From Lineus longissimus (lineage: Eukaryota; Nemertea; Pilidiophora; Heteronemertea; Lineidae): a stretch of DNA of 64,000 bases. The notes beneath the pieces are model-generated. The model was not told the origin of the DNA. It made no database searches and saw only the letters and a program-made list of their open reading frames with translations. A program made the position numbers and the translations under genes. The stretch is taken from assembly GCF_910592395.1 (NCBI RefSeq), contig NC_088309.1:12838599-12902598 (forward strand), written 5' to 3'. Positions within the stretch are counted from its first letter, which is position 1; each line of letters opens with the position of its first letter. This document shows, in pieces, positions 1 to 64,000 of this stretch.

Positions 1-356
1 GGTGCTGTTTAAATGTTATTGAGCGTGTGATTTTGAGAAAGCGCGAGCGTGTTTGTCCGGAAATAGATCATCCGCGAAACGGAATAGACTTCACTCCTCC
101 ATACGTGTACTGTGTGGGCCCGTGGGGGATATCGAATTTGCTGCCAAGCAACTTCAAATTTCTAATATATTTCTTTATATCTTCCTGTTCTCTCCCTTCT
201 TCCCAATACTGGCGGTAGAAGATTCCAGCAATACCCCCAAGTACAAGTGGGAGCTATCAAATTTGCTGACAAGCAAATTTCAAATTTCTAGTTAATTTTA
301 ATATTTGAAAGCATTTAAATAAATTTATTAATAAAATGGTCATAATTTTGTAATTA

Positions 357-2507
357 CTAATTTCTTTTGGCCTTACCGTGTGTGCTAGCTTTCTTGATGG
401 GACGAACAGAGTAAGCCCCCTTCTTGACTTTTGGAAATATGATTGACCATCTTTCATCACCTGTGCTTGTTACTGCCTGGTCTTTGTTTCCATTCTCATT
501 GTTGTGTAGTCCTGCTAGGTACAACCTGAAAGTAATTGTTAGAGAAGTAAGTACAGGATGCACCATTAAAAAAAGCGACATGTTGTGTATGTCTTCATAT
601 TACAGTATTCATTGGTGTATTATGTAATGAAATATTTCATCACCTAAATGTTAGAGAATGGATGTTTTACCTGCTTTTCATTCCTTCATGATCGAAATGC
701 AGCTGCTTTGGGGCGAAGTGGTTTATGACACTATGGAAAGCCTCAAGTCCGGACGTCTGCTTCCCACATGAGAGCTTTCCAATATCATTCACGAATCGGG
801 TTGCCGTTATCACCTTGGTCACTTTGGTGGACACTTTGGTTCCTGGAATTTAAAGGGGAAATGGTCAATCATGTCCACATTACTATGATGCAATTCTGCC
901 ATGGAGATAACTTAGGCAGCTAATAAATTTAGATGTACAGTTTGGTATAAAATCATTTTTGCATCCATCTGTATACTAACATTAGAACATCGACAATTTC
1001 TCAGAGTTGCTGACAGAACCAACTTGGGGTGTCTCTATCTCTTGGGGCAAAGGGAGATTAGAAAGTGACACAAGGTCTTACCTGCTTCAAACCACTTCTT
1101 GTTTCTCATTGCATTTTTCCTTATTCTTTTTGTGAGCACATTTGGGGAATAATTCTCCATGGCCTGTATGGACATTGTGCATGTGGTCATCCAGAGACAA
1201 CCACTTTGCCTTGAGTAGTGCGCTGTCCCCTTCCGGTGTTTTTGATGCAATGAAATACACATGATTCATCATGGACTTGCACCAGTCTGCTGCTAGTTGG
1301 CAGTCCTTTTCCTTTGAAATCTTGAGGATTTTCTTCTTCAGATCTGGAAATATAAAAAAAGGAAAACACACCTTATGATAAAAAATATTTTTGCATCAAT
1401 GAATGGGTTATTGGATTAGTAGGCCTGGTGGCCATAGAAAACATGCCATGATGAAAAGCATGCAGTCATGCAGGGGTTCGTTGGGGGTATGCCTGTATGC
1501 CTATAATCGACTCACTCTTGGCAAGGTGCCACACATCAAAGAAGTGTTTCGTTTCAGGAAGGTTCTCGCGCAGCCATTTCGCAATCATAACGTGGCGATC
1601 TGTAATGATGCTGTACATAACAATCCCTTCCTCTTGCAGAACTTTGGTGCATCGAATTAGACCCTCTTTTTCCATGTGAACTGATGATTTCACCTCAGTA
1701 GACTAGAATGAGATATACATGTAATGAGGTGTATTAATGATACATGTAGATGATAGCCAGCATTTGCCAGGTGCTCAAATACAAAACAATTGAATATTCA
1801 TGTATTGCAATACTGACCTGAACAAGTTCGATGTCCAGGATTTTCTTCATCTCCAGATCCATGAGTGTATAGCAGCCATACTTTGCTGAATGCCCAGGTG
1901 TATCAGAACGCCCATCACCTCCAACCACCAAGGGATAATCTGCTTCCTTCACAGCATCCAAGATTTCTCTCTGCTCTTGTCTCCATGCATCCTGAACAGC
2001 TGGCCAGAGGAACCGTGAGTGATGTACAAAAAAAGTGTTCCTATGGATGGACTGGCAACCAAGGATTCTCATCACCTGCAGGATTTTGGATGGAATTGCC
2101 CCAGAAAATAAAATGGCGCTTGATAGGAGAACATTCCCTGCTGGGATCCTATTGTACATTGGTTGACTGTTCCAAGTTCTGTAATGATAGAAATATGTTT
2201 TTGTTTAATAAGACATGTAATAACTCTAAGTCCAATTAGTTTGGGTAGGCCTACATAACAAACTTCAAAGTTCGTTTGCTTCCAAAAAACGTATTTGACT
2301 GAGGTTTGAAATCTGTGAGGTCCCGGCAGCAAAAACAAAATCCGCTCGCGTCCTAGCAACCAGTGAACACCAACATCTGAAGCGATCCGGTGACTTATCC
2401 TGTTTGGGGAACTCAAAGACAACGATGTTATCCCTGAATTTGGATTTATTACAGTTCCAAGCTGCACAGCGATTACCTCCATCCTTTCTAGACTTTTTTG
2501 CCTCCAT
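357..2507 (-). pseudogene. THAP/DDE transposase-like gene, six exons, one frameshifted
   Basis: Read on the - strand, exons are about 2507-2268 (THAP-like start), 2166-1818, 1702-1516, 1343-1082, 842-671 and 525-357. From 2166 onward the junctions have GT/AG signals and compatible phases. Exon 1 starts MEAKKSRKDGG and has a THAP-like C-x4-C pair (RCAAWNC) and a FPKQD stretch, but the usual downstream C-x2-H half is missing before its stop. Later exons carry RNase H-fold transposase-like blocks: VVGGDGRSD, ITDRH followed by FFDVWHLAK, and SGLEAFHS, which I take as candidate D, D and E positions. Exon 1343-1082 has 262 nt, one more than the phases of its neighbours allow, so there is a one-base shift near the A-run at 1110-1135. 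A - strand AATAAA lies near 320. Kolobok-like or MULE-like origin is possible. A sequencing error or a domesticated gene cannot be excluded. Confidence 0.65.
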
Positions 2508-2795
2508 CGTACGGTCAAATTATTTGTCAAACATAGGAAGTATAATAGTCAAAATCAGCGAGAAGAAACACGGGCGAAATGTACACAACATGCACAATGG
2601 ATATGATGGAGCTATAAAGCGGTCTACCTGAGCGCGAAGAGGATACACGGTAATACGTCATCAACATGGCGGCGCATTTATGTAGCAGACGATGATTTCA
2701 GGCCTGTATAGCCAGTTGCAGATGTGGCTCTAATATAACAGTGAACGAGTGTAAAAGATAAAATACGCTTTTGAATGTTTTTATTAATCACATGT

Positions 2796-3686
2796 TTACA
2801 TATGTGTATGGAAAAATCGGTTTTTATTTACATTGTGCTTTGCCTTTAAATCCGACATATCCACCTGGACAACAGTTGACAAAAGATTAAGACGATTTAA
2901 CAGATCTTCCTCGAGGTCATAACCCTTACTATAAGTATCCTCTAAGTCAGCAATATTTTCCTGTAATTGAACAATGTTAGCGTTGTTTTCCTTTAGGCCT
3001 GCCATAGCATTTTTAATACGGTTCCCTGTGGAAGTCATATAAATACTCAGTAGATCATCATGTTGCCTAATTTGGTAATTTTCCAGCCCGGTCTGCTTTT
3101 CCAATTTTATAATATGCTTAGACAAAAGTTCGACATCAGCAGTACTTGCTGTGCCAAAAATTGATTTTGAAATTTCCCCGATAAATGAAAGTGGGGCAGA
3201 TCTACGATCCCTTACGGTTGGTTTAGACAGAGGACCAGGCCTCGGAGATGAAGTGTTAATGAGACTACGGTACGTCTCGGTATTATTATTTATCCTATGT
3301 GCCAAATCTTGGCGTTGAGCTGAAAGTTGAGTTAAAAACTTTTTAATACTTGTACAGTCATCTGAATCATCCCTACAATCTGGCATAGTGATTTGTTTGT
3401 AATCTGAATCATCCCTACAATCTGGCATAGTGATTTGTTTGTAATCAGGGTTAATCCAAGGAATAGCGAATGTGTGCATCCACAAGGAGGCACCATTATC
3501 AATGGCTCCGACATGATACATTGCCGTGCCATAATTTTGGCGAAGGATAGGCGTTCTCTTTGCTCCTGCGATATCGTACAGTGCCAAGCTGATGGTGACG
3601 AGAAACAGCAACTGACTCATCTTGGTTCCCCGGGATCTGTCCACCAATAATACGCAACCGCGGGGCTGAGTTGACATCTTCCTCAT
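2796..3686 (-). pseudogene. Truncated F-type envelope-like glycoprotein ORF of an endogenous retroelement
   Basis: This 296-codon ORF resembles the N-terminal part of the envelope/fusion proteins of errantivirus-like retroelements and baculovirus F. A signal peptide fits best if translation starts at the second Met (residue 23, base 3620), where a hydrophobic stretch of about 18 residues follows. A basic furin-like site RDRR lies at residues 159-162 and is followed by a fusion-peptide-like segment with the FIG...FGT pattern, then a heptad-like helical region. The protein stops about halfway through the expected length and has no C-terminal membrane anchor, so it is broken. Residues 81-108 are an exact 14-residue tandem repeat. 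No gag, pol or paired LTR was recognised nearby. The family call comes from motif layout only. Confidence 0.6.
3361..3444. repeat. Exact 42-bp tandem duplication inside the envelope-like ORF
   Basis: The segment 3361-3402 is repeated at 3403-3444 with no mismatch. As 42 is a multiple of three, the reading frame is kept and 14 residues, including a Cys, are doubled. The lack of divergence indicates a recent duplication. Confidence 0.9.
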
Positions 3687-4797
3687 TGACTAGCGCGGAA
3701 GACTTCTTTCTGGTACAACGTTTATTCAACAGGCAGAATGGCAGTACTTCTGACCTTGGTGAGGGTTCTGACTCGGGCAGTCGGCACTAAATGGGACCGA
3801 AGTCGTGGATAGGCTAGGCAACCTTGAGTGAGCCAGAACTGACTGATTTGCAGTGAAAACTCACTGATATATATACAGAAATTGGGCCCAGCCTAAGGTT
3901 CCCTGAGTCGAGCCTGCACCAAAGCCATACATGATGTTGTAAATCATACATAAACTACATATTCCAAATCATGAAATCAGATAAATATTACCCCCCCCCC
4001 CCCCCCCCCCATCCCAAGGTTATGTAACAGCAACAGGTGGATATCGATAACCGGATTCCCATCAGCTTGTTGGCAGGAATATCCCAGTGCACTGTTCTAT
4101 CAACAGGCCTGTGAATTCCTGACAACCAGAGTTGGAATACTGTAGCTGATGCAACCTCCATGATTACCAATACCCAAATTATAGTATGCCCATGACTCAT
4201 GAATCTGCTGAATTATTTAGTATATATGATTGCACTCGTAATATGTGTAATGTTACCCTTTGGTATCACTACTTTACCCAGGATTCTGACCTGATTATCA
4301 CTGTAGTAGAACTAAACCGAGGGTGGGGGACCAGACAAAAAACACCTTTGGCTGAAAATGTCAAGGTTTTGGGTGATTTAGCCATCTCAAAATGTTGCGG
4401 GCCAAGATGAGTTTTTGTGAAACCTTGCAATGATTTTATGCTTGATAGCAAATGGTTTCGCAATAACTTTTTATTGTTGGCCATTTCGCTGTTCAAATGA
4501 CAAAATCTAGAGAGGCTTTTCTGACTTCATGTGCAGATGGTACCTGAATTAATTAATAATCTGGGAATTACATGAGCACAAAATGTTATCATTGTGAAAA
4601 ACCATAAATATGGGAGCCACGCTGAGTGAGTGTGGTATGTAGTGCCTTGGATTCTTGGCTAGCGGTCAAGAGGTGAATGGCTCAAACCCCACACTTGGCA
4701 TGAAACTCTAGGCAGGTCTCTTTGTTGCACTTAAAGTGGGGTTGGAAACAATGTAGAGGAATAACTAGTGGAATCTTTATCTTTTCCTATCTTTTAG
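3687..4797. other. Non-coding stretch with poly-C tract and tRNA-like SINE fragment
   Basis: There is no supported exon. On the - strand a TATATATA near 3870 and an AATAAA near 3725 lie upstream of the envelope-like ORF and could be LTR remnants, but no second copy was found. A run of 20 C occurs at 3991-4010. Around 4645-4700 a segment with a GGCTCAAACCCCAC-like B box resembles the head of a tRNA-derived SINE. The first INO80B exon should lie upstream of 4798 but could not be identified here. Confidence 0.4.
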
Positions 4798-5006
4798 ACT
4801 ATGCCGATGATGATGTCACTACCACCACCAATACATCCAGCATTCCAGTCCTTATGCCTGGACTCTCTGCACTGCTTAAGAAAAAGCAAGAAAAGCATGA
4901 GTCTGATGAGGAATCCGCCTGGCTGAAGGCTTTGGAAGCTGGCGAACTCGACGACAATGGAGAAATTAAGAAAGAAAAGAATCCTAAACTGCTTACAGCC
5001 AGACAG
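4798..5006 (+). CDS. INO80B: INO80B exon, acidic/PAPA-1 start
   Basis: The exon follows the acceptor CTTTTAG and enters with two bases of a split codon, then reads YADDDVTTTT through WLKALEAGELDD to LLTARQ before GTATTT. It leaves in phase 0. No in-frame Met suits a protein start, so at least one upstream exon is required. Confidence 0.85.
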
Positions 5007-8000
5007 GTATTTTAAGTGACAAAAATCGAGATTGAGAGAGAATGACCTAAAATGAACACAGATCGCTATAGAGTATTACCTTCAATAGCAAATGTTACAA
5101 TTTGATGTCGCTATAATAATGCCGTCAATACATACAATTTGGTATAATTGTGATTTTGAACAATTTATCCCATCATTTTGAAATTTCACCTGATGGTACT
5201 TGCATTAAAAGAGGTTTACATCGAAGACTAAAATATGCCGATTGCGCTGGCTGAGTGGTTAAGGTGTCCTCCTCCTGAGGTGGTTGTACATTTGAGCCCC
5301 ATTGGTAGCTCTTGCCAATATGGCATGTTGGTTACCAACCAGCTAATGTAGGGTACAAATTGCTTTTTCACCAGGTGGCTGGCATTTCACTCCTTTAGTG
5401 CCAACATGGTAGATCTACAATGTATTTTAGTTAGTGCGACATTGCCAACATCGTAGACCTACAACCTACTTTATATTAAAAAAATTTATGCTGATCTCAG
5501 ATGGCAGGGCGTTTGTATAATGGTTCTAAGATATCGTCTGCTCAGTTCACTCTGCACGTGTTTCAGTCATTCTGTGCCATGCAGAGAAGGGGGTCATTCT
5601 ACCATTGGAATGACATCATTGATATTGAAACACGCGGCTGTACTGCATAATGTGGGAAAAAATCCTTGCACAGGAGAGTGTTTTCGTCTCTTCTACTCCA
5701 TAACAAATACTAATGCATCTTGGATGAAATATTAATTAGGAGACTTCAGATAAGAATATAAGTTTTTATGAGTATAGCTTATTTATTAGCTCACCTCTTA
5801 GCAGAGGTGAGCTTATCCCATACCGTGGCGTCCGTTGTCCGTCGTCGTCGTCGTCGTCCGTCGTCGTCCGTCGTCCGTTAGCAGGGCACGTTTCGTAACT
5901 GTTAGAGCTATTGATTTGAAACTTGGTACACATGTACCCTTATGTAATGACACCTTGGAGACCAAGTTTCGGTCCGATTCGTTTCATGGTTTGGCCACCA
6001 GGGGGCCAAACGTTAAAAGTGAAAATATGCAATATCTCCCTTAATAGTAGTCGGGAAATTTTGAAAAAAATATGGTAGGTACTTCTAGCAAAGGTGCATC
6101 ATATATCCTCCGGGTTTTTGATTTGACCTCCTTTTCAAGGTCACAGAGGTCAAATGGTGTAAATTGGCCATTAGGATGTAACGATGGCACGTTTCTAAAC
6201 TGCAATGACTATTGATACCAAATTTGGTACACATTTACCCCTTAGTCAGGTGATCTCAGGGACCGAAGTTTGGTCCAATATGATTCACCACTTGACCACC
6301 AGGTGGCAAAATCCAAAAACCTTAAAAATGTGATTATTCCTTAACTTCTTGCCCGATTGCCACCAATTTGATATCATGGGTACATCTAACCACCATACAG
6401 TATATGTCACACAGGTTTTTAATTTGACTTTCTTGTCAAGGTCACAGAGGTCAAATGGCGTAAATTCGCCGTCAGGCCGTAACTATGGCACGTTTCTTTA
6501 CTGCAATGACTATTGATCACAAATTAAGTACACATGTACCCCTTGGTCAGGTGATCTCAGGTACCGAAGTTTGGTGCGATCTGATTTGCCGTTTGGCCTC
6601 CAGGGAGGGGGCCAAATCCTAAATTCTTCAAAATGCCATTATTTCTAGTAATGACTTGCCCGATTGGCACCAATTTTATATCATAGGTACATCTAATTCT
6701 AACAACCATTCAATGTGTCACCCGGGTCTTCTTTGATTTGACCTGCTTTTCAAGGTCACATAGGTCGAATGTACTGTAAATGGGCCATTTTGGGGAAATT
6801 GTAATTGCTTGGACCTACATCAAACCTAACACTACATGACACAATACCATGCTCTTTATCCATCTTTCCTCCACATGAGGTGAGCACAATGGCCCTGGCC
6901 ATTTCATTTAATTTTCTACAGTTTTTTTTAAAAACTTTTAAAAGCTGGCCAAATTTGGGTTAAAATATGAAATAACCTCGGGCAGTGAAAGAGTTAAAAA
7001 CAACTTTACAGGTAAAGAGTGTCTCACAAGCCAAATCTAGCTGGCATTTTCATCAGTGGTGACACTTCAATAAACAACTGAACAGGTTAAAATACACGAT
7101 GGCTGCCTGACATCCGTCATATATATTTTGTGGACATCACTCTTTCAAGAATCCCAGTGGCAGATGTCCGTCAATACAGCCCAACTCGGCAATAATGAAT
7201 TCCTGGCAATAACGAACACTACCATAATATGGACCCCACTTTTGGCTCACCGTAAGGGGAGTCTATACGATGGCGCTGTGTCCGTCGGCGGCGGCGGTGT
7301 CGTCGTCGTCCGTCAGAACCTGTTTCAGAAACCGTGGCACGTTTCTTAACCGCTAGGGCTATGAACTTGAAACTTTGTACACAGCACCCCCTAGGTCAGG
7401 TGACCTCTGACACTGAATTTCGGTCCGATCTGATTCTCAACTTGGCCACCAGGGGGCCAAATGTCGATATCTAAAAAGTGTGATATCTCGCTTATTCGTG
7501 ACTTGTTTTCGATGAAACTTTTGTTGTAGGTACTCATAGCAAATATACATCTTATATCATACTGGTTTTTAATTTGACCTACTTTTCAAGGTCACAGGGG
7601 TCATATGGCGTAAATTGGCTGTTAGAGTGTAAACTATGGCACGTTTCTTAACCACTAAAGCTATGAACTTGAAACTTGGTACATATAACCCCCTATATCA
7701 CATAGCCTCTGGTGCTGAATTTCAGTTTGATCTGATTCTCAACTTTGCCACCAGGGGGCCAAAAGTGGAAATCTAAAAAGTGTGATATCTCGCTTATGAG
7801 TGACTTGTTTTCGATAAAATTTTTATGGTAGGTACTCTTAGGAAGAATGCATCACATATCTTACGGGTTTTCAATTTGACGTACTTTTCAAGGTCACAGA
7901 GGTCAAATGGCGTAAATTGGCCGTTAGAGTGTAACTATGGCACGTTTCTTAACTGCTGAAGCTATGAACTTGAAACTTGGTACACATGACCCCCTAGGTC

Positions 8001-11000
8001 AGATGACCTGTGACACTGATTTTGGTCGGTTTGATTCTTAACTTGGCCACTAGGGGGCCAAAACCAAAAATTAGAATAGTGCCATATCTCGCTAATTACT
8101 GATTAGTTTTTGGTAAAAATTTTATGGTAGATACTCTTAGCAAGGATACATCACATATTCGGGTTTTTGATTTGACGTACTTGTCAAGGTCACAGAGGTC
8201 AAATGCAATAAATTGGCCATTTGAGCTTAACTGTGGAACGTTTGTTAACCCCGAAGACTATGAACTTGAGACTTTGTACAATGGACCCCCTAGGTCAGTT
8301 GACCTCTGACCCTGAATTTCAGTCTGGTCTGATTCTCGACTTGGCCACCAGGGGGCCAAAAGTGAAAACCTAGAAAGTGTGATATCTCGCTTATTAGTGA
8401 TTCGTTTTCAATAACCTTTTTATGGTAGGTTCTCCTAGCAAGGATACATCACATATCGTATGAGTTTTTGTTCTCACCTGCTTTTCAAGGTCACAGAGGT
8501 CAAATGGCATAAATTGGTCGTTTGATTGTAACTATGGCATGTTTCTTAACCACTAAAGCTATGAACTTGAAATTTGGTACACATGACTCCCTACGTCATG
8601 TCACCTCGGACACCGAATTTCGATCTGATCTGGTACTCAACTTGGCCACCTGGGGCCAAAACTAAAATAGGTAAAAAGTGCAATATCTCGTTTATTAGTG
8701 ACTTGTTTCTGATGATATTCTTATGGTACTTACTCCAAGCAACGATACATCACATGTCATACCGACTTTGGTTTGACCTATACACTATACATGTACAATG
8801 TTTCTTAACCTTGATGAATTCCAAAGCACCAAATATCTATACGGTGATCACAATGGCCCCTGGCCGTTTCATTCATAAGCTCAAATATGCTTCACACCTA
8901 CTTTTTCCCTTGCAGAGAGCGTTGGTACAAGGTCGCCAAGAAAAGGAACTTGTACAACTCCCATCAGGTAAGTAACGTCACCATTGCGTCATTCACCGAT
9001 TTATGATATCGCGCTGCAAAAATCATGACCTCGTCCGCGGCATGCCTTGAAAATGGCTTCTGGCAAGGACCCATGAAAATTAAGATTCGCTTTTTTTGAG
9101 AGCGCGGACAAGTATCTATTCCATTCGACATTTAGGTTTCCTTAATCTATTAATGACAAGAATGAATACCATAAATGTTGCATTTGTTTTCGCTTTTATC
9201 AATGTGGTGAATGAACACGCCCCCTAAAGTGGTTGCCGCTGTTCATTTTCACGCAGCATGATCACCCACATTATGATATGACTGTCATAGCCAAAATATA
9301 ACTGCTAATAATGACACAACGGCTATAAAAGCTAGAGGGGTATTGTCGAGGCAGGCGCCGTCTGTCCGTTGGACCGTTGAACTCCGTTCCAGAGCCTGTC
9401 TCCATAACAATAAATGCTAGGCATTTCATCTCTGGGTGGTTTGAAGATCTTATGGTACCATTGTGCCTTTCGGCAGTTATGACGATTTTCAAACTACGCT
9501 CGGCCCAGGGGGCGCTTCATTAAAACTACTTTTAGCTATATCTCATGAATCATGCTCGCTAAAAACATGAATTTTTTACTTTGGACACTGCTCATGAGAC
9601 TACATCACATAAAACCCAGGTTTTTGATTTGACCCACTTTTCAAGGTCACAGGGGTCAAATAGCCGAAATTGACCGTAATTGGTTTCCACAACATATCCC
9701 CACAGCTGTTGAGGCAAGGCTTTTCATCTGCGGGTGGTTTGAAGGTCTTATGGTCCCATTGTGCCTTTCCTTAGTTTTGAAATTTTTTTAACTACATTCG
9801 GTCCCAGGGGGTGCTTTATGTGAAAAAACTACTTTTGCCTATCTCATGAATCATGCTAGCTAAAATCATGAAATATTATTACTGTGGACACTGCTCATGA
9901 GACTGCATCACATAATACCCGGGTTTTTGATTTGACCTATTTTTCAAGGTCACAGATGTCAAATGACGTATATTGGCTGTTAGAGTGTAATTATGGACAA
10001 ATTTTCTTAATTGCTATGCTATTGACTTTGGTACACATGACCCTCTCGGATTCTTGACTTGGCTGGCTGAAACGGAAAAGCTAAAAATTGCAATATCTCA
10101 CTTATTATGACTCTAGCTCTCTCTCGAGTGGAAGTCAGTATTGTTGTTGCTCGGCTGAGTTGAAAGTTTCTCATACACTCACGTTACCTCAGAAATACAT
10201 TAGCTTTTGTCAACGATTTAGGCCAATCTACGGCATGCACATGAAATCTAACGAGCATATTTTTCGCTCGCCTTGAAAACATTCCTGGGTCATTTCTATG
10301 AAATTGTGATGAGATAATTGACTTAGCCAGGGAAGTAAATCGCTCTGCTGAACTCTTATGAATAGAAACTACTAACATTCCGAAGGTGTGCCTCCCAGAG
10401 CATGCTCTCCCGCTTCACTGCTGCTTTGTTACTTTGTAAGAGCGGGGGACATATGGCGAAGGGAATGGCCAAATTTATGTCATATGTTTTGTTTTGGGTA
10501 CCTGTTTTTAGCTCACATGGGTGAGCTTATGTCATCACGTCCTGTGCGTCTTCCGTCCGTCCGTCCGTCGGTCGGTCCGTTGTCTGTCAACAATAGGGGC
10601 ACGTTTGCTCACTATTGAGTCTAGAAAGTTGAAACTTGGTGTGAGGATGTCTTATGACAACATGACTTAACACCAAAAAAATCATTGCCAGTTGACCTAC
10701 TTTCTGGGCTCCAGGCGGCCATCTTTGAAAACCTTATTTTGTCAATATCTCATGAACGCTGATAACTAGAACAATGAAATTTTTACTGTCAACACTTCTG
10801 ATGAGACTACGTGACAGTGTACGGATTTTTGATTTTACCTACTTTTGAAGGTCACAGAGTTCAAACTCTTATTGGGCATCTGTACATATTAACAAAACTC
10901 TGGTCAATGTGACCTACTTTTCAGGTGTAAGTAGGTCAGGTCATAAAACTCAATGTCAGTTATATCAAGAAACCTTCACTGTATGATCCTCAAAGATGCA

Positions 11001-14000
11001 TCATTGATCGATATGATCAAGATTACCATAGAGTGTATAACATTTTGACCATGAACTAGTTTCCAAGGTCAGAAAGGTCAAACTCGAAAATTCCACTGAA
11101 GTTGATACGTTTCACTACTATTTGTCTGAGATGCTTCAAATTTTATATGGAGACACCTATTGGGCATCTGTACAAGTTGACCCTAAGGGGCCAATTAAGG
11201 TCAATTGTGACCTAGTTTATTAAGTTCACAGATGTCAAACTCTAATAGTGTCATTGGCAGTGCCACATTTTGTCATATCTCAAAGTCAATTTAACCTCAA
11301 TATGTCATTTCATCTACAACAAATTGATTCCCAGGTGAGCACAATGTCCCCAGGACATTTCATTATAATCTTTTGGATTTGGGGAGCTGAGATTGGGAAA
11401 AAGAAGTTAACGAGTGGATTTAAGATCTTAGGCTTTTAACACCAACTGATCGAATCAGCATCAATGAGCATATAAAAAGTCTAAACTATAGCCAGGAAAC
11501 ATAATGGCAGTTTTTAATTTCGGTGTTTTGGTTTCATTTCATTTCCTAATCTCCACTCTGGTCTCACATGTGCTCCCAAAGTGAATTGCCAATCGAAATG
11601 GCGTACAACAATGGTCTCGAGTAACTAAATAATACAGCATGAAACTGAGGTCGAACAGTAAAGTCTGATGAGAATAGATCGTCTGAAAATGGTGTAAATG
11701 TGACTTTGTAGGGCCATGAATATAAGTGAGGTATCATGATATTTACATCACGTGACCTAAAATGGTGGGTCGTGCCGCAGCGATAGCGCGGGAACATCAT
11801 GAATATGATGGGATAAAAGCATGATATTAACCTCATTTTTAGCTCACCTCTTAGCAGAGGTGAGCTTATCCCATACCGTGGCGTCCGTCGTCCGTCGTCG
11901 TCGTCGTCGTCGTCGTCGTCCGTCGTCGTCCGTCGTCCGTTAGCAGGGCACGTTTCGTAACTGTTAGAGCTATTGAGTTGAAACTTGGTACACATGTACC
12001 CTTATGTAATGACACCTTGGAGACCAAGTTTCGGTCCGATTCGTTTCATGGTTTGGCCACCAGGGGGCCAAACGTTAAAAGTGAAAATATGCAATATCTC
12101 CCTTGATAGTAGTCGGGAAATTTTGAAAAAAATATGGTAGGTACTTCTAGCAAAGGTGCATCATATATCCTCCGGGTTTTTGATTTGACCTCCTTTTCAA
12201 GGTCACAGAGGTCAAATGGTGTAAATTGGCCGTTAGGATGTAACGATGGCACGTTTCTAAACTGCAATGACTATTGATACCAAATTTTGTACACATTTAC
12301 CCCTTAGTCAGGTGATCTCAGGGACCGAAGTTTGGTCCAATATGATTCACCACTTGACCACCAGGGGGCAAAATCCAAAAACCTTAAAAATGTGATTATT
12401 CCTTAACTTCTTGCCCGATTGCCACCAATTTGATATCATGGGTACACCTAACCACCATACAGTATATGTCACACAGGTTTTTAATTTGACCTTCTTGTCA
12501 AGGTCACAGAGGTCAAATGGCATAAATTCGCCGTCAGGCCGTAACTATGGCACGTTTCTTAACTGCAATGACTATTGATCACAAATTAAGTACACATGTA
12601 CCCCTTGGTCAGGTGATCTCAGGTACCGAAGTTTGGTGCGATCTGATTTGCCGTTTGGCCTCCAGGGAGGGGACCAAATCCTAAATTCTTCAAAATGCCA
12701 TTATTCCTAGTAATGACTTGCCCGATTGGCACCAATTTTATATCATAGGTACATCTAATTCTAACAACCATTCAATGTGTCACCAGGGTCTTCTTTGATT
12801 TGACCTACTTTTCAAGGTCACAGAGGTCGAATGTACTGTAAATTGGCCATTTTGGGGAAATTGTAATTGCTTGGACCTACATCAAACCTAACACTACATG
12901 ACACAATACCATGCTCTTTATCCATCTTTCCTCCACATGAGGTGAGCACAATGGCCCTGGACATTTCATATCTCTTTTAGTGCCAAAGATCGCACATGTA
13001 CAACCTAAATTTTTAAGGTATTTTAGTTACTCCAGACGACACCAGATATCCCCAGCTACACAAAGGTGTTTTATATAGTTTCTCTGGCCTGCGGCAAGAC
13101 CACCATTGATTTTTTAAGCCTTTTAGCAGTTCAATTGTCAATGTTTGACCGCGACGCATCAAATACTGCGTGGTAATGTGAATCTGAAATTTTGATATGA
13201 TATTCTGGACAGTCGGGCAAGTAAATGGTGAAAAGTAAACTGGTAGTTGACCTCGGAAATTTTTTGATAATCGACAAATTGGACAGACATTGATATGTCA
13301 AATGCCAAATGCCAAATTAGCAAAATTCAAAATTAATTTTTTTCATCAAATAATTTCTTTATATTTGTAGACTTGCGGCAGCAAATATTTTTTCAATACC
13401 TCTCCAAATATGTACTTGGTAGTTCAAAAAATACTCGCGTCTAATTGATAGGTCTCGACCCTCCAACCTATGAATATTCATTGGTGGTATTGTCTCGCCT
13501 GGGGCATCCAAATTGAATAATTTTTTCGACTGAGAGGGTGGGATGAGGTCTGCCACCCCTCATTTCAGGTGAAAAATGGTATAAATCGGCCAAAAATACC
13601 ACTTAGAAAAAATCCTAATATGCCCCAACATATTGCTGTTTTATTGAAACTGGGGGGTGAAGACAAAGGCTTTGAAGAGTTTTGATGAGTGTATCTCAAT
13701 TATTTTTGTAAGATTTTGGGTGGTGAAAATGACCAAATCCTGGCCACTGAAAGTGTTAACTAGTTTTGATTTATTTGTGCAGGATATAAGGCTCCAGAAT
13801 ATACCGAGGAACAGCTGCAGCGGCGGCAACAACGTGCAAAGAAACGTCGAGACCAAGCACACGAGAAGAGAGAAAAAGACAAGGTAGATTGACCAGTGGA
13901 ATCACAATTTTGGTGCTTGGGATTGTTGTATATCATATATTTTTAGATGGCAAAAATGGTGACTTGCCCTTAAAAAAGGAGAGCTATTGTGTAAGCTGAT

Positions 14001-17000
14001 TGTGCTCAAAATTACCTTCAAAACCCATCATTCTGTTCAATTCTATTTTGAAATATGTTGAGATGAGAAAAGGGAAGAAATTTTCATGTAGTGTATTAAA
14101 CCTCTAAACAGCTTAGGATCCGCTCAGCATTTATACAGGAATTTCCAAAATAGAACCTTTCAAAGAACAAAGGAACAGTTCACCAAACATGCCTAAGGGA
14201 CATTGCCCTGGTTTGTTGTGCGTGGGAACAGTTAAAGGGAGGGTTGCTTGGAAACTCTTATCAAAAAGGGGAATTTGTTATTAGCCCCATAAAAACATAA
14301 GGCGGGAATAAGCTTTCATTGATAAATCTAAGGAGTTCCGTGGACCCCAAATCACTTGTAAGGTTCAAGGAATACAGCCCTTCATTGGTGCATGTTTACG
14401 TATCATTCACATGCTCTCATCTTAATAAAGATGACAATATTTTTACGATCATGCGGTAGATTTTTTACCTTCATTTCACAACATTCATCGGTAATGTGCA
14501 CCTTGCAGATTTCTAAGCTACTACTTGTATCTGTCAGAAAAGTGCCTCGTCAGTAATTTCGCCAGCGGACTTTCGAACAAGGTTCACGGTTTTGGATCAT
14601 TGGAGGCAGAGGAGGAAGGAATATGGTTTTATGTTTAATGAAAACTTTGCTACATGTAGTTTCCAAGAGACCCCCCTTAAAGTTCTCACAAGAATTAGAA
14701 ACTGCTCGGCTTGGTTTTACCGCGCGGAAATTAAAACAAATAAAGCTTACTTTGATTTTCAGGGGCAAAGCTGGCTAAAAAAAGTTATCCAGCCAGTTAA
14801 GGTCTCATTAGGGAGTGTTTTTTTTATTCATGCGCGGCCAACCCCTAACCGTAGTTCCTAAAATCATTGATTTCTTGGTCCTTACAGTATGTCAGCGTTG
14901 ATTCAGCAGTTGTTTTGGCAAAGACATGTTTTTTTTGGAGTTTCTGAAACCTAGAGCGCTACTCAATAGGCGACTAACAAGAAACTACGCATTTATACTG
15001 TTGTTGCCGACGTATGTGTACACTGAACTTGGGATGTGCGTCGCCCCCGTGTTGAAATGCCGTCCAGTGCCAGTTGGTGCGTTTTTCGCTGATTTGTGCA
15101 AAATTCAACATATCTCAAAAGTTCAATGGTTGACCCTCGATTTTTTTTTTTTTTTGTGTAGCGTAAGCAACTGTCTTTCATGTGAGAATGGTCTCTGTAA
15201 GAAGTATTCAGGAACAAATGTATAATATTTGGGGTTTTTCGTGATTGTCCGGCCCAATCGGCAATATTGCCATTTGGGATGGTGAACGGAGCTAGGAGCA
15301 AATGCGACGCTTATGATTTATTTAAAGAAATAAAATGCCCGATTTAACATCCTGCAGAATCAGGGGAATCGGGCGTTTCCAGTGATATACTACACAAATG
15401 GGTTGTCCTCATGCATTCACTTTGGAAACGCATTTTAAAATAGATGTTACGTCCTGTTAATGGGGCACGTCATCATCGCGTACATTTCGGAAAAACTCCC
15501 TAACGAGACCTAAGGCCTCCAATGATAAGACAATGTAACCCTTACAAATTCCAATTTCCTCCCAGGCCCCTAGTGCTGATACACTATCCATATCATTATC
15601 CATCTGCGCTAGAACTCTCAATGCACTGTTTGTGTGCACGAAATAGCCCAACATTGGACCCTTTTTAGCTCAGCTGACAAAGTCAGCGAAGCTGGTAATA
15701 TTACTAAGGGAATGGTGTCCGTCCTTCCTGCCATCCTTCCATGTCAATTTTGGGCATTTTGTAACCGTAAGACCTAGGCACTTTGTTGACGCTGCTAAAT
15801 TAGGAGTAGCCCAAGGGGAACTCAGAAACCAAAAATCAGCGCGATCCGACCTACATTCGGCGAATGAGGTCATCGGGAAGTTTAAACTTCTTTCCTTTAT
15901 ACCTCTGGCCACAGAGGAAATATTGTTTTCAAATCTGGCCGAATATTTTTTAATAATTTTTCATTTTGACTTGTAATGGAATTAGTTTAGTTTTCACCGC
16001 CAGTTGGCGCTACAGGCACATTTGACAGATTTTTTGACGATTCAAAAGCCCGGGTTATGACGTATAGTTGCGCAGTTGTATTCTGCGCATTGAATTGGCC
16101 AGGGAACCAGGCTATATTTCAGCATAGCCACTGTGACCAGTGTAAAGATGGAAGATTGATTTTGCAACAAGTAACCAATTTTCTGCTAAAAAGTAGTCAA
16201 GTAGGCGATATTATCACTAGTTCCTTTCAGTGGGTAGTCATAAGGTCTTAAGGGAATACTTTCAGAAATTAGTTCTTGAAAATTTGGCCACAATTCTGTG
16301 AAAACGATATCGGAAGTGCACGCTCTGTTCGCGATGTATTTTGAAGTGGAGAATTCCCACAGTATGTGCAGTGAATCGGCATGATTCTGTTTGCATATTA
16401 GTTTTTAGTACTACGATTCTTACATGAGTAAAAAGTAGACGTTTTAAGCAACACAATAATGTTACTCCCATAAAAATTGATTGCAAATTGACGGAGCTAC
16501 GGCATTCTGTTCGGCAATTGTCAGCGCTGATAAAATACATTGCATGCTAATGCATGCCAAATGGCACACTTTAAAAAGCGTTCATTGGACAACGTAGGGA
16601 ATCACCAGAAATGACGTCATCGCTGGTCTAAATCTTCTATATAATAATATTAGAAGGGGGACGAATAAAGTCACACTTAGAGGCGTTGGATCGCCTTGAA
16701 ATTTTGCATGAATGGTGGTGACACCTTACCCTGATGCAACGTCTTGGTTTTATTCAAAAATTTACTTCAGCGGAGCAGAAATGAGGGATTTTTAATCGGA
16801 CACTGTCAATTCTCCTTACCACTCACAGAAGCCAAGCCATTACTGTTAAGTTATGCAGGGGCTTAATCAATTACCTGCACTCCCTGTGGGGTGAATAACA
16901 TTACCTTTTGAACAGCTGGCTGTAGGGGGATGATTGGAACAGCCGGTATACCTGCTGACCTGCTGAACCCAGATAAATGTTATTTTCAATCCATGATTGC

Positions 17001-20000
17001 AGGTCACCTGATTTTCGAGATTTCGCGGGAAATTGTAAACAAACGCATGTGTGCAGTTCAAATGTAAACAAAAATGTATTTTTGGTACTTTTGGTTGCTG
17101 GACTTGGGTTTTCCTGCAGTTAGGAGCTGGGGTCAAATTGGTGGTCTATTGTTTATGGATGCTGTTTTAGTCAGAGGTAGCCCTTGATTATGAAGGGATT
17201 TTCAAATATGAAAACGACCCTTTGTATTGTAAATTCCAATCACCTGCAGGACAGGTCAATTTCTCTCAATAAAATTAATTTTGTTGACTCCTGTAATCTC
17301 TACCTTATCAAAAAAAAGACAGTGGTGTTAGTCCCAAACTGGTCATTTCTATTTATTTTGACCTCTGTTAAATCAGGATACCTCTCAATTACAGACAGCA
17401 TTTTGTATCCTTGTGCTGTACAACCAAGCCTGGACATACCACAGTTGTCCATGGAGAAGTCTCATCCTCTCTGACACTTCTTTTCTGTAAAGCTACCGAT
17501 ACAACATACTGAACTAGGGATATCTTCCGTTGCCTCCTGTAATATTTGCATACCATGGCTGATTAGTTCAATCATATTTCATCCAGCTGGCAGCTCTGCA
17601 TTGGAAATCTTAGTAGTATAACGTGTTCTCTTGACCTTCAAACAGTAGTATAAAGCTGATATTTACTACTTTACACCCTCAGTCCTATGTTATTAGGTCA
17701 TCCAGCTGAGCGCCAGGCCCTTGGGCCTCTTGTTATTATTCTAGGCCAGTGATGTAACCAAGCAGGGAGTCTGTGTATAAAACCTCTCTGCGTAAACAAG
17801 GTTGATGCCCATGCAGGGCTGATTCGCGATGAGGTCAAGTGAGAAGACACTTCGTAGTAAAATTATGCTAATTTTCTACCTACTTTAGTATTCGTTACGT
17901 CACATTCCATTGGCGGAATTTGTTAACATATTTGGCTACAGGGGCGCAGAATACAGAGTTGTACAAAGCGAGATGCCCTTTAAACTTATGATCTTGAAGC
18001 TTACAGGCATGATACCTCGGTCTGAGTATGATATGGGTATATGGGAGCAGACAACACTGTGAACAGTTCCTATAAATGTAGATATTGAATAAGACCTCTA
18101 GACGCGTTTCACCTCATTTGTTTTGCTTCAAGTAAAGTGGATACCATCAATGCAATAAAAGTACACAATACATGCACATGCATTCATCCTGTGTTATTAG
18201 GGCTTGTATAAATGTATTGTGAGGCAAGACCACCATTGATTTTTAGCTCTGCTGACAAAGTCAGCGAAGCTATCAATATTACTAAGGGAATGGTGTCCGT
18301 CCTTCCTTCCGTCCGTGTCACTTTTGGGCATTTTGTAACGGTAACACCTAGGCATTTTGTTGACGCTGCTAAATTAGGAGTAGCCCAAGGGGAACTCAGA
18401 AACCAAAAATCAGCGCGATCCGACCTACATTCGGCAAATGAGGTCATCGGGAAGTTTAAACTTCTTTCCTTTATACCTCGGTCCACAGAGGAAATATTGT
18501 TTTCAAATCTGGCCGAATATTTTTTAATAATTTTTCATTTTGACTTGTAATGGAATTAGTTTAGTTTTCACCGCCAGTTGGCGCTACAGGCACATTTGAC
18601 TGATTTTTTGACGATTCAAAAGCCCGGGTTATGACGTATAGTTGCACAGTTGTATTATGCGCATTGAATTGGCCAAGGAACCAGACTAGTTTCAGCATAG
18701 GCTACCCACTGTGTGACCAGTCTAAAGATGGAAGATTGATTTTGCAACAAGTAACCAATTTTCTGCTAAAAAGTAGTCAAGTAGGCGATATTATCACTAG
18801 TTCCTTTCAGTGGGTAGTCATAAGGTCTTAAGGGAATACTTTCAGAAATTAATTCTTGAAAATTTGGCCACAATTCTGTGAAAACGATATCGGAAGTGCA
18901 CGCTCTGTTCGCGATGTATTTTGAAGTGGAGAATTCCCACAGTATGTGCAGTGAATCGGCATGATTCCGTTTGCATATTAGTTTTTAGCTCACCTCTTAG
19001 CAGATGTGAGCTTATCCCATACCGTGGCGTCCGTCGTCCGTCGTCGTCGTCGTCGTCATCGTCGTCGTCCGTCGTCCGTTAGCAGGGCACGTTTCGTAAC
19101 TGTTAGAGCAATTGAGTTGAAACTTGGTACACATGTACCATTATGTAATGACACCTGGGAGACCAAGTTTCGGTCCGATTCGTTTCATGGTTTGGCCACC
19201 AGGGGGCCAAACGTTAAAAGTGAAAATATGCAATATCTCCCTTAATAGTAGTCGGGAAATTTTGAAAAAAATATGGTAGGTACTTCTAGCAAAGGTGCAT
19301 CATATATCCTCCGGGTTTTTGATTTGACCTCCTTTTCAAGGTCACAGAGGTCAAATGGTGTAAATTAGCCGTTAGGATGTAACGATGGCACGTTTCTAAA
19401 CTGCAATGACTATTGATACCAAATTTGGTACACATTTACCCCTTAGTCAGGTGATCTCAGGGACCAAAGTTTGGTCCAATATGATTCACCACTTGACCAC
19501 CAGGGGGCAAAATCCAAAAACCTTAAAAATGTGATTATTCCTTAACTTCTTGCCCGATTGCCACCAATTTGATATCATGGGTACATCTAACCACCATACA
19601 GTATATGTCACACAGGTTTTTAATTTGACCTTCTTTTCAAGGTCACAGAGGTCAAATGGCGTAAATTCGCCGTCAGGCCGTAACTATTGCACGTTTCTTA
19701 ACTGCAATGACTATTGATCACAAATTAAGTACACATGTACCCCTTGGTCAGGTGATCTCAGGTACCGAAGTTTGGTGCGATCTGATTTGCCGTTTGGCCT
19801 CCAGGGAGGGGGCAAAATCCTAAATTCTTCAAAATACCATTATTCCTAGTAATGACTTGCCCGATTGGCACCAATTTTATATCATAGGTACATCTAATTC
19901 TAACAACCATTCAATGTGTCACCCGGGTCTTCTTTGATTTGACCTACTTTTCAAGGTCACAGAGGTCGAATGTACTGTAAATTGGCCACTTTGGGGAAAT

Positions 20001-23000
20001 TGTAATTGCTTGGACCTACATCAAACCTAACACTACATGACACAAGACCATGCTCTTTGTCCATTTCTTCCTAATGAGGTGAGCACAATGGCCCTGGCCA
20101 TTTCATTAGTACTACGATTCTTACATGAGTAAAAAGTAGACATTCCAAGCAACACAATAATGTTACTCCCATAAAAATTGATTCAAAATTGACGGAGCTA
20201 TGGCATTTTGTTCAGCAATTGGCAGCGCTGATAAAATACATTGCATGCTAATGCATGCCAAATGGCACACTTTAAAAAGCGCTCATTGGACAACGTAGGG
20301 AATCACCAGAAATGACGTCATCGCTGGTCTAAATCTTCTATTGGAAGGGGGACGAATAAAGTCACACTTAAAGGTGTTGGATCGCCATTGAAATTTTGCA
20401 TGAATGGTGGTGATACCTTACCCTGATGCAACGTCTTGGTTTTGTTAAAGGGCATGTTCACTTTCGTTTTGTGACCAAGTTTTGTGATCCTTGGGAAAAC
20501 GGAAAAAGCGAGGAATTTGAAAATTGCAGGGATGATACAATGATTAAAATGATTAATATTGGGTGAAATGACAATTCGTTTACTTGTCATTAACTAAGAC
20601 AAAAGAACAATTGAACTGATTAGGCCTTGTGAAAATGCCATGATTTTCTAAATATTACTTCAGAAATGGGTTGTGCCGGTCATGAGAGCTCCAAATAATC
20701 CAATAATTTGATTCATAATTATCAGAAACACCCCAAAAAATGACTTTGAAATTCATCGTTTAAGGGAGAGTTGACCTCAGATGAACTATTAATTCCTCAA
20801 GCCATTTTAAAAATAGCCATTCATTACTTCGAGTTGGGTATTACATGAATCTGTTTGTAACACAGCAGATTGAACCATTCAACTGTGGGGGTGTGCACTG
20901 CGTGCTGGACAACAATGGCCACAGTGAACAATGAAGGCCTAGGGTTCATAGGCCTATAGAATGGCAGATGTGCTGAGCTGCCATCATTTTCCTATTGAAG
21001 GACACAAAAAGCCAATTGTTTGAGTTACCTGGGCCTACTGCTGATGAACTTTCTAATAGTTTTCTTTACTTTTAGCTCCTAAAAATGTCGTAATAAATGT
21101 ATTGAATCTCAATATGGCCCTACTCTTTCATAAAAATGACTTGTTCTTCATCAAGAGGGCATAATGAGAATGAATGATGTCTATAAAAGTGATCAAATCC
21201 AAATGGACATCAGAAAGAAAAGAAATGATAATAAAATGAACCATTTCATCGCATTTGCTACAGATAAGAGTTGGGTTTTCCCCTGGATATCACCAGTCTT
21301 CCTGTTGCCTTTTTTTTCTTCAGGGTGTTTCTAACAAATGAAACCAATGGCAAATATGAAAGCGGATACCAGTACCATTTCATTTGTGAGAAAAGTATAG
21401 TTTGGTGTTCATAAGCCTACTGTCAACACATCTATACTAGGCATGCTTGAAATCCCTCAATTGTGAAGCACCCACCACAATGAACTGCATGCAGTGAAAA
21501 CTACCCAGTGGACTTAGGGGACAGACACACCAATAAGAGGACTTTGTATGGCAATGAATGCTTTAGATGATAAGGGAAAGAGCAAGCATTTGGCCTTCTG
21601 GTTTGATGTTCCCCCCCCCCCCCCCCCCGATCAGTGTGATATAGCTTATTATTGTAGTTTGTTTTTTCTTCTATGAACAGAACTTGTGTTGAACCGTGCA
21701 AGGCATACATTTTTAGTTCAACAACAAATGGATTTGATTACATGAGGTTGCCAAAATCATCATCAGCGCCACCATAGGAGTAAAGAGAAACAATCGGACA
21801 GAATTTGCAAACCAGGAAAACATCCCAAGTGCGCATGTGCGATCAATCATTTTTGCCTGGGGCGAGGTGGCAGATTATGACCAGTTGTTTATCTTTTCTC
21901 CAATGGTGGCACTGATGTCAAGTGTGGCAAATGAAATGATGATTACCTCTGAGACATACACTGGAAGTGTTATTTGTGACAAATAACCCCATATCTAATT
22001 TAACACATTATTCTTTCAAAATTAAACCCAAACTATTTTAGCAATTGTCATCTGAACATTGTTATTCTTCTAATTGCCCGAGGAATTTATTGTCTGGCCA
22101 TGCTATTGATATACTACTGTGAAGCCTGCAACGCATCTGAAATTGAAAAACGACACTGGTTATTAGAGAATAAAACTTATGGTATAGGTTGTCCTACCTA
22201 TCTGCAATCAACTGCCCATAAATGGAATCATCAGTCACATCCCCATCAGTTTATCCACAGTCAGAATCACCAGTAATCCAAAGGAACAAAAGATAATCCA
22301 GGACTTGAATCCAGCAAAGTACGTTATGAACACAGTCTAGGCCAAACGTCAAATCACCTCAGTATCCAATGGAACAACAAATAATCCAGGACTTGAATCC
22401 AGCTAAAGTATGCTATGAACACAGTCTAGGCCAAAAATTGAACGTCAGAATCATATGAATCATATGAATCTAGTCAAACTGCTTTTATGAACATAGTCTA
22501 GGCCAAAAAGAAAACATTCAGGGTAAAGTTGTTCCCTTGTTGGTCCCAAGGTGATGCAGCCACTGGTTGCCTATCATCATCCATCCTCCACCAGATGTTG
22601 TTGGGGTCTCTTAGATAGGCGAACCAGTGGCCCACATTGCACTGGTCCCCAGAATGGCACATGATGCCTTGAATTATCTTGCCATCTAGGGTACCTCCCT
22701 CTGGAGGTCTAATCTTGGTCATGCACTTTTGATTGCCTGATCGTCTGTTGACCTCGATTATAGTTATAGGTCCATCTACAGTGATCTGAAACCCCTGCGA
22801 GTGGCGTTCACAGACTCTCCCATTTCGTCCTTGGAATTGACAGTGACCCTGGAGAATACCTGAATTTGCAAAGTGATCATGGTAAAGATCGATAAGTGAC
22901 ACTGCTTGGGGGCCACGTGGAACGTTAATCCTTAACACGGTGCCATCCCTCACCAACTGTAAGTCAATGTGCCCCAGGGGGCAGTGGAATTGCCCTGGCC

Positions 23001-26000
23001 ACGAAGTGAGAACTCCTTCAGGTATACTGAGTTTTTCCAACAAGCTCATTAGAAATTCTCCTGCATCCTGGTATACTCCTAGCACATACCCTCTCCCATC
23101 AATTGTGGTATTCAGAGTGGTAATGAGTTCCTGGACAGAGAAAGGTGCACCCTGTCCAGCCATCCTGGCACAAATATCAAGAAAGGTGTTGTCCACAAGA
23201 TTTGGTTGATCACCTTGTATGTGCTGGCCAAGATTCACATGATTTAAACACTGGAGCACAGCATTGCTGTAGCAAATGTTTGCGTCATTGATCAGTCGTG
23301 ATCCTGGATATTGGGGCGGCATGGGCTCATCATTCCTGTCCACATCAGCAATGTTGGTCACTTCAGAGTCATGGGTGTCAGGGATCTCAGATTGTTGGGG
23401 ACTTGTGCTCTGTTGTGGTGGGCGTTGTCTTTGTGTCCTACGGAAAACTGGTGTGCGACCCCTTGGCGCAGTGTAGCGAGGCTGAAGGGGTTCTGGCAGC
23501 TTTGGGTCGGCTAGATGACATTTTCTTACTACAGGATCCCGAAACCTCTCCTCAGCACACAGTATCATCAGAAGTGCGGCTACATGGGCATCTGACGTGA
23601 GCATACGGGAGCCAAGGTCCCTCTTGGCAGCTGTCCCACAAGTCCAACCACAAAGTCTCTGTAGCGGCCCAGTAAATCCTAGATAGTTCTCCAACTCGCT
23701 GTTCCTCGGTGAACCACTCTGTGTGAACACTACTAGAGGCCGTTTCATGTTCCCCGGGTTTCTGTTCGTCCTGTTTGCCGATGGCATTTTCATCGTTATG
23801 ATGGTCACTCCTGTCTCGGGCCACTGGAAGTAAGTTTCATTGTTCCAGCCATCCGGAATCTCATCGACATTTGTGAAGTAAACACGGGTGGTAACTGGAA
23901 GTTCACGTGCCATGTCCCAGTATTCAGCAATACTTTCGAATTGGCCCATTTGAGCACCGATTTCGAGTTGCTTACAATGGGTAATGTAAGAACAACCCCT
24001 ACGAACCAAGTACGGTCCAAGAGTGAATTCGTATATCTGCTGTGCACTAAGAGCCGGCAAGTCAAGGCGGTCTCTGAGTTGACCAATGTCTCCGACTTCA
24101 ACACTGTTCCACTGAATACTCCTGGCAGAAGGGAACTGCAGCACATGAGGAGGAAGAGTGACTGAGGGGTCATGCAGGAAGTTACTGATGTTGAGTCGGT
24201 GCTTAATCAGCTTCGCCAGGCGAACCTGCTCCTGATCATCCATGAACTTTATGTTGAATTTTGCATGGAACTGATTGAAATGTGACACTGCAGCTAGCCA
24301 TATAAGGTAGATACGAGGACAATTCACATAATCATTAGGTATACCATATTTGTTGCAAAATTGTTCTCCAAGTGGTTGGAGGAACTGATAAGGTATTATG
24401 TCCAGGATTTTTTCATCAGCAATAGCTCCATGAAATTGTTCTACTCCGAATCTGAGCTTTCCAACTATGATTTTGCTGTTTTTTGTGAGAACAGGGTCGC
24501 TGGGAGATGCCGTCATCTCAATTTTACCACTTGTTGGATCAACTTGGAGAATATCCTCATCCCCCTCACTAGGCCATATTAGCCTGCAACCATTCTCAGA
24601 ACACCACTGCTTCAGATTTGTCACATTTTGTTGGCTTACATTATGTGGCACATAGATGTACCCCTTGTCCACAGCGAGTATCACGAAGTAGTCCGAGGTT
24701 CCTTGAAGGAGAGACAGAAGTCCCTGAGGTGCGACCTCACTGTCAGCCTGACTTTCGCATAATTGCAACTCAACACCACACAGATTGCTATCACCACACC
24801 TTGGGGTGGCTGCTGCAGCCACAGGAAGTGTCAAAACCACATGTCCTGTAGTATCCACCAAAGTAGAAAAGGTTATGAAATGCCCTCCCTTTTTGGAATA
24901 ATAACAATCCTTCTGTTGCTCATAATCCATTGAGTTCTGCACCTTCACTTTTTTAGAATCCATGCTTGCAGCAACAGGCATCCTTGAAGAACCATCTTTT
25001 GGATCAGAAAAGTAGGACAGCAACTCACTATGGATGGGGGATTCTCGACCTTTCATATTGGAGTAAACATCATTTTTCTCAGAGTCACTTAGGTTACCAA
25101 ACCACTGCAATGGAAGGCTTGAGCTATTGAGAATGTCAGCACACAACTCAGTCCAGAAAATGTCATTGGCAGTTGGCAGACCTATATCAAAGTACGCAGC
25201 CAAATCACGAAACTCTACGTTACTCCGCATTTTGTGCCGATACAACAATACTCTAGCAGAAGGATCCAAACTACGGCAGGTTGACTTCTGGGTCCTCCCC
25301 TGCTGATGCTCCCACACAAGCAGCCAGAACTGTTCCTTTTTCATGCCTGTGAGATTCTCTAGCTTCCAATCTGGCATCATCCATGGCTTTCGCATGTGAT
25401 TCCAGTCCCGTCGTCGGTTCTCAGGCCATTCATGTCTTGGAAACTCAGCATCATAGCAACTGTCTGATACCCCATAAACATATGTTCCATCAGTGTTGTT
25501 TTCACTGCGGCTGGAGGTTTGGCCAGGCCTATCGTTGGGACTGGCAGTTTCAGAGTCTACGTCGTTGTTAGCAGCAGTCTCCGGTTCATCATCAGAAGAG
25601 GCGGTGTCCATTGGTTCATCATGGCTGGCGGTGTCCATTGGTTCATCATGGCTGGCGGTGCCGATTGGTTCATCATGGGTGGCAGTATCAGCGTCATCAT
25701 GTTGACCATCAATTGTCCCATTGCCTTGGACGTCTGGATTACCTTGGTGATATTGAGCCTGTAATAGAACAAGGAATTGTTGCAGTTACTAGTGAGTTAT
25801 ACATGACACTTTGCACTTTGCAGGTGGGCTGCTGTAGGCACATGCCTTCCCTATTTAATACCTTTTTTCTCCAGAATCAAATGATTTTAGTTTTAATCAG
25901 CTGAAGGCTTTGACAAAGTAGTGGTTCATGAACTTACAGCAGTCATCCAATGCATGGCAGTACCAGTCCCAAGTGTGCAATTTCAGAAACTAGTGGACCA

Positions 26001-29000
26001 ATTCAGAAAGTGCTGATACTTGGTATCAAATGAAAATGTACCATGAATACATTTTAGTTGAAATGTTACAATTGCTAGGTAAAATCATTTTATATCTTTA
26101 AAACACTGAAACCTGGCAGAGAAAGAACTGACCACCGGTGTAAACCTTGAGGGTAAAATGATGTTTACATCGTATTTCTAATCTTTTGCTCTAAAAATCA
26201 GGAATCTTCGTTTTAGATACCGTATACGCAAATATTTTTGTGAGGAAAGATTTCGCGATTTGGCCCTGCACTGACTATTTCGCGAGGAATAATGTTCGCG
26301 ATGGGATCCCAAAAATCTTTGTAGAAAATTCCGATATTCTCCTGATCGATGGAATTGGTGCTAATCACTCTGAAAAAATCACAGAAATTCGTCACTGTGT
26401 GGTTGTTTTCCTAGAATTTTCCTTGTTTTGATTTATGTTCGCGGGGAATAATCTTCGCAATACCGAATTAAATTATTGTGTATACAGTAAGTAGGCATTT
26501 CGTGTGTTACTCAATTTCAAGAGTGCAATAAATCATTGCAATCGACTGATATTTTCTGAAATCGCCCTTGGGACATGGACTGACCTTACCCCTGCAGCCC
26601 CTTATGGAATCTTTGATCTTAAAAAAAGTAAAAACTACCAACCTACGCTATATTTTTTAGTTTTGTTATCAGAAACACAACCTAACAAAAAAGCAGTACA
26701 CCCGGTAATGGTATTTCTAAGAATCTATGAACGTTTTTGGTAGTTTTCACTTTTTATAAACAATCACTATTCCAAGTTGTAAAGCCCATTTACAATGTAC
26801 ACAGCATCCTCATCAGAGGAAGCCCTATGCACATTTCATGTACATTTTTTTTGGTTTTCACCCTGGCCCATATTGCTGGATTGGCAGCCCTTTCTAAACT
26901 AGTGGAGATACTGTAAACCCCCTTATTTTCGCTAGTGACTTGATGACCGTATTTCACCCTTTAATCAAATGTCTCCTATGGCAATCTAAAAATGCATGAT
27001 AAGAGTAATACAATTTCGTGCCTTTTACTTGTATTTTTGCGTTTAACGAGAAAAACATTTAAGAGGTTTACAGTACTCCAGAGGATTTTCAAACATGGTG
27101 GCTTTCCCGAATTTGACAATGGCCACCTGTTGGCCTGGGTCGTATGTACACACCCTCTTCAATGAATAGACCTCTTGCCTTAGTCTGACTCAGGGGCCGA
27201 TTGGCCGGGGGTAAATTCTAATGGCTTCATGAATTGTGAATCCCTGTATCTCAAAATCAACTTGGCCGATTTTCGCCAAACATTTTACTGAAAGTCTAGA
27301 TCAGCAACATACCATTTTTTTACAAATCTCTGTAGAATGTTTATCATGTCTACAAGCAGAAAAAGTTTGGTGAAAATCGGTCCAGTAGATTTTAAGATAT
27401 AGGGATTCACAATGTATAAACGACATTAGAATTAGCCCCCCCCCCCCCTCCATCAGCCCCTTTATCGGACAAAGGCAAGAGGTCTATACAAAACCCTCAC
27501 CAACAGGATGGCAAAGCTGCTCAAATCGGGAAATCGACGATGTTCGAAATGCATTGGTTCACATAGTTCGGAGGATAATACTTACAAACAAATCTCTATT
27601 TATGCAGTAATGCCGAAGATGTCTTTGTAGATTCGAAATTCGCTGTCCACTCTCATGTATCAATGCCCCACAACCTTCACATACATGGAGCACCATGTCT
27701 AAAGCTGGCAGTCTTCATTCAATGCACAAACGTCTAATGTGTTCTGATGGTAGAAAGCATGCTGGAATCTTGACAAAAGGAACTATTAGGAATGATGATG
27801 TAACATCTTATGGTTTCCTTGACCCTATTCAAACACTAGACATTAGACAATATTTTCATGGACAGGGTCCCTGCAGAAACTCATCTGTTGAATAGATTGT
27901 TCTCATTCATGCACAGCTCTATTGTCTGAATGACAGAATACAAAGCAGGTGCTGTCTTTGAATAGCTCAGCACCTATTATTGATAAAATCCTCCCTTCCA
28001 AAAGACCCTATGATCCGGAAAAGTGTTACATTCTCCAGAGAGTAGGCCTAAAGGCACATTACGCAACCACAAGTAATCTCAATCAACAATGCATACCCAA
28101 TTTATAAAGGGTAACAACACCTTTCACCCCCAGAGAGGAAATGGGGCAGTCTGACTCGAACTTCACTAAGATGGTCATGTAATCACCTTATAGGCCTAGT
28201 AATGACATAACATTCAGGGTGATCATAACGACCCTATTTCTTAACGTCTTAAAACGAAAGTGAACAGGCCCTTTACTTCAGCGGAGCAGTAATGAGGGAT
28301 TTTTAATCAGACACTGTCAATTCTCCTTACCACTCACAGAAGCCAAGCCATTGCTGTTATGCAGGGGCATAATCAATTACCTGCACTCCCTGTGGGGTGA
28401 ATAACATTACCTTTTGAACAGCTGGCTGTAGGGGGATGATTGGAACGGGTGTCTATAAACCGAAGATCGAAGATGTATAAAACGAAGATCCCACCAACTA
28501 TAAAGCGAAGACCCTACTATAAAACGAAGACCCCACCAACTATAAAGCGAAGACCCTACTATAAAATGAAGACCCCCACCTACTATAAAGCGAAGACCCT
28601 ACTATAAAACGAAGACCCCACCAACTATAAAGCGAAGACCCTACTATAAAACGAAGACCCCACCAACTATAAAGCGAAGACCCTACTATAAAATGAAGAC
28701 CCCCACCAACTATAAAGCGAAGACCCTACTATAAAATGAAGACCCCACCAACTATAAAGCGAAGACCCTACTATAAAACGAAGACCCGACCTACTATAAA
28801 GCGAAGACCCTACTTTAAAACGAAGACCCCACCTATTATAAAGCGAAGACCCTACTATAAAACGAAGATCCCACGAACTATAAAGCGAAGACCCTACTAT
28901 ATAAAACGCTTTTTGTAGTTAATAAAAACGTGTTACGTGCGAAACGGGTTCATTGGCTGATCTGGCCGTCTCTTTCTGCACACAGGGTGTACGCTTCAGT

Positions 29001-29215
29001 CTAAGGTGCTCGCAAACAGGTCGAGCACGCCGCCATACAGTATAGAACCTATTTTAAGCGTACGGGGAGTGTGATACGGGGCGTAGCTTAATGGTTAAGG
29101 TATGATCTCAATGATCCTATTTATGCAAGCGGAGTGGGTTCGATCCACGGATAGGTTGCTTTTTAGCTCACCTCTTAGCAGAGGTGAGCTTATCCCATAC
29201 CGTGGCGTCCGTCGT

Positions 29216-29310
<95 letters not shown>

Positions 29311-32300
29311 CGTCCGTTAGCAGGGCACGTTTCGTAACTGTTAGAGCTATTGAGTTGAAACTTGGTACACATGTACCCTTATGTAATGACACCTGGGAGA
29401 CCAAGTTTCGGTCCGATTCGTTTCATGGTTTGGCCACTAGGGGGACAAACGTTAAAAGTGAAAATATGCAATATCTCCCTTAATAGTAGTCGGGAAATTT
29501 TGAAAAAAATATGGTAGGTACTTCTAGCAAAGGTGCATCATATATCCTCCGGGTTTTTGATTTGACCTCCTTTTCAAGGTCACAGAGGTCAAATGGTGTA
29601 AATTAGCCGTTAGGATGTAACGATGGCACGTTTCTAAACTGCAATGACTATTGATACCAAATTTGGTACACATTTACCCCTTAGTCAGGTGATCTCAGGG
29701 ACCAAAGTTTGGTCCAATATGATTCACCACTTGACCACCAGGGGGCAAAATCCAAAAACCTTAAAAATGTGATTATTCCTTAACTTCTTGCCCGATTGCC
29801 ACCAATTTGATATCATGGGTACATCTAACCACCATACAGTATATGTCACACAGGTTTTTAATTTGACCTTCTTGTCAAGGTCACAGAGGTCAAATGGCGT
29901 AAATTCGCCGTCAGGCCGTAACTATGGCACGTTTCTTAACTGCAATGACTATTGATCACAAATTAAGTACACATGTACCCCTTGGTCAGGTGATCTCAGG
30001 TACCGAAGTTTGGTGCGATCTGATTTGCTGTTTGGCCTCCAGGGAGGGGGCCAAATCCTAAATTCTTCAAAATGCCATTATTCCTAGTAATGACTTGCCC
30101 GATTGGCACCAATTTTATATCATAGGTACATCTAATTCTAACAACCATTCAATGTGTCACCCGGGTCTTCTTTGATTTGACCTACTTTTCAAGGTCACAG
30201 AGGTCGAATGTACTGTAAATTGGCCATTTTGGGGAAATTGTAATTGCTTGGACCTACATCAAACCTAACACTACATGACACAAGACCATGCTCTTTATCC
30301 ATCTTTCCTCCACATGAGGTGAGCACAATGGCCCTGGCCATTTCATTGTCTTTAAATTTATAAATTCGTTTTTATTTTTATTTTTTATATATATATAAAA
30401 ATTCTCTGTGTTTTTACCACAAAATTACGGTGAATCCCCACGGTGGGTTTGTCGGCCTTTTAGGTATTTTTCCGATCAACTGCTGTGACATTGTTTGTTA
30501 ACTCTCTTCTGATGGGTTGCTGCACTGTATCTTTGCTGGTATCGGTGGGGTTGGCGTAGCGTAGGGTAGGTTTGGGGAAAGGCTCAAGACAGCGCTTCCG
30601 TAATTCTGAAGTCCAGGACAAATAGGACAATCCAGGACAAATAGGACTGTGACCCAAAACGAATTGCTTTATAGTTGGCAGGGTCATATTGCCCTTTGCC
30701 TGTTGGGTAAACATCAATGAAGGACCTAATGAGAGTCGACTGGGGGGGGGGGGCTGCTCCAACGCACTGGATAAGCATCAAGGAAGGACTTGTTGAGAGT
30801 CCACGAGGGGGGCTCCCCCAACGCACTGGATAGCACATGTTCGAAGGACGGGAGAGTTGGGGGGCTCCTGGGGGGCTCCCCCCATTGCACATTGTGTGAT
30901 TTCTCTAAGACTGTGACCTTGCATATTAATAGGGTCTTCACATTATAGTTGGTGGGGTCTTCGTTTTATAGTAGGGTCTTCGCTTTATAGTTGGTGGGAT
31001 CTTCGTTTTATAGTATGGTCTTCGCTTTATAGTAGGTGGGGTCTTCATTTTATAGTAGGGTCTTCGCTTTATAGTTGGTGGGGTCTTCGTTTTATAGTAG
31101 GGTCTTGGCTTTATAGTAGGTGGGGTCTTCATTTTATAGTAGGATCTTGGCTTTATGGTAGGTGGGTCTTCGTTTTATAGTAGGGTCTTCGCTTTATAGT
31201 TGGTGGGGTCTTAGTTTTATCGTAGGGTCTTCGCTTTATAGTTGGTGGTATCTTCGTTTTATAGATCTTCCATCTTCGTTTTATACATCTTCGATCTTCG
31301 GTTTATAGACACCCGATTGGAACAGCCGGTATACCTGCTGACCTGCTGAACCCAGGTTAATGTTATTTTCAATCCACGATTGCAGGTCACCTGATTTTCG
31401 AGATTTCGCGGGAAATGAAATTGTAAACAAACGCATGTGTGCAGTTCAAATGTAAACAAAAATGTATTTTTGGTACTGTTGGTTGCTGGACTTGGGTTTT
31501 CCCGCAGTTTGGAGCTGGGGTCAAATTGGTGGTCTATTGTTTATGGGTGCTGTTTTAGTCAGAGCTAGCCCTTGATTATGAAGGGATTTTCAAATTAAGG
31601 TGACCATGGTCTTTTTATGTGCTCACCACAGCTTTCAATACTTGATGTATCTGAAGAGGCGCGTGGAATCTGACATGGCCTTATCAAGGAGCTGCTCACG
31701 GTGCTGAACTTCTAGCTTGCCTGTCGACTAAGTGCCTTTTTGGCCGAGACATTGCTAATGCTACATGTAGGAGGAGCACGCATTTTAAAGTTATAGTAGT
31801 GATAGTACAGTTGGTTCGAGCCATTTGGAAGCCGACATGTGAAGGCCTATCTGGATTCTCCTTCTTCTCCATATAAAAAGGGGCATATTGCTGTCAAGGA
31901 ACGAGGCATATTGACATTGCCTCATCATCTCTATTGGACCAATTGATATACTTTTATATGCACGCATACATCACGCCATTGCAGGGTCCGAGTCTGTGGA
32001 CAATTGGTTTGATTAATCTGTCTCTTTGATATTGCTCATTTATTGCATTAGATTTTCATCGCAATTCAATCTATTCAAGATACGGCTGCGCCACGGATAG
32101 ATTGGTTCCCGATCGACTCACTAGGGATACACAGTAGAGCACAATGCTAGTAAAAAATAGATTGGTTCCCGATCGACTCTCTAGGGATACGCAGTAGAGC
32201 ACAATGTCATGAAAAACGACCGTTTGTATTGTAAATTCCAATCACCTGCAGGACAGGTCAATTTCTCTCAATAAAATTAATTTTGTTGACTCCTGTAATC

Positions 32301-35300
32301 TCCACCTTATTAAAAAAAAAGACAGTGGTTTTAATCCCAAACTGGTCATTTCTATTTATTTTGACCTCTGTTAAATCAGGATACCTCTCAATTACAGACA
32401 GCATTTGGTATCCTTGTGCTGTACAACCCAGCCTGGACATACTACAGTTGTCCATGGAGAAGTCACATCCTCTCTGACACTTCTTGTCTGTAAAGCTACC
32501 GATACAACATACTGAACTAGGGATATCTTCCGTTGCCTCCTGTAATATTTACATACCATGGATGATTAGTTCAATCATATTTCATCTAGCTGGCAGCTCT
32601 GCATTGGAAATTTTAGTGGTATAATGTGTTCTCTTGACCTTCAAACAGTAGTATAAAGCCGATATTTACTACTTTACACCCTCAGTCCTGTGTTATTAGG
32701 TCATCCAGCTGAGCGCCAGGCCCTTGGGCCTCTTGTTTAAGCCTTTTAGCAGTTCAATTGTCAATGTTTGACTGCGACGCATCAAATACTGTGTGGGGTA
32801 GTAAATGGTGAAAAGTAAACTGGTAGTTAACCAAGGAAGTTTTTTGATAATCGATAAATTGGACAGACTTTGATATTTCCACTTTTTCAGCCAACTGGCA
32901 GAAAAATCTCAAAACACGCCCCCTATTATCAAACTAGCAAAATTCAAAATTAATTTTTTCATCAAATAATTTCTTTATATCTGTAGACTTGCCACAGCAA
33001 ATATTTTTTCAATACCTCTCCAAATATGTACTTGAGAGTTAAAAACATACTCGCGTCTAATTGATAGGTCTCGACCCTCCAACCTATGAATATTCATTGG
33101 CGGTATTGTCTCTTTATCCAACAGTGGAAGCCTCTGTATAGTAGTGTGCTTCCTATTAAGCTGTTTAAAGTTGGTCAGAAGCTCACCTTTGTCTCGATTA
33201 TCAGTCAATACTTATAGCTTCCTGTACTTTTCAGAAACAAACAATAGATCGTCTGCTAAAGAAACAAGAAACAAAATCCAAGGGTGCAGGCAAGGTGAGT
33301 TTGAGGGTTAAGTAATTTTGATTTCTCAGTGATCCGATAAGTGGTAACTTGCCCGCTAGAGCTTCAGTTCACTAATTCCTCTAAATCAAAGGTATCTTAG
33401 GAAGTGGTGGCATTTGATTGGTTGGGTTCAGAAAGCTAGATTAGGCATTGAAATCCATCCTTCATCTATTGCATTACTTGAGATATAGTTTTTGAGATAT
33501 AGGGTCATTTTAGTGGCCAATTTGAAATCCAAGATGGCCACCGGAATTTTAATGGTGGCATTTGATTAGTTGGGTTGAAAAAGCTGGGTATAGGCATTTA
33601 AATCTATCAATTATCTGCTCTGATACTTGAGAAATGGACCAAAACGGGCCTTTTTGGTGGCCATCTTGAATTCTAATATGGTCTTGATTTCGATTATTCG
33701 ATTCGATTTGTCAGACCCAAAAACCTAGGGGAAGGCGTTGTAATTAGATTCATAACTGCTGTAGATTTTGAGATAGAGGGAAAAATATGTAAATTTTTGC
33801 GTCCATTTTGAAATTTAAGATGGCCACCAAAGTTTTGATGGTGACAATTGCTTGTTTGGGTTCAAAAAAGGTTGATACAGGCATTGAAATTGAGGATTTA
33901 TCTTTCATAATACTTGGGATATAGGTTAAAACTTATTTTTGGACGGCCATCTTGAAATCCAATATGGCGGCTACGGACTCGATTTTGATGGTAAGATTGG
34001 ATTTGGCAGACCCAAAACTTTGGTGTTGGAATTAGGTGCCTATCTGCCGTAGTGTCATTTTTGTGTCATTTTTGGCTGCCATTTTGAAATCCAAGATGCT
34101 CGCCGTTATAGCGTCACAAAAATTTCTAAGGTCATTTCTGTCAACTACTGAAACAACTGTACCAAAAAGACGCATATAAAGCCATTTTTGTGAACACAAA
34201 CCGACGGACTACAACTCAGTATTTTTAGATCAGCATAATTGTCTCAAAGAGCTGTATAAACTGTAACTGTAAATCTTGTTTTTAGGGAAAATCACGCCGT
34301 CACAATGTACCACGAGTTCGGTACCACAGCACAGCAAGAGGATCTACCATATCATTTCCACAAGGTGCTCACTGCCCAATGCTGCAGGAAGGACCCATTT
34401 CGTAAGTGTTTTACCCTTTTGCTGCTTGCACAATTTCAATTTTTGATTCTTGTTGTCATCAAATGGTGTAAATTGGTCGTTGAGCTTTAACGAAGGCACG
34501 TTTCTCAACTGCAGTAACCATTGATACACATGTATGGTACCCTATAGTAAGGCGATCTCAGGGACCAAAGTTCAGTTGGATGTGATTCACCGCTTAGGGG
34601 GCTAAAATCTGAAAAACTTTAAAAATGTGATTATTGCTTAATTACTTGCCCGATTGCCACCGATCTGATATCATAGGTACATTAACCACATTAGTTAGTG
34701 GTTGATCCCAATATTTTAGCATGATTGATTCTGCTTGTATGTTTTACTGCAACAGCATTCTTCTTGATATCGGGTTAAAGTTTCGTTTTTGGCTCTCCGT
34801 AGGGTAGGGAAGTCTATACAATACCACAGTGTCCATCGTCATCATCGTCGTCGTCTGTATCCTGTTTCAAAAACAGTGGCACATTTCTTAACCACTAGAG
34901 CTATGAACTTAAAACTTTGTACACAGGGCCTGGCCCAGGTCAGGTGACCTCTCGAAACTGAATTTTCGTCCGATCTTGTTCTTGACTTGGCCACCAGGGG
35001 ACCCTAAAAAGTGTGATATCTCTCTTATAAGTTACTCTTTTCGATAAAATTTTTATGGTAGGTTCTCCTAGCAAGGATACATCGCATATCATACAGGTTT
35101 TTGATTTGATCTAATTTTCACAAAGTTCACAGAGGTCAAATGGCGTAAATTAGCTGTTGCAGTGTAACTATTGCATGTTTCTTAACTAAAGCTACATGTA
35201 TGAACTTGAAATTTCGTACACGGACTCTCTACGTCATATTACCTCTGACACCAAATTTCAATTCAATTTGATTCTCCACTTGGCCACCAGGGGGCCAAAA

Positions 35301-36274
35301 CTAAAAAAAGTAAAAAGTGCCAATTCTTGCTTATTAGTGAGTTGTTCTAATATGATGATATTTTTATCGTAGGTACTCAGAGCAAGGACACATCACCTAT
35401 TCTACAGGTTTTTGAGTGACCTAATTTTTAAGGTCACAGAGGTAAAATGGCGTAAATTGGCCGTTTGAGCGTAACACAATGGTGCGATTCTTAACCTCTA
35501 AAGCTAAGCTAAAGCCAACTTGAAACTTGGTGTATCTGACCCTCTAGGTCAGATAGTTCCTGACACCGAATTTCGGTCCAATACGATTCTTGACTTTGCC
35601 ACCAGGGGGTCAAAACTTAAAAGGTAAAAAGTGCTATATCTCGTTTATTGGTGACATGTTTTCAATAATGTTTTTATGGTAGGTACTCCAAGTAAGGATA
35701 CATCACATGTCATACTGACTTTGATTTGACCTATATACTATACATGTAGCATGTTTCTTAACCAGCATGAATTCCTAACCACCAAATATCAAAACGATGA
35801 GCACAAACCCCTGGCCTTTTCATTTGGACTATTGGTTTGTCTTAAGTCCATCGCAAGCTTGTTAAACAGTTGCTTGAACTTCTTATTGTTTTGATCCAAG
35901 AACTTAATACATTGCTTACATTTCATGTGAATATAACAATTCTTGCAGTGCTGGACTTTTCCTCTCTCTGAAATTATGACAGTCTGATTTGTTTTGTATT
36001 AGCTGAAATCATTTGTGAATTTTGCTTAATAAAATCACTTGATATTCAGTAGAAAGTCATTCTGTCTTCCAAAAAAATACAAAATAAGTCAAATACAATT
36101 TTAAGAAATTCCTTTTTCAGATTGCCAAAACCAAGGCCATTATGTGGAGTCCCAAGCTGTAAAAATCCAAAGAAATATAATTGTTCAAAGACTTTAGTGC
36201 CATTATGCAGTCTGGAATGCTACAAAAGGAACCAACTTCTCAAGGAAGAAAAACGAATACCGTTAGTAACGTAG
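4798..36274 (+). CDS. INO80B: INO80 complex subunit B (5'-incomplete in this reading)
   Basis: Six exons join in phase: 4798-5006, 8916-8967, 13783-13883, 33235-33294, 34286-34401 and 36121-36274 (stop TAG 36272-36274). All have AG acceptors and GT donors. The product has an acidic stretch with WLKALEAGELDD, then LLTARQRALVQ, typical of the PAPA-1 (YL1-like) region. A Lys/Arg-rich coiled stretch follows, then KQTIDRLLKK, a basic linker ending SFPQGAHCP, and a C-terminal HIT zinc finger with CGVPSC...NCSK...LCSLECYKRN. This order and the short tail after the finger match animal INO80B, a nuclear subunit of the INO80 chromatin remodeller that helps drive ATP-dependent nucleosome sliding. The N-terminal exon(s) with the start codon are missing. 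Introns are 3.9, 4.8, 19.4, 1.0 and 1.7 kb and filled with mobile elements. Confidence 0.88.
5233..5480 (+). repeat. Probable tRNA-derived SINE fragment
   Basis: TGGCTGAGTGGTTAAGG at about 5247 is a good A box of a Ser/Leu-type tRNA, and a weak B box (TTTGAGCCCCA) follows about 40 bases later. The flanking text does not close an acceptor stem, so this is a SINE head or tRNA pseudogene rather than a tRNA gene. Confidence 0.4.
5788..6907 (+). mobile_element. F1 element copy 1 (Helentron-like, non-autonomous)
   Basis: The element starts with the hairpin AGCTCACCTC-TTAGCA-GAGGTGAGCT, then a GTC/CGTC microsatellite. Three tandem units of about 300 bp each begin near a GGCACGTTTC block (about 5885, 6185, 6486). 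It ends in GAGGTGAGCACAATGGCCCTGGCCATTTCAT, where AATGGCC/GGCCATT forms a second hairpin. No ORF of note is present. It lies in the INO80B intron after exon 4798-5006. Confidence 0.75.
6138..6152 (+). promoter_or_regulatory. DR3 nuclear-receptor-like motif carried by F1 unit
   Basis: AGGTCA-CAG-AGGTCA is a perfect direct repeat with a 3-bp spacer, and the first half-site is extended to TCAAGGTCA (ERR/NR5A type). The same 15-mer recurs at 6439, 7891, 8187, 8488, 12200, 12501, 19339, 19640, 29577 and 29878, always at the end of an F1 unit. Binding is untested. Confidence 0.45.
7244..8873 (+). mobile_element. F1-related element, five-unit variant
   Basis: It starts GGCTCACCGTAAGGGGAGTC, has a CGG/GTC microsatellite, and carries about five tandem 300-bp units beginning with a GGCACGTTTCTTAAC block (7336, 7637, 7938, 8226 and 8536). 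It ends in CAATGGCCCCTGGCCGTTTCAT. Its end lies only 42 bp before the INO80B acceptor at 8915. A related, shorter copy is at 34791-35823. Confidence 0.65.
8916..8967 (+). CDS. INO80B: INO80B exon, PAPA-1 core
   Basis: This 52-bp exon (acceptor TTGCAG, donor GTAAGT) encodes RALVQGRQEKELVQLPS plus one base. It continues LLTARQ of the previous exon exactly as in INO80B orthologues. Confidence 0.85.
9316..10110 (+). repeat. Degenerate F1-type units
   Basis: Two decayed tandem units carry the CCAGGTTTTTGATTTGACC...TTCAAGGTCACAG block (9606-9660 and 9918-9962). They have no clear 5' hairpin or 3' end and are remnants of the F1 group in the second INO80B intron. Confidence 0.5.
10510..11363 (+). 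mobile_element. F1-related element with AGCTCACATGGGTGAGCT hairpin
   Basis: The 5' hairpin AGCTCAC-ATGG-GTGAGCT is followed by a CCGT/CGGT microsatellite, diverged units with TTCCAAGGTCA-type blocks, and the end CAGGTGAGCACAATGTCCCCAGGACATTTCAT. The terminal plan is the same as F1 but the interior differs. Confidence 0.6.
11841..12969 (+). mobile_element. F1 element copy 2
   Basis: This is nearly identical in length and sequence to the copy at 5788-6907, with the same 5' hairpin, a longer GTC run (about 11887-11938), three units, and the end GGACATTTCAT followed directly by ATCTC. That junction fixes the 3' end of the family at ...TTTCAT. Confidence 0.75.
13092..13496. mobile_element. F3 short TIR element, copy 1
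   Basis: This 405-bp element has imperfect terminal inverted repeats (GGCAAGACCACCA at the left, TGGTGGTATTGTCTC at the right) and is flanked by GCCTG on both sides (13087-13091 and 13497-13501), a 5-bp target duplication. The interior begins TTTTTTAAGCCTTTTAGCAG. Because it is uninterrupted, it serves as the empty site for F2-B. No coding capacity; a MITE. Confidence 0.65.
13783..13883 (+). CDS. INO80B: INO80B exon, basic coiled region
   Basis: This 101-bp exon (acceptor GTGCAG, donor GTAGAT) completes a split Gly codon and encodes YKAPEYTEEQLQRRQQRAKK followed by further basic residues ending KREKDK. It leaves in phase 0. Confidence 0.85.
13884..15666. other. Intron stretch without recognised features
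   Basis: This is the first part of the largest INO80B intron. Only short ORFs occur and none has recognisable domains or paired splice signals. I see no repeat structure apart from short homopolymers (T-run near 15141). Confidence 0.5.
15667..17734 (+). mobile_element. F2 element copy A (Helentron-like)
   Basis: This element of about 2.07 kb starts AGCTCAGCTGACAAAGTCAG and ends CCAGGCCCTTGGGCCTCTTGTT, where AGGCCC-TT-GGGCCT is a terminal hairpin. The region 17270-17480 matches the interior of the MITE at 53253, so an old MITE is embedded. No target duplication is visible and no ORF has recognised domains. This copy has no later inserts and gives the empty sites for the insertions in F2-B: 16401-16410, 16741-16760 and 16932-16940. 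Confidence 0.7.
18987..20106 (+). mobile_element. F1 element copy 3, with paralogous empty site
   Basis: This is a full F1 copy (hairpin, GTC run, three units, ...GGCCATTTCAT). The matching place in F2-A reads TATTAGTTTTTAGTACTACG (16396-16415). Here it reads TTAGTTTTT-element-TAGTACTACG, allowing one T of ambiguity. No target duplication was made and no host base was lost. Confidence 0.8.
22270..22509. repeat. Tandem degenerate repeats over the 3' end of the transposase gene
   Basis: The block ATAATCCAGGACTTGAATCC...TATGAACACAGTCTAGGCCAAA occurs at about 22292-22345 and 22380-22437. A third, partial copy (TTATGAACATAGTCTAGGCC, about 22484) contains the stop codon of the fusion ORF. Confidence 0.65.
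22498..25758 (-). CDS. DDE transposase fused to a ubiquitin-specific protease (C19) domain
   Basis: The ORF runs 1046 codons from ATG 25638 to TAG 22498-22500. The open frame continues 40 codons upstream to an acceptor (CTATTACAG) at 25758, so an upstream exon probably supplies the true start. Residues 1-22 extend an upstream series of TASHDEPMD-like repeats. Residues 95-165 are a helix-turn-helix-like segment (LTGMKKEQF, RDLAAYFDIGLPTANDIF). Residues 220-430 look like an IS5/PIF-type DDE core with candidate D227 (MDSKK), D324 (AVDKGY) and E400 (GVEQFHG). Residues 520-580 carry a YLVRRGCSYI-type helical block of unknown role. After a Pro/Gln-rich linker (715-775), residues 778-1046 form a USP domain: Cys box LINDANICYSN (C789), VYQDAGEFL (857-862), His box GHWFAYLR (H1004) and WWRMDDD (D1020/1021). 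All three USP boxes are intact, so deubiquitinase activity is plausible but inferred. The upstream exon was not found. Confidence 0.8.
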   Translation of the reverse strand, partial: AQYHQGNPDVQGNGTIDGQHDDADTATHDEPIGTASHDEPMDTASHDEPMDTASSDDEPETAANNDVDSETASPNDRPGQTSSRSENNTDGTYVYGVSDSCYDAEFPRHEWPENRRRDWNHMRKPWMMPDWKLENLTGMKKEQFWLLVWEHQQGRTQKSTCRSLDPSARVLLYRHKMRSNVEFRDLAAYFDIGLPTANDIFWTELCADILNSSSLPLQWFGNLSDSEKNDVYSNMKGRESPIHSELLSYFSDPKDGSSRMPVAASMDSKKVKVQNSMDYEQQKDCYYSKKGGHFITFSTLVDTTGHVVLTLPVAAAATPRCGDSNLCGVELQLCESQADSEVAPQGLLSLLQGTSDYFVILAVDKGYIYVPHNVSQQNVTNLKQWCSENGCRLIWPSEGDEDILQVDPTSGKIEMTASPSDPVLTKNSKIIVGKLRFGVEQFHGAIADEKILDIIPYQFLQPLGEQFCNKYGIPNDYVNCPRIYLIWLAAVSHFNQFHAKFNIKFMDDQEQVRLAKLIKHRLNISNFLHDPSVTLPPHVLQFPSARSIQWNSVEVGDIGQLRDRLDLPALSAQQIYEFTLGPYLVRRGCSYITHCKQLEIGAQMGQFESIAEYWDMARELPVTTRVYFTNVDEIPDGWNNETYFQWPETGVTIITMKMPSANRTNRNPGNMKRPLVVFTQSGSPRNSELENYLGFTGPLQRLCGWTCGTAAKRDLGSRMLTSDAHVAALLMILCAEERFRDPVVRKCHLADPKLPEPLQPRYTAPRGRTPVFRRTQRQRPPQQSTSPQQSEIPDTHDSEVTNIADVDRNDEPMPPQYPGSRLINDANICYSNAVLQCLNHVNLGQHIQGDQPNLVDNTFLDICARMAGQGAPFSVQELITTLNTTIDGRGYVLGVYQDAGEFLMSLLEKLSIPEGVLTSWPGQFHCPLGHIDLQLVRDGTVLRINVPRGPQAVSLIDLYHDHFANSGILQGHCQFQGRNGRVCERHSQGFQITVDGPITIIEVNRRSGNQKCMTKIRPPEGGTLDGKIIQGIMCHSGDQCNVGHWFAYLRDPNNIWWRMDDDRQPVAASPWDQQGNNFTLNVFFLA
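26218..26490. mobile_element. TA-flanked MITE (ACYGTATAC type)
   Basis: The left end TACCGTATACGCAAATATTT pairs with the right end AAATTATTGTGTATACAGTA. The interior has repeated TTCGCG motifs. It is nested in the 7.8-kb transposon upstream of the fusion gene. Confidence 0.6.
26909..27075. mobile_element. TA-flanked MITE (ACTGTAAACC type)
   Basis: TACTGTAAACCCCCTTATTT at the left pairs with AAGAGGTTTACAGTA at the right. It is 167 bp including the TA ends, non-coding, and nested in the 7.8-kb transposon. Confidence 0.6.
27167..27486. mobile_element. Palindromic MITE (GACCTCTTGCCTT type)
   Basis: TAGACCTCTTGCCTT at the left matches AAGGCAAGAGGTCTA at the right. Inner arms also pair (AATTGTGAATCCCTGTATCT against AGATATAGGGATTCACAATG). 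TA flanks both sides. A C-run lies at about 27438-27451. Confidence 0.65.
28490..28911. repeat. Left arm array of the foldback element
   Basis: About ten copies of a unit of about 42 bp alternate ACTATAAAGCGAAGACCC and TACTATAAAACGAAGACCCC. The apparent ORF of repeated Lys/Arg/Thr/Pro residues is an artefact of the array. Confidence 0.85.
29078..29156 (+). ncRNA. tRNA-like SINE head inside the foldback element
   Basis: GCGTAGCTTAATGGTTAAGG is a good A box/D arm. GTGGGTTCGATCCAC forms a T arm with a B box. The ends do not pair into an acceptor stem, so this is not a functional tRNA. The F1 copy starts nine bases downstream. Confidence 0.45.
29165..30346 (+). mobile_element. F1 element copy 4, nested in the foldback element
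   Basis: This is a complete F1 copy closely matching 5788-6907, 11841-12969 and 18987-20106. It differs by a much longer GTC tract. It ends GGCCATTTCATT before unique foldback sequence. Confidence 0.75.
29211..29313 (+). repeat. Expanded (GTC)n microsatellite
   Basis: There are about 30 uninterrupted GTC units, against only a handful at the same position in the other three F1 copies. Long Arg-, Ser- or Thr-only ORFs here are repeat artefacts. Confidence 0.9.
30937..31270. repeat. Right arm array of the foldback element
   Basis: These are inverted copies of the left-arm unit (GGGTCTTCGCTTTATAGT and GGGGTCTTCGTTTTATAGT), about eight in number, leading into the 43-bp perfect terminal repeat. 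Confidence 0.85.
33235..33294 (+). CDS. INO80B: INO80B exon, KQTIDRLLKK segment
   Basis: This 60-bp exon (acceptor TTTTCAG, donor GTGAGT) encodes 20 residues starting KQTIDRLLKKQ. It matches the conserved segment after the basic coil in the family. It lies just past the 19-kb transposon-filled intron. Confidence 0.85.
33395..34110. repeat. Degenerate tandem repeat in INO80B intron 33295-34285
   Basis: About four units of about 170-190 bp share TGGTGGCATTTGATT.GTTGGGTT, a GAGATATAGG-like block and TTTGAAATCCAAGATGGCCA. Copies differ strongly, so the array is old. Confidence 0.55.
34286..34401 (+). CDS. INO80B: INO80B exon, linker before zinc finger
   Basis: This 116-bp exon (acceptor TTTTTAG, donor GTAAGT) encodes a basic stretch and VRYHSTARGSTISFPQG, which resembles the 'VRY...G..LSFP.G' block of INO80B proteins. 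It ends with two bases of a Ser codon. Confidence 0.85.
34448..34690 (+). repeat. F1-type single-unit fragment
   Basis: CAAATGGTGTAAATTGGTCGTT through GCCACCGATCTGATATCATAGGTACAT matches the middle unit of F1 elements. Ends are missing. Confidence 0.55.
34791..35823 (+). mobile_element. F1-related element, second variant copy
   Basis: It starts GGCTCTCCGTAGGGTAGGGA with a short CATCGTCGTC run, has three decayed units and ends GAGCACAAACCCCTGGCCTTTTCAT. It is the shorter relative of 7244-8873, in the last INO80B intron. Confidence 0.55.
36121..36274 (+). CDS. INO80B: INO80B last exon, HIT zinc finger
   Basis: The exon (acceptor TTTTTCAG) encodes the HIT-type finger: CGVPSC, NCSK, LCSLECYKRN, followed by about 13 residues and TAG. 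HIT fingers in this family mediate protein contacts inside the remodeller. Candidate polyadenylation signals (AATAAA) follow near 36583 and 37601. Confidence 0.9.
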
Positions 36275-37041
36275 CCATGATAGGAATGTTGCATTTTGCC
36301 AAATTTTAAGTTGAATCTAGGAACCACCTGCCTATAACTGTTGATATTTTCTGCTGACCTGGTAACAAAATAGTGATGTTGTTTCGATGTCTTGACAAAG
36401 GGGTACAACAGGCTCTTTCACTAAACTTCAGGGAAGTAAATAATTGTAAACTGGGATACTTTTGGTTTGTGTTATAATTTATTTTTTTTTGATGAGCAAT
36501 ATTGAGAAATCAAAATGATACAAAATACATATACAAAAATAAGTGAACTTACTGCTACAGGGCTGTAAAAAGGCTATAAAAGCAGAATAAAAGTTGTGAT
36601 TTCACAAAATCCTTAATTTCAATTCTAGCAAAGGTTTCCTGGTTTACAGTTCTCGAAAAAGAAAATTGTTTTGTCAGCTTCAACTAGGCAGTCCTCTACA
36701 GATGATTACATGTTGGTTGATGAGCCATTCAAACCAAGTGTTTTCTTTTAAGCATACTGTTAACATGTAAATGTTCATGCCAGTTTATTATGCGATTGGT
36801 ATACTTTGATTTCCCTTTTGACAACTCGGCAAGAGTAATTTCAACTATTTCAATTAGATTTTCTTTTTTTGTGAAAAAAACGCCAAAATGAAAAGCAAAT
36901 GAACATCTGCTTTACAAGTTGTTGGGAATGCCTGTGTAAAACCGTTCTGAAAGAAGTTAGGAGCCACAACCTATGTACTTTAAAATTTGTAATTCTTAAA
37001 TCGAAAATTCGTAACCTGCAGTGCTCTTAGTAAGAAAATGC
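36275..37041 (+). other. INO80B 3' flank, probable 3' UTR
   Basis: AT-rich sequence after the INO80B stop, with AATAAA near 36583. No other gene is seen. Confidence 0.45.
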
Positions 37042-37044
37042 TTA

Positions 37045-37554
37045 GGGAGCATCCATTAAGTACATACACACTTAGGGGGAGGGGGGGTCTATGAAAAACC
37101 GTACACTATGCGGGAGGGGGGTATATAGTCTGGCATACGCAACACAAGAACCATTTTCTGAACACATTAGAAAATGCTTAAATGCTTAAATGCTTAAAAT
37201 GATAGATGACCATGATAATCAAGGGAATCATACTGGTATTGCACATGAGGCCGGAACTTACACGCGACAAACGTGACTGGCCTCTGATAACACCCCACTA
37301 CAAGGTTTATAGCTGTTTCCCGCGCCGTTTTTCCCACGTGTGTGCCATGTTAGCACTAATGCGCAATCTGCCTGCCGATCTGACTGTGGCGCCGCAGGAA
37401 AGAAAATAGGCAATTCATCGAGTAATAAAGTGGTCTCTAGGCATACGCTCGTACAGGGGGAGGGGGGGTTTTAGGCAATGCGTACAAAGTGCATACGGGG
37501 GGAGGGGGTCTAAAAATTGGTGTTTACGTGCGTACGTATTTAATGGATGCTCCC
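37045..37554. mobile_element. PIF/Harbinger-like MITE with TTA target duplication
   Basis: GGGAGCATCCATTAAGTAC at the left is inverted as GTATTTAATGGATGCTCCC at the right (510 bp). TTA flanks both sides (37042-37044 and 37555-37557). The interior has G-rich runs and no ORF. Confidence 0.75.
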
Positions 37555-37557
37555 TTA

Positions 37558-39359
37558 TATTGATCTGTACATTTTGTATTGAACCTGCTGTATGTGTTAT
37601 AAATAAATATCAGTTGATGTGATATACGTTTTGAAGTTTACTTTATATACCAGGTGATTACAGTAGTGAAAACTTACTGAAAGCTTTCATTTGTTGCCTG
37701 AAGGGATGCTACAGTGCTGGTGACAGTATTTATATGTTAACCTATATTGTGGTTTATATGTTAACCTATATTGTGGTTTAGGATGAAATTGCAGGCATGC
37801 TTTTGCTGCTTTGACTAACAAAGTATGTTCCCTGGTGAGGAATGAAAGTCCAGGCGACGTCTGTGCTGGAAAGATCCATGACACTCACTTATTTGATCTG
37901 GTTTGGGATGAAATTTCAGATAATGCTTGTGCTTGCTTGTATCCCCAAGTATGTTTTCTAATTAAAGATGAGATCCCAAGCAGTATCTGCTGCTGGCTTG
38001 GGCCCCCAAGTATGTTTCCTAGTTAGAGATGAAGTTCCAAGCTGCATGTGTGCTGACCTCTCCAGGTATGCTTTAGCTGTGATGGGTCACAAATGGGCAA
38101 CATGCCTGGACGGTCAAGCCAGCTAAGAAAATTTATGGAACTTCAGCACTATCCAGTTCACAAACTTGGAGATTCAAGGTGGCCAGGACGTTGTTTACAA
38201 CTCCAAAGTTTATGAAGTTTCATACATTTTCTTTGCAGCTTGACTCTCCAAGCATGTTGCCTATTTACTTAGAGTAACCAGACTAAAGTACAGACTAAAG
38301 TACGAGATTATTTGCTCATAATTTCCAATAGATCACACTACATAACCCTCTAGAAGCCCAGCTGAGTTCAAATCTACCGCCACTGATAAGCCCTGATAAA
38401 CTTCGTCTTGTGCTCGGCGGGAGGCTTTGTTTGTAATACAATCATGCATCCCCCCAGTAGTACTGGTTCTCCTTGGATGCCCTTGTAGTTACCAGTGTAC
38501 ATCTTTAGGCAGGAAACGCTGCCCAGCATAAACTTCTTGTATTCAGAAGGTAAGTGCAGACAGTTCATTCAATAAATTGTTATTCTGATTGACGGCCCTT
38601 TGATTGGTTGAAATCAGACCAGGAGGGAGTATTTCCTGACCTGATATGGCGCGCGGAAGCGATCATTATTATAATAAAGTGTTCAACAGTAACTGTTTTC
38701 GTGATTTCTGTTTAACACAAATAATTTCCCAACTGCCTGATACGGGAATGGATAAAACATGACTGAAAGGAAAGAGGATGTGTTCTGTTGTGTTCTGCAA
38801 GGCCAATAGGCTAAAAAAACAGTTGACGAGTTCAGATGCAAAAGCCACTAAATCCTCTTGAGGTCTTTTTGAGGAAATGCAACTTTTCTGCCATGACTAA
38901 TATAATGGTTTTGTAATAAAAGTGAATCTTTTTACATGATTTACAATGGGATCTTGCGGTTTTGCATTGAAACTTATTCCACCTTAACTCTACAGTTACT
39001 TTCTGGTGGAGGTGGATCAGGAGTCCCAACACAAGTTAATGTTTCTTGATATTAGTTGTGACAACAGACACCAACCCTCGCCAGTCGCGTGATGATGGAA
39101 TAAAACCTACCCATACTGAACACCTTAAGAAAAGTAAGGCCCCCCCCAGAAATTTATTAATAACAATAAAACAACTGATCATACAGGATCATATATGAAT
39201 GTTCAATGAATGAAGGCAATTTGAATGACAAAAAGTAAGATTTCACATGACTAACCGGCTTGTTTCTTTCATGGATTGTTCATAACACACCCTGGTATAT
39301 TTGTGGATAGAGACATTGAAGGACTGACTACAGTCACAACCGAATCCACTTGCACATGA
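37558..39359. other. Non-coding stretch with short tandem repeats
   Basis: TTTATATGTTAACCTATATTGTGG is duplicated in tandem near 37729-37778. A degenerate unit of about 90 bp with AAGTATGTTTCCTAGTTAGAGATGA-like text repeats at 37780-38040. A 64-codon open frame on the - strand at 38374-38568 (LPSEYKKFMLGS...) has no recognised domain. Confidence 0.4.
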
Positions 39360-41325
39360 GATGTGTAGTGGGTTTGGTCAAAATGGACACATCTCATTCG
39401 AAGCCAACAAACGATTGACTTCAGTCACAACCAAATTCCCTTACACATGAGACGTCCAGTGGTTTTGACCACAATGGACGCATCTAATTCGAAGACATCA
39501 AACCATTGACTTCAGCCACAACCAACTTACAACTGAGACCTCTAGTGGTTTTTGGTCAAATCTCATTTGAAGACATCAAACGATTGACTTCAGTCACAAC
39601 CAAATCAACTTACACATGAGACGTTTTGTGGTTTTCGCCAAAATGGTCACATCTCATTCGACCGTGACGAAGCCAACAAGTGATTGACTTCAGTCACAAC
39701 CAACTTACAACTGAGACATCTAGTGGTTTTTGGTCAAAATGGAGACATCACATTCGAAGCCAACAAATGACTGACTTCAGTCACAACCAGATCCCCTAAC
39801 ACATGAGACATCTAGTGGTTTTGGTGAAAATGGACACATCTCATTTGAAGACATCAAACGATTGATTTTAGTCACAACCAAATCCCCTTACACATGTGAC
39901 ATCCAGTGGTTTTGACCACAATGGATGCATCTTATTCGAAGGCATCGAATGATTGACTTCAGTCACAACCTACTTACCACTGAGACGTCCAGTGGTTTTG
40001 CTCAAAATGGACACATCTCATTCGAAGACATAAAACGATTGACTTCAGTCACAACCAACTTACAACACAGACACCTAGTGGTTTTGGTCAAAATGGACAC
40101 ATCTCGTAGGAAGACATAAAATAATTGACTGCAGTCACAACCAACTTACAACTGAGACGCCTAGTGGTTTTGCTCAAAATGGACATATCTCATTCTAAGC
40201 CAACAAAAGATTGACCTCAGTCACAACTGAATCAACTTGCACATGAGACATCTAGTGGTTTTGGTCAAAATGGAGACATCTCATTTAAAGCCAACAAACG
40301 ATTGACTTCAGTCACAACTAACTTACCACTGAGGCGTCCAGTGGTTTTGCTCAAAATGGAAACATCTCATTCGAAGACAAAAAATGATTGACCTCAGTCA
40401 CAACCAACTTACAACTAAGACATCTAGTGGTTTTGGTCAAAATGGACACATCTCATTCGATGACAACAAAATGATTAACTTCAGTCACACCCAACTTACA
40501 ACTGAGACGTCCAGTTGTTTTGGTCAAAATGGACACATCTCGTAGGAAGACATCAAATGATTGGGTCAAGTCGCAACCAAATCAACTGACACATGAGACG
40601 TCTAGTGGTTTTGGTCAAAATGGACACATCTTATTCGAAGACATCAAACGATTAACTTCAGTCACAACCAACTTACAACTAAGACATCTAGTGGTTTTAG
40701 TCAAAATGGACACATCTCATTCGATGACAACAAATGATTAACTGCAGTCACAACCAACTTACAATTGAGACGTCCAGTTGTTTTGGTAAAAATTTACACA
40801 TCTCGTAGGGAGACATCAAATGATTGGGTCAAGTTACAACCAAATCAACTTACACATAAAATGTCTAGTGGTTTGAACCAAAATAGACGCATCTCATTCG
40901 AAGCCATCAAACGATCGACTTCAGTCGCAACCAAATCAACTTACACTTAAGACGTTTAGTAGTTTTGACCAGAATGGACACATCTCACTGGAAGACATCA
41001 AATGATTGGCTTCTGTCACAACCAACTTACAACTGAGACGTCTAGTGGTTTTGGTCAAAATGGACGCATCTAATTCGAAGACATCAAACGATTGACTTCA
41101 GTCACAACTAACTTACCACGGAGGCGTCCAGTGGTTTTGCTCAAATTGGAAACATCTCATTCGAAGACAACTAATGATTGACTTCAGTCACAACCAACTT
41201 ACAACTGAGACGTCAAGTTGTTTTGGTCCAAATTGACACATTTCATAGGAAGACATCAAATGATTGGGTCAAGTCACAACCAAATCAACTTACACATGAG
41301 ACGTCTAGTGGCTTGAACCAAGGAG
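39360..41325. repeat. 88-bp satellite array, about 23 units
   Basis: The unit contains CTAGTGGTTTTGGTCAAAATGG, ACACATCTCATTCGAAGACA and GATTGACTTCAGTCACAACC. The first block recurs about every 88 bp from 39362 to 41306 with frequent point and length differences. As 88 is not a multiple of three and units vary in length, the short ORFs are not convincing genes. Confidence 0.85.
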
Positions 41326-42250
41326 GAGGAGTCCACCATCGAACTCCAGTAATAGGAGTACAAAAAGAAGAAAAGGAATAGCTTTTCACTTTAAATGTAT
41401 AAAAGTAGATTTTATTGAATAAAAGATATTTACACCGAAGTGAAGTTTTCATGTGTACTGCACTTAACAGACAATATTGGATATAAAATGGCATAATGAT
41501 TTATTCAAAATACCCAGTATTAAAATTTCAAGAAGTAGTAACAGTGAAATATGTAACTCTGCAGAAACAAAACACACTTGTACTGAATTCTCAAATTAGA
41601 AACATGTAGATTTCATGTTATCTATGATAATTTGCATCTTCACTTTAAAGCTTACCAAAATAATAAAATTACATGATCATTTGCCAAGATTCTTATAGAT
41701 TATTCCAAGGACGTAATGGAGGAACAACGTCAGGAATGACATTGCGTCGAACACAGAGGTGGGAAGCTAATTTCTTTTCATCAACCACCCAGGTCAAATC
41801 ACCGAGGCAACACAACATGGCGGTCCGCCTGGGAATCATCTGTTGAATATCTCAAGAAGAAATGGTCCAGGGACCATGTGCTCACCTCGGGTAATGCATG
41901 GATTTGGGAGAGCATTCTTGAAAATTTTGCGATCTTAGAGGAAGTGGAATGGTAATGGAGCTTTAATGGAGAATTTATATCAGCTTGGGCAGGGCTATTG
42001 ATTTTCAAGATGCTGGTGGCCATATTGGTTGATGGATTTGACTGAAAATTTGGGATATTGTCAAGAGCACATAGATACATAATCACCTGTTCCTTATGAG
42101 TGATAATTTCAGGGTTTGGGGGGTCTGAAATTAGGGGGGTGATTTTTGAAGGCTTTTAACCCGCGAATCAGCTTTTTGAACACAACGGGTTAATTTGAGG
42201 CCCAAAACCACATTAGTAAGCCAATTGGACTGAAACTTTATATTTTTTTT
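41326..42250. other. Unique non-coding stretch
   Basis: AT-rich sequence between the satellite and the F2-C element. No convincing ORF, RNA or repeat was seen. Confidence 0.4.
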
Positions 42251-45030
42251 AGCTCAGCTGACAAAGTCAGCGGAGCTAGTAGAATAGCTGTTCAAATGGT
42301 GTCCGTCCTGCAATCCATCCATCCATCCATCTAGGGACCCATCTGTGGACAAAATTGGACATTTCTGACCGGGAAGACCCAGCCACTTCGTTGACGGTGG
42401 TAAATTAGGAGTTGCCCAAGGTGAACTCAAAAAACGAAAAATCAGCGCGATCCGACCTATATTAAGAGAATGAGGTCATTTCGCGTTTAGATTTCTTTCC
42501 CTTTTTACCTCGGTCCACAGAGCAAATATTGATTTCAAATATGGCTGAATATTTTTTAATATTTTTTCATTTTTTACTTTTAATGGAATTAATATAGTTT
42601 TCACCGCCAGTTGGCGCTGCAGGCACATTGACTGAATTTTGGCGATTTCAAATTTGGCGGTGGCTCAACTTTTTGCAAGCAGTGCTGCTGATTGGCCGAT
42701 CGATAGAAGAGATGCCACCATTTAAAAATGGCGGTAGTCGCTGCTTCAATGAAGGTGAGTGAACTTTCTCATGTTCAATCGGTTGATACTCTTTTAATCA
42801 ACATGACCATGTACCTGAAATTTGTGAAGGTACTGCAAAGAGTCTATATAATTCAGATTTATCAATAGTTTTTTATAATATTGCGGAAATTTTGTGCACA
42901 AATTAGCGAAAGTTGGTGCTCGTCTCATGTCATTTTAGAGCGAGAAATTTGTTTCCGTCGATCTCTACCACTGAAAAATCGCTTGCATAGCTTCGAATTT
43001 TTGTGAAAATAAGTATCTGAACTTGGTTTCAAATAGTCTAGAGAGTTACCTTTGTGGTGATACATATAGTATGTGATAAATATTTGTGGAATTTGTGAAA
43101 TTCGGCTTTCAAACGTGCCGATGATGCAAGCGATCTCACGTGAATTTTGCAAGTCCTGATTTGTCGACCGGGTGTCAAGAAGCACTCGCCTTAATTCAGT
43201 TCAAAGATCGAAAATAATATCTGAACTTAGTTTCAAATAGCCTACGCAATTATCATTTCGGTGATATATAATGCATGCATGTAATAATTGATTGATCTGC
43301 CTAAAACGCGCAATTAAAACGGCGAAAGATCTTGATAAACACTCTGGTGGCGGTCGCACTAAATAACGACCGGTAGGGCCCGAAGTCTGGCGGAGAAAAA
43401 AAGGTAGCGCCCGGAGGTTGAAACGGGATTTTTTTGCACTTTTAACTGTATATTTATGTTGTTTAGATGTATTTCTAACAGTTCTGTAACTTTGATGACC
43501 AAGCTTGCACCCAAAGTTGGTAAAATTGATGCTTGTTTATGGACTGCGCGAGCGACCGGAGAATTCGCCGTCGGCCATTTTGGCTACGGTCCCTGAGTTG
43601 TTGTGGTTGGCAATTTTGCAACAAATCTCGCCATTTACGTTTGTTTTCTCCCTGTCTGGTCATTGGCCGTGAAAAAAATTATTTTGAAAGTCACATTATG
43701 ACATCGTAGTATGAATTCCACTGCAGTTTCGTTAGGCAGCAATGCTCATGTTTTTGGTTTGCAATCCTGTACGGCCTGTACTGTCTGTACACTGCGCTGT
43801 GCATGGTTGTACTGTTGGCTGTAAAAAAAGACAAAAACGATAGCCTAAGACTAAGAGGATAACTCAACAGGCCCTCATGATTCAATTGATGGACACCTTA
43901 TTTGATAGTACCTCATCATTAAGTCCACTAGATCCTGTTCTGTCACATGTCGTAGACGATAGACAATTTTCAAAATGTAGTACACCACTCGCTCATCTTT
44001 AAGCCCAGCTCTCGGCTCACATCATGTGGGCACGGTTGGCTGTTGAGTGTTATGGTTCAGTCTGTGAGACTAATTTAAAGAGGTTACACTTTTATTTTGA
44101 ATTGGAAAACAGCCCACAGGACTGACTTTTCACTGAGTAATAAGTGTGCCCTTCAAAGGTTAAGTCTCTTTCTGGATTTGCTTCTATAGATGCCTTGTTC
44201 AGGATATCATCTGACCGATGCCTGGTCAAGCACAGACTGTATCCGGTGGTGTACATTTCCCCGTCTATGTCACCCTTTTTTATTCAGTCAGTGTTAATTT
44301 CTCTTCTCTTTTTTTACAGATTTACTGTTGTTGGTTATTGCAAGAGGAGTCGTTGGCACATTTCAAGTCCAGGAAAGCACATGCTGTTCCCACATTCAGA
44401 GTAAGGTGTGCTTACTCGTTTTACTGCTTTCCATTCCCGGAGAGCGTTATCAAATATCTGCCGCAAGGCAACAAATATCTGCCGCAAGGCGCTTCAAATA
44501 TCTGCCGAAAGGCATCAAATATCTGTCACACCAATAAAGTTCATTTTGTTAACCAACTCTTTATCTTCTTTTCTTCACATACAAAAAAGACCGTCCCAAA
44601 CATTTGGCTGCATCCACTTCATCAATGCCCAGACAACAGTCGGTTCATTTGACCATTGTAAAGCACCAGGCCCCACCTCACAAAATACACTGTAATAATT
44701 ATGTACCTTGTGTCCATGTGCATGTTATTAGTTCCACCTACGCTGCATGAAGACAAGGACTCCACTCTTTGACGTCACCACACAACTCATTGACGTCATC
44801 ACACACCCCACTACTGCAACGGCAATAGAAATGACTACGTCATATAGCAGGGTGACGTCAACTCAGTACTTCAGCATGCACTGATATAGCAAGAAGGTCT
44901 TCGCACCAGCACTTCTGCGTGCTAGACGTTATAGCTTCACGTTGCCTCATAATAACGGTACCGACACACACTTGGCCCTTGCCTTCACCTAGCCATTTCA
45001 GCTGAGCGCCAGGCCCTTGGGCCTCTTGTT
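42251..45030 (+). mobile_element. F2 element copy C with a different interior
   Basis: It starts AGCTCAGCTGACAAAGTCAG and follows F2-A to about 42650, then has unrelated sequence, and ends with the F2 terminal hairpin CAGGCCCTTGGGCCTCTTGTT. The interior includes a three- to four-fold short repeat AAATATCTGCCGCAAGGC (44450-44525). The two ends could belong to two different truncated copies. Confidence 0.5.
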
Positions 45031-46188
45031 CAATTTAAGCACACCTAATTCTCAATCTGAGGAAAAATATTTTAAATAGAAAATACCATTCAACTGGTAC
45101 GGTGAGGCCACACATTGATCGCAAACTGAACTATTTTCATGTACAACCCCGAGATTGGTTTAAAACAGGTGTGTGACCTAGTAGAGGGCAGTTTTCGAAT
45201 GAATGTTTTTTACGAAAAGAATTTGATTTCAAGCAGCGGGATGTGATTTGATTAAGAACATTGGTATTTTCTGGGAAACCATCTTTTTTTAGCTTTTCAG
45301 GACCCACAATCAGTAACCTCCATCATGGACTCGTGAACACCTCAATAAGGATGTTTTTGAAAAATCTGCAATAATATCATCTTATAGCATAAGAAAGAAA
45401 TTATATACAGAAATCAGATTAAAATCATCGAATATGAGGATAGGAATGAGGATAGAGCAAGGATAGCATTGATCGGGCAAAAACAGTATTCACGCTCTTT
45501 TTGGACACCCTGTGCCCGCATAAAATCACCCCTCAGAGGTACCAGTGACAAGAAAAGGCACCAAAAGTGACCTTCATCTCAACAAAGAGACAACAATAGA
45601 CCAAGAAAAATGCATTTCCATGACCTGGAGAGAAATATGATGTGAATAGCCTGCATTAAGAGGACATAGGTATTTCTGCAACGTGCTACTAGATCCAGGC
45701 ATGAGAGTTTTCCGTTTTTTGACGGAATTCCGTTTTTTTTAAGGCCAAAAAGTTGGGTCCTGGGGTTCGTGCAAATCTGCAATAAAAATCATAGGGGGTA
45801 AGGGTAGGGTGAGGTCTTATATTTTGCCAATTGCCCGACAGCAGTGGCTTTCTCATGAGTTTTTGGCGCGAAATAATGCCCCGAAGTCGAGTCACCACGC
45901 CTCGCGCCATGCGTAAAGTCGCATTCCAATCGTCCCATCCGAGCCCAGACGGACTTTCACGACTGCCTATTTTGTTTCCCGAAGCAGCCAACAGCCAATG
46001 AAATCAAAGCCCGCCAATAATATCTTCGCCCCATTATAGTAACGTGACCTTATTTGGAATTAACATGCGATCAACACGTCCAGAGTAGTTCCTTGTTCTG
46101 AAGCTAGATGGCGTAGGCGTATCCCGTAATAAATTATAGCGCCTCGTGGCCATTGTTCAGCTCTTTTGTGTTCTTACGGCAGCTAACA
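45031..46188. other. Upstream flank of the hAT-like gene
   Basis: No ORF of note. This stretch must hold the promoter of the gene starting at 46189. A possible terminal inverted repeat CCAGGCAT near 45696 has only a weak partner near 49735, so element ends are not called. Confidence 0.4.
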
Positions 46189-49100
46189 ATGCATAAATTT
46201 GTTGCTGCTGGTGGGTGTTTGAAAGCATTGGAAGCTGGAGTAAAGAACAAGTTTCAATGGCGATGGCAAGATGAGATCGTAGAGGTGACATCACTAGGAG
46301 GAACAAGACTCAAGGGAAAGGTCGGGGACGCGATTAGTAAGGTGGAAATAGCTGGGAAAGTGATGTGCACGTGGTGTAATGACTTGATTAACTATGGTCC
46401 TGGTGGTAAGAAGGTGAGTACCGGTAATGGAAAATTAAACTATAATGAATGTTCGTGTGTCTCTTTAAAAATAGGCCTACAAACATCTGACATTATTCTG
46501 ACAAGTTTAGATGAAAGTAGAGTGTACCAGTTGCTACTCTTCCACGTGGCCGTCGTCATCGACGATGTTTTGGCGCCAAAATGAACTACTCAGTATGTAT
46601 GTCAAAAGGCAGTGACTAAGCCTAATTCTTTTTTTCAGGCAATAAAAAATCATATCATGTCAAAGAAACATGTCAAAAGGTGGCTTGATAGAGTTTCCAA
46701 CTATACCCTTGGGTCTGTGGTGACTACTCCTGGTGGAACTTCTGGTGCCAGCACGTCAGCATCTGCAGATGTAAATCCTGCTGTCCCTGTACCAGCTGAT
46801 CAGCGGCAGCCTGTCCCTTTAGCTGATAGAATTGCTCAACAGGAGGTGAGTTCTGTTCATCAGTCTGAGTGCCATGAGCTTTTAAAATAATTATTGTCAC
46901 CATCTTAATTTTGTCCATGTGTTTTGTATTATTTGTGATTACGTGTATGTTAATGTAATGCTCCGTTTGGAGGTTTTATGCAATAAATTATTATTATTAT
47001 TATTATAAGTAAGACTCACTATCTTCAATTCTCAGCCTCATGGTGACACCTAGCCTAACTTTTGATAGAGCATCAATATAATGTAGTCAGTAGTGACAAG
47101 ATGATGATTCCAATATATTATTTGAAAATCGTTTAAATTTTTTTCAGGCCTTGGTTCTTGGAGTTGTGGCCGAACACTCCATGCCATTTACCCAGGCACC
47201 ATTGATGATAAAGGTTGCTCAGGAACTTGCTCGTGACCAGAAAGCCCTTTCTCACCTGAAAATGGATAGAACAACTGCAAGCTATAAAATGCGCATGGGG
47301 CTTGGCCAGTCTATGCTTGAGGATACGATTGAGAAAATCAGGAAAGAAAAGTTCTCGATGAACATGGACGAGTCCACTAGCGAAAACCTGAAGAAAGTGA
47401 TGGAAGTTCTTGTTAGCTTTTATGATAATACTGCTGAATCAGTTGTCGTTGAACACCTTGCCAGTCTTGATATTTCCCATTCGGGTGCAGCACCCTTGTT
47501 TGGGGATGTGTGTGACCTATTTCAACGACATGAACTGCCTTGGAACAATCTTGTGTCTGTCCTACTGGACAGTTGTAATGTGATGCGGGGGTCAAAAAGT
47601 GGACTGGAAACTAGGCTTAGGCAAGGAAGAGCACCACATTTGTTAGATATTGACGGGGACTCGTGTCACCATGTAAATAATTGTGCAAAGGTATTCTGCA
47701 AACCGTTTGAAGGTTATGTAGAGAAGTTGCATTCAGATATTCATACAGATTTTAAATGGTCTCAGGACCTGGTAGATATACTGAAAGAGATCTGTTTGGT
47801 ATTGGGGATAAAGTTCACCATGCCCGAAAGATTTGTAAACCATCGCTGGCTGTCATGTTATGATGTCAGCCTTGGCAACATTCGGTTGTTTGATTGTTAC
47901 AGGTTGATGTACTATGGTTTCTTGTCTAAAGCTGACATGGTTACATACAGCAATGTGTTAGATGAGATATTTACCAAGTATGAGGTGAGTGATACTGCAA
48001 GAAAGCAGATTAGGAAACTTCATGGGGTGTTAGGAGCGAAGAACATGACCAAGGAAGGTACTGACCGTAAGAAGAGAATTGTAGAGAAAGTTATTTTCAA
48101 GGAGAGGCTAACTCTGCTTATTCTCAATTTCTACATTTCAGCTCTAGCAATGTTGAAGGAATATGTATGTCTCTTTCAGCTCAAAGAACCAATGCTCCAT
48201 AAAATTCATGATCAGCAAGAGGCACTAGTAAGGAAATTCCTGTCCTGTTTTTGCAAACCTGAGACGGTGTCCAGTTTATCCTTAAAGGATATTTTGAAGC
48301 TTGACTTTTCAAGGACTGACCTCTATCTTCCTAGGAAGGAGATGTACATAGGACATGCCCAATCCATAGTTGACAAGTTTCAAAGGATTAGGAAGAATGA
48401 TAAGGATGTTGTGTCCTTCTTCCAAGCAGTTGAGACTGCATACAGTACGTGTGCCACTTACATGGTTAAGAAACTTCCAATCAACAGTGTCACTTTGAAA
48501 ACACTATCAGCTGTAGATCCACTCGCCCGGGGCCATTCTAATACCCTCCGCTTCATGAAGAAACTGCCAGCTCTGTTCCCTACTGTGGACATTGATGAAA
48601 ACATTTTCACGCTTGAGTTGCACCAGTATCAAGTTGATTTGTCGCTACCAAATGCAGTTGATCCTGCTGGCACCGCAGTGCGTTTGGACAAGTGGTGGAG
48701 TCAGGTATTCAAATCCGAAAACTACCCTGAGCTCACAAAGGTTATGAAAGCTGTGCTTAGTATCTTCCATGGGCCGGCTGTGGAGAGTGCCTTCAACGTC
48801 ATGGGTGATATCATTGACGAGCGAAAGTGCAGAACGAACATAGCCACATATGAATCAATCCAGACAGTAAAATACAAACTCAGATCTAGTGGTAAAAGTG
48901 CTATTCAGTATTTTCACAGGCCTGACAAATTGCACTCTCCTGTCAATGGCCGCATTTGCAAGGGAGTCCGACATGCCTATGGGCGTTACAAGGCTGAACT
49001 GGATGGGCAAGCCAAAATGAGGAAGGCTATGCAAAAGAAGCTTGATGTCCAAAAGAAAAAAGTCCTCAGCAAGACAAAGGCCAAAATCTTGATGACAACT

Positions 49101-49199
49101 GCAGAAAAGGAATGCTTTCGCGGGCATGAAGCAAAGTTAAAGAGGCTTGAAAGACTTCAGAAACTGTCCCAGAAGATGACCAATGCGAAGAAAAAGTAA
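46189..49199 (+). CDS. hAT-like transposase gene, three exons, apparently intact
   Basis: Exons 46189-46413, 46639-46845 and 47148-49199 join in phase 0 with GT/AG signals (GTGAGT, TTTTCAG), giving about 827 residues. Exon 1 carries CTWC and exon 2 H-x4-H (NHIMSKKHVKRW), together a BED/C2H2-like finger split by an intron. Exon 3 holds an RNase H-like core with NMDESTSENLKK (candidate first Asp), LLDSCNVMRGSKSGLE and DSCHHVNNCAK. It ends in a hAT C-terminal dimerisation block (WWSQVFKSENYPELTKVMKA...GPAVESAFNVMGDIIDERK) and a Lys-rich tail. No frameshift or stop was seen. AATAAA follows near 49542. It may be an active element or a domesticated gene; a clear 8-bp target duplication was not found. 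Confidence 0.75.
47148..49199 (+). CDS. hAT-like transposase, main catalytic exon
   Basis: This 2052-bp exon after the acceptor TTTTTTTCAG contains the whole RNase H-like core, the inserted helical region and the dimerisation domain, ending in a basic tail KMTNAKKK. The frame starts at GCC TTG GTT and needs the upstream exons for its start. Confidence 0.8.
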   Translation, partial: ALVLGVVAEHSMPFTQAPLMIKVAQELARDQKALSHLKMDRTTASYKMRMGLGQSMLEDTIEKIRKEKFSMNMDESTSENLKKVMEVLVSFYDNTAESVVVEHLASLDISHSGAAPLFGDVCDLFQRHELPWNNLVSVLLDSCNVMRGSKSGLETRLRQGRAPHLLDIDGDSCHHVNNCAKVFCKPFEGYVEKLHSDIHTDFKWSQDLVDILKEICLVLGIKFTMPERFVNHRWLSCYDVSLGNIRLFDCYRLMYYGFLSKADMVTYSNVLDEIFTKYEVSDTARKQIRKLHGVLGAKNMTKEGTDRKKRIVEKVIFKERLTLLILNFYISALAMLKEYVCLFQLKEPMLHKIHDQQEALVRKFLSCFCKPETVSSLSLKDILKLDFSRTDLYLPRKEMYIGHAQSIVDKFQRIRKNDKDVVSFFQAVETAYSTCATYMVKKLPINSVTLKTLSAVDPLARGHSNTLRFMKKLPALFPTVDIDENIFTLELHQYQVDLSLPNAVDPAGTAVRLDKWWSQVFKSENYPELTKVMKAVLSIFHGPAVESAFNVMGDIIDERKCRTNIATYESIQTVKYKLRSSGKSAIQYFHRPDKLHSPVNGRICKGVRHAYGRYKAELDGQAKMRKAMQKKLDVQKKKVLSKTKAKILMTTAEKECFRGHEAKLKRLERLQKLSQKMTNAKKK

Positions 49200-49859
49200 C
49201 CATTGTTTTATTCCCCTCCCCCTTGTCCTTTGTCTACTCTTACTGTGGGATGACCTCACTATAGTTGAATCCAGTCAGTTAAGTTTTTCCAATCCTGCTG
49301 TATTATTTGGTCATTGTGTTAGCCAAGGAAGTGTGCACTAACTTCCTCTTGTCCCTCCAGTCCTGCCTCAACATGTAGGCTACTGGCAGTGGTATATGTG
49401 GGGACAGATCAGGGTAGGGTATACAGCTGATTTGGTCTTGGAGGTATTTCAATTAACAAATTATTTGTTAATAATACCTCCCTGTTTTTGTTGTATCTTG
49501 TAGGAATTATAGGTTGTATGTAATTCTGATGTCTGAGTTTGAATAAATGTTGGTTTAAGTGAAATGTCATCTTGTCACTTTTAGTATTTTTTACATGCAA
49601 AGGCCCTAAACTTCCTTATGATTCAATTACTTCTGCTGGAATATAATACTTCAAATGACTCCATAGACAATTGAAAATTAATTAAATCTGGCAGAACAGT
49701 AGGAGCCTAACCCAAGAAGCCTATGACCTCAGATGCCTGGAAATGGCGTCTTTTATCCTCCACTTTAAAAAAAAATCGATGGATTGACTGAAAATCCACA
49801 CATTTGATGTCCGAGCGGGCCAATGTTTTGGGGTAGAATCGGGAGTCCCTAGACACATG
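49200..49859. other. 3' flank of the hAT-like gene
   Basis: No gene. AATAAA near 49542 is a likely polyadenylation signal. Confidence 0.4.
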
Positions 49860-50262
49860 TCCACACAAGTTTAGAACCTTCTAGCTCAAATAGTAACGAT
49901 ATGTGCCACCTATCGGTTATTTAGCCAACTTTGACCTCTGTGATCTTGAAAAGTAGGTAATAGGAAAAACCTGTACGATATGTGATGTAAGATAGGAGTA
50001 CCTACCAAAAAAATTTCATGAAAATCCGACCAAAATCACGGGTCCTATTGCATGTTTCATGTTTTTCCATTACGCCCCTGGTAGCGAAACCAAGAATAAT
50101 TTTGGAATGAAATTTGATGTGAATCGCCCCAGGATCCAAGGGTACATGTGTACCAAGTTTTAAATCCAGACCTCAAGATGTTATGAAACGTGCTGTGCTA
50201 ACATACACCAACAATGGACGACGACGGACGCCACGTCATCGCATAGGTTCACGAGGTGATCC
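49860..50262 (-). repeat. Inverted F1-type fragment
   Basis: On the - strand, GATGACGTGGCGTCCGTCGTCG is followed by one F1-like unit with a TTCAAGATCACAGAGGTCAAA block. Both ends are truncated. Confidence 0.5.
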
Positions 50263-53252
50263 AAAAACTATGTGCAAAGAGACTTATGCCTCATCTCTAC
50301 CGGAATGTTCTATTTAACTACCCAACATTGTCATCCTCGGGAAACCATGGGTTAATGTTCCCTTCTTTGGTCCTGCACACCAAACCCTGAGACCTTTCCC
50401 CACATTAGCTGAAGTACAAGTCGCAAGATGAAATGCACCCAATCAATGCATCCCTAGCATTCAATTCTTGGAATTTTATTATTTGTAGTAATGGTATCCA
50501 AACTCCGGTTTCTACTGGTTGTTGTCTAGCCGACGGAAAAGAAAGCACTGTTTTCACAGAGGTCCGCACTACAGCTGTCGCATTGTTTCTAGGATTTCTG
50601 AGTGTCATTTGCATTCATAAAAATCATTAGAAGTACTGGAACCAAGGTGAACAGTTTAATCTCGAATGTCGACTTGAAGACAATGTATGCCTGTAATTCT
50701 GGCAATTAGGGGAAAAGTCTTAGGGGTTTGTGTGCACTGATTTCTTCAGGATGCAACATGAAACCACAATTTGTTTTTCGTAGTGTAGGCAGCAATGTTC
50801 TATGTTATCTTTCAGCCTTCTCCTGTTATTTTGTGTTCACTTGTAAATGGCAGAGGGAACTATATTTTCATCAAATATGATCACCACAGACTGATGTACA
50901 AATTAACTGTACCAACTTGCATAAAACAGACAGACCAGCAAGCGTGGCAATGTTTGAAACCCATAAACACACTGGAAAGTGTCCTACTTTTGCTGCCAAA
51001 GCAAGCTTTAATTCCACTCCATTCAATTTGGTATTTCCTAAAAAATCCTTTATACCTTGCCTAGTACTGCCTTTATCTAATTATTCCCTTTCAGAATGAT
51101 TGTACATTGTACGGTAAACAACAGTCAGCCAAGGATCCCTGAATTGTGAGTTGCCAACCCAGACATGCACAGATGTGGACTTTTTGCGAAAACCTATTTC
51201 TAGAAAAGAGACTGCTAAATCGAGCTCCAGTGGACACAACCCAATTCTGTGGGTGTGAAGGGAAAACTCCCCAAATATGGAAAACTTGCAAAACAGGGAT
51301 CCTTGCCTGACAAAAGACCATACGCGAGATAGCTGAAGAGAAGCATGCGGGCCAACCTCATTGAAATTTTCATCACTTGCAAAACATGTGTCATCCCGAT
51401 ATTAAAGTTTTTGATACTCCTACCTCGTATACAAAACCCTGAGAAAAAGCAATAAAATCCACTGCGAAGGGCGGCTGTTCCCATGTGAGAGTTGTATCAT
51501 TCCATAAAACAGATTTTAAACAAGTTCAATAAAGTCTACAACTTTTAACCCCTTGTTTTTTCATATTCCAGAGCAATTATATGCTGTAACACACACTGTT
51601 TTGGAGTGTTTATCATGAAATTTATTATGCCAGTAGCAGGGGGAAGCATAATTGGTATAACGGCAATCGGCGATCCCAGTGCAGTCACTATGCAAATCCA
51701 TCGGTAGTCAGGATAACAACCAATGAAAAGGCGTGCTTGGATAACGATGCTGCAACGTTTGATAGCGGCACTCTGATTGGGTGCTTTTTTCTACCGCTAC
51801 AATCCGTCTGAAGGGTATGGATTTAATCAGGGGTTTGAAATATCGACAGGCGGGCCGGGTATATTTAAAATCACTGTTTATGTCAGGATGTACATGTGTA
51901 AGATTTCGCTATTTACCAAGACAATATATGTAGTGTTCATTGGCCTAAGCCATGATACATGTACTTATTTCCATTGTTATCATTATCAATTATTATACAT
52001 TTGTACTTTTAAAAGGCGTTACTACAAGTAAAACTTAGAGTAGCTCCATCTATCTAGAATATTTTTTATGATGTAATTTGGATGGTTTGGTTCGACCTTT
52101 AAGTTTTGGGGTTTAACAAAATAAAAAGTTTTCCAAAAAATAATATAAGATATTCACACCAAAACTATTTCTTGATGAAGTTAACCTTACTGAATTAAAC
52201 AGTCGTTGGCTGTTGAGTCATCGTAAAATATGTGTGTGTGCGTGTGTGAGGAGGGGGGTCAAAAGTTATAAAAAAATTGGCGGTTTTCATGTCAAGTCAG
52301 TGGTGAAAGGGTTTTAAATAACAAATGTATGATGTGAAAATTCAATGAAGATCTAAATTTGGGCAAATTACAGCAACACAGAATTATGCACAAATACAAA
52401 TAATTTGATAAGAATGTCAACTACACGTACACAGTGTATGATGGTGACAATGCTTTCAGAAAGCCAGTCATAATTGTGCATAATTTACTAAAAATTCATA
52501 ATCTTTCGAGAGCTCTACCAAAAGTTTAACATGATTTAAATAATTACATCAGTGAAAATCATACAAACCTTCATAAGACCAGATGAGGTTTTATAATTGA
52601 CTTTATAGAAGACATACTGGCTAGTGACTGGCCAGGGAAATAACAGCTAGCTTTTTTCAACAACTGGCTAAATTCCACTGTGGCAAAGAAATCCAAAAAT
52701 CCAAAAATAACAAACTCGAGCCGCAAACCGCTCTGGAATCGGTCCTCATTGCTAAGTGATTGTTTTTTTTAATATACACTTACATACAGATAATAGAATG
52801 TAAATATAGCTTTCTTGATGCGTCCCAGAACCACCCTCTAACTCGACACTTCAACCCCAGAGGTCTATCCTGAAACCTTGCAGTAGAACTCAGATAAGCT
52901 GTTCAATCATAGCTACAACCTGAGCATTTCCGCCCGGTACCCCTTTATACACCAGGGTGGAGTAAGGCAGGTAAAGCAAAGTGATCTTTCCAAAGCAAAG
53001 AGACATTTCCAGAGTCTCACCCTGATAGAAGGGAACAGACAAGGGACCTCATCATCGCTAGTCGAAGCTACTTCACCACTGCGACTCCTAGTGTGTCATA
53101 TTTCAAAATATCTACAAGATTAACTATTTCATCACTTACATATTTCTATACAGTGCATGATATTTGGCAGTGCATTATACTAATTCATGCATGCATGAAC
53201 TGTTGATGGTTTTATAAGATAATCGCTTAATATAATTTGAAAACCTTCTACA
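50263..53252. other. Unique stretch without recognised genes
   Basis: Only short ORFs without domains or splice context occur. A short GT-rich run lies near 52230. Confidence 0.4.
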
Positions 53253-53444
53253 TACAGTAGAACCTCCCTTAGCGGACACCTCTCTATTAAAAACACTTGT
53301 TCTGGTCCCAAATTGGTTGTTTCCGTCCAATTTGACCTCTCTAATCAGGACACCTCTCTATTAAGGACAGCACTTGTCAGTCTGAAGAGTGTCCTTAACA
53401 GAGAGGTTCTATTGTAAGGGTCCTTAACAGAGAGGTTCTATTGT
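53253..53444. mobile_element. Palindromic MITE (CAGTAGAACCTC type)
   Basis: ACAGTAGAACCTCCCTTAGC at the left is inverted as AGAGAGGTTCTATTGTA at the right, with the right end duplicated (53401-53416 and 53429-53444). The interior (GACCTCTCTAATCAGGACAC) is homologous to segments inside F2-A and F2-B. TA-type ends suggest a pogo/mariner MITE. Confidence 0.65.
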
Positions 53445-56364
53445 ATCTCCAAATAAAAAAACTATCTAGATATATGTGAAAATAATCTTTTATCTGAGGA
53501 GGAAAAGACTGAACAGACACAGCTTACGTCACATCAATCAAGGTTAAGAGGTTAAGAGATTCAGTCGTGGCACCAAGTCTTTATTTAGACAAGCTGAACA
53601 TCATGAAAATAACTAAGTTGGAATTACCTCTTTGCAGTCAATTGATTTGAGATCATTATGTCCCGCAATGTACCCAGATGCCAGCTCATATGATCAACTA
53701 CCTGAGGGGTATACTCAAAAGTGCCAAGACCTATCAATGGTCGCTTATCCAGTTATAGGTTTTTAATGAGCTGTTCAAAACTCCCTGTTTTTACAAGGAT
53801 TTTGTGATAGATTTTCTTCAAAGAGTAAGTAGATCAGATTACGAATCGTCTAAAATACAGGTTACCCGTAAGACACAATCAGGAGTAAGGCTGGGGTTTA
53901 CTTACCACACATTCATTGTGCACCTACTACAAAAAGATCTATAATACTAATACTTGATCACATAAGGTTATCTATCTATTTCAATATAAGTTTATTTCAA
54001 CCTTAATCTTCCCATTCTGCATAATTTTTAATAATTTTGACTGATTAAAATAGAGTTGATCAGCTTTTAATCATAATTTGAGTGTTGACTTTAGGACGCG
54101 ACATATCCGTTTCAGATTTGGACTTTCACATTGTGGCATGGTGTGTGCAGGTGGCAACAATCTGTTTTTTGGATAAAATTACAATCCATTTAATTGGTAT
54201 AAACAAATAAATGCGCTTATAGGCCTCGATTTACAATCTTCTGAATATTGCAGAATTTTTCCAAAAATTGAAAAAGCTATCGTCAGCATCTGAAATGTAC
54301 AGCTGGCTATATTTATTATACAAAAACAATTTTTCAAATATAGTCATCCGTAAAAGAGAAAACTTGTAACGAAAATCGGAAAATATTGTGCGCCGACCAC
54401 CATTTACAGCTTTGTTATTGTAATTCACTTCATTCCCACCACTGCCTATAGCTGTTCGGATATTCTGTGGTCACTTGTGGTCAATTGCAAACCAGGTCAG
54501 AGGGCCTTTTTCCATATATGCAGAAAGGGCACTTTTGGAAAAGAGTGGCTGTGTATGAAGTCCATCCTTAATCATATAACTGACCAAACATCCGTGCTAA
54601 AATATTGCCACATGAAAAAATCATGCAGGTAATATGCTCAGACAATTCTGGCTAGTTATCATTACTCACTGTCACTAGTTATGAAAGTAGTACAGGCCCA
54701 ATCCACTTACTCTTTAAGGACTCCAATTTAAGTTCTGAGAAAAGCTCACACAAATCCAAATGAATTATATCCCAAGTCCTCTTAACCCTTTCGTTAATGC
54801 AGGTATGTGCCAGTCCTGTATTGAGCAAAATTAAGGGATTTTCGGACCTTTTTTTCTCAAGCCTGATGCTCCATAACCAGAGGAGGTAAAGGCAAACAAT
54901 TGGTTGTTAATAATAAATAATTACTAAACTTTAATTTCTAATTAGGAAAAATATGCAAATTTATGAAAATTTGGTCATGTCACCTAATGAACCTTTTCCG
55001 TAACTCCATTTCATGAAGTGATCTTTCAAACAAAACCATCAATGCAATGGAGTAATTACCATTAAGTGAGTGGTCAAAAATATGCATGATATGGATTGCC
55101 AGGGTTGTTGTGCATATTTCAGACCAAAAAAAGGAGAAAAAAAGCAAAGTTGGATTTTCGGGGATTTTAGTTAAAAAAATTGCCAAAATTCATGAATTTT
55201 GACAAAGTTGAAAAAACTAGAATTGTCAGTTGAGTCTTTGCAGACTCTGGAGTCTCCGCCTCATATGCACACAGCCATGCATGTTGACAAAAACAAAACA
55301 AAAACATCGCACTTTCACTTCAGCGAAGCGATGGTTTATGTGCAAAATACGACTGATCAAGGCAACATAAAGTGTCCAGAAGGGAAGAACACATTCTTGA
55401 AACTCAGCTGCTTTAATTCACTGCCGTTTTTTCTTATTTCATAGCCCATAAACTCCAAATATTAGGTTTTATAGAAAATGCTTCGATGGTGTAGACTAGT
55501 CCCTGGTCTTTATCCGTTACGTTCCTCCATATGTGCAGCCAATATGTAATACACATAACGCGGGGCACCAGTCATCGTGCCGGTATGGCGAGGTTTATTG
55601 GTTAAAAATTTACATGTATTGCGCTATGCATGCCCATAGCACTTTCGCGGCTGTTACCCAGATTGACTTCTTAATTCATGGACACCCTCGTTTTATCGAT
55701 GTTTTGCAATGCATTGCCGTGTTCATGTACATATGAAGCTTTCACCTGGGGACGAGAGTTTGCTAGAATAATTTCTTGAGGAGAATAATACCCTAATACA
55801 AAAGTCTCAGCCGATGGCGGAGAGTAATTACTATAATGCAATTTACTTTTGCATCAATGTATTTGAGTGATGGAAAACGCAATCAGTTACATAAACATTG
55901 GAAATATGAACAAAATTTCCGTATCACCCCCCCAAAAACGATTTTTTCAAAAAAAATAAATTTTCCCTAGTAAACCAAAGGTATCTCAACACAGATTATT
56001 GTCTTGTGAAATGCATCAAGGCTCATTCATATGCAGAATACCCCTCAAAATAGGCCGAGCCCCTACGGAAAGCTACGAAACAATTCGTCATGACTTCGGC
56101 TTTAGTTCCATATGGTATTCAAAGACAGCAGCATTGTATCTTTTAAATAATCAATGCTCTACTGCATCTACCGCGCTTCTGCCTAACACGCTGTGATAGG
56201 GTGTCATTCTGCTGCTCTGCAGTTGGCCAATAACAAAAGTGTTAATCCTAATGCACATTTAGATGCAGTCATTCAAATCACTTGCTTTTTCTTCTGCCTA
56301 ACCTACTATATTATCCAGTTTAATGACATCATCATGTACTGCAACAGTTCTGACATCCTTTAAA
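53445..56364. other. Unique stretch without recognised genes
   Basis: AT-rich. ORFs are short and show no domains. No repeat structure stands out. Confidence 0.4.
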
Positions 56365-57930
56365 TCAGCTATTCACAAAAACTTTCCTTCTCGATTTCGA
56401 TGGTTGGTGGATGCTGTCTTTCCATGGCTGGTACCTGTCAGTGTCGTCTCTCCATTGGTTTTTCAGCTTCGTCTTGAGTAATGTTTTTGATTCCCGGTAG
56501 GTCATTCTGGTTTTTGTTTGGTGCTGCTTGCTACCTTCCTTCGCCAATTGATCTGCTCGTTCATTTCCTGGTACTCCTACGTGAGCTGGTATCCATTGGA
56601 GGACTACTCTTCTGTCTTGAAGAAGACTACTTAGGTTCTTCAGTAGATTCTCCGTCAGTTGGTCTGATGTTGCAGCCATAAGGGCCTGTAATGCGGACAG
56701 AGAGTCGGTCAGCAGGACGAGATTGTCTCCTACATCTTCTTGGGTGGTGATCAGATAGTCAGTGGCTGAGGTTAGGGCTTGCATCTCAGCTCTGTAGTTT
56801 GAGCAGAGAATGCCGGATGGTACGGATATGGAGTGGGAGCTTCTGTCTTGAAGTTTGATAAAAACACCACTTCCTCCATTGCTAACTGCAATCTGAGATG
56901 AGCCATACCAGTTGGAGATTGTGAGGTCTTCGCATAGATCAGGTTCGCTTTCCAGTATGTCCTGGTGTTCCTTTTGCAGGGCCTTCGTGATGGTGTTGAT
57001 GCTCTTGCGTTTCAGCCTCGTCATCGGTTCTTTTCGGAGCACGAGGTGTAGGGGATGGGTCTTCAACCGGTTACTTTTTTCTCCCTGTGTCAGAGTCTTG
57101 TATTCTCTTCTTAACTCTAGGGGTTGAATGGCAGCTGTTATCTCCATGTCCCCAATTGGTGTGCTTCGCATTCCTCCAAGGATGATTCTAAGGCCCATAT
57201 TTTGCACTTTGTCCAGCTTTGCTTTGGTAGTGTCAGATGCAGTTACCCATGTGGCAGAGGCGTACTCCATGATTGGTCTATATATACTTGTCTGAGGATT
57301 CTGGTCGTGGCTCCCCAAGTCGTTCCTGCCAGCTTTTTCATCAGTGATAATTTCTTGATAGCCTTTTCCTGGATTGCTTGGATATGTGGGTTCCATGTGA
57401 GACAAGACCACAATTTATTTTTTAAGCCTTTTAGCAGTTGAATTGTCAATGTTTGACCGCGACGCATCAAATACTGCGTGCGGTTGTGAATCTGAAATTT
57501 AGATTATGTTATTCCGGACAGTCGGGCAAGTGAATGGTGAAAAATAAACTGGTAGTTGACCACGGAAATTTTTTGATAATCGACAAATTAGACAGACTTT
57601 GATATTTCCACTCTTTTCTGCCAACTGGCAGAAAAAACTCAAAACACGCCCCCTATTACCCAATTAGCAAAATTCTAAATTAATTTTTTCATCAAATAAT
57701 TTCTTTATATCTGTAGACTTGCCACAGCAAATATTTTTTCAATACCTCTCCAAATATGTACTTGAGAGTTAAAAACATGCACTCGTCTAATTGATAGGCC
57801 TCGAACCTCCAACCTATGAATATTCATTAGTGGTCTTGTCTCATGTCAGGCACTTGTCTATGGTTCCTCCTAGGAAGACAGTTGATTCCACTTGGGGTAT
57901 TGGTTGTCTTCCCAATCATTTAATCTAACC
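56365..57930 (-). pseudogene. 5'-truncated LINE: reverse transcriptase end plus RNase H
   Basis: On the - strand the frame from about 57930 gives the end of a reverse transcriptase (STVFLGGTIDKCLT, then WNPHIQAIQEKA and LMKKLAGTTWGA) and IYRPIMEYASATW. It then gives a complete RNase H domain with SNGGSGVF, SNYRAEMQAL (Glu), LLTDSLSAL (Asp) and IPAHVGVPGNERADQLAKE (His/Asp), ending KVFVNS. The frame shifts by one base near 57283 (TATATA tract), and an F3 element interrupts it at 57399-57842. The RNase H after the RT points to an I/Jockey-type LINE group. It is defective. Confidence 0.8.
57399..57842. mobile_element. F3 element copy 3, inserted in the LINE
   Basis: GAGACAAGACCAC at the left is inverted as GTGGTCTTGTCTC at the right. 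ATGT flanks both sides (57395-57398 and 57843-57846). Removing 444 bp and one ATGT restores the LINE reading frame between Thr and Trp of the RT segment. The interior matches 13092-13496. Confidence 0.8.
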
Positions 57931-58323
57931 CGCCCATTGCCTGAGAGCTGATACCCCATTGTGATTCTCTCTGTTCAGGGATTACACTCATAGAACAATA
58001 GGCCCAATCTTGGGAGGACCTGAATTGTTCGAATCTTGTTCTAAGGGCCTGCTAACGTAATATGTGAGTGTTGGACGTTTCTGAGGACTAAACATGAGGA
58101 AAAATTGAAGTAACCAGGCAACCCTTTGACCTATCACCTCCAGAATAAGTGATTCCACAATAGACAAACTTATTCAGTCAATAGATGGAATCTTAAGAAA
58201 TTAAATGTCGTAATTACCCCTAGTTTGCAGCATTACCATTGCCCAACAGCTAATTATATGTACAATATAATTGGGTGTGTAGAACTTGAAACAAAACCTT
58301 CCATAAGTAAAATCTGAATTTAG
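57931..58323. other. Unique stretch
   Basis: No features recognised between the LINE remnant and the candidate exon at 58324. Confidence 0.35.
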
Positions 58324-58511
58324 GACTCAATACCACCTTGATGAAACTTGATGATGAATATTATGCAAAGGTTGAAAAGACCTCGCATCTCTACATAAAA
58401 TTTGAAGCTTTTGAAGAAAAGGCTCTATATGCAGTGAGAGAATTTTTACTCAAAGAGCTTCTCTGTGACGTGAACTTGGCTGTACTCCAATACAAAATGG
58501 AGCCAAATGAA
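58324..58511 (+). CDS. Candidate isolated exon, unknown protein
   Basis: An open stretch of 62 codons is bounded by AATTTTAG and GTGAGTAT. It encodes LNTTLMKLDDEYYAKVEKTS followed by a helical, charged segment ending YKMEPNE. Composition is protein-like (low Ser/Leu noise, many E/K/Y), unlike the shadow ORFs nearby. I do not recognise the family. It could be a host exon whose partners lie outside the window. Confidence 0.3.
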
Positions 58512-61197
58512 GTGAGTATATGTGCTTGAGATTCAAAGCTGATAGAACGCGAATATATAGTAAAATCTTAGAATTCTATATTACACATTTGAATATGCTG
58601 ATGAGGCTGCATTCTTATACAATACAAACTTCACCATAAAGAGTCAAAAACCAGAAGAAAAACCTCTTTCCCCAAATGGCAGGAAAAGCAAGAAAACACT
58701 GTACAAAATATTTCAAAACATGCCTTGCCTGCCATCATCACAACCCAGGGCTAATTGCAAGTGGGGTAACCAGCGACAAGAATGTTTCAGAGGATTTTTA
58801 TCATTTGGCAGGCTGAATGCACCAGTGGTATACTGTTGCTTCAATGATTAACCTGTGATAGCTAGTGCAGAGCTTAAACAGCAGTGTTCAAGTTGTAGCC
58901 AGTGGTAAGTTCATGTATCGAGTACTGATCCACTGGGCTGTTGTGAGGGCACACCAAGGCAGTTTACATCACAGTTTGCAATACAACATCACTGTCATCC
59001 ACTGGAATTGGTAGTCAATTCTTTCATGACCATCTATGGCACCATGCACCGCCACTGAAAAAAATTGCAAGTGCACACAAATAGTACCCATGCCTTAGAC
59101 CCTGACAAGTGAAATTTCATTGAGACTACTTTGAGTCTGACAGTAAGTGCAATCTAATCTTTACAACACTTAATGTTCTCTGGGAGATAAAATAACACTT
59201 GACTTACATACAAAAGGCATGGGCAGCATTTTCTTCTCTCCAGCACTTATGTGCAGAAGTTAATGAGCATGTGCCTTTAGTACTCCCTGCGACACAGAAT
59301 ATTATAATTTGCATCAAATCCACAACCTGTTTGAATAATGCATCACAACACTATAACCTTATGAACAACTACACAGTACCAGTCCTGGCCCCACTGAATG
59401 TTTTTTTCCTAGACTCTGAGTGCCAGTTAGCCATTCTCAGATCATTATGAGTCTCTCTGAAGTTCTGACATAAACACAAGATATTTTTCAGAAGAAGCCC
59501 AAGTTTTTATTCCTTCTTGGGTGAAAATGTTTGGTCAAAACATGTTATGCACACAGGTTGCTCTGATCCGCTTCCTTCGACTAGTCAGATGATTTGTATC
59601 AACTGTTCACATAATTTTGTTCTGCATTTCTGATCAGGAGGACTCATCTTCCGAATGGTTCAAACGACAATGTTCTCTGAGAAGGTTTTAGTTGAACCCA
59701 CACTGAAGTGCAGAGAAGTAAAATGTTCAGAGTACTTGGTACTGAAAATACCCTGATGTATTCAGTATAGAGGGCAGACAAGGAAAATCCTGTTGCCATG
59801 ATTTCATAACACAATTACACATCGAGTGGATAAACAAAACATACTCAGTGATTACTTTGGAATGGCAAGTCCCGTAAGCTGGTATGCACATGTGTGTCAA
59901 GTAAATGTCACACTCTAAATAGTTGACCAATAGGATATAAAACTGAAGAAAATGTATCTTGAAAATAGAACATATGACATGATATCAGAGAACTTCATTT
60001 CTCCATGAATATAAAAGGAGAATGTCAACTAAGACAATAGGATTGAACCGACAACAGGACCAATTCCTTTTGCCATCATCTGAGTTATGGCTAGATCTTT
60101 ATGAATATGAACAACAGTATAACAACGATTACAAAAGTAAAGCTATGACACTTGTTTTTGTATTGCTTTCAATATTGCATCCTTAAAGCATTATGAACTG
60201 AAATATTAAGCAATGCACGTAAAGCCCCACCATATGCAATTGGAAACATTAACACAGTAAAGTGTACTGCACAGTTTGTCAACACATTTAAGAGTGCTGC
60301 CTGCAGAATTTTAGCTTACAATACTTCACTGGATGCTTATTTCAATTTCAATCTTAATTTCAATTTTAATTATGAAACTTAAAGCCAGCATTTGAACTTC
60401 ATTTAAAATGTGAAGAAGCCGATTCTTGAAATGTATTATAAATGGTCACATCATTACGAAGAGCGTGTAATTGCACCGATTCAATGACAAATTTTGCTAG
60501 TATTCACAGCTTGTTTTGCAAGTCTAAGCTCTTGTTGTCATCCGTAATGATTAGCAATCACCCTGTTTCATTATTTTACACTTTCACCCATAATTTATTT
60601 AGAAATTATGATTTTTATCGCCCGACAAAGCTTTTCAATTGGGAGACAATATTTTGTAAACAAGAATTTTATTATTACGAATTGCACTGATTCAGGCTGA
60701 AAATCTGCTAATATTTGATGGCGGGTGCATATTTACCAATCAGAAGGCTTGTTACATAAATGATACGTTTGATAGATTGAGATCGCTGGGAAGCCGTAAA
60801 TACAATTGAGGTTAACAAAATTACTCTCTGTGAACAAAATATCGTACTAATACGCAATTGGCGGCGGCAGAGGGGCTTGAGTGTTATCCAGGTCAGATGC
60901 ACAGCCATTTTCACGTAAAAATATTGTGTTTCCATCATGTACTGGCAGTTCAAAGTCTTTTCGTAATGATAGAGAACTCATAATAATATGCACCTTCACG
61001 TATATGTGCAGACGCAATGAAATTGTGTTTAGTTGCAGAACGTGGTGCTTTTAAATGAGATGCCATCAGAATGACTGTCATTATCAACCACTGCAGTCAC
61101 TCCATTACCAAACTGGCAATGACTATTACTATATTTTGGCAGGGGAATAAATTTTTCTACAATGATACTGACCAAGCAAATAATACTCCATCAACAT
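58512..61197. other. Unique stretch without recognised genes
   Basis: Short ORFs only. No repeats or RNA genes recognised. Confidence 0.4.
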
Positions 61198-61546
61198 ATG
61201 AAATGGCCAGGGCCATTGTGCTCACCTCCCTAAAAGACATGTTATTGTTTTTGATTTTAGCCACCTGGTGGCCAAACCAGGAATTGAACCAGACCGAAAT
61301 TTAACCTACAAGCTTTCATAACATAGGGCTACATATGTACCAAATTCAAGTCAATAGCTCCAGTAGTTACCAAACGTGTCACCATCGGCCAATTTATGTT
61401 AGTTGACCTCTGTGACCTTGAAAAGAAGGTCAAATCAAAAACTTGTGTGAAATATCCTGTATCGTCATTACATGTATCTACGATAAAAATATGGTGATAC
61501 TCAAGCTCTTAGTTAGGGAAATATAGCACTTTGTGGAGGTGAGCAA
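61198..61546 (-). mobile_element. Inverted, internally deleted F1-type element
   Basis: On the - strand it starts TGCTCACCTCC and ends GAGGTGAGCACAATGGCCCTGGCCATTTCAT, with only part of one unit between them, including TTCAAGGTCACAGAGGTCAA. The total length is 0.35 kb. Confidence 0.6.
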
Positions 61547-61748
61547 AAAGGGACTTGAATAATGCAAGTACAGCAATCATCTCTTTGGTCGCAGATAGCC
61601 AAAAAAGAGCATTTACCTACTCCTTTTACCACCATTTCAATAAAAATACCACCAAATAATTCATGAAAGATTCATGGATCACAAAACTTGGAGAAGAAAA
61701 CATGACAAAATCGACCAAGCAAAATGTTTCACAACAGAGTTTTGCATT

Positions 61749-62048
61749 TTTTATGGATGGTGTGCACACATTCTACTATCTAGAACACGCAGTGTATATT
61801 TAGCCGTGAACTGGTAAATAGCACATTTCATGGGGCGGTGGAGGCTTTTTTTAGATGCATTCTCATGGTCCAAATTATACATCAAATGGCTGCCAACTCT
61901 CCAAAATGATCAAGTCCAAAAAAGTATCAACTGTGCATGTCTGAACGGAAGTCACTGTAAAATAGTAGAAATAATATAGTAACCGGTTCACGGCTAAATA
62001 TACACTGTGATTTTTTTATGGATGGTGTGCACACATTCTACTGTCTAA
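61749..62048. repeat. MITE-like inverted repeat flanked by long direct repeats
   Basis: TTTTTTATGGATGGTGTGCA (continuing CACATTCTACT) occurs at about 61749 and 62014. Between the copies, CAGTGTATATTTAGCCGTGA (61791) is inverted as TCACGGCTAAATATACACTG (about 61988). The direct repeats are about 33 bp, too long for an ordinary target duplication. Confidence 0.65.
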
Positions 62049-62887
62049 ATCAGCTGCCAGGATTCAGCATCGGTTTTAATGCACTGCATCATTCCAGGTT
62101 GCATAGTGCATCGAGATGACCATAGGTGGCACTACTATCTGTTGTCTGCTCACTGTTCTATCAAACTTGGCAAGCTGTTATCACCGGAGACTTTTCTGAA
62201 AATGAACAAAGAAATGAAAACAATTTGAGGGGAGAATTTCCTATGTAATTTCTGAAATGGTAGGGGTGACCAGCAACACTTGTTCACTTCACCCATTATT
62301 AAACAGAAAGCTTGAAAGGTATTTTAGTTTAAGTTATTACGTGAAAGAATGAAGAAACCCACTCATGTCTGCGTAGTACTTGTATATCTGTCAACTTATG
62401 AAAACAGGAGAGATTTCACCTGGGCTGTGTTCGCGCTGGATCTGGCGTGAAGACACATTTTGTCACGTCAATAAAGACCCAATTTCTGGGCCCAATTTCT
62501 GGGCCACAATTGCAATGCCTAAATGGTGATGACGATGATGGTAACACATGTTTATTTGTGGTGACAGATGGCGCATGCCGAGAATTGTTGTCAGTCGAAT
62601 ACGGTGATCAGTGATTTCAGGCGGGAAAAATCCTTCTTCCAGTGCATACGTACACTTAAGCTTTGACCCCCCTCCCCGGTATGCATGTTGTACGCATTGG
62701 AATCAACCCCTGTAAGAATTTAACTTGAAACTGAACACAAATAAATTGATACTTTAAACTTTAAACATGAACTTGCACACAAAGATTATTGGTTTTCTAG
62801 TCTTATCACACTCAGTAGCACTGACTTGATACCACACAATACTTTCGACTAGGGTTCCTGCACTTGTCTCATTATTCACTGCCTACA
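62049..62887. other. Unique stretch without recognised genes
   Basis: No convincing ORF. The tandem CCCAATTTCTGGG near 62479-62505 is a short local duplication. Confidence 0.35.
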
Positions 62888-63990
62888 CAGGGTGGTCCAA
62901 AAAAACGCACAAGCATTCTTTCTCCACCCAAAGCCCAAAACCACTGGTATTAATGGATAGAGAATCTTTCTAGAAGAAAAATAAGACCAAGATGACTCGA
63001 TTCGGTCCAGTAGTTTTACCTTTAGAGCCACTTTTGTGAAGCAAAGTCAGTAGTCCTTAATAACTAACTTACCAGTGAACTGTAAATTAAGCATGATAGA
63101 TGAAGGGGATTAGTTGTTATGCAACAATGCTCATAGATAAGTGTGTGTGCGGGTTCAAGTCACCAAATGCTAGTTAGGAAGGGTGGCCTAAACATGGCCC
63201 AAGCCAGACCCCAATACTTGGCTGAGCAATGTACGTTTAGGGTTCTGACATACAATAGAATTGAGAATGTGGATGAGACCCTACAATCATTTGAGGAACA
63301 TTTCCCAGAAGCTTGTCAGCCCTGCAGAAGTACAGTTGTTCGAAATTATGAAAAGTATCAACATCATTGGCTAGTTTGAACAGAAACAAAGGGAACTCTG
63401 GTCGCCCTAGAACAATGAGATCAGAAGAAAGAATTGCAGAAATCCGTCAAAGCATCTTGCAAGATCCACATCAAAGCAAGAGACGGAAAAACATTGTTGT
63501 CGGACCTACGCCTTTCACTGGTCTTGTTCATGAAATCTTTCATTATCGAAGATATAGTGAAATTTCCTCTAAACGGCAAGGTGAATACGCAAAATGTAAG
63601 GGAGTACGTCTATCGTGTATGTACATGTAACCCCCTTTGCCCAAAATCTAAACATTCTGCAGGAATGACTGGATGAAGCACTGAGGAACGTTCGAAGGGA
63701 TATGATCATTCAATCTATGCAGGACATGTACAGGAGAGCACAAGTATGTGTTAGACAAGGAGGAGGACATGTTGAAGGACGCAGCACAAACGGAGCTTTT
63801 AGACACAATCGCTGATGTAAATGGGGACAGAGAGATTGATGCCAAATGGGTTACTAGTAGCCTAACTGTGCCATAAGATGTTAAGTTGTTGTTAAGTTTA
63901 AAAATAAAGTTTGATTTTCATGTTCGACATTGGTCTGAGTTTCATTTTTGTTTAACCATTCCACAGGATCCCGGCACAGGATAATCCTTT
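62888..63990 (+). pseudogene. Decayed mariner/Tc1-like element with central deletion
   Basis: A start like GGGTGGTCCAAAAAAACGCAC (62890) resembles terminal repeats of this group. From 63180 the broken frames give a DNA-binding region (FPEACQPCRSTVVRNYEKY, then GNSGRPRTMRSEERIAEIRQ) and a second helix block (LVLFMKSFIIEDIV). After a jump they give a C-terminal block (NVRRDMIIQSMQDMYRRAQV, CVRQGGGHVEG). The catalytic DDE/D centre between them is missing and several frame changes occur, so the element is dead. Confidence 0.6.
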
Positions 63991-64000
63991 TGTCAGTTAC

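Follow-up and report, generated by a model that had tools for sequence, protein, structure and literature searches.

A predicted DDE transposase fused to a USP domain in a Spy-like DNA transposon of Lineus longissimus

A DNA transposon in the 64,000-nucleotide stretch analysed (hereafter the window) encodes one protein in which a USP (peptidase C19) domain follows a predicted DDE transposase. The chances appear evenly balanced that this USP removes ubiquitin from the transposase itself and so averts its proteasomal turnover. Judged from its sequences, and with Spy compared by description, the element belongs to a Spy-like lineage of transposons whose USP fusion is old and has been kept by selection. 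The features of the element are listed in Table 1.

Table 1. Features of the transposon and of its empty-site paralogue, in window positions.
Feature	Position	Strand	Evidence
Whole transposon	20450..28271	.	Terminal repeats, empty-site paralogue, ends shared by 7 other copies
Left terminal inverted repeat, GGGCATGTTCACTTTCGTTTTGTGAC	20450..20475	+	Pairs 23/26 with right repeat
Right terminal inverted repeat	28246..28271	-	Repeat pairing, ends of other copies
AAA target half, left flank	20447..20449	+	AAA in 7/8 left ends of 8 open copies
TTT target half, right flank	28272..28274	+	TTT in 8/8 right ends of 8 open copies
Paralogous empty site (flanking repeat without insertion)	16405..16940	+	Junction reads TTCAAAAATTTAC
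Predicted coding exon 1, then GTAAGT donor	27586..27696	-	tblastn to P0001 N-terminus, E 2e-11
Predicted intron, GTAAGT ... CTATTACAG	25759..27585	-	Sequence and colinear P0001 protein
Coding exon 2	22498..25758	-	Open frame, 8 open copies
HTH_Tnp_4-like stretch, residues 123-161	25156..25272	-	Profile match below cutoff
DDE core, residues 226-405, with D227, D324, E400	24424..24963	-	DDE_Tnp_4 below cutoff
Variable linker, residues 717-775	23314..23490	-	12-33% identity between families
USP / peptidase C19, residues 776-1046	22501..23313	-	PF00443 above cutoff

The main ORF (22498-25638, minus strand) runs through 1046 codons with no internal stop, so that transposase and USP share one unbroken frame, as the preliminary description had it. 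The open frame extends to 25785, and the start of the exon is predicted at 25758, after a CTATTACAG acceptor. Within exon 2, an acidic N-terminal region is followed by the HTH, the DDE core, a conserved post-DDE region, the linker, the USP and the stop. The preliminary description lacked a predicted upstream exon and the AAA|TTT target described below. Predicted exon 1 (37 aa) encodes a BED-like zinc finger of the C2HC type, for which the zf-BED profile gave a sub-cutoff match (E 0.02). The finger was detected in 4/20 other loci searched (L009, L010, L011 and L028), a count that leaves out the seven other near-identical copies. A two-exon gene of ~1,123 aa is predicted from the sequence, with a finger exon and the main exon. 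Elsewhere in the element no open stretch exceeded 94 aa, although a split gene would escape such a frame listing.

The USP domain was recognised by PF00443, with E 3.1e-10 when the entire ORF was searched and, for the domain alone, E 8.1e-12 and 45.7 bits against a Pfam cutoff of 23.9, and the C19 match proposed earlier is thus significant. Its key residues are N784, C789, D858, H1004 and D1021, with DDD at 1020-1022. We take C789, H1004 and D1020/D1021 to be the catalytic Cys, His and Asp/Asn, and N784 the oxyanion Asn. Among eight aligned proteins the USP profile was found in six; the other two are presumably P0001 and a partial piece of L024, neither of which has the domain. C789 is present in 24/26 further loci with a USP match (it is deleted in L024 and replaced by Ala in the decayed L052), as is the oxyanion Asn (24/26), and H1004 and D1021 are present in all 24 further loci whose match covers them. 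This conservation argues against a domain retained without catalysis, purely to bind ubiquitin or to dimerise, a very improbable reading even though inactive deubiquitinase domains derived from transposons do exist (insect iVTD, PMC9741609).

Profile matches to the PDB set were scattered over ubiquitin hydrolases 36, 14, 12, 46 and 6, and therefore no host USP subfamily is indicated. USP36 was the top match, its best stretch being ~35 residues around the His box. The USP-like domain might instead cleave SUMO, NEDD8 or Fubi, or trim the transposase protein. Some USPs are reported to have such other specificities (USPL1 for SUMO, USP36 for Fubi), and USP36 heads the matches, but the sequence points to no specific modifier and the USP36 match is at its best over only that short stretch; we consider this improbable. 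It is also possible, though on balance unlikely, that the USP acts on host ubiquitinated histones, PCNA or repair factors at the donor or target site and so opens chromatin or steers repair. The fusion delivers a deubiquitinase to DNA, residue conservation suits any catalytic role, and transposon OTU and Ulp1 domains have been suggested to act on the repair system (PMC2836005). Against this, the spread of PDB matches points to no host subfamily.

The assignment of the transposase part was weaker. In the window protein, HTH_Tnp_4 (E 0.0095) and DDE_Tnp_4 (E 0.14) both fell below cutoff. Counting the window protein, DDE_Tnp_4 matched 5/8 aligned proteins at E <= 1 (best 0.01) and HTH_Tnp_4 matched 4/8 (best 0.00059), below the curated Pfam cutoffs wherever bits were shown. 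Of the two domain identities originally put forward, the USP passes its profile cutoff, and the DDE signal, like that of the HTH, is recurrent but sub-threshold. D227, D324 and E400 are identical in all eight aligned sequences, including that from the window. Structure predictions were of low confidence (mean pLDDT 31.1 for the whole protein, 36.8 for the DDE core alone) and neither was used; a fold search with the DDE-core prediction returned nothing at E <= 0.001.

The source genome contains eight open copies of the 1046-codon frame, 0-4 of 3138 nt apart, which stand at different loci with unrelated flanks. Six of the seven changes among them are amino-acid changes, and one copy carries W1017S in the USP; seven changes are too few for selection to be testable within this family. 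The loci number no fewer than 38 in all and fall into five or more families with DDE identities of 49-65%, and the expectation of several copies with both domains is thus borne out. USP sequence adjoins the DDE part at 38/38 loci, although some keep no more than a remnant of it: a USP protein match was obtained at 31, and at the remaining seven the USP was found downstream by tblastn (at L049, only 21 residues). Copies lacking the USP part, which the preliminary description had named as evidence against the fusion, were sought, and none turned up among the 38 loci. Trees of the DDE and USP parts conflict in the placing of L024. Transposons do capture host genes. However, a chance fusion, in which a host USP gene or fragment was captured at one locus or an assembly artefact arose, is ruled out because the same join recurs at 38 loci, spread over at least five diverged families, and also in P0002; its probability is practically nil.

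Both domains also appear to be under constraint between families. In three between-family pairs pS was saturated (0.75-0.86), and pN was 0.23-0.34 for HTH-DDE, 0.29-0.39 for the USP and 0.56-0.60 for the linker. The linker thus changes faster than the DDE and USP domains that it separates, and the low dN/dS anticipated for the two domains is seen as pN well below saturated pS. Across families the catalytic residues are conserved in the DDE part and in the USP alike. A conserved USP is equally compatible with action on host targets.

Protein searches gave two relatives. P0002, a homologue from another source, is 45% identical and has the same DDE-USP join; D227, D324, E400, C789, H1004 and DDD 1020-1022, all residing where they had first been located, are the same in it. 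P0001 (822 aa) aligns to 64% of the query with 73% identity and stops before the USP. Over its last residues another frame would allow D-S-G-A-R-M at the homologous place, and P0001 is therefore probably a frameshifted copy. This disfavours P0001 as a DDE-only relative, tempered by compatible runs of six or seven residues that the same frame scan gave at non-homologous places too. A protein search with the DDE alignment found nothing beyond P0001 and P0002. A protein search with the USP region gave one weak match (Anopheles USP31, E 5.7), but it missed P0002, and its silence therefore means little. Scans of viral contigs and genome contigs found no relative, and an NCBIfam search found no match.

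The transposon is 7,822 bp long with ends GGGC...GCCC. The matching AAGGGC-type terminal repeats reported initially do exist, but AAA and TTT are target rather than element. The left repeat (26 nt) is identical across the eight open copies, and with flanking target nucleotides the terminal match (20446-20475 / 28246-28275) amounts to 27/30 pairs. A 20-nt pattern derived from the repeat, allowing <=3 mismatches, matched only at these two ends within the 64-kb window, with 0.01 expected by chance. Seven of the eight two-ended copies of the window family are flanked by AAA and TTT; the eighth has CTT and TTT, with only TT in common. Across several families AAA adjoins the repeat at 34/38 element ends, a doubtful L012 end being scored as a miss (P ~2e-44 at the window's AAA/TTT rate, assuming independent ends). 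The empty site and the joined flanks are 92% identical over 537 nt spanning the junction, and the fit needs a 3-nt gap with AAA|TTT versus a 9-nt gap with a TA or TTA duplication. Such a duplication, suggested by the single copy, was rejected on the empty-site gaps together with the multi-copy flanks. Neither a TWA duplication (PIF/Harbinger type) nor an AT duplication (ISL2EU type) was present at the empty site or at the flanks of the eight two-ended copies.

Spy transposons (PHIS superfamily) insert exactly where AAA meets TTT and leave no target duplication (PMC11304231), and the flanks therefore place the window element in a Spy-like lineage. It further resembles Spy in its single gene, and its sub-threshold DDE and HTH-type signals in one protein would be another likeness (PMC11304231, PMC4482050, PMC9179366). 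Spy transposases are ~700 aa, in contrast to the ~1,123 aa predicted here, which include a USP and the BED-like finger of exon 1, and the relevant passages of those three descriptions mention no peptidase. PIF/Harbinger and ISL2EU combine HTH and DDE in the transposase, to which the sub-threshold signals here would correspond, and their terminal repeats likewise start GG or G/A, but they have TWA or AT duplications and a second gene, Myb/SANT or YqaJ (PMC4482050). Outside the main exon no long frame for a YqaJ gene was found in the window element; a Myb/SANT gene, if split, would not show as such a frame.

Peptidases are known from other transposons. Ginger1 likewise has a ubiquitin/SUMO-type cysteine protease C-terminal to a DDE transposase, but its DDE is Gypsy-integrase-like and the protease is OTU or Ulp1, not USP (PMC2836005). 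Helitrons (Helentrons) with VTD and OTU carry a deubiquitinase proposed to protect transposition proteins, but of another class and with a rolling-circle RepHel protein that has no DDE (PMC9741609). The claim that no described family fuses a USP-type deubiquitinase to a transposase was slightly too strong, since XP_001314237.1 of Trichomonas vaginalis has transposase and Peptidase C19 domains in one protein (PMC2836005). That transposase is transposase_11 (pfam01609), compared here by description, not sequence, and the Discussion of PMC2836005 describes no element, ends, copies or selection for it. The fusion of a USP to a predicted DDE transposase, in an element with the integration signature of Spy, adds another class of peptidase to OTU, Ulp1 and VTD.

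As to mechanism, the finger and HTH would bind the GGGC...TGTTC ends, and DDE catalysis would make blunt cuts and insert it at AAA|TTT, in the manner reported for Spy. Whether in cis or on partner subunits of the transposase complex, the USP may then trim ubiquitin chains, those that mark the transposase for the proteasome, and trimming would raise the transposase level where the host turns it over. A like protection of transposition proteins has been argued for the VTD domains of Helitrons (PMC9741609). Our fuller reading, a tentative one, is that a Spy-like DDE lineage gained the USP at an early date and retains it for self-deubiquitination, perhaps with action on chromatin ubiquitin at the target too, and is still jumping.

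OTU, Ulp1 and VTD peptidases have entered very different kinds of transposon, and the conserved, recurrent USP-DDE fusion joins them. It provides a clean test case for the long-standing question of whether ubiquitin removal serves transposition, and the eight near-identical open copies make it amenable to a C789A test. It also bears on whether ubiquitin-dependent turnover is a means by which hosts restrain transposases. If the USP does deubiquitinate its own transposase, host ubiquitination would be a layer of defence against DNA transposition and the fusion a counter-measure.

The gene on the minus strand of the element (positions in the Table) has a main frame that stays open as far as 25785. 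An acceptor judged good, CTATTACAG, sets the predicted exon start at 25758, which is the coordinate at which the preliminary description had ended the gene. The C-terminal domain of the product, claimed there as a USP of family C19, scored above the Pfam cutoff for USP/UCH (45.7 bits for the domain alone, cutoff 23.9; whole protein E = 3.1e-10). A profile of eight proteins matched 67 sequences in PDB, with USP36 the best (E = 1.5e-7), and the best 60 of these 67 are all named ubiquitin carboxyl-terminal hydrolases bar one, BpJOS (E = 0.014). C789, D858 in the QDA box, H1004 and D1020-1022 had all been placed correctly, and N784 sits at the place of the USP oxyanion Asn. These residues were checked at each of the 27 loci that were fetched from outside the window family (to which the eight near-identical open copies belong, that of the window among them), and 26 matched the USP of the window, the exception being locus L049. 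C789 was kept in 24/26, being deleted in L024, whose relative L025 retains it, and replaced by Ala in the decayed L052. N784 was likewise kept in 24/26, D858 in 25/25 covered loci, and H1004 and D1021 in 24/24. None of the seven changes among the eight open window-family copies fell on C789, N784, D858, H1004 or D1021.

By profile, the transposase part is weaker than the USP. HTH_Tnp_4 and DDE_Tnp_4 were matched in the right order, yet under the Pfam cutoff. Among the eight aligned proteins the former was matched in four and the latter in five, and D227, D324 and E400 are invariant in all eight (the window's own counted). When the DDE part was searched by itself as a profile, PDB gave no match, and structure prediction from three-sequence alignments gave no usable model.

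The transposase-USP gene sits in a mobile element. The matching terminal repeats described earlier were recovered as an inverted pair, with no third match within the window. When joined, the flanks of the element matched another stretch of the window, an empty-site paralogue (92% identity, 537 nt, spanning the junction). If the element entered between AAA and TTT and duplicated nothing, this site fits with a 3-nt gap. Duplication of TA or TTA was rejected, as it leaves a gap of 9 nt and the genome copies are flanked by AAA/TTT. A search of the source genome (391 Mb in 30 contigs) decided the choice in favour of AAA/TTT without duplication. The genome holds eight copies in which the 1046-codon frame is full-length and open, differing from one another at 0-4 of 3138 nt. 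Each end is the same in all eight, AAA closes the left flank in 7/8 and TTT opens the right flank in 8/8, and beyond these the flanks are unrelated. In two further copies of this family, both broken, a single end can be recognised, likewise next to AAA or TTT. At other loci AAA adjoins GGG[GC]NTGTTC at 17 of 20 recognised ends. With all ends pooled, AAA was found at 34/38 (P ~2e-44, given the AAA/TTT rate of the window and assuming independent ends), the exceptions being CTT, TAT, TAA and GAA (the doubtful end of L012).

Features of the window
Feature	Position	Strand	Description
Transposon	20450-28271		7,822 bp
Terminal repeats	20446-20475 / 28246-28275		inverted pair
Main frame	22498-25638	minus	1046 codons (ORF scan)
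31-nt repeat	22316-22507		(...ATGAACACAGTCTAGGCCAAA) x3, just behind and over the transposon gene's stop codon
Palindromic stretch	27163-27490		in predicted intron; 61-nt arms 84% complementary; ~72% self-complementary across 338 nt; resembles a small inserted element
Predicted upstream exon	27586-27696	minus	encodes MVLHVCEGCGALIHESGQRISNLQRHLRHYCINRDLF, then GTAAGT donor
Empty-site paralogue	16405-16940		
~0.9-kb repeat	5859-6797, 11921-12859, 19060-19972, 29298-30236		~300-nt units; copies about 92-99% alike across 300-nt stretches; copy at 19060 adjoins repeat flanking the transposon's left side
Fold-back	28454-31285		inverted arms of 203 nt, 93% complementary and carrying 42-nt tandem repeats, enclose ~2 kb that includes one ~0.9-kb repeat
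hAT-like frame	47097-49196	plus	700 codons; hAT C-terminal dimerisation match right at Pfam cutoff (E 2.3e-4); putative transposase part
RNase H frame	56368-57414	minus	349 codons (E 4e-14); probably the end of a retroelement
Baculo_F frame	2799-3689	minus	297 codons (E 6e-7)
Array	39281-41405		period 86-91 nt

Sixty-one genome matches (44 of 86 candidates scored) represent at least 38 loci, and both parts were matched as protein at 31 of these. At the remaining seven, tblastn on the fetched DNA found USP sequence downstream of the DDE part in 7/7, some of it decayed and one a 21-residue remnant. Therefore the USP is, or once was, carried at 38/38 loci, and no copy that never had it, which would have spoken against the fusion, was found among these 38. 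Both parts lie within one open frame at at least 16 loci (the eight window-family copies, L009, L010 and L015-L020). Identities among five families (that of the window and those named after L009, L017, L014 and L024) are 49-65% for DDE, 35-54% for USP and 12-27% for the linker. P0002, a homologous protein from another source, shares 50-56%, 39-46% and 13-33% with them, respectively. These comparisons point to a fusion that is old and has been kept.

The low dN/dS anticipated for conserved copies was borne out between families. In three between-family pairs (Nei-Gojobori), pN was well under pS for HTH-DDE (0.23-0.34) and USP (0.29-0.39), with pS saturated at 0.75-0.86. The intervening linker, an internal control, has a pN of 0.56-0.60, above both neighbours, which argues that both flanking domains are under selection. 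Copies of one family are too similar for such a test; the 6/7 changes that alter an amino acid among the eight young copies neither show nor exclude selection inside the window family. The DDE and USP trees concur on the pairing of the window with L009. L024 changes place between them: its DDE part joins L014 (support 0.938), whereas its USP part joins L017/L013 (0.953), a conflict that long branches or domain exchange between families could explain. A single USP acquisition is thus plausible, not proven.

The product of the predicted upstream exon aligns to the N-terminus of the homologous 822-aa protein P0001 (tblastn, E = 2e-11) and has the look of a BED-type finger, under the Pfam cutoff (E = 0.02). 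Leaving out the seven other near-identical copies, this finger was present upstream in 4/20 other loci searched (L009, L010, L011 and L028). There was no match upstream in the other 16, L017-family loci included, and a motif scan of L017 gave no convincing finger. The predicted splice would yield a protein of ~1,123 aa with the order finger, acidic stretch, HTH, DDE core, conserved post-DDE region, linker and USP.

From this anatomy, the finger and HTH would recognise the GGGC...TGTTC ends, and the DDE domain would make unstaggered cuts and place the element between AAA and TTT, the mode reported for Spy transposons of the PHIS superfamily (PMC11304231; on Spy see also PMC4482050, PMC9179366). 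The integration signature and single-gene layout are alike, whereas coding capacity differs; the element may be called Spy-like in these two respects. Elsewhere, Ginger1 is described as carrying OTU and Ulp1 domains by Bao et al. 2010 (PMC2836005), who, citing Gladyshev and Arkhipova 2009, also mention a protein of Trichomonas that combines transposase_11 with Peptidase C19 (further literature covered: PMC10045372). No transposon family with a USP was among the matches listed from titles and abstract beginnings in open-licence PMC.

The main rival explanation for the USP is that it acts on host chromatin or repair proteins, and sequence alone fits both this and an action on the transposase. 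Most likely, the USP removes ubiquitin from its own transposase, since the fusion fixes the one to the other, the catalytic residues are conserved and a parallel case has been argued for the VTD domains that Helitrons carry (PMC9741609). Stripping ubiquitin in cis, or within the complex, would thereby lengthen the lifetime of the transposase.
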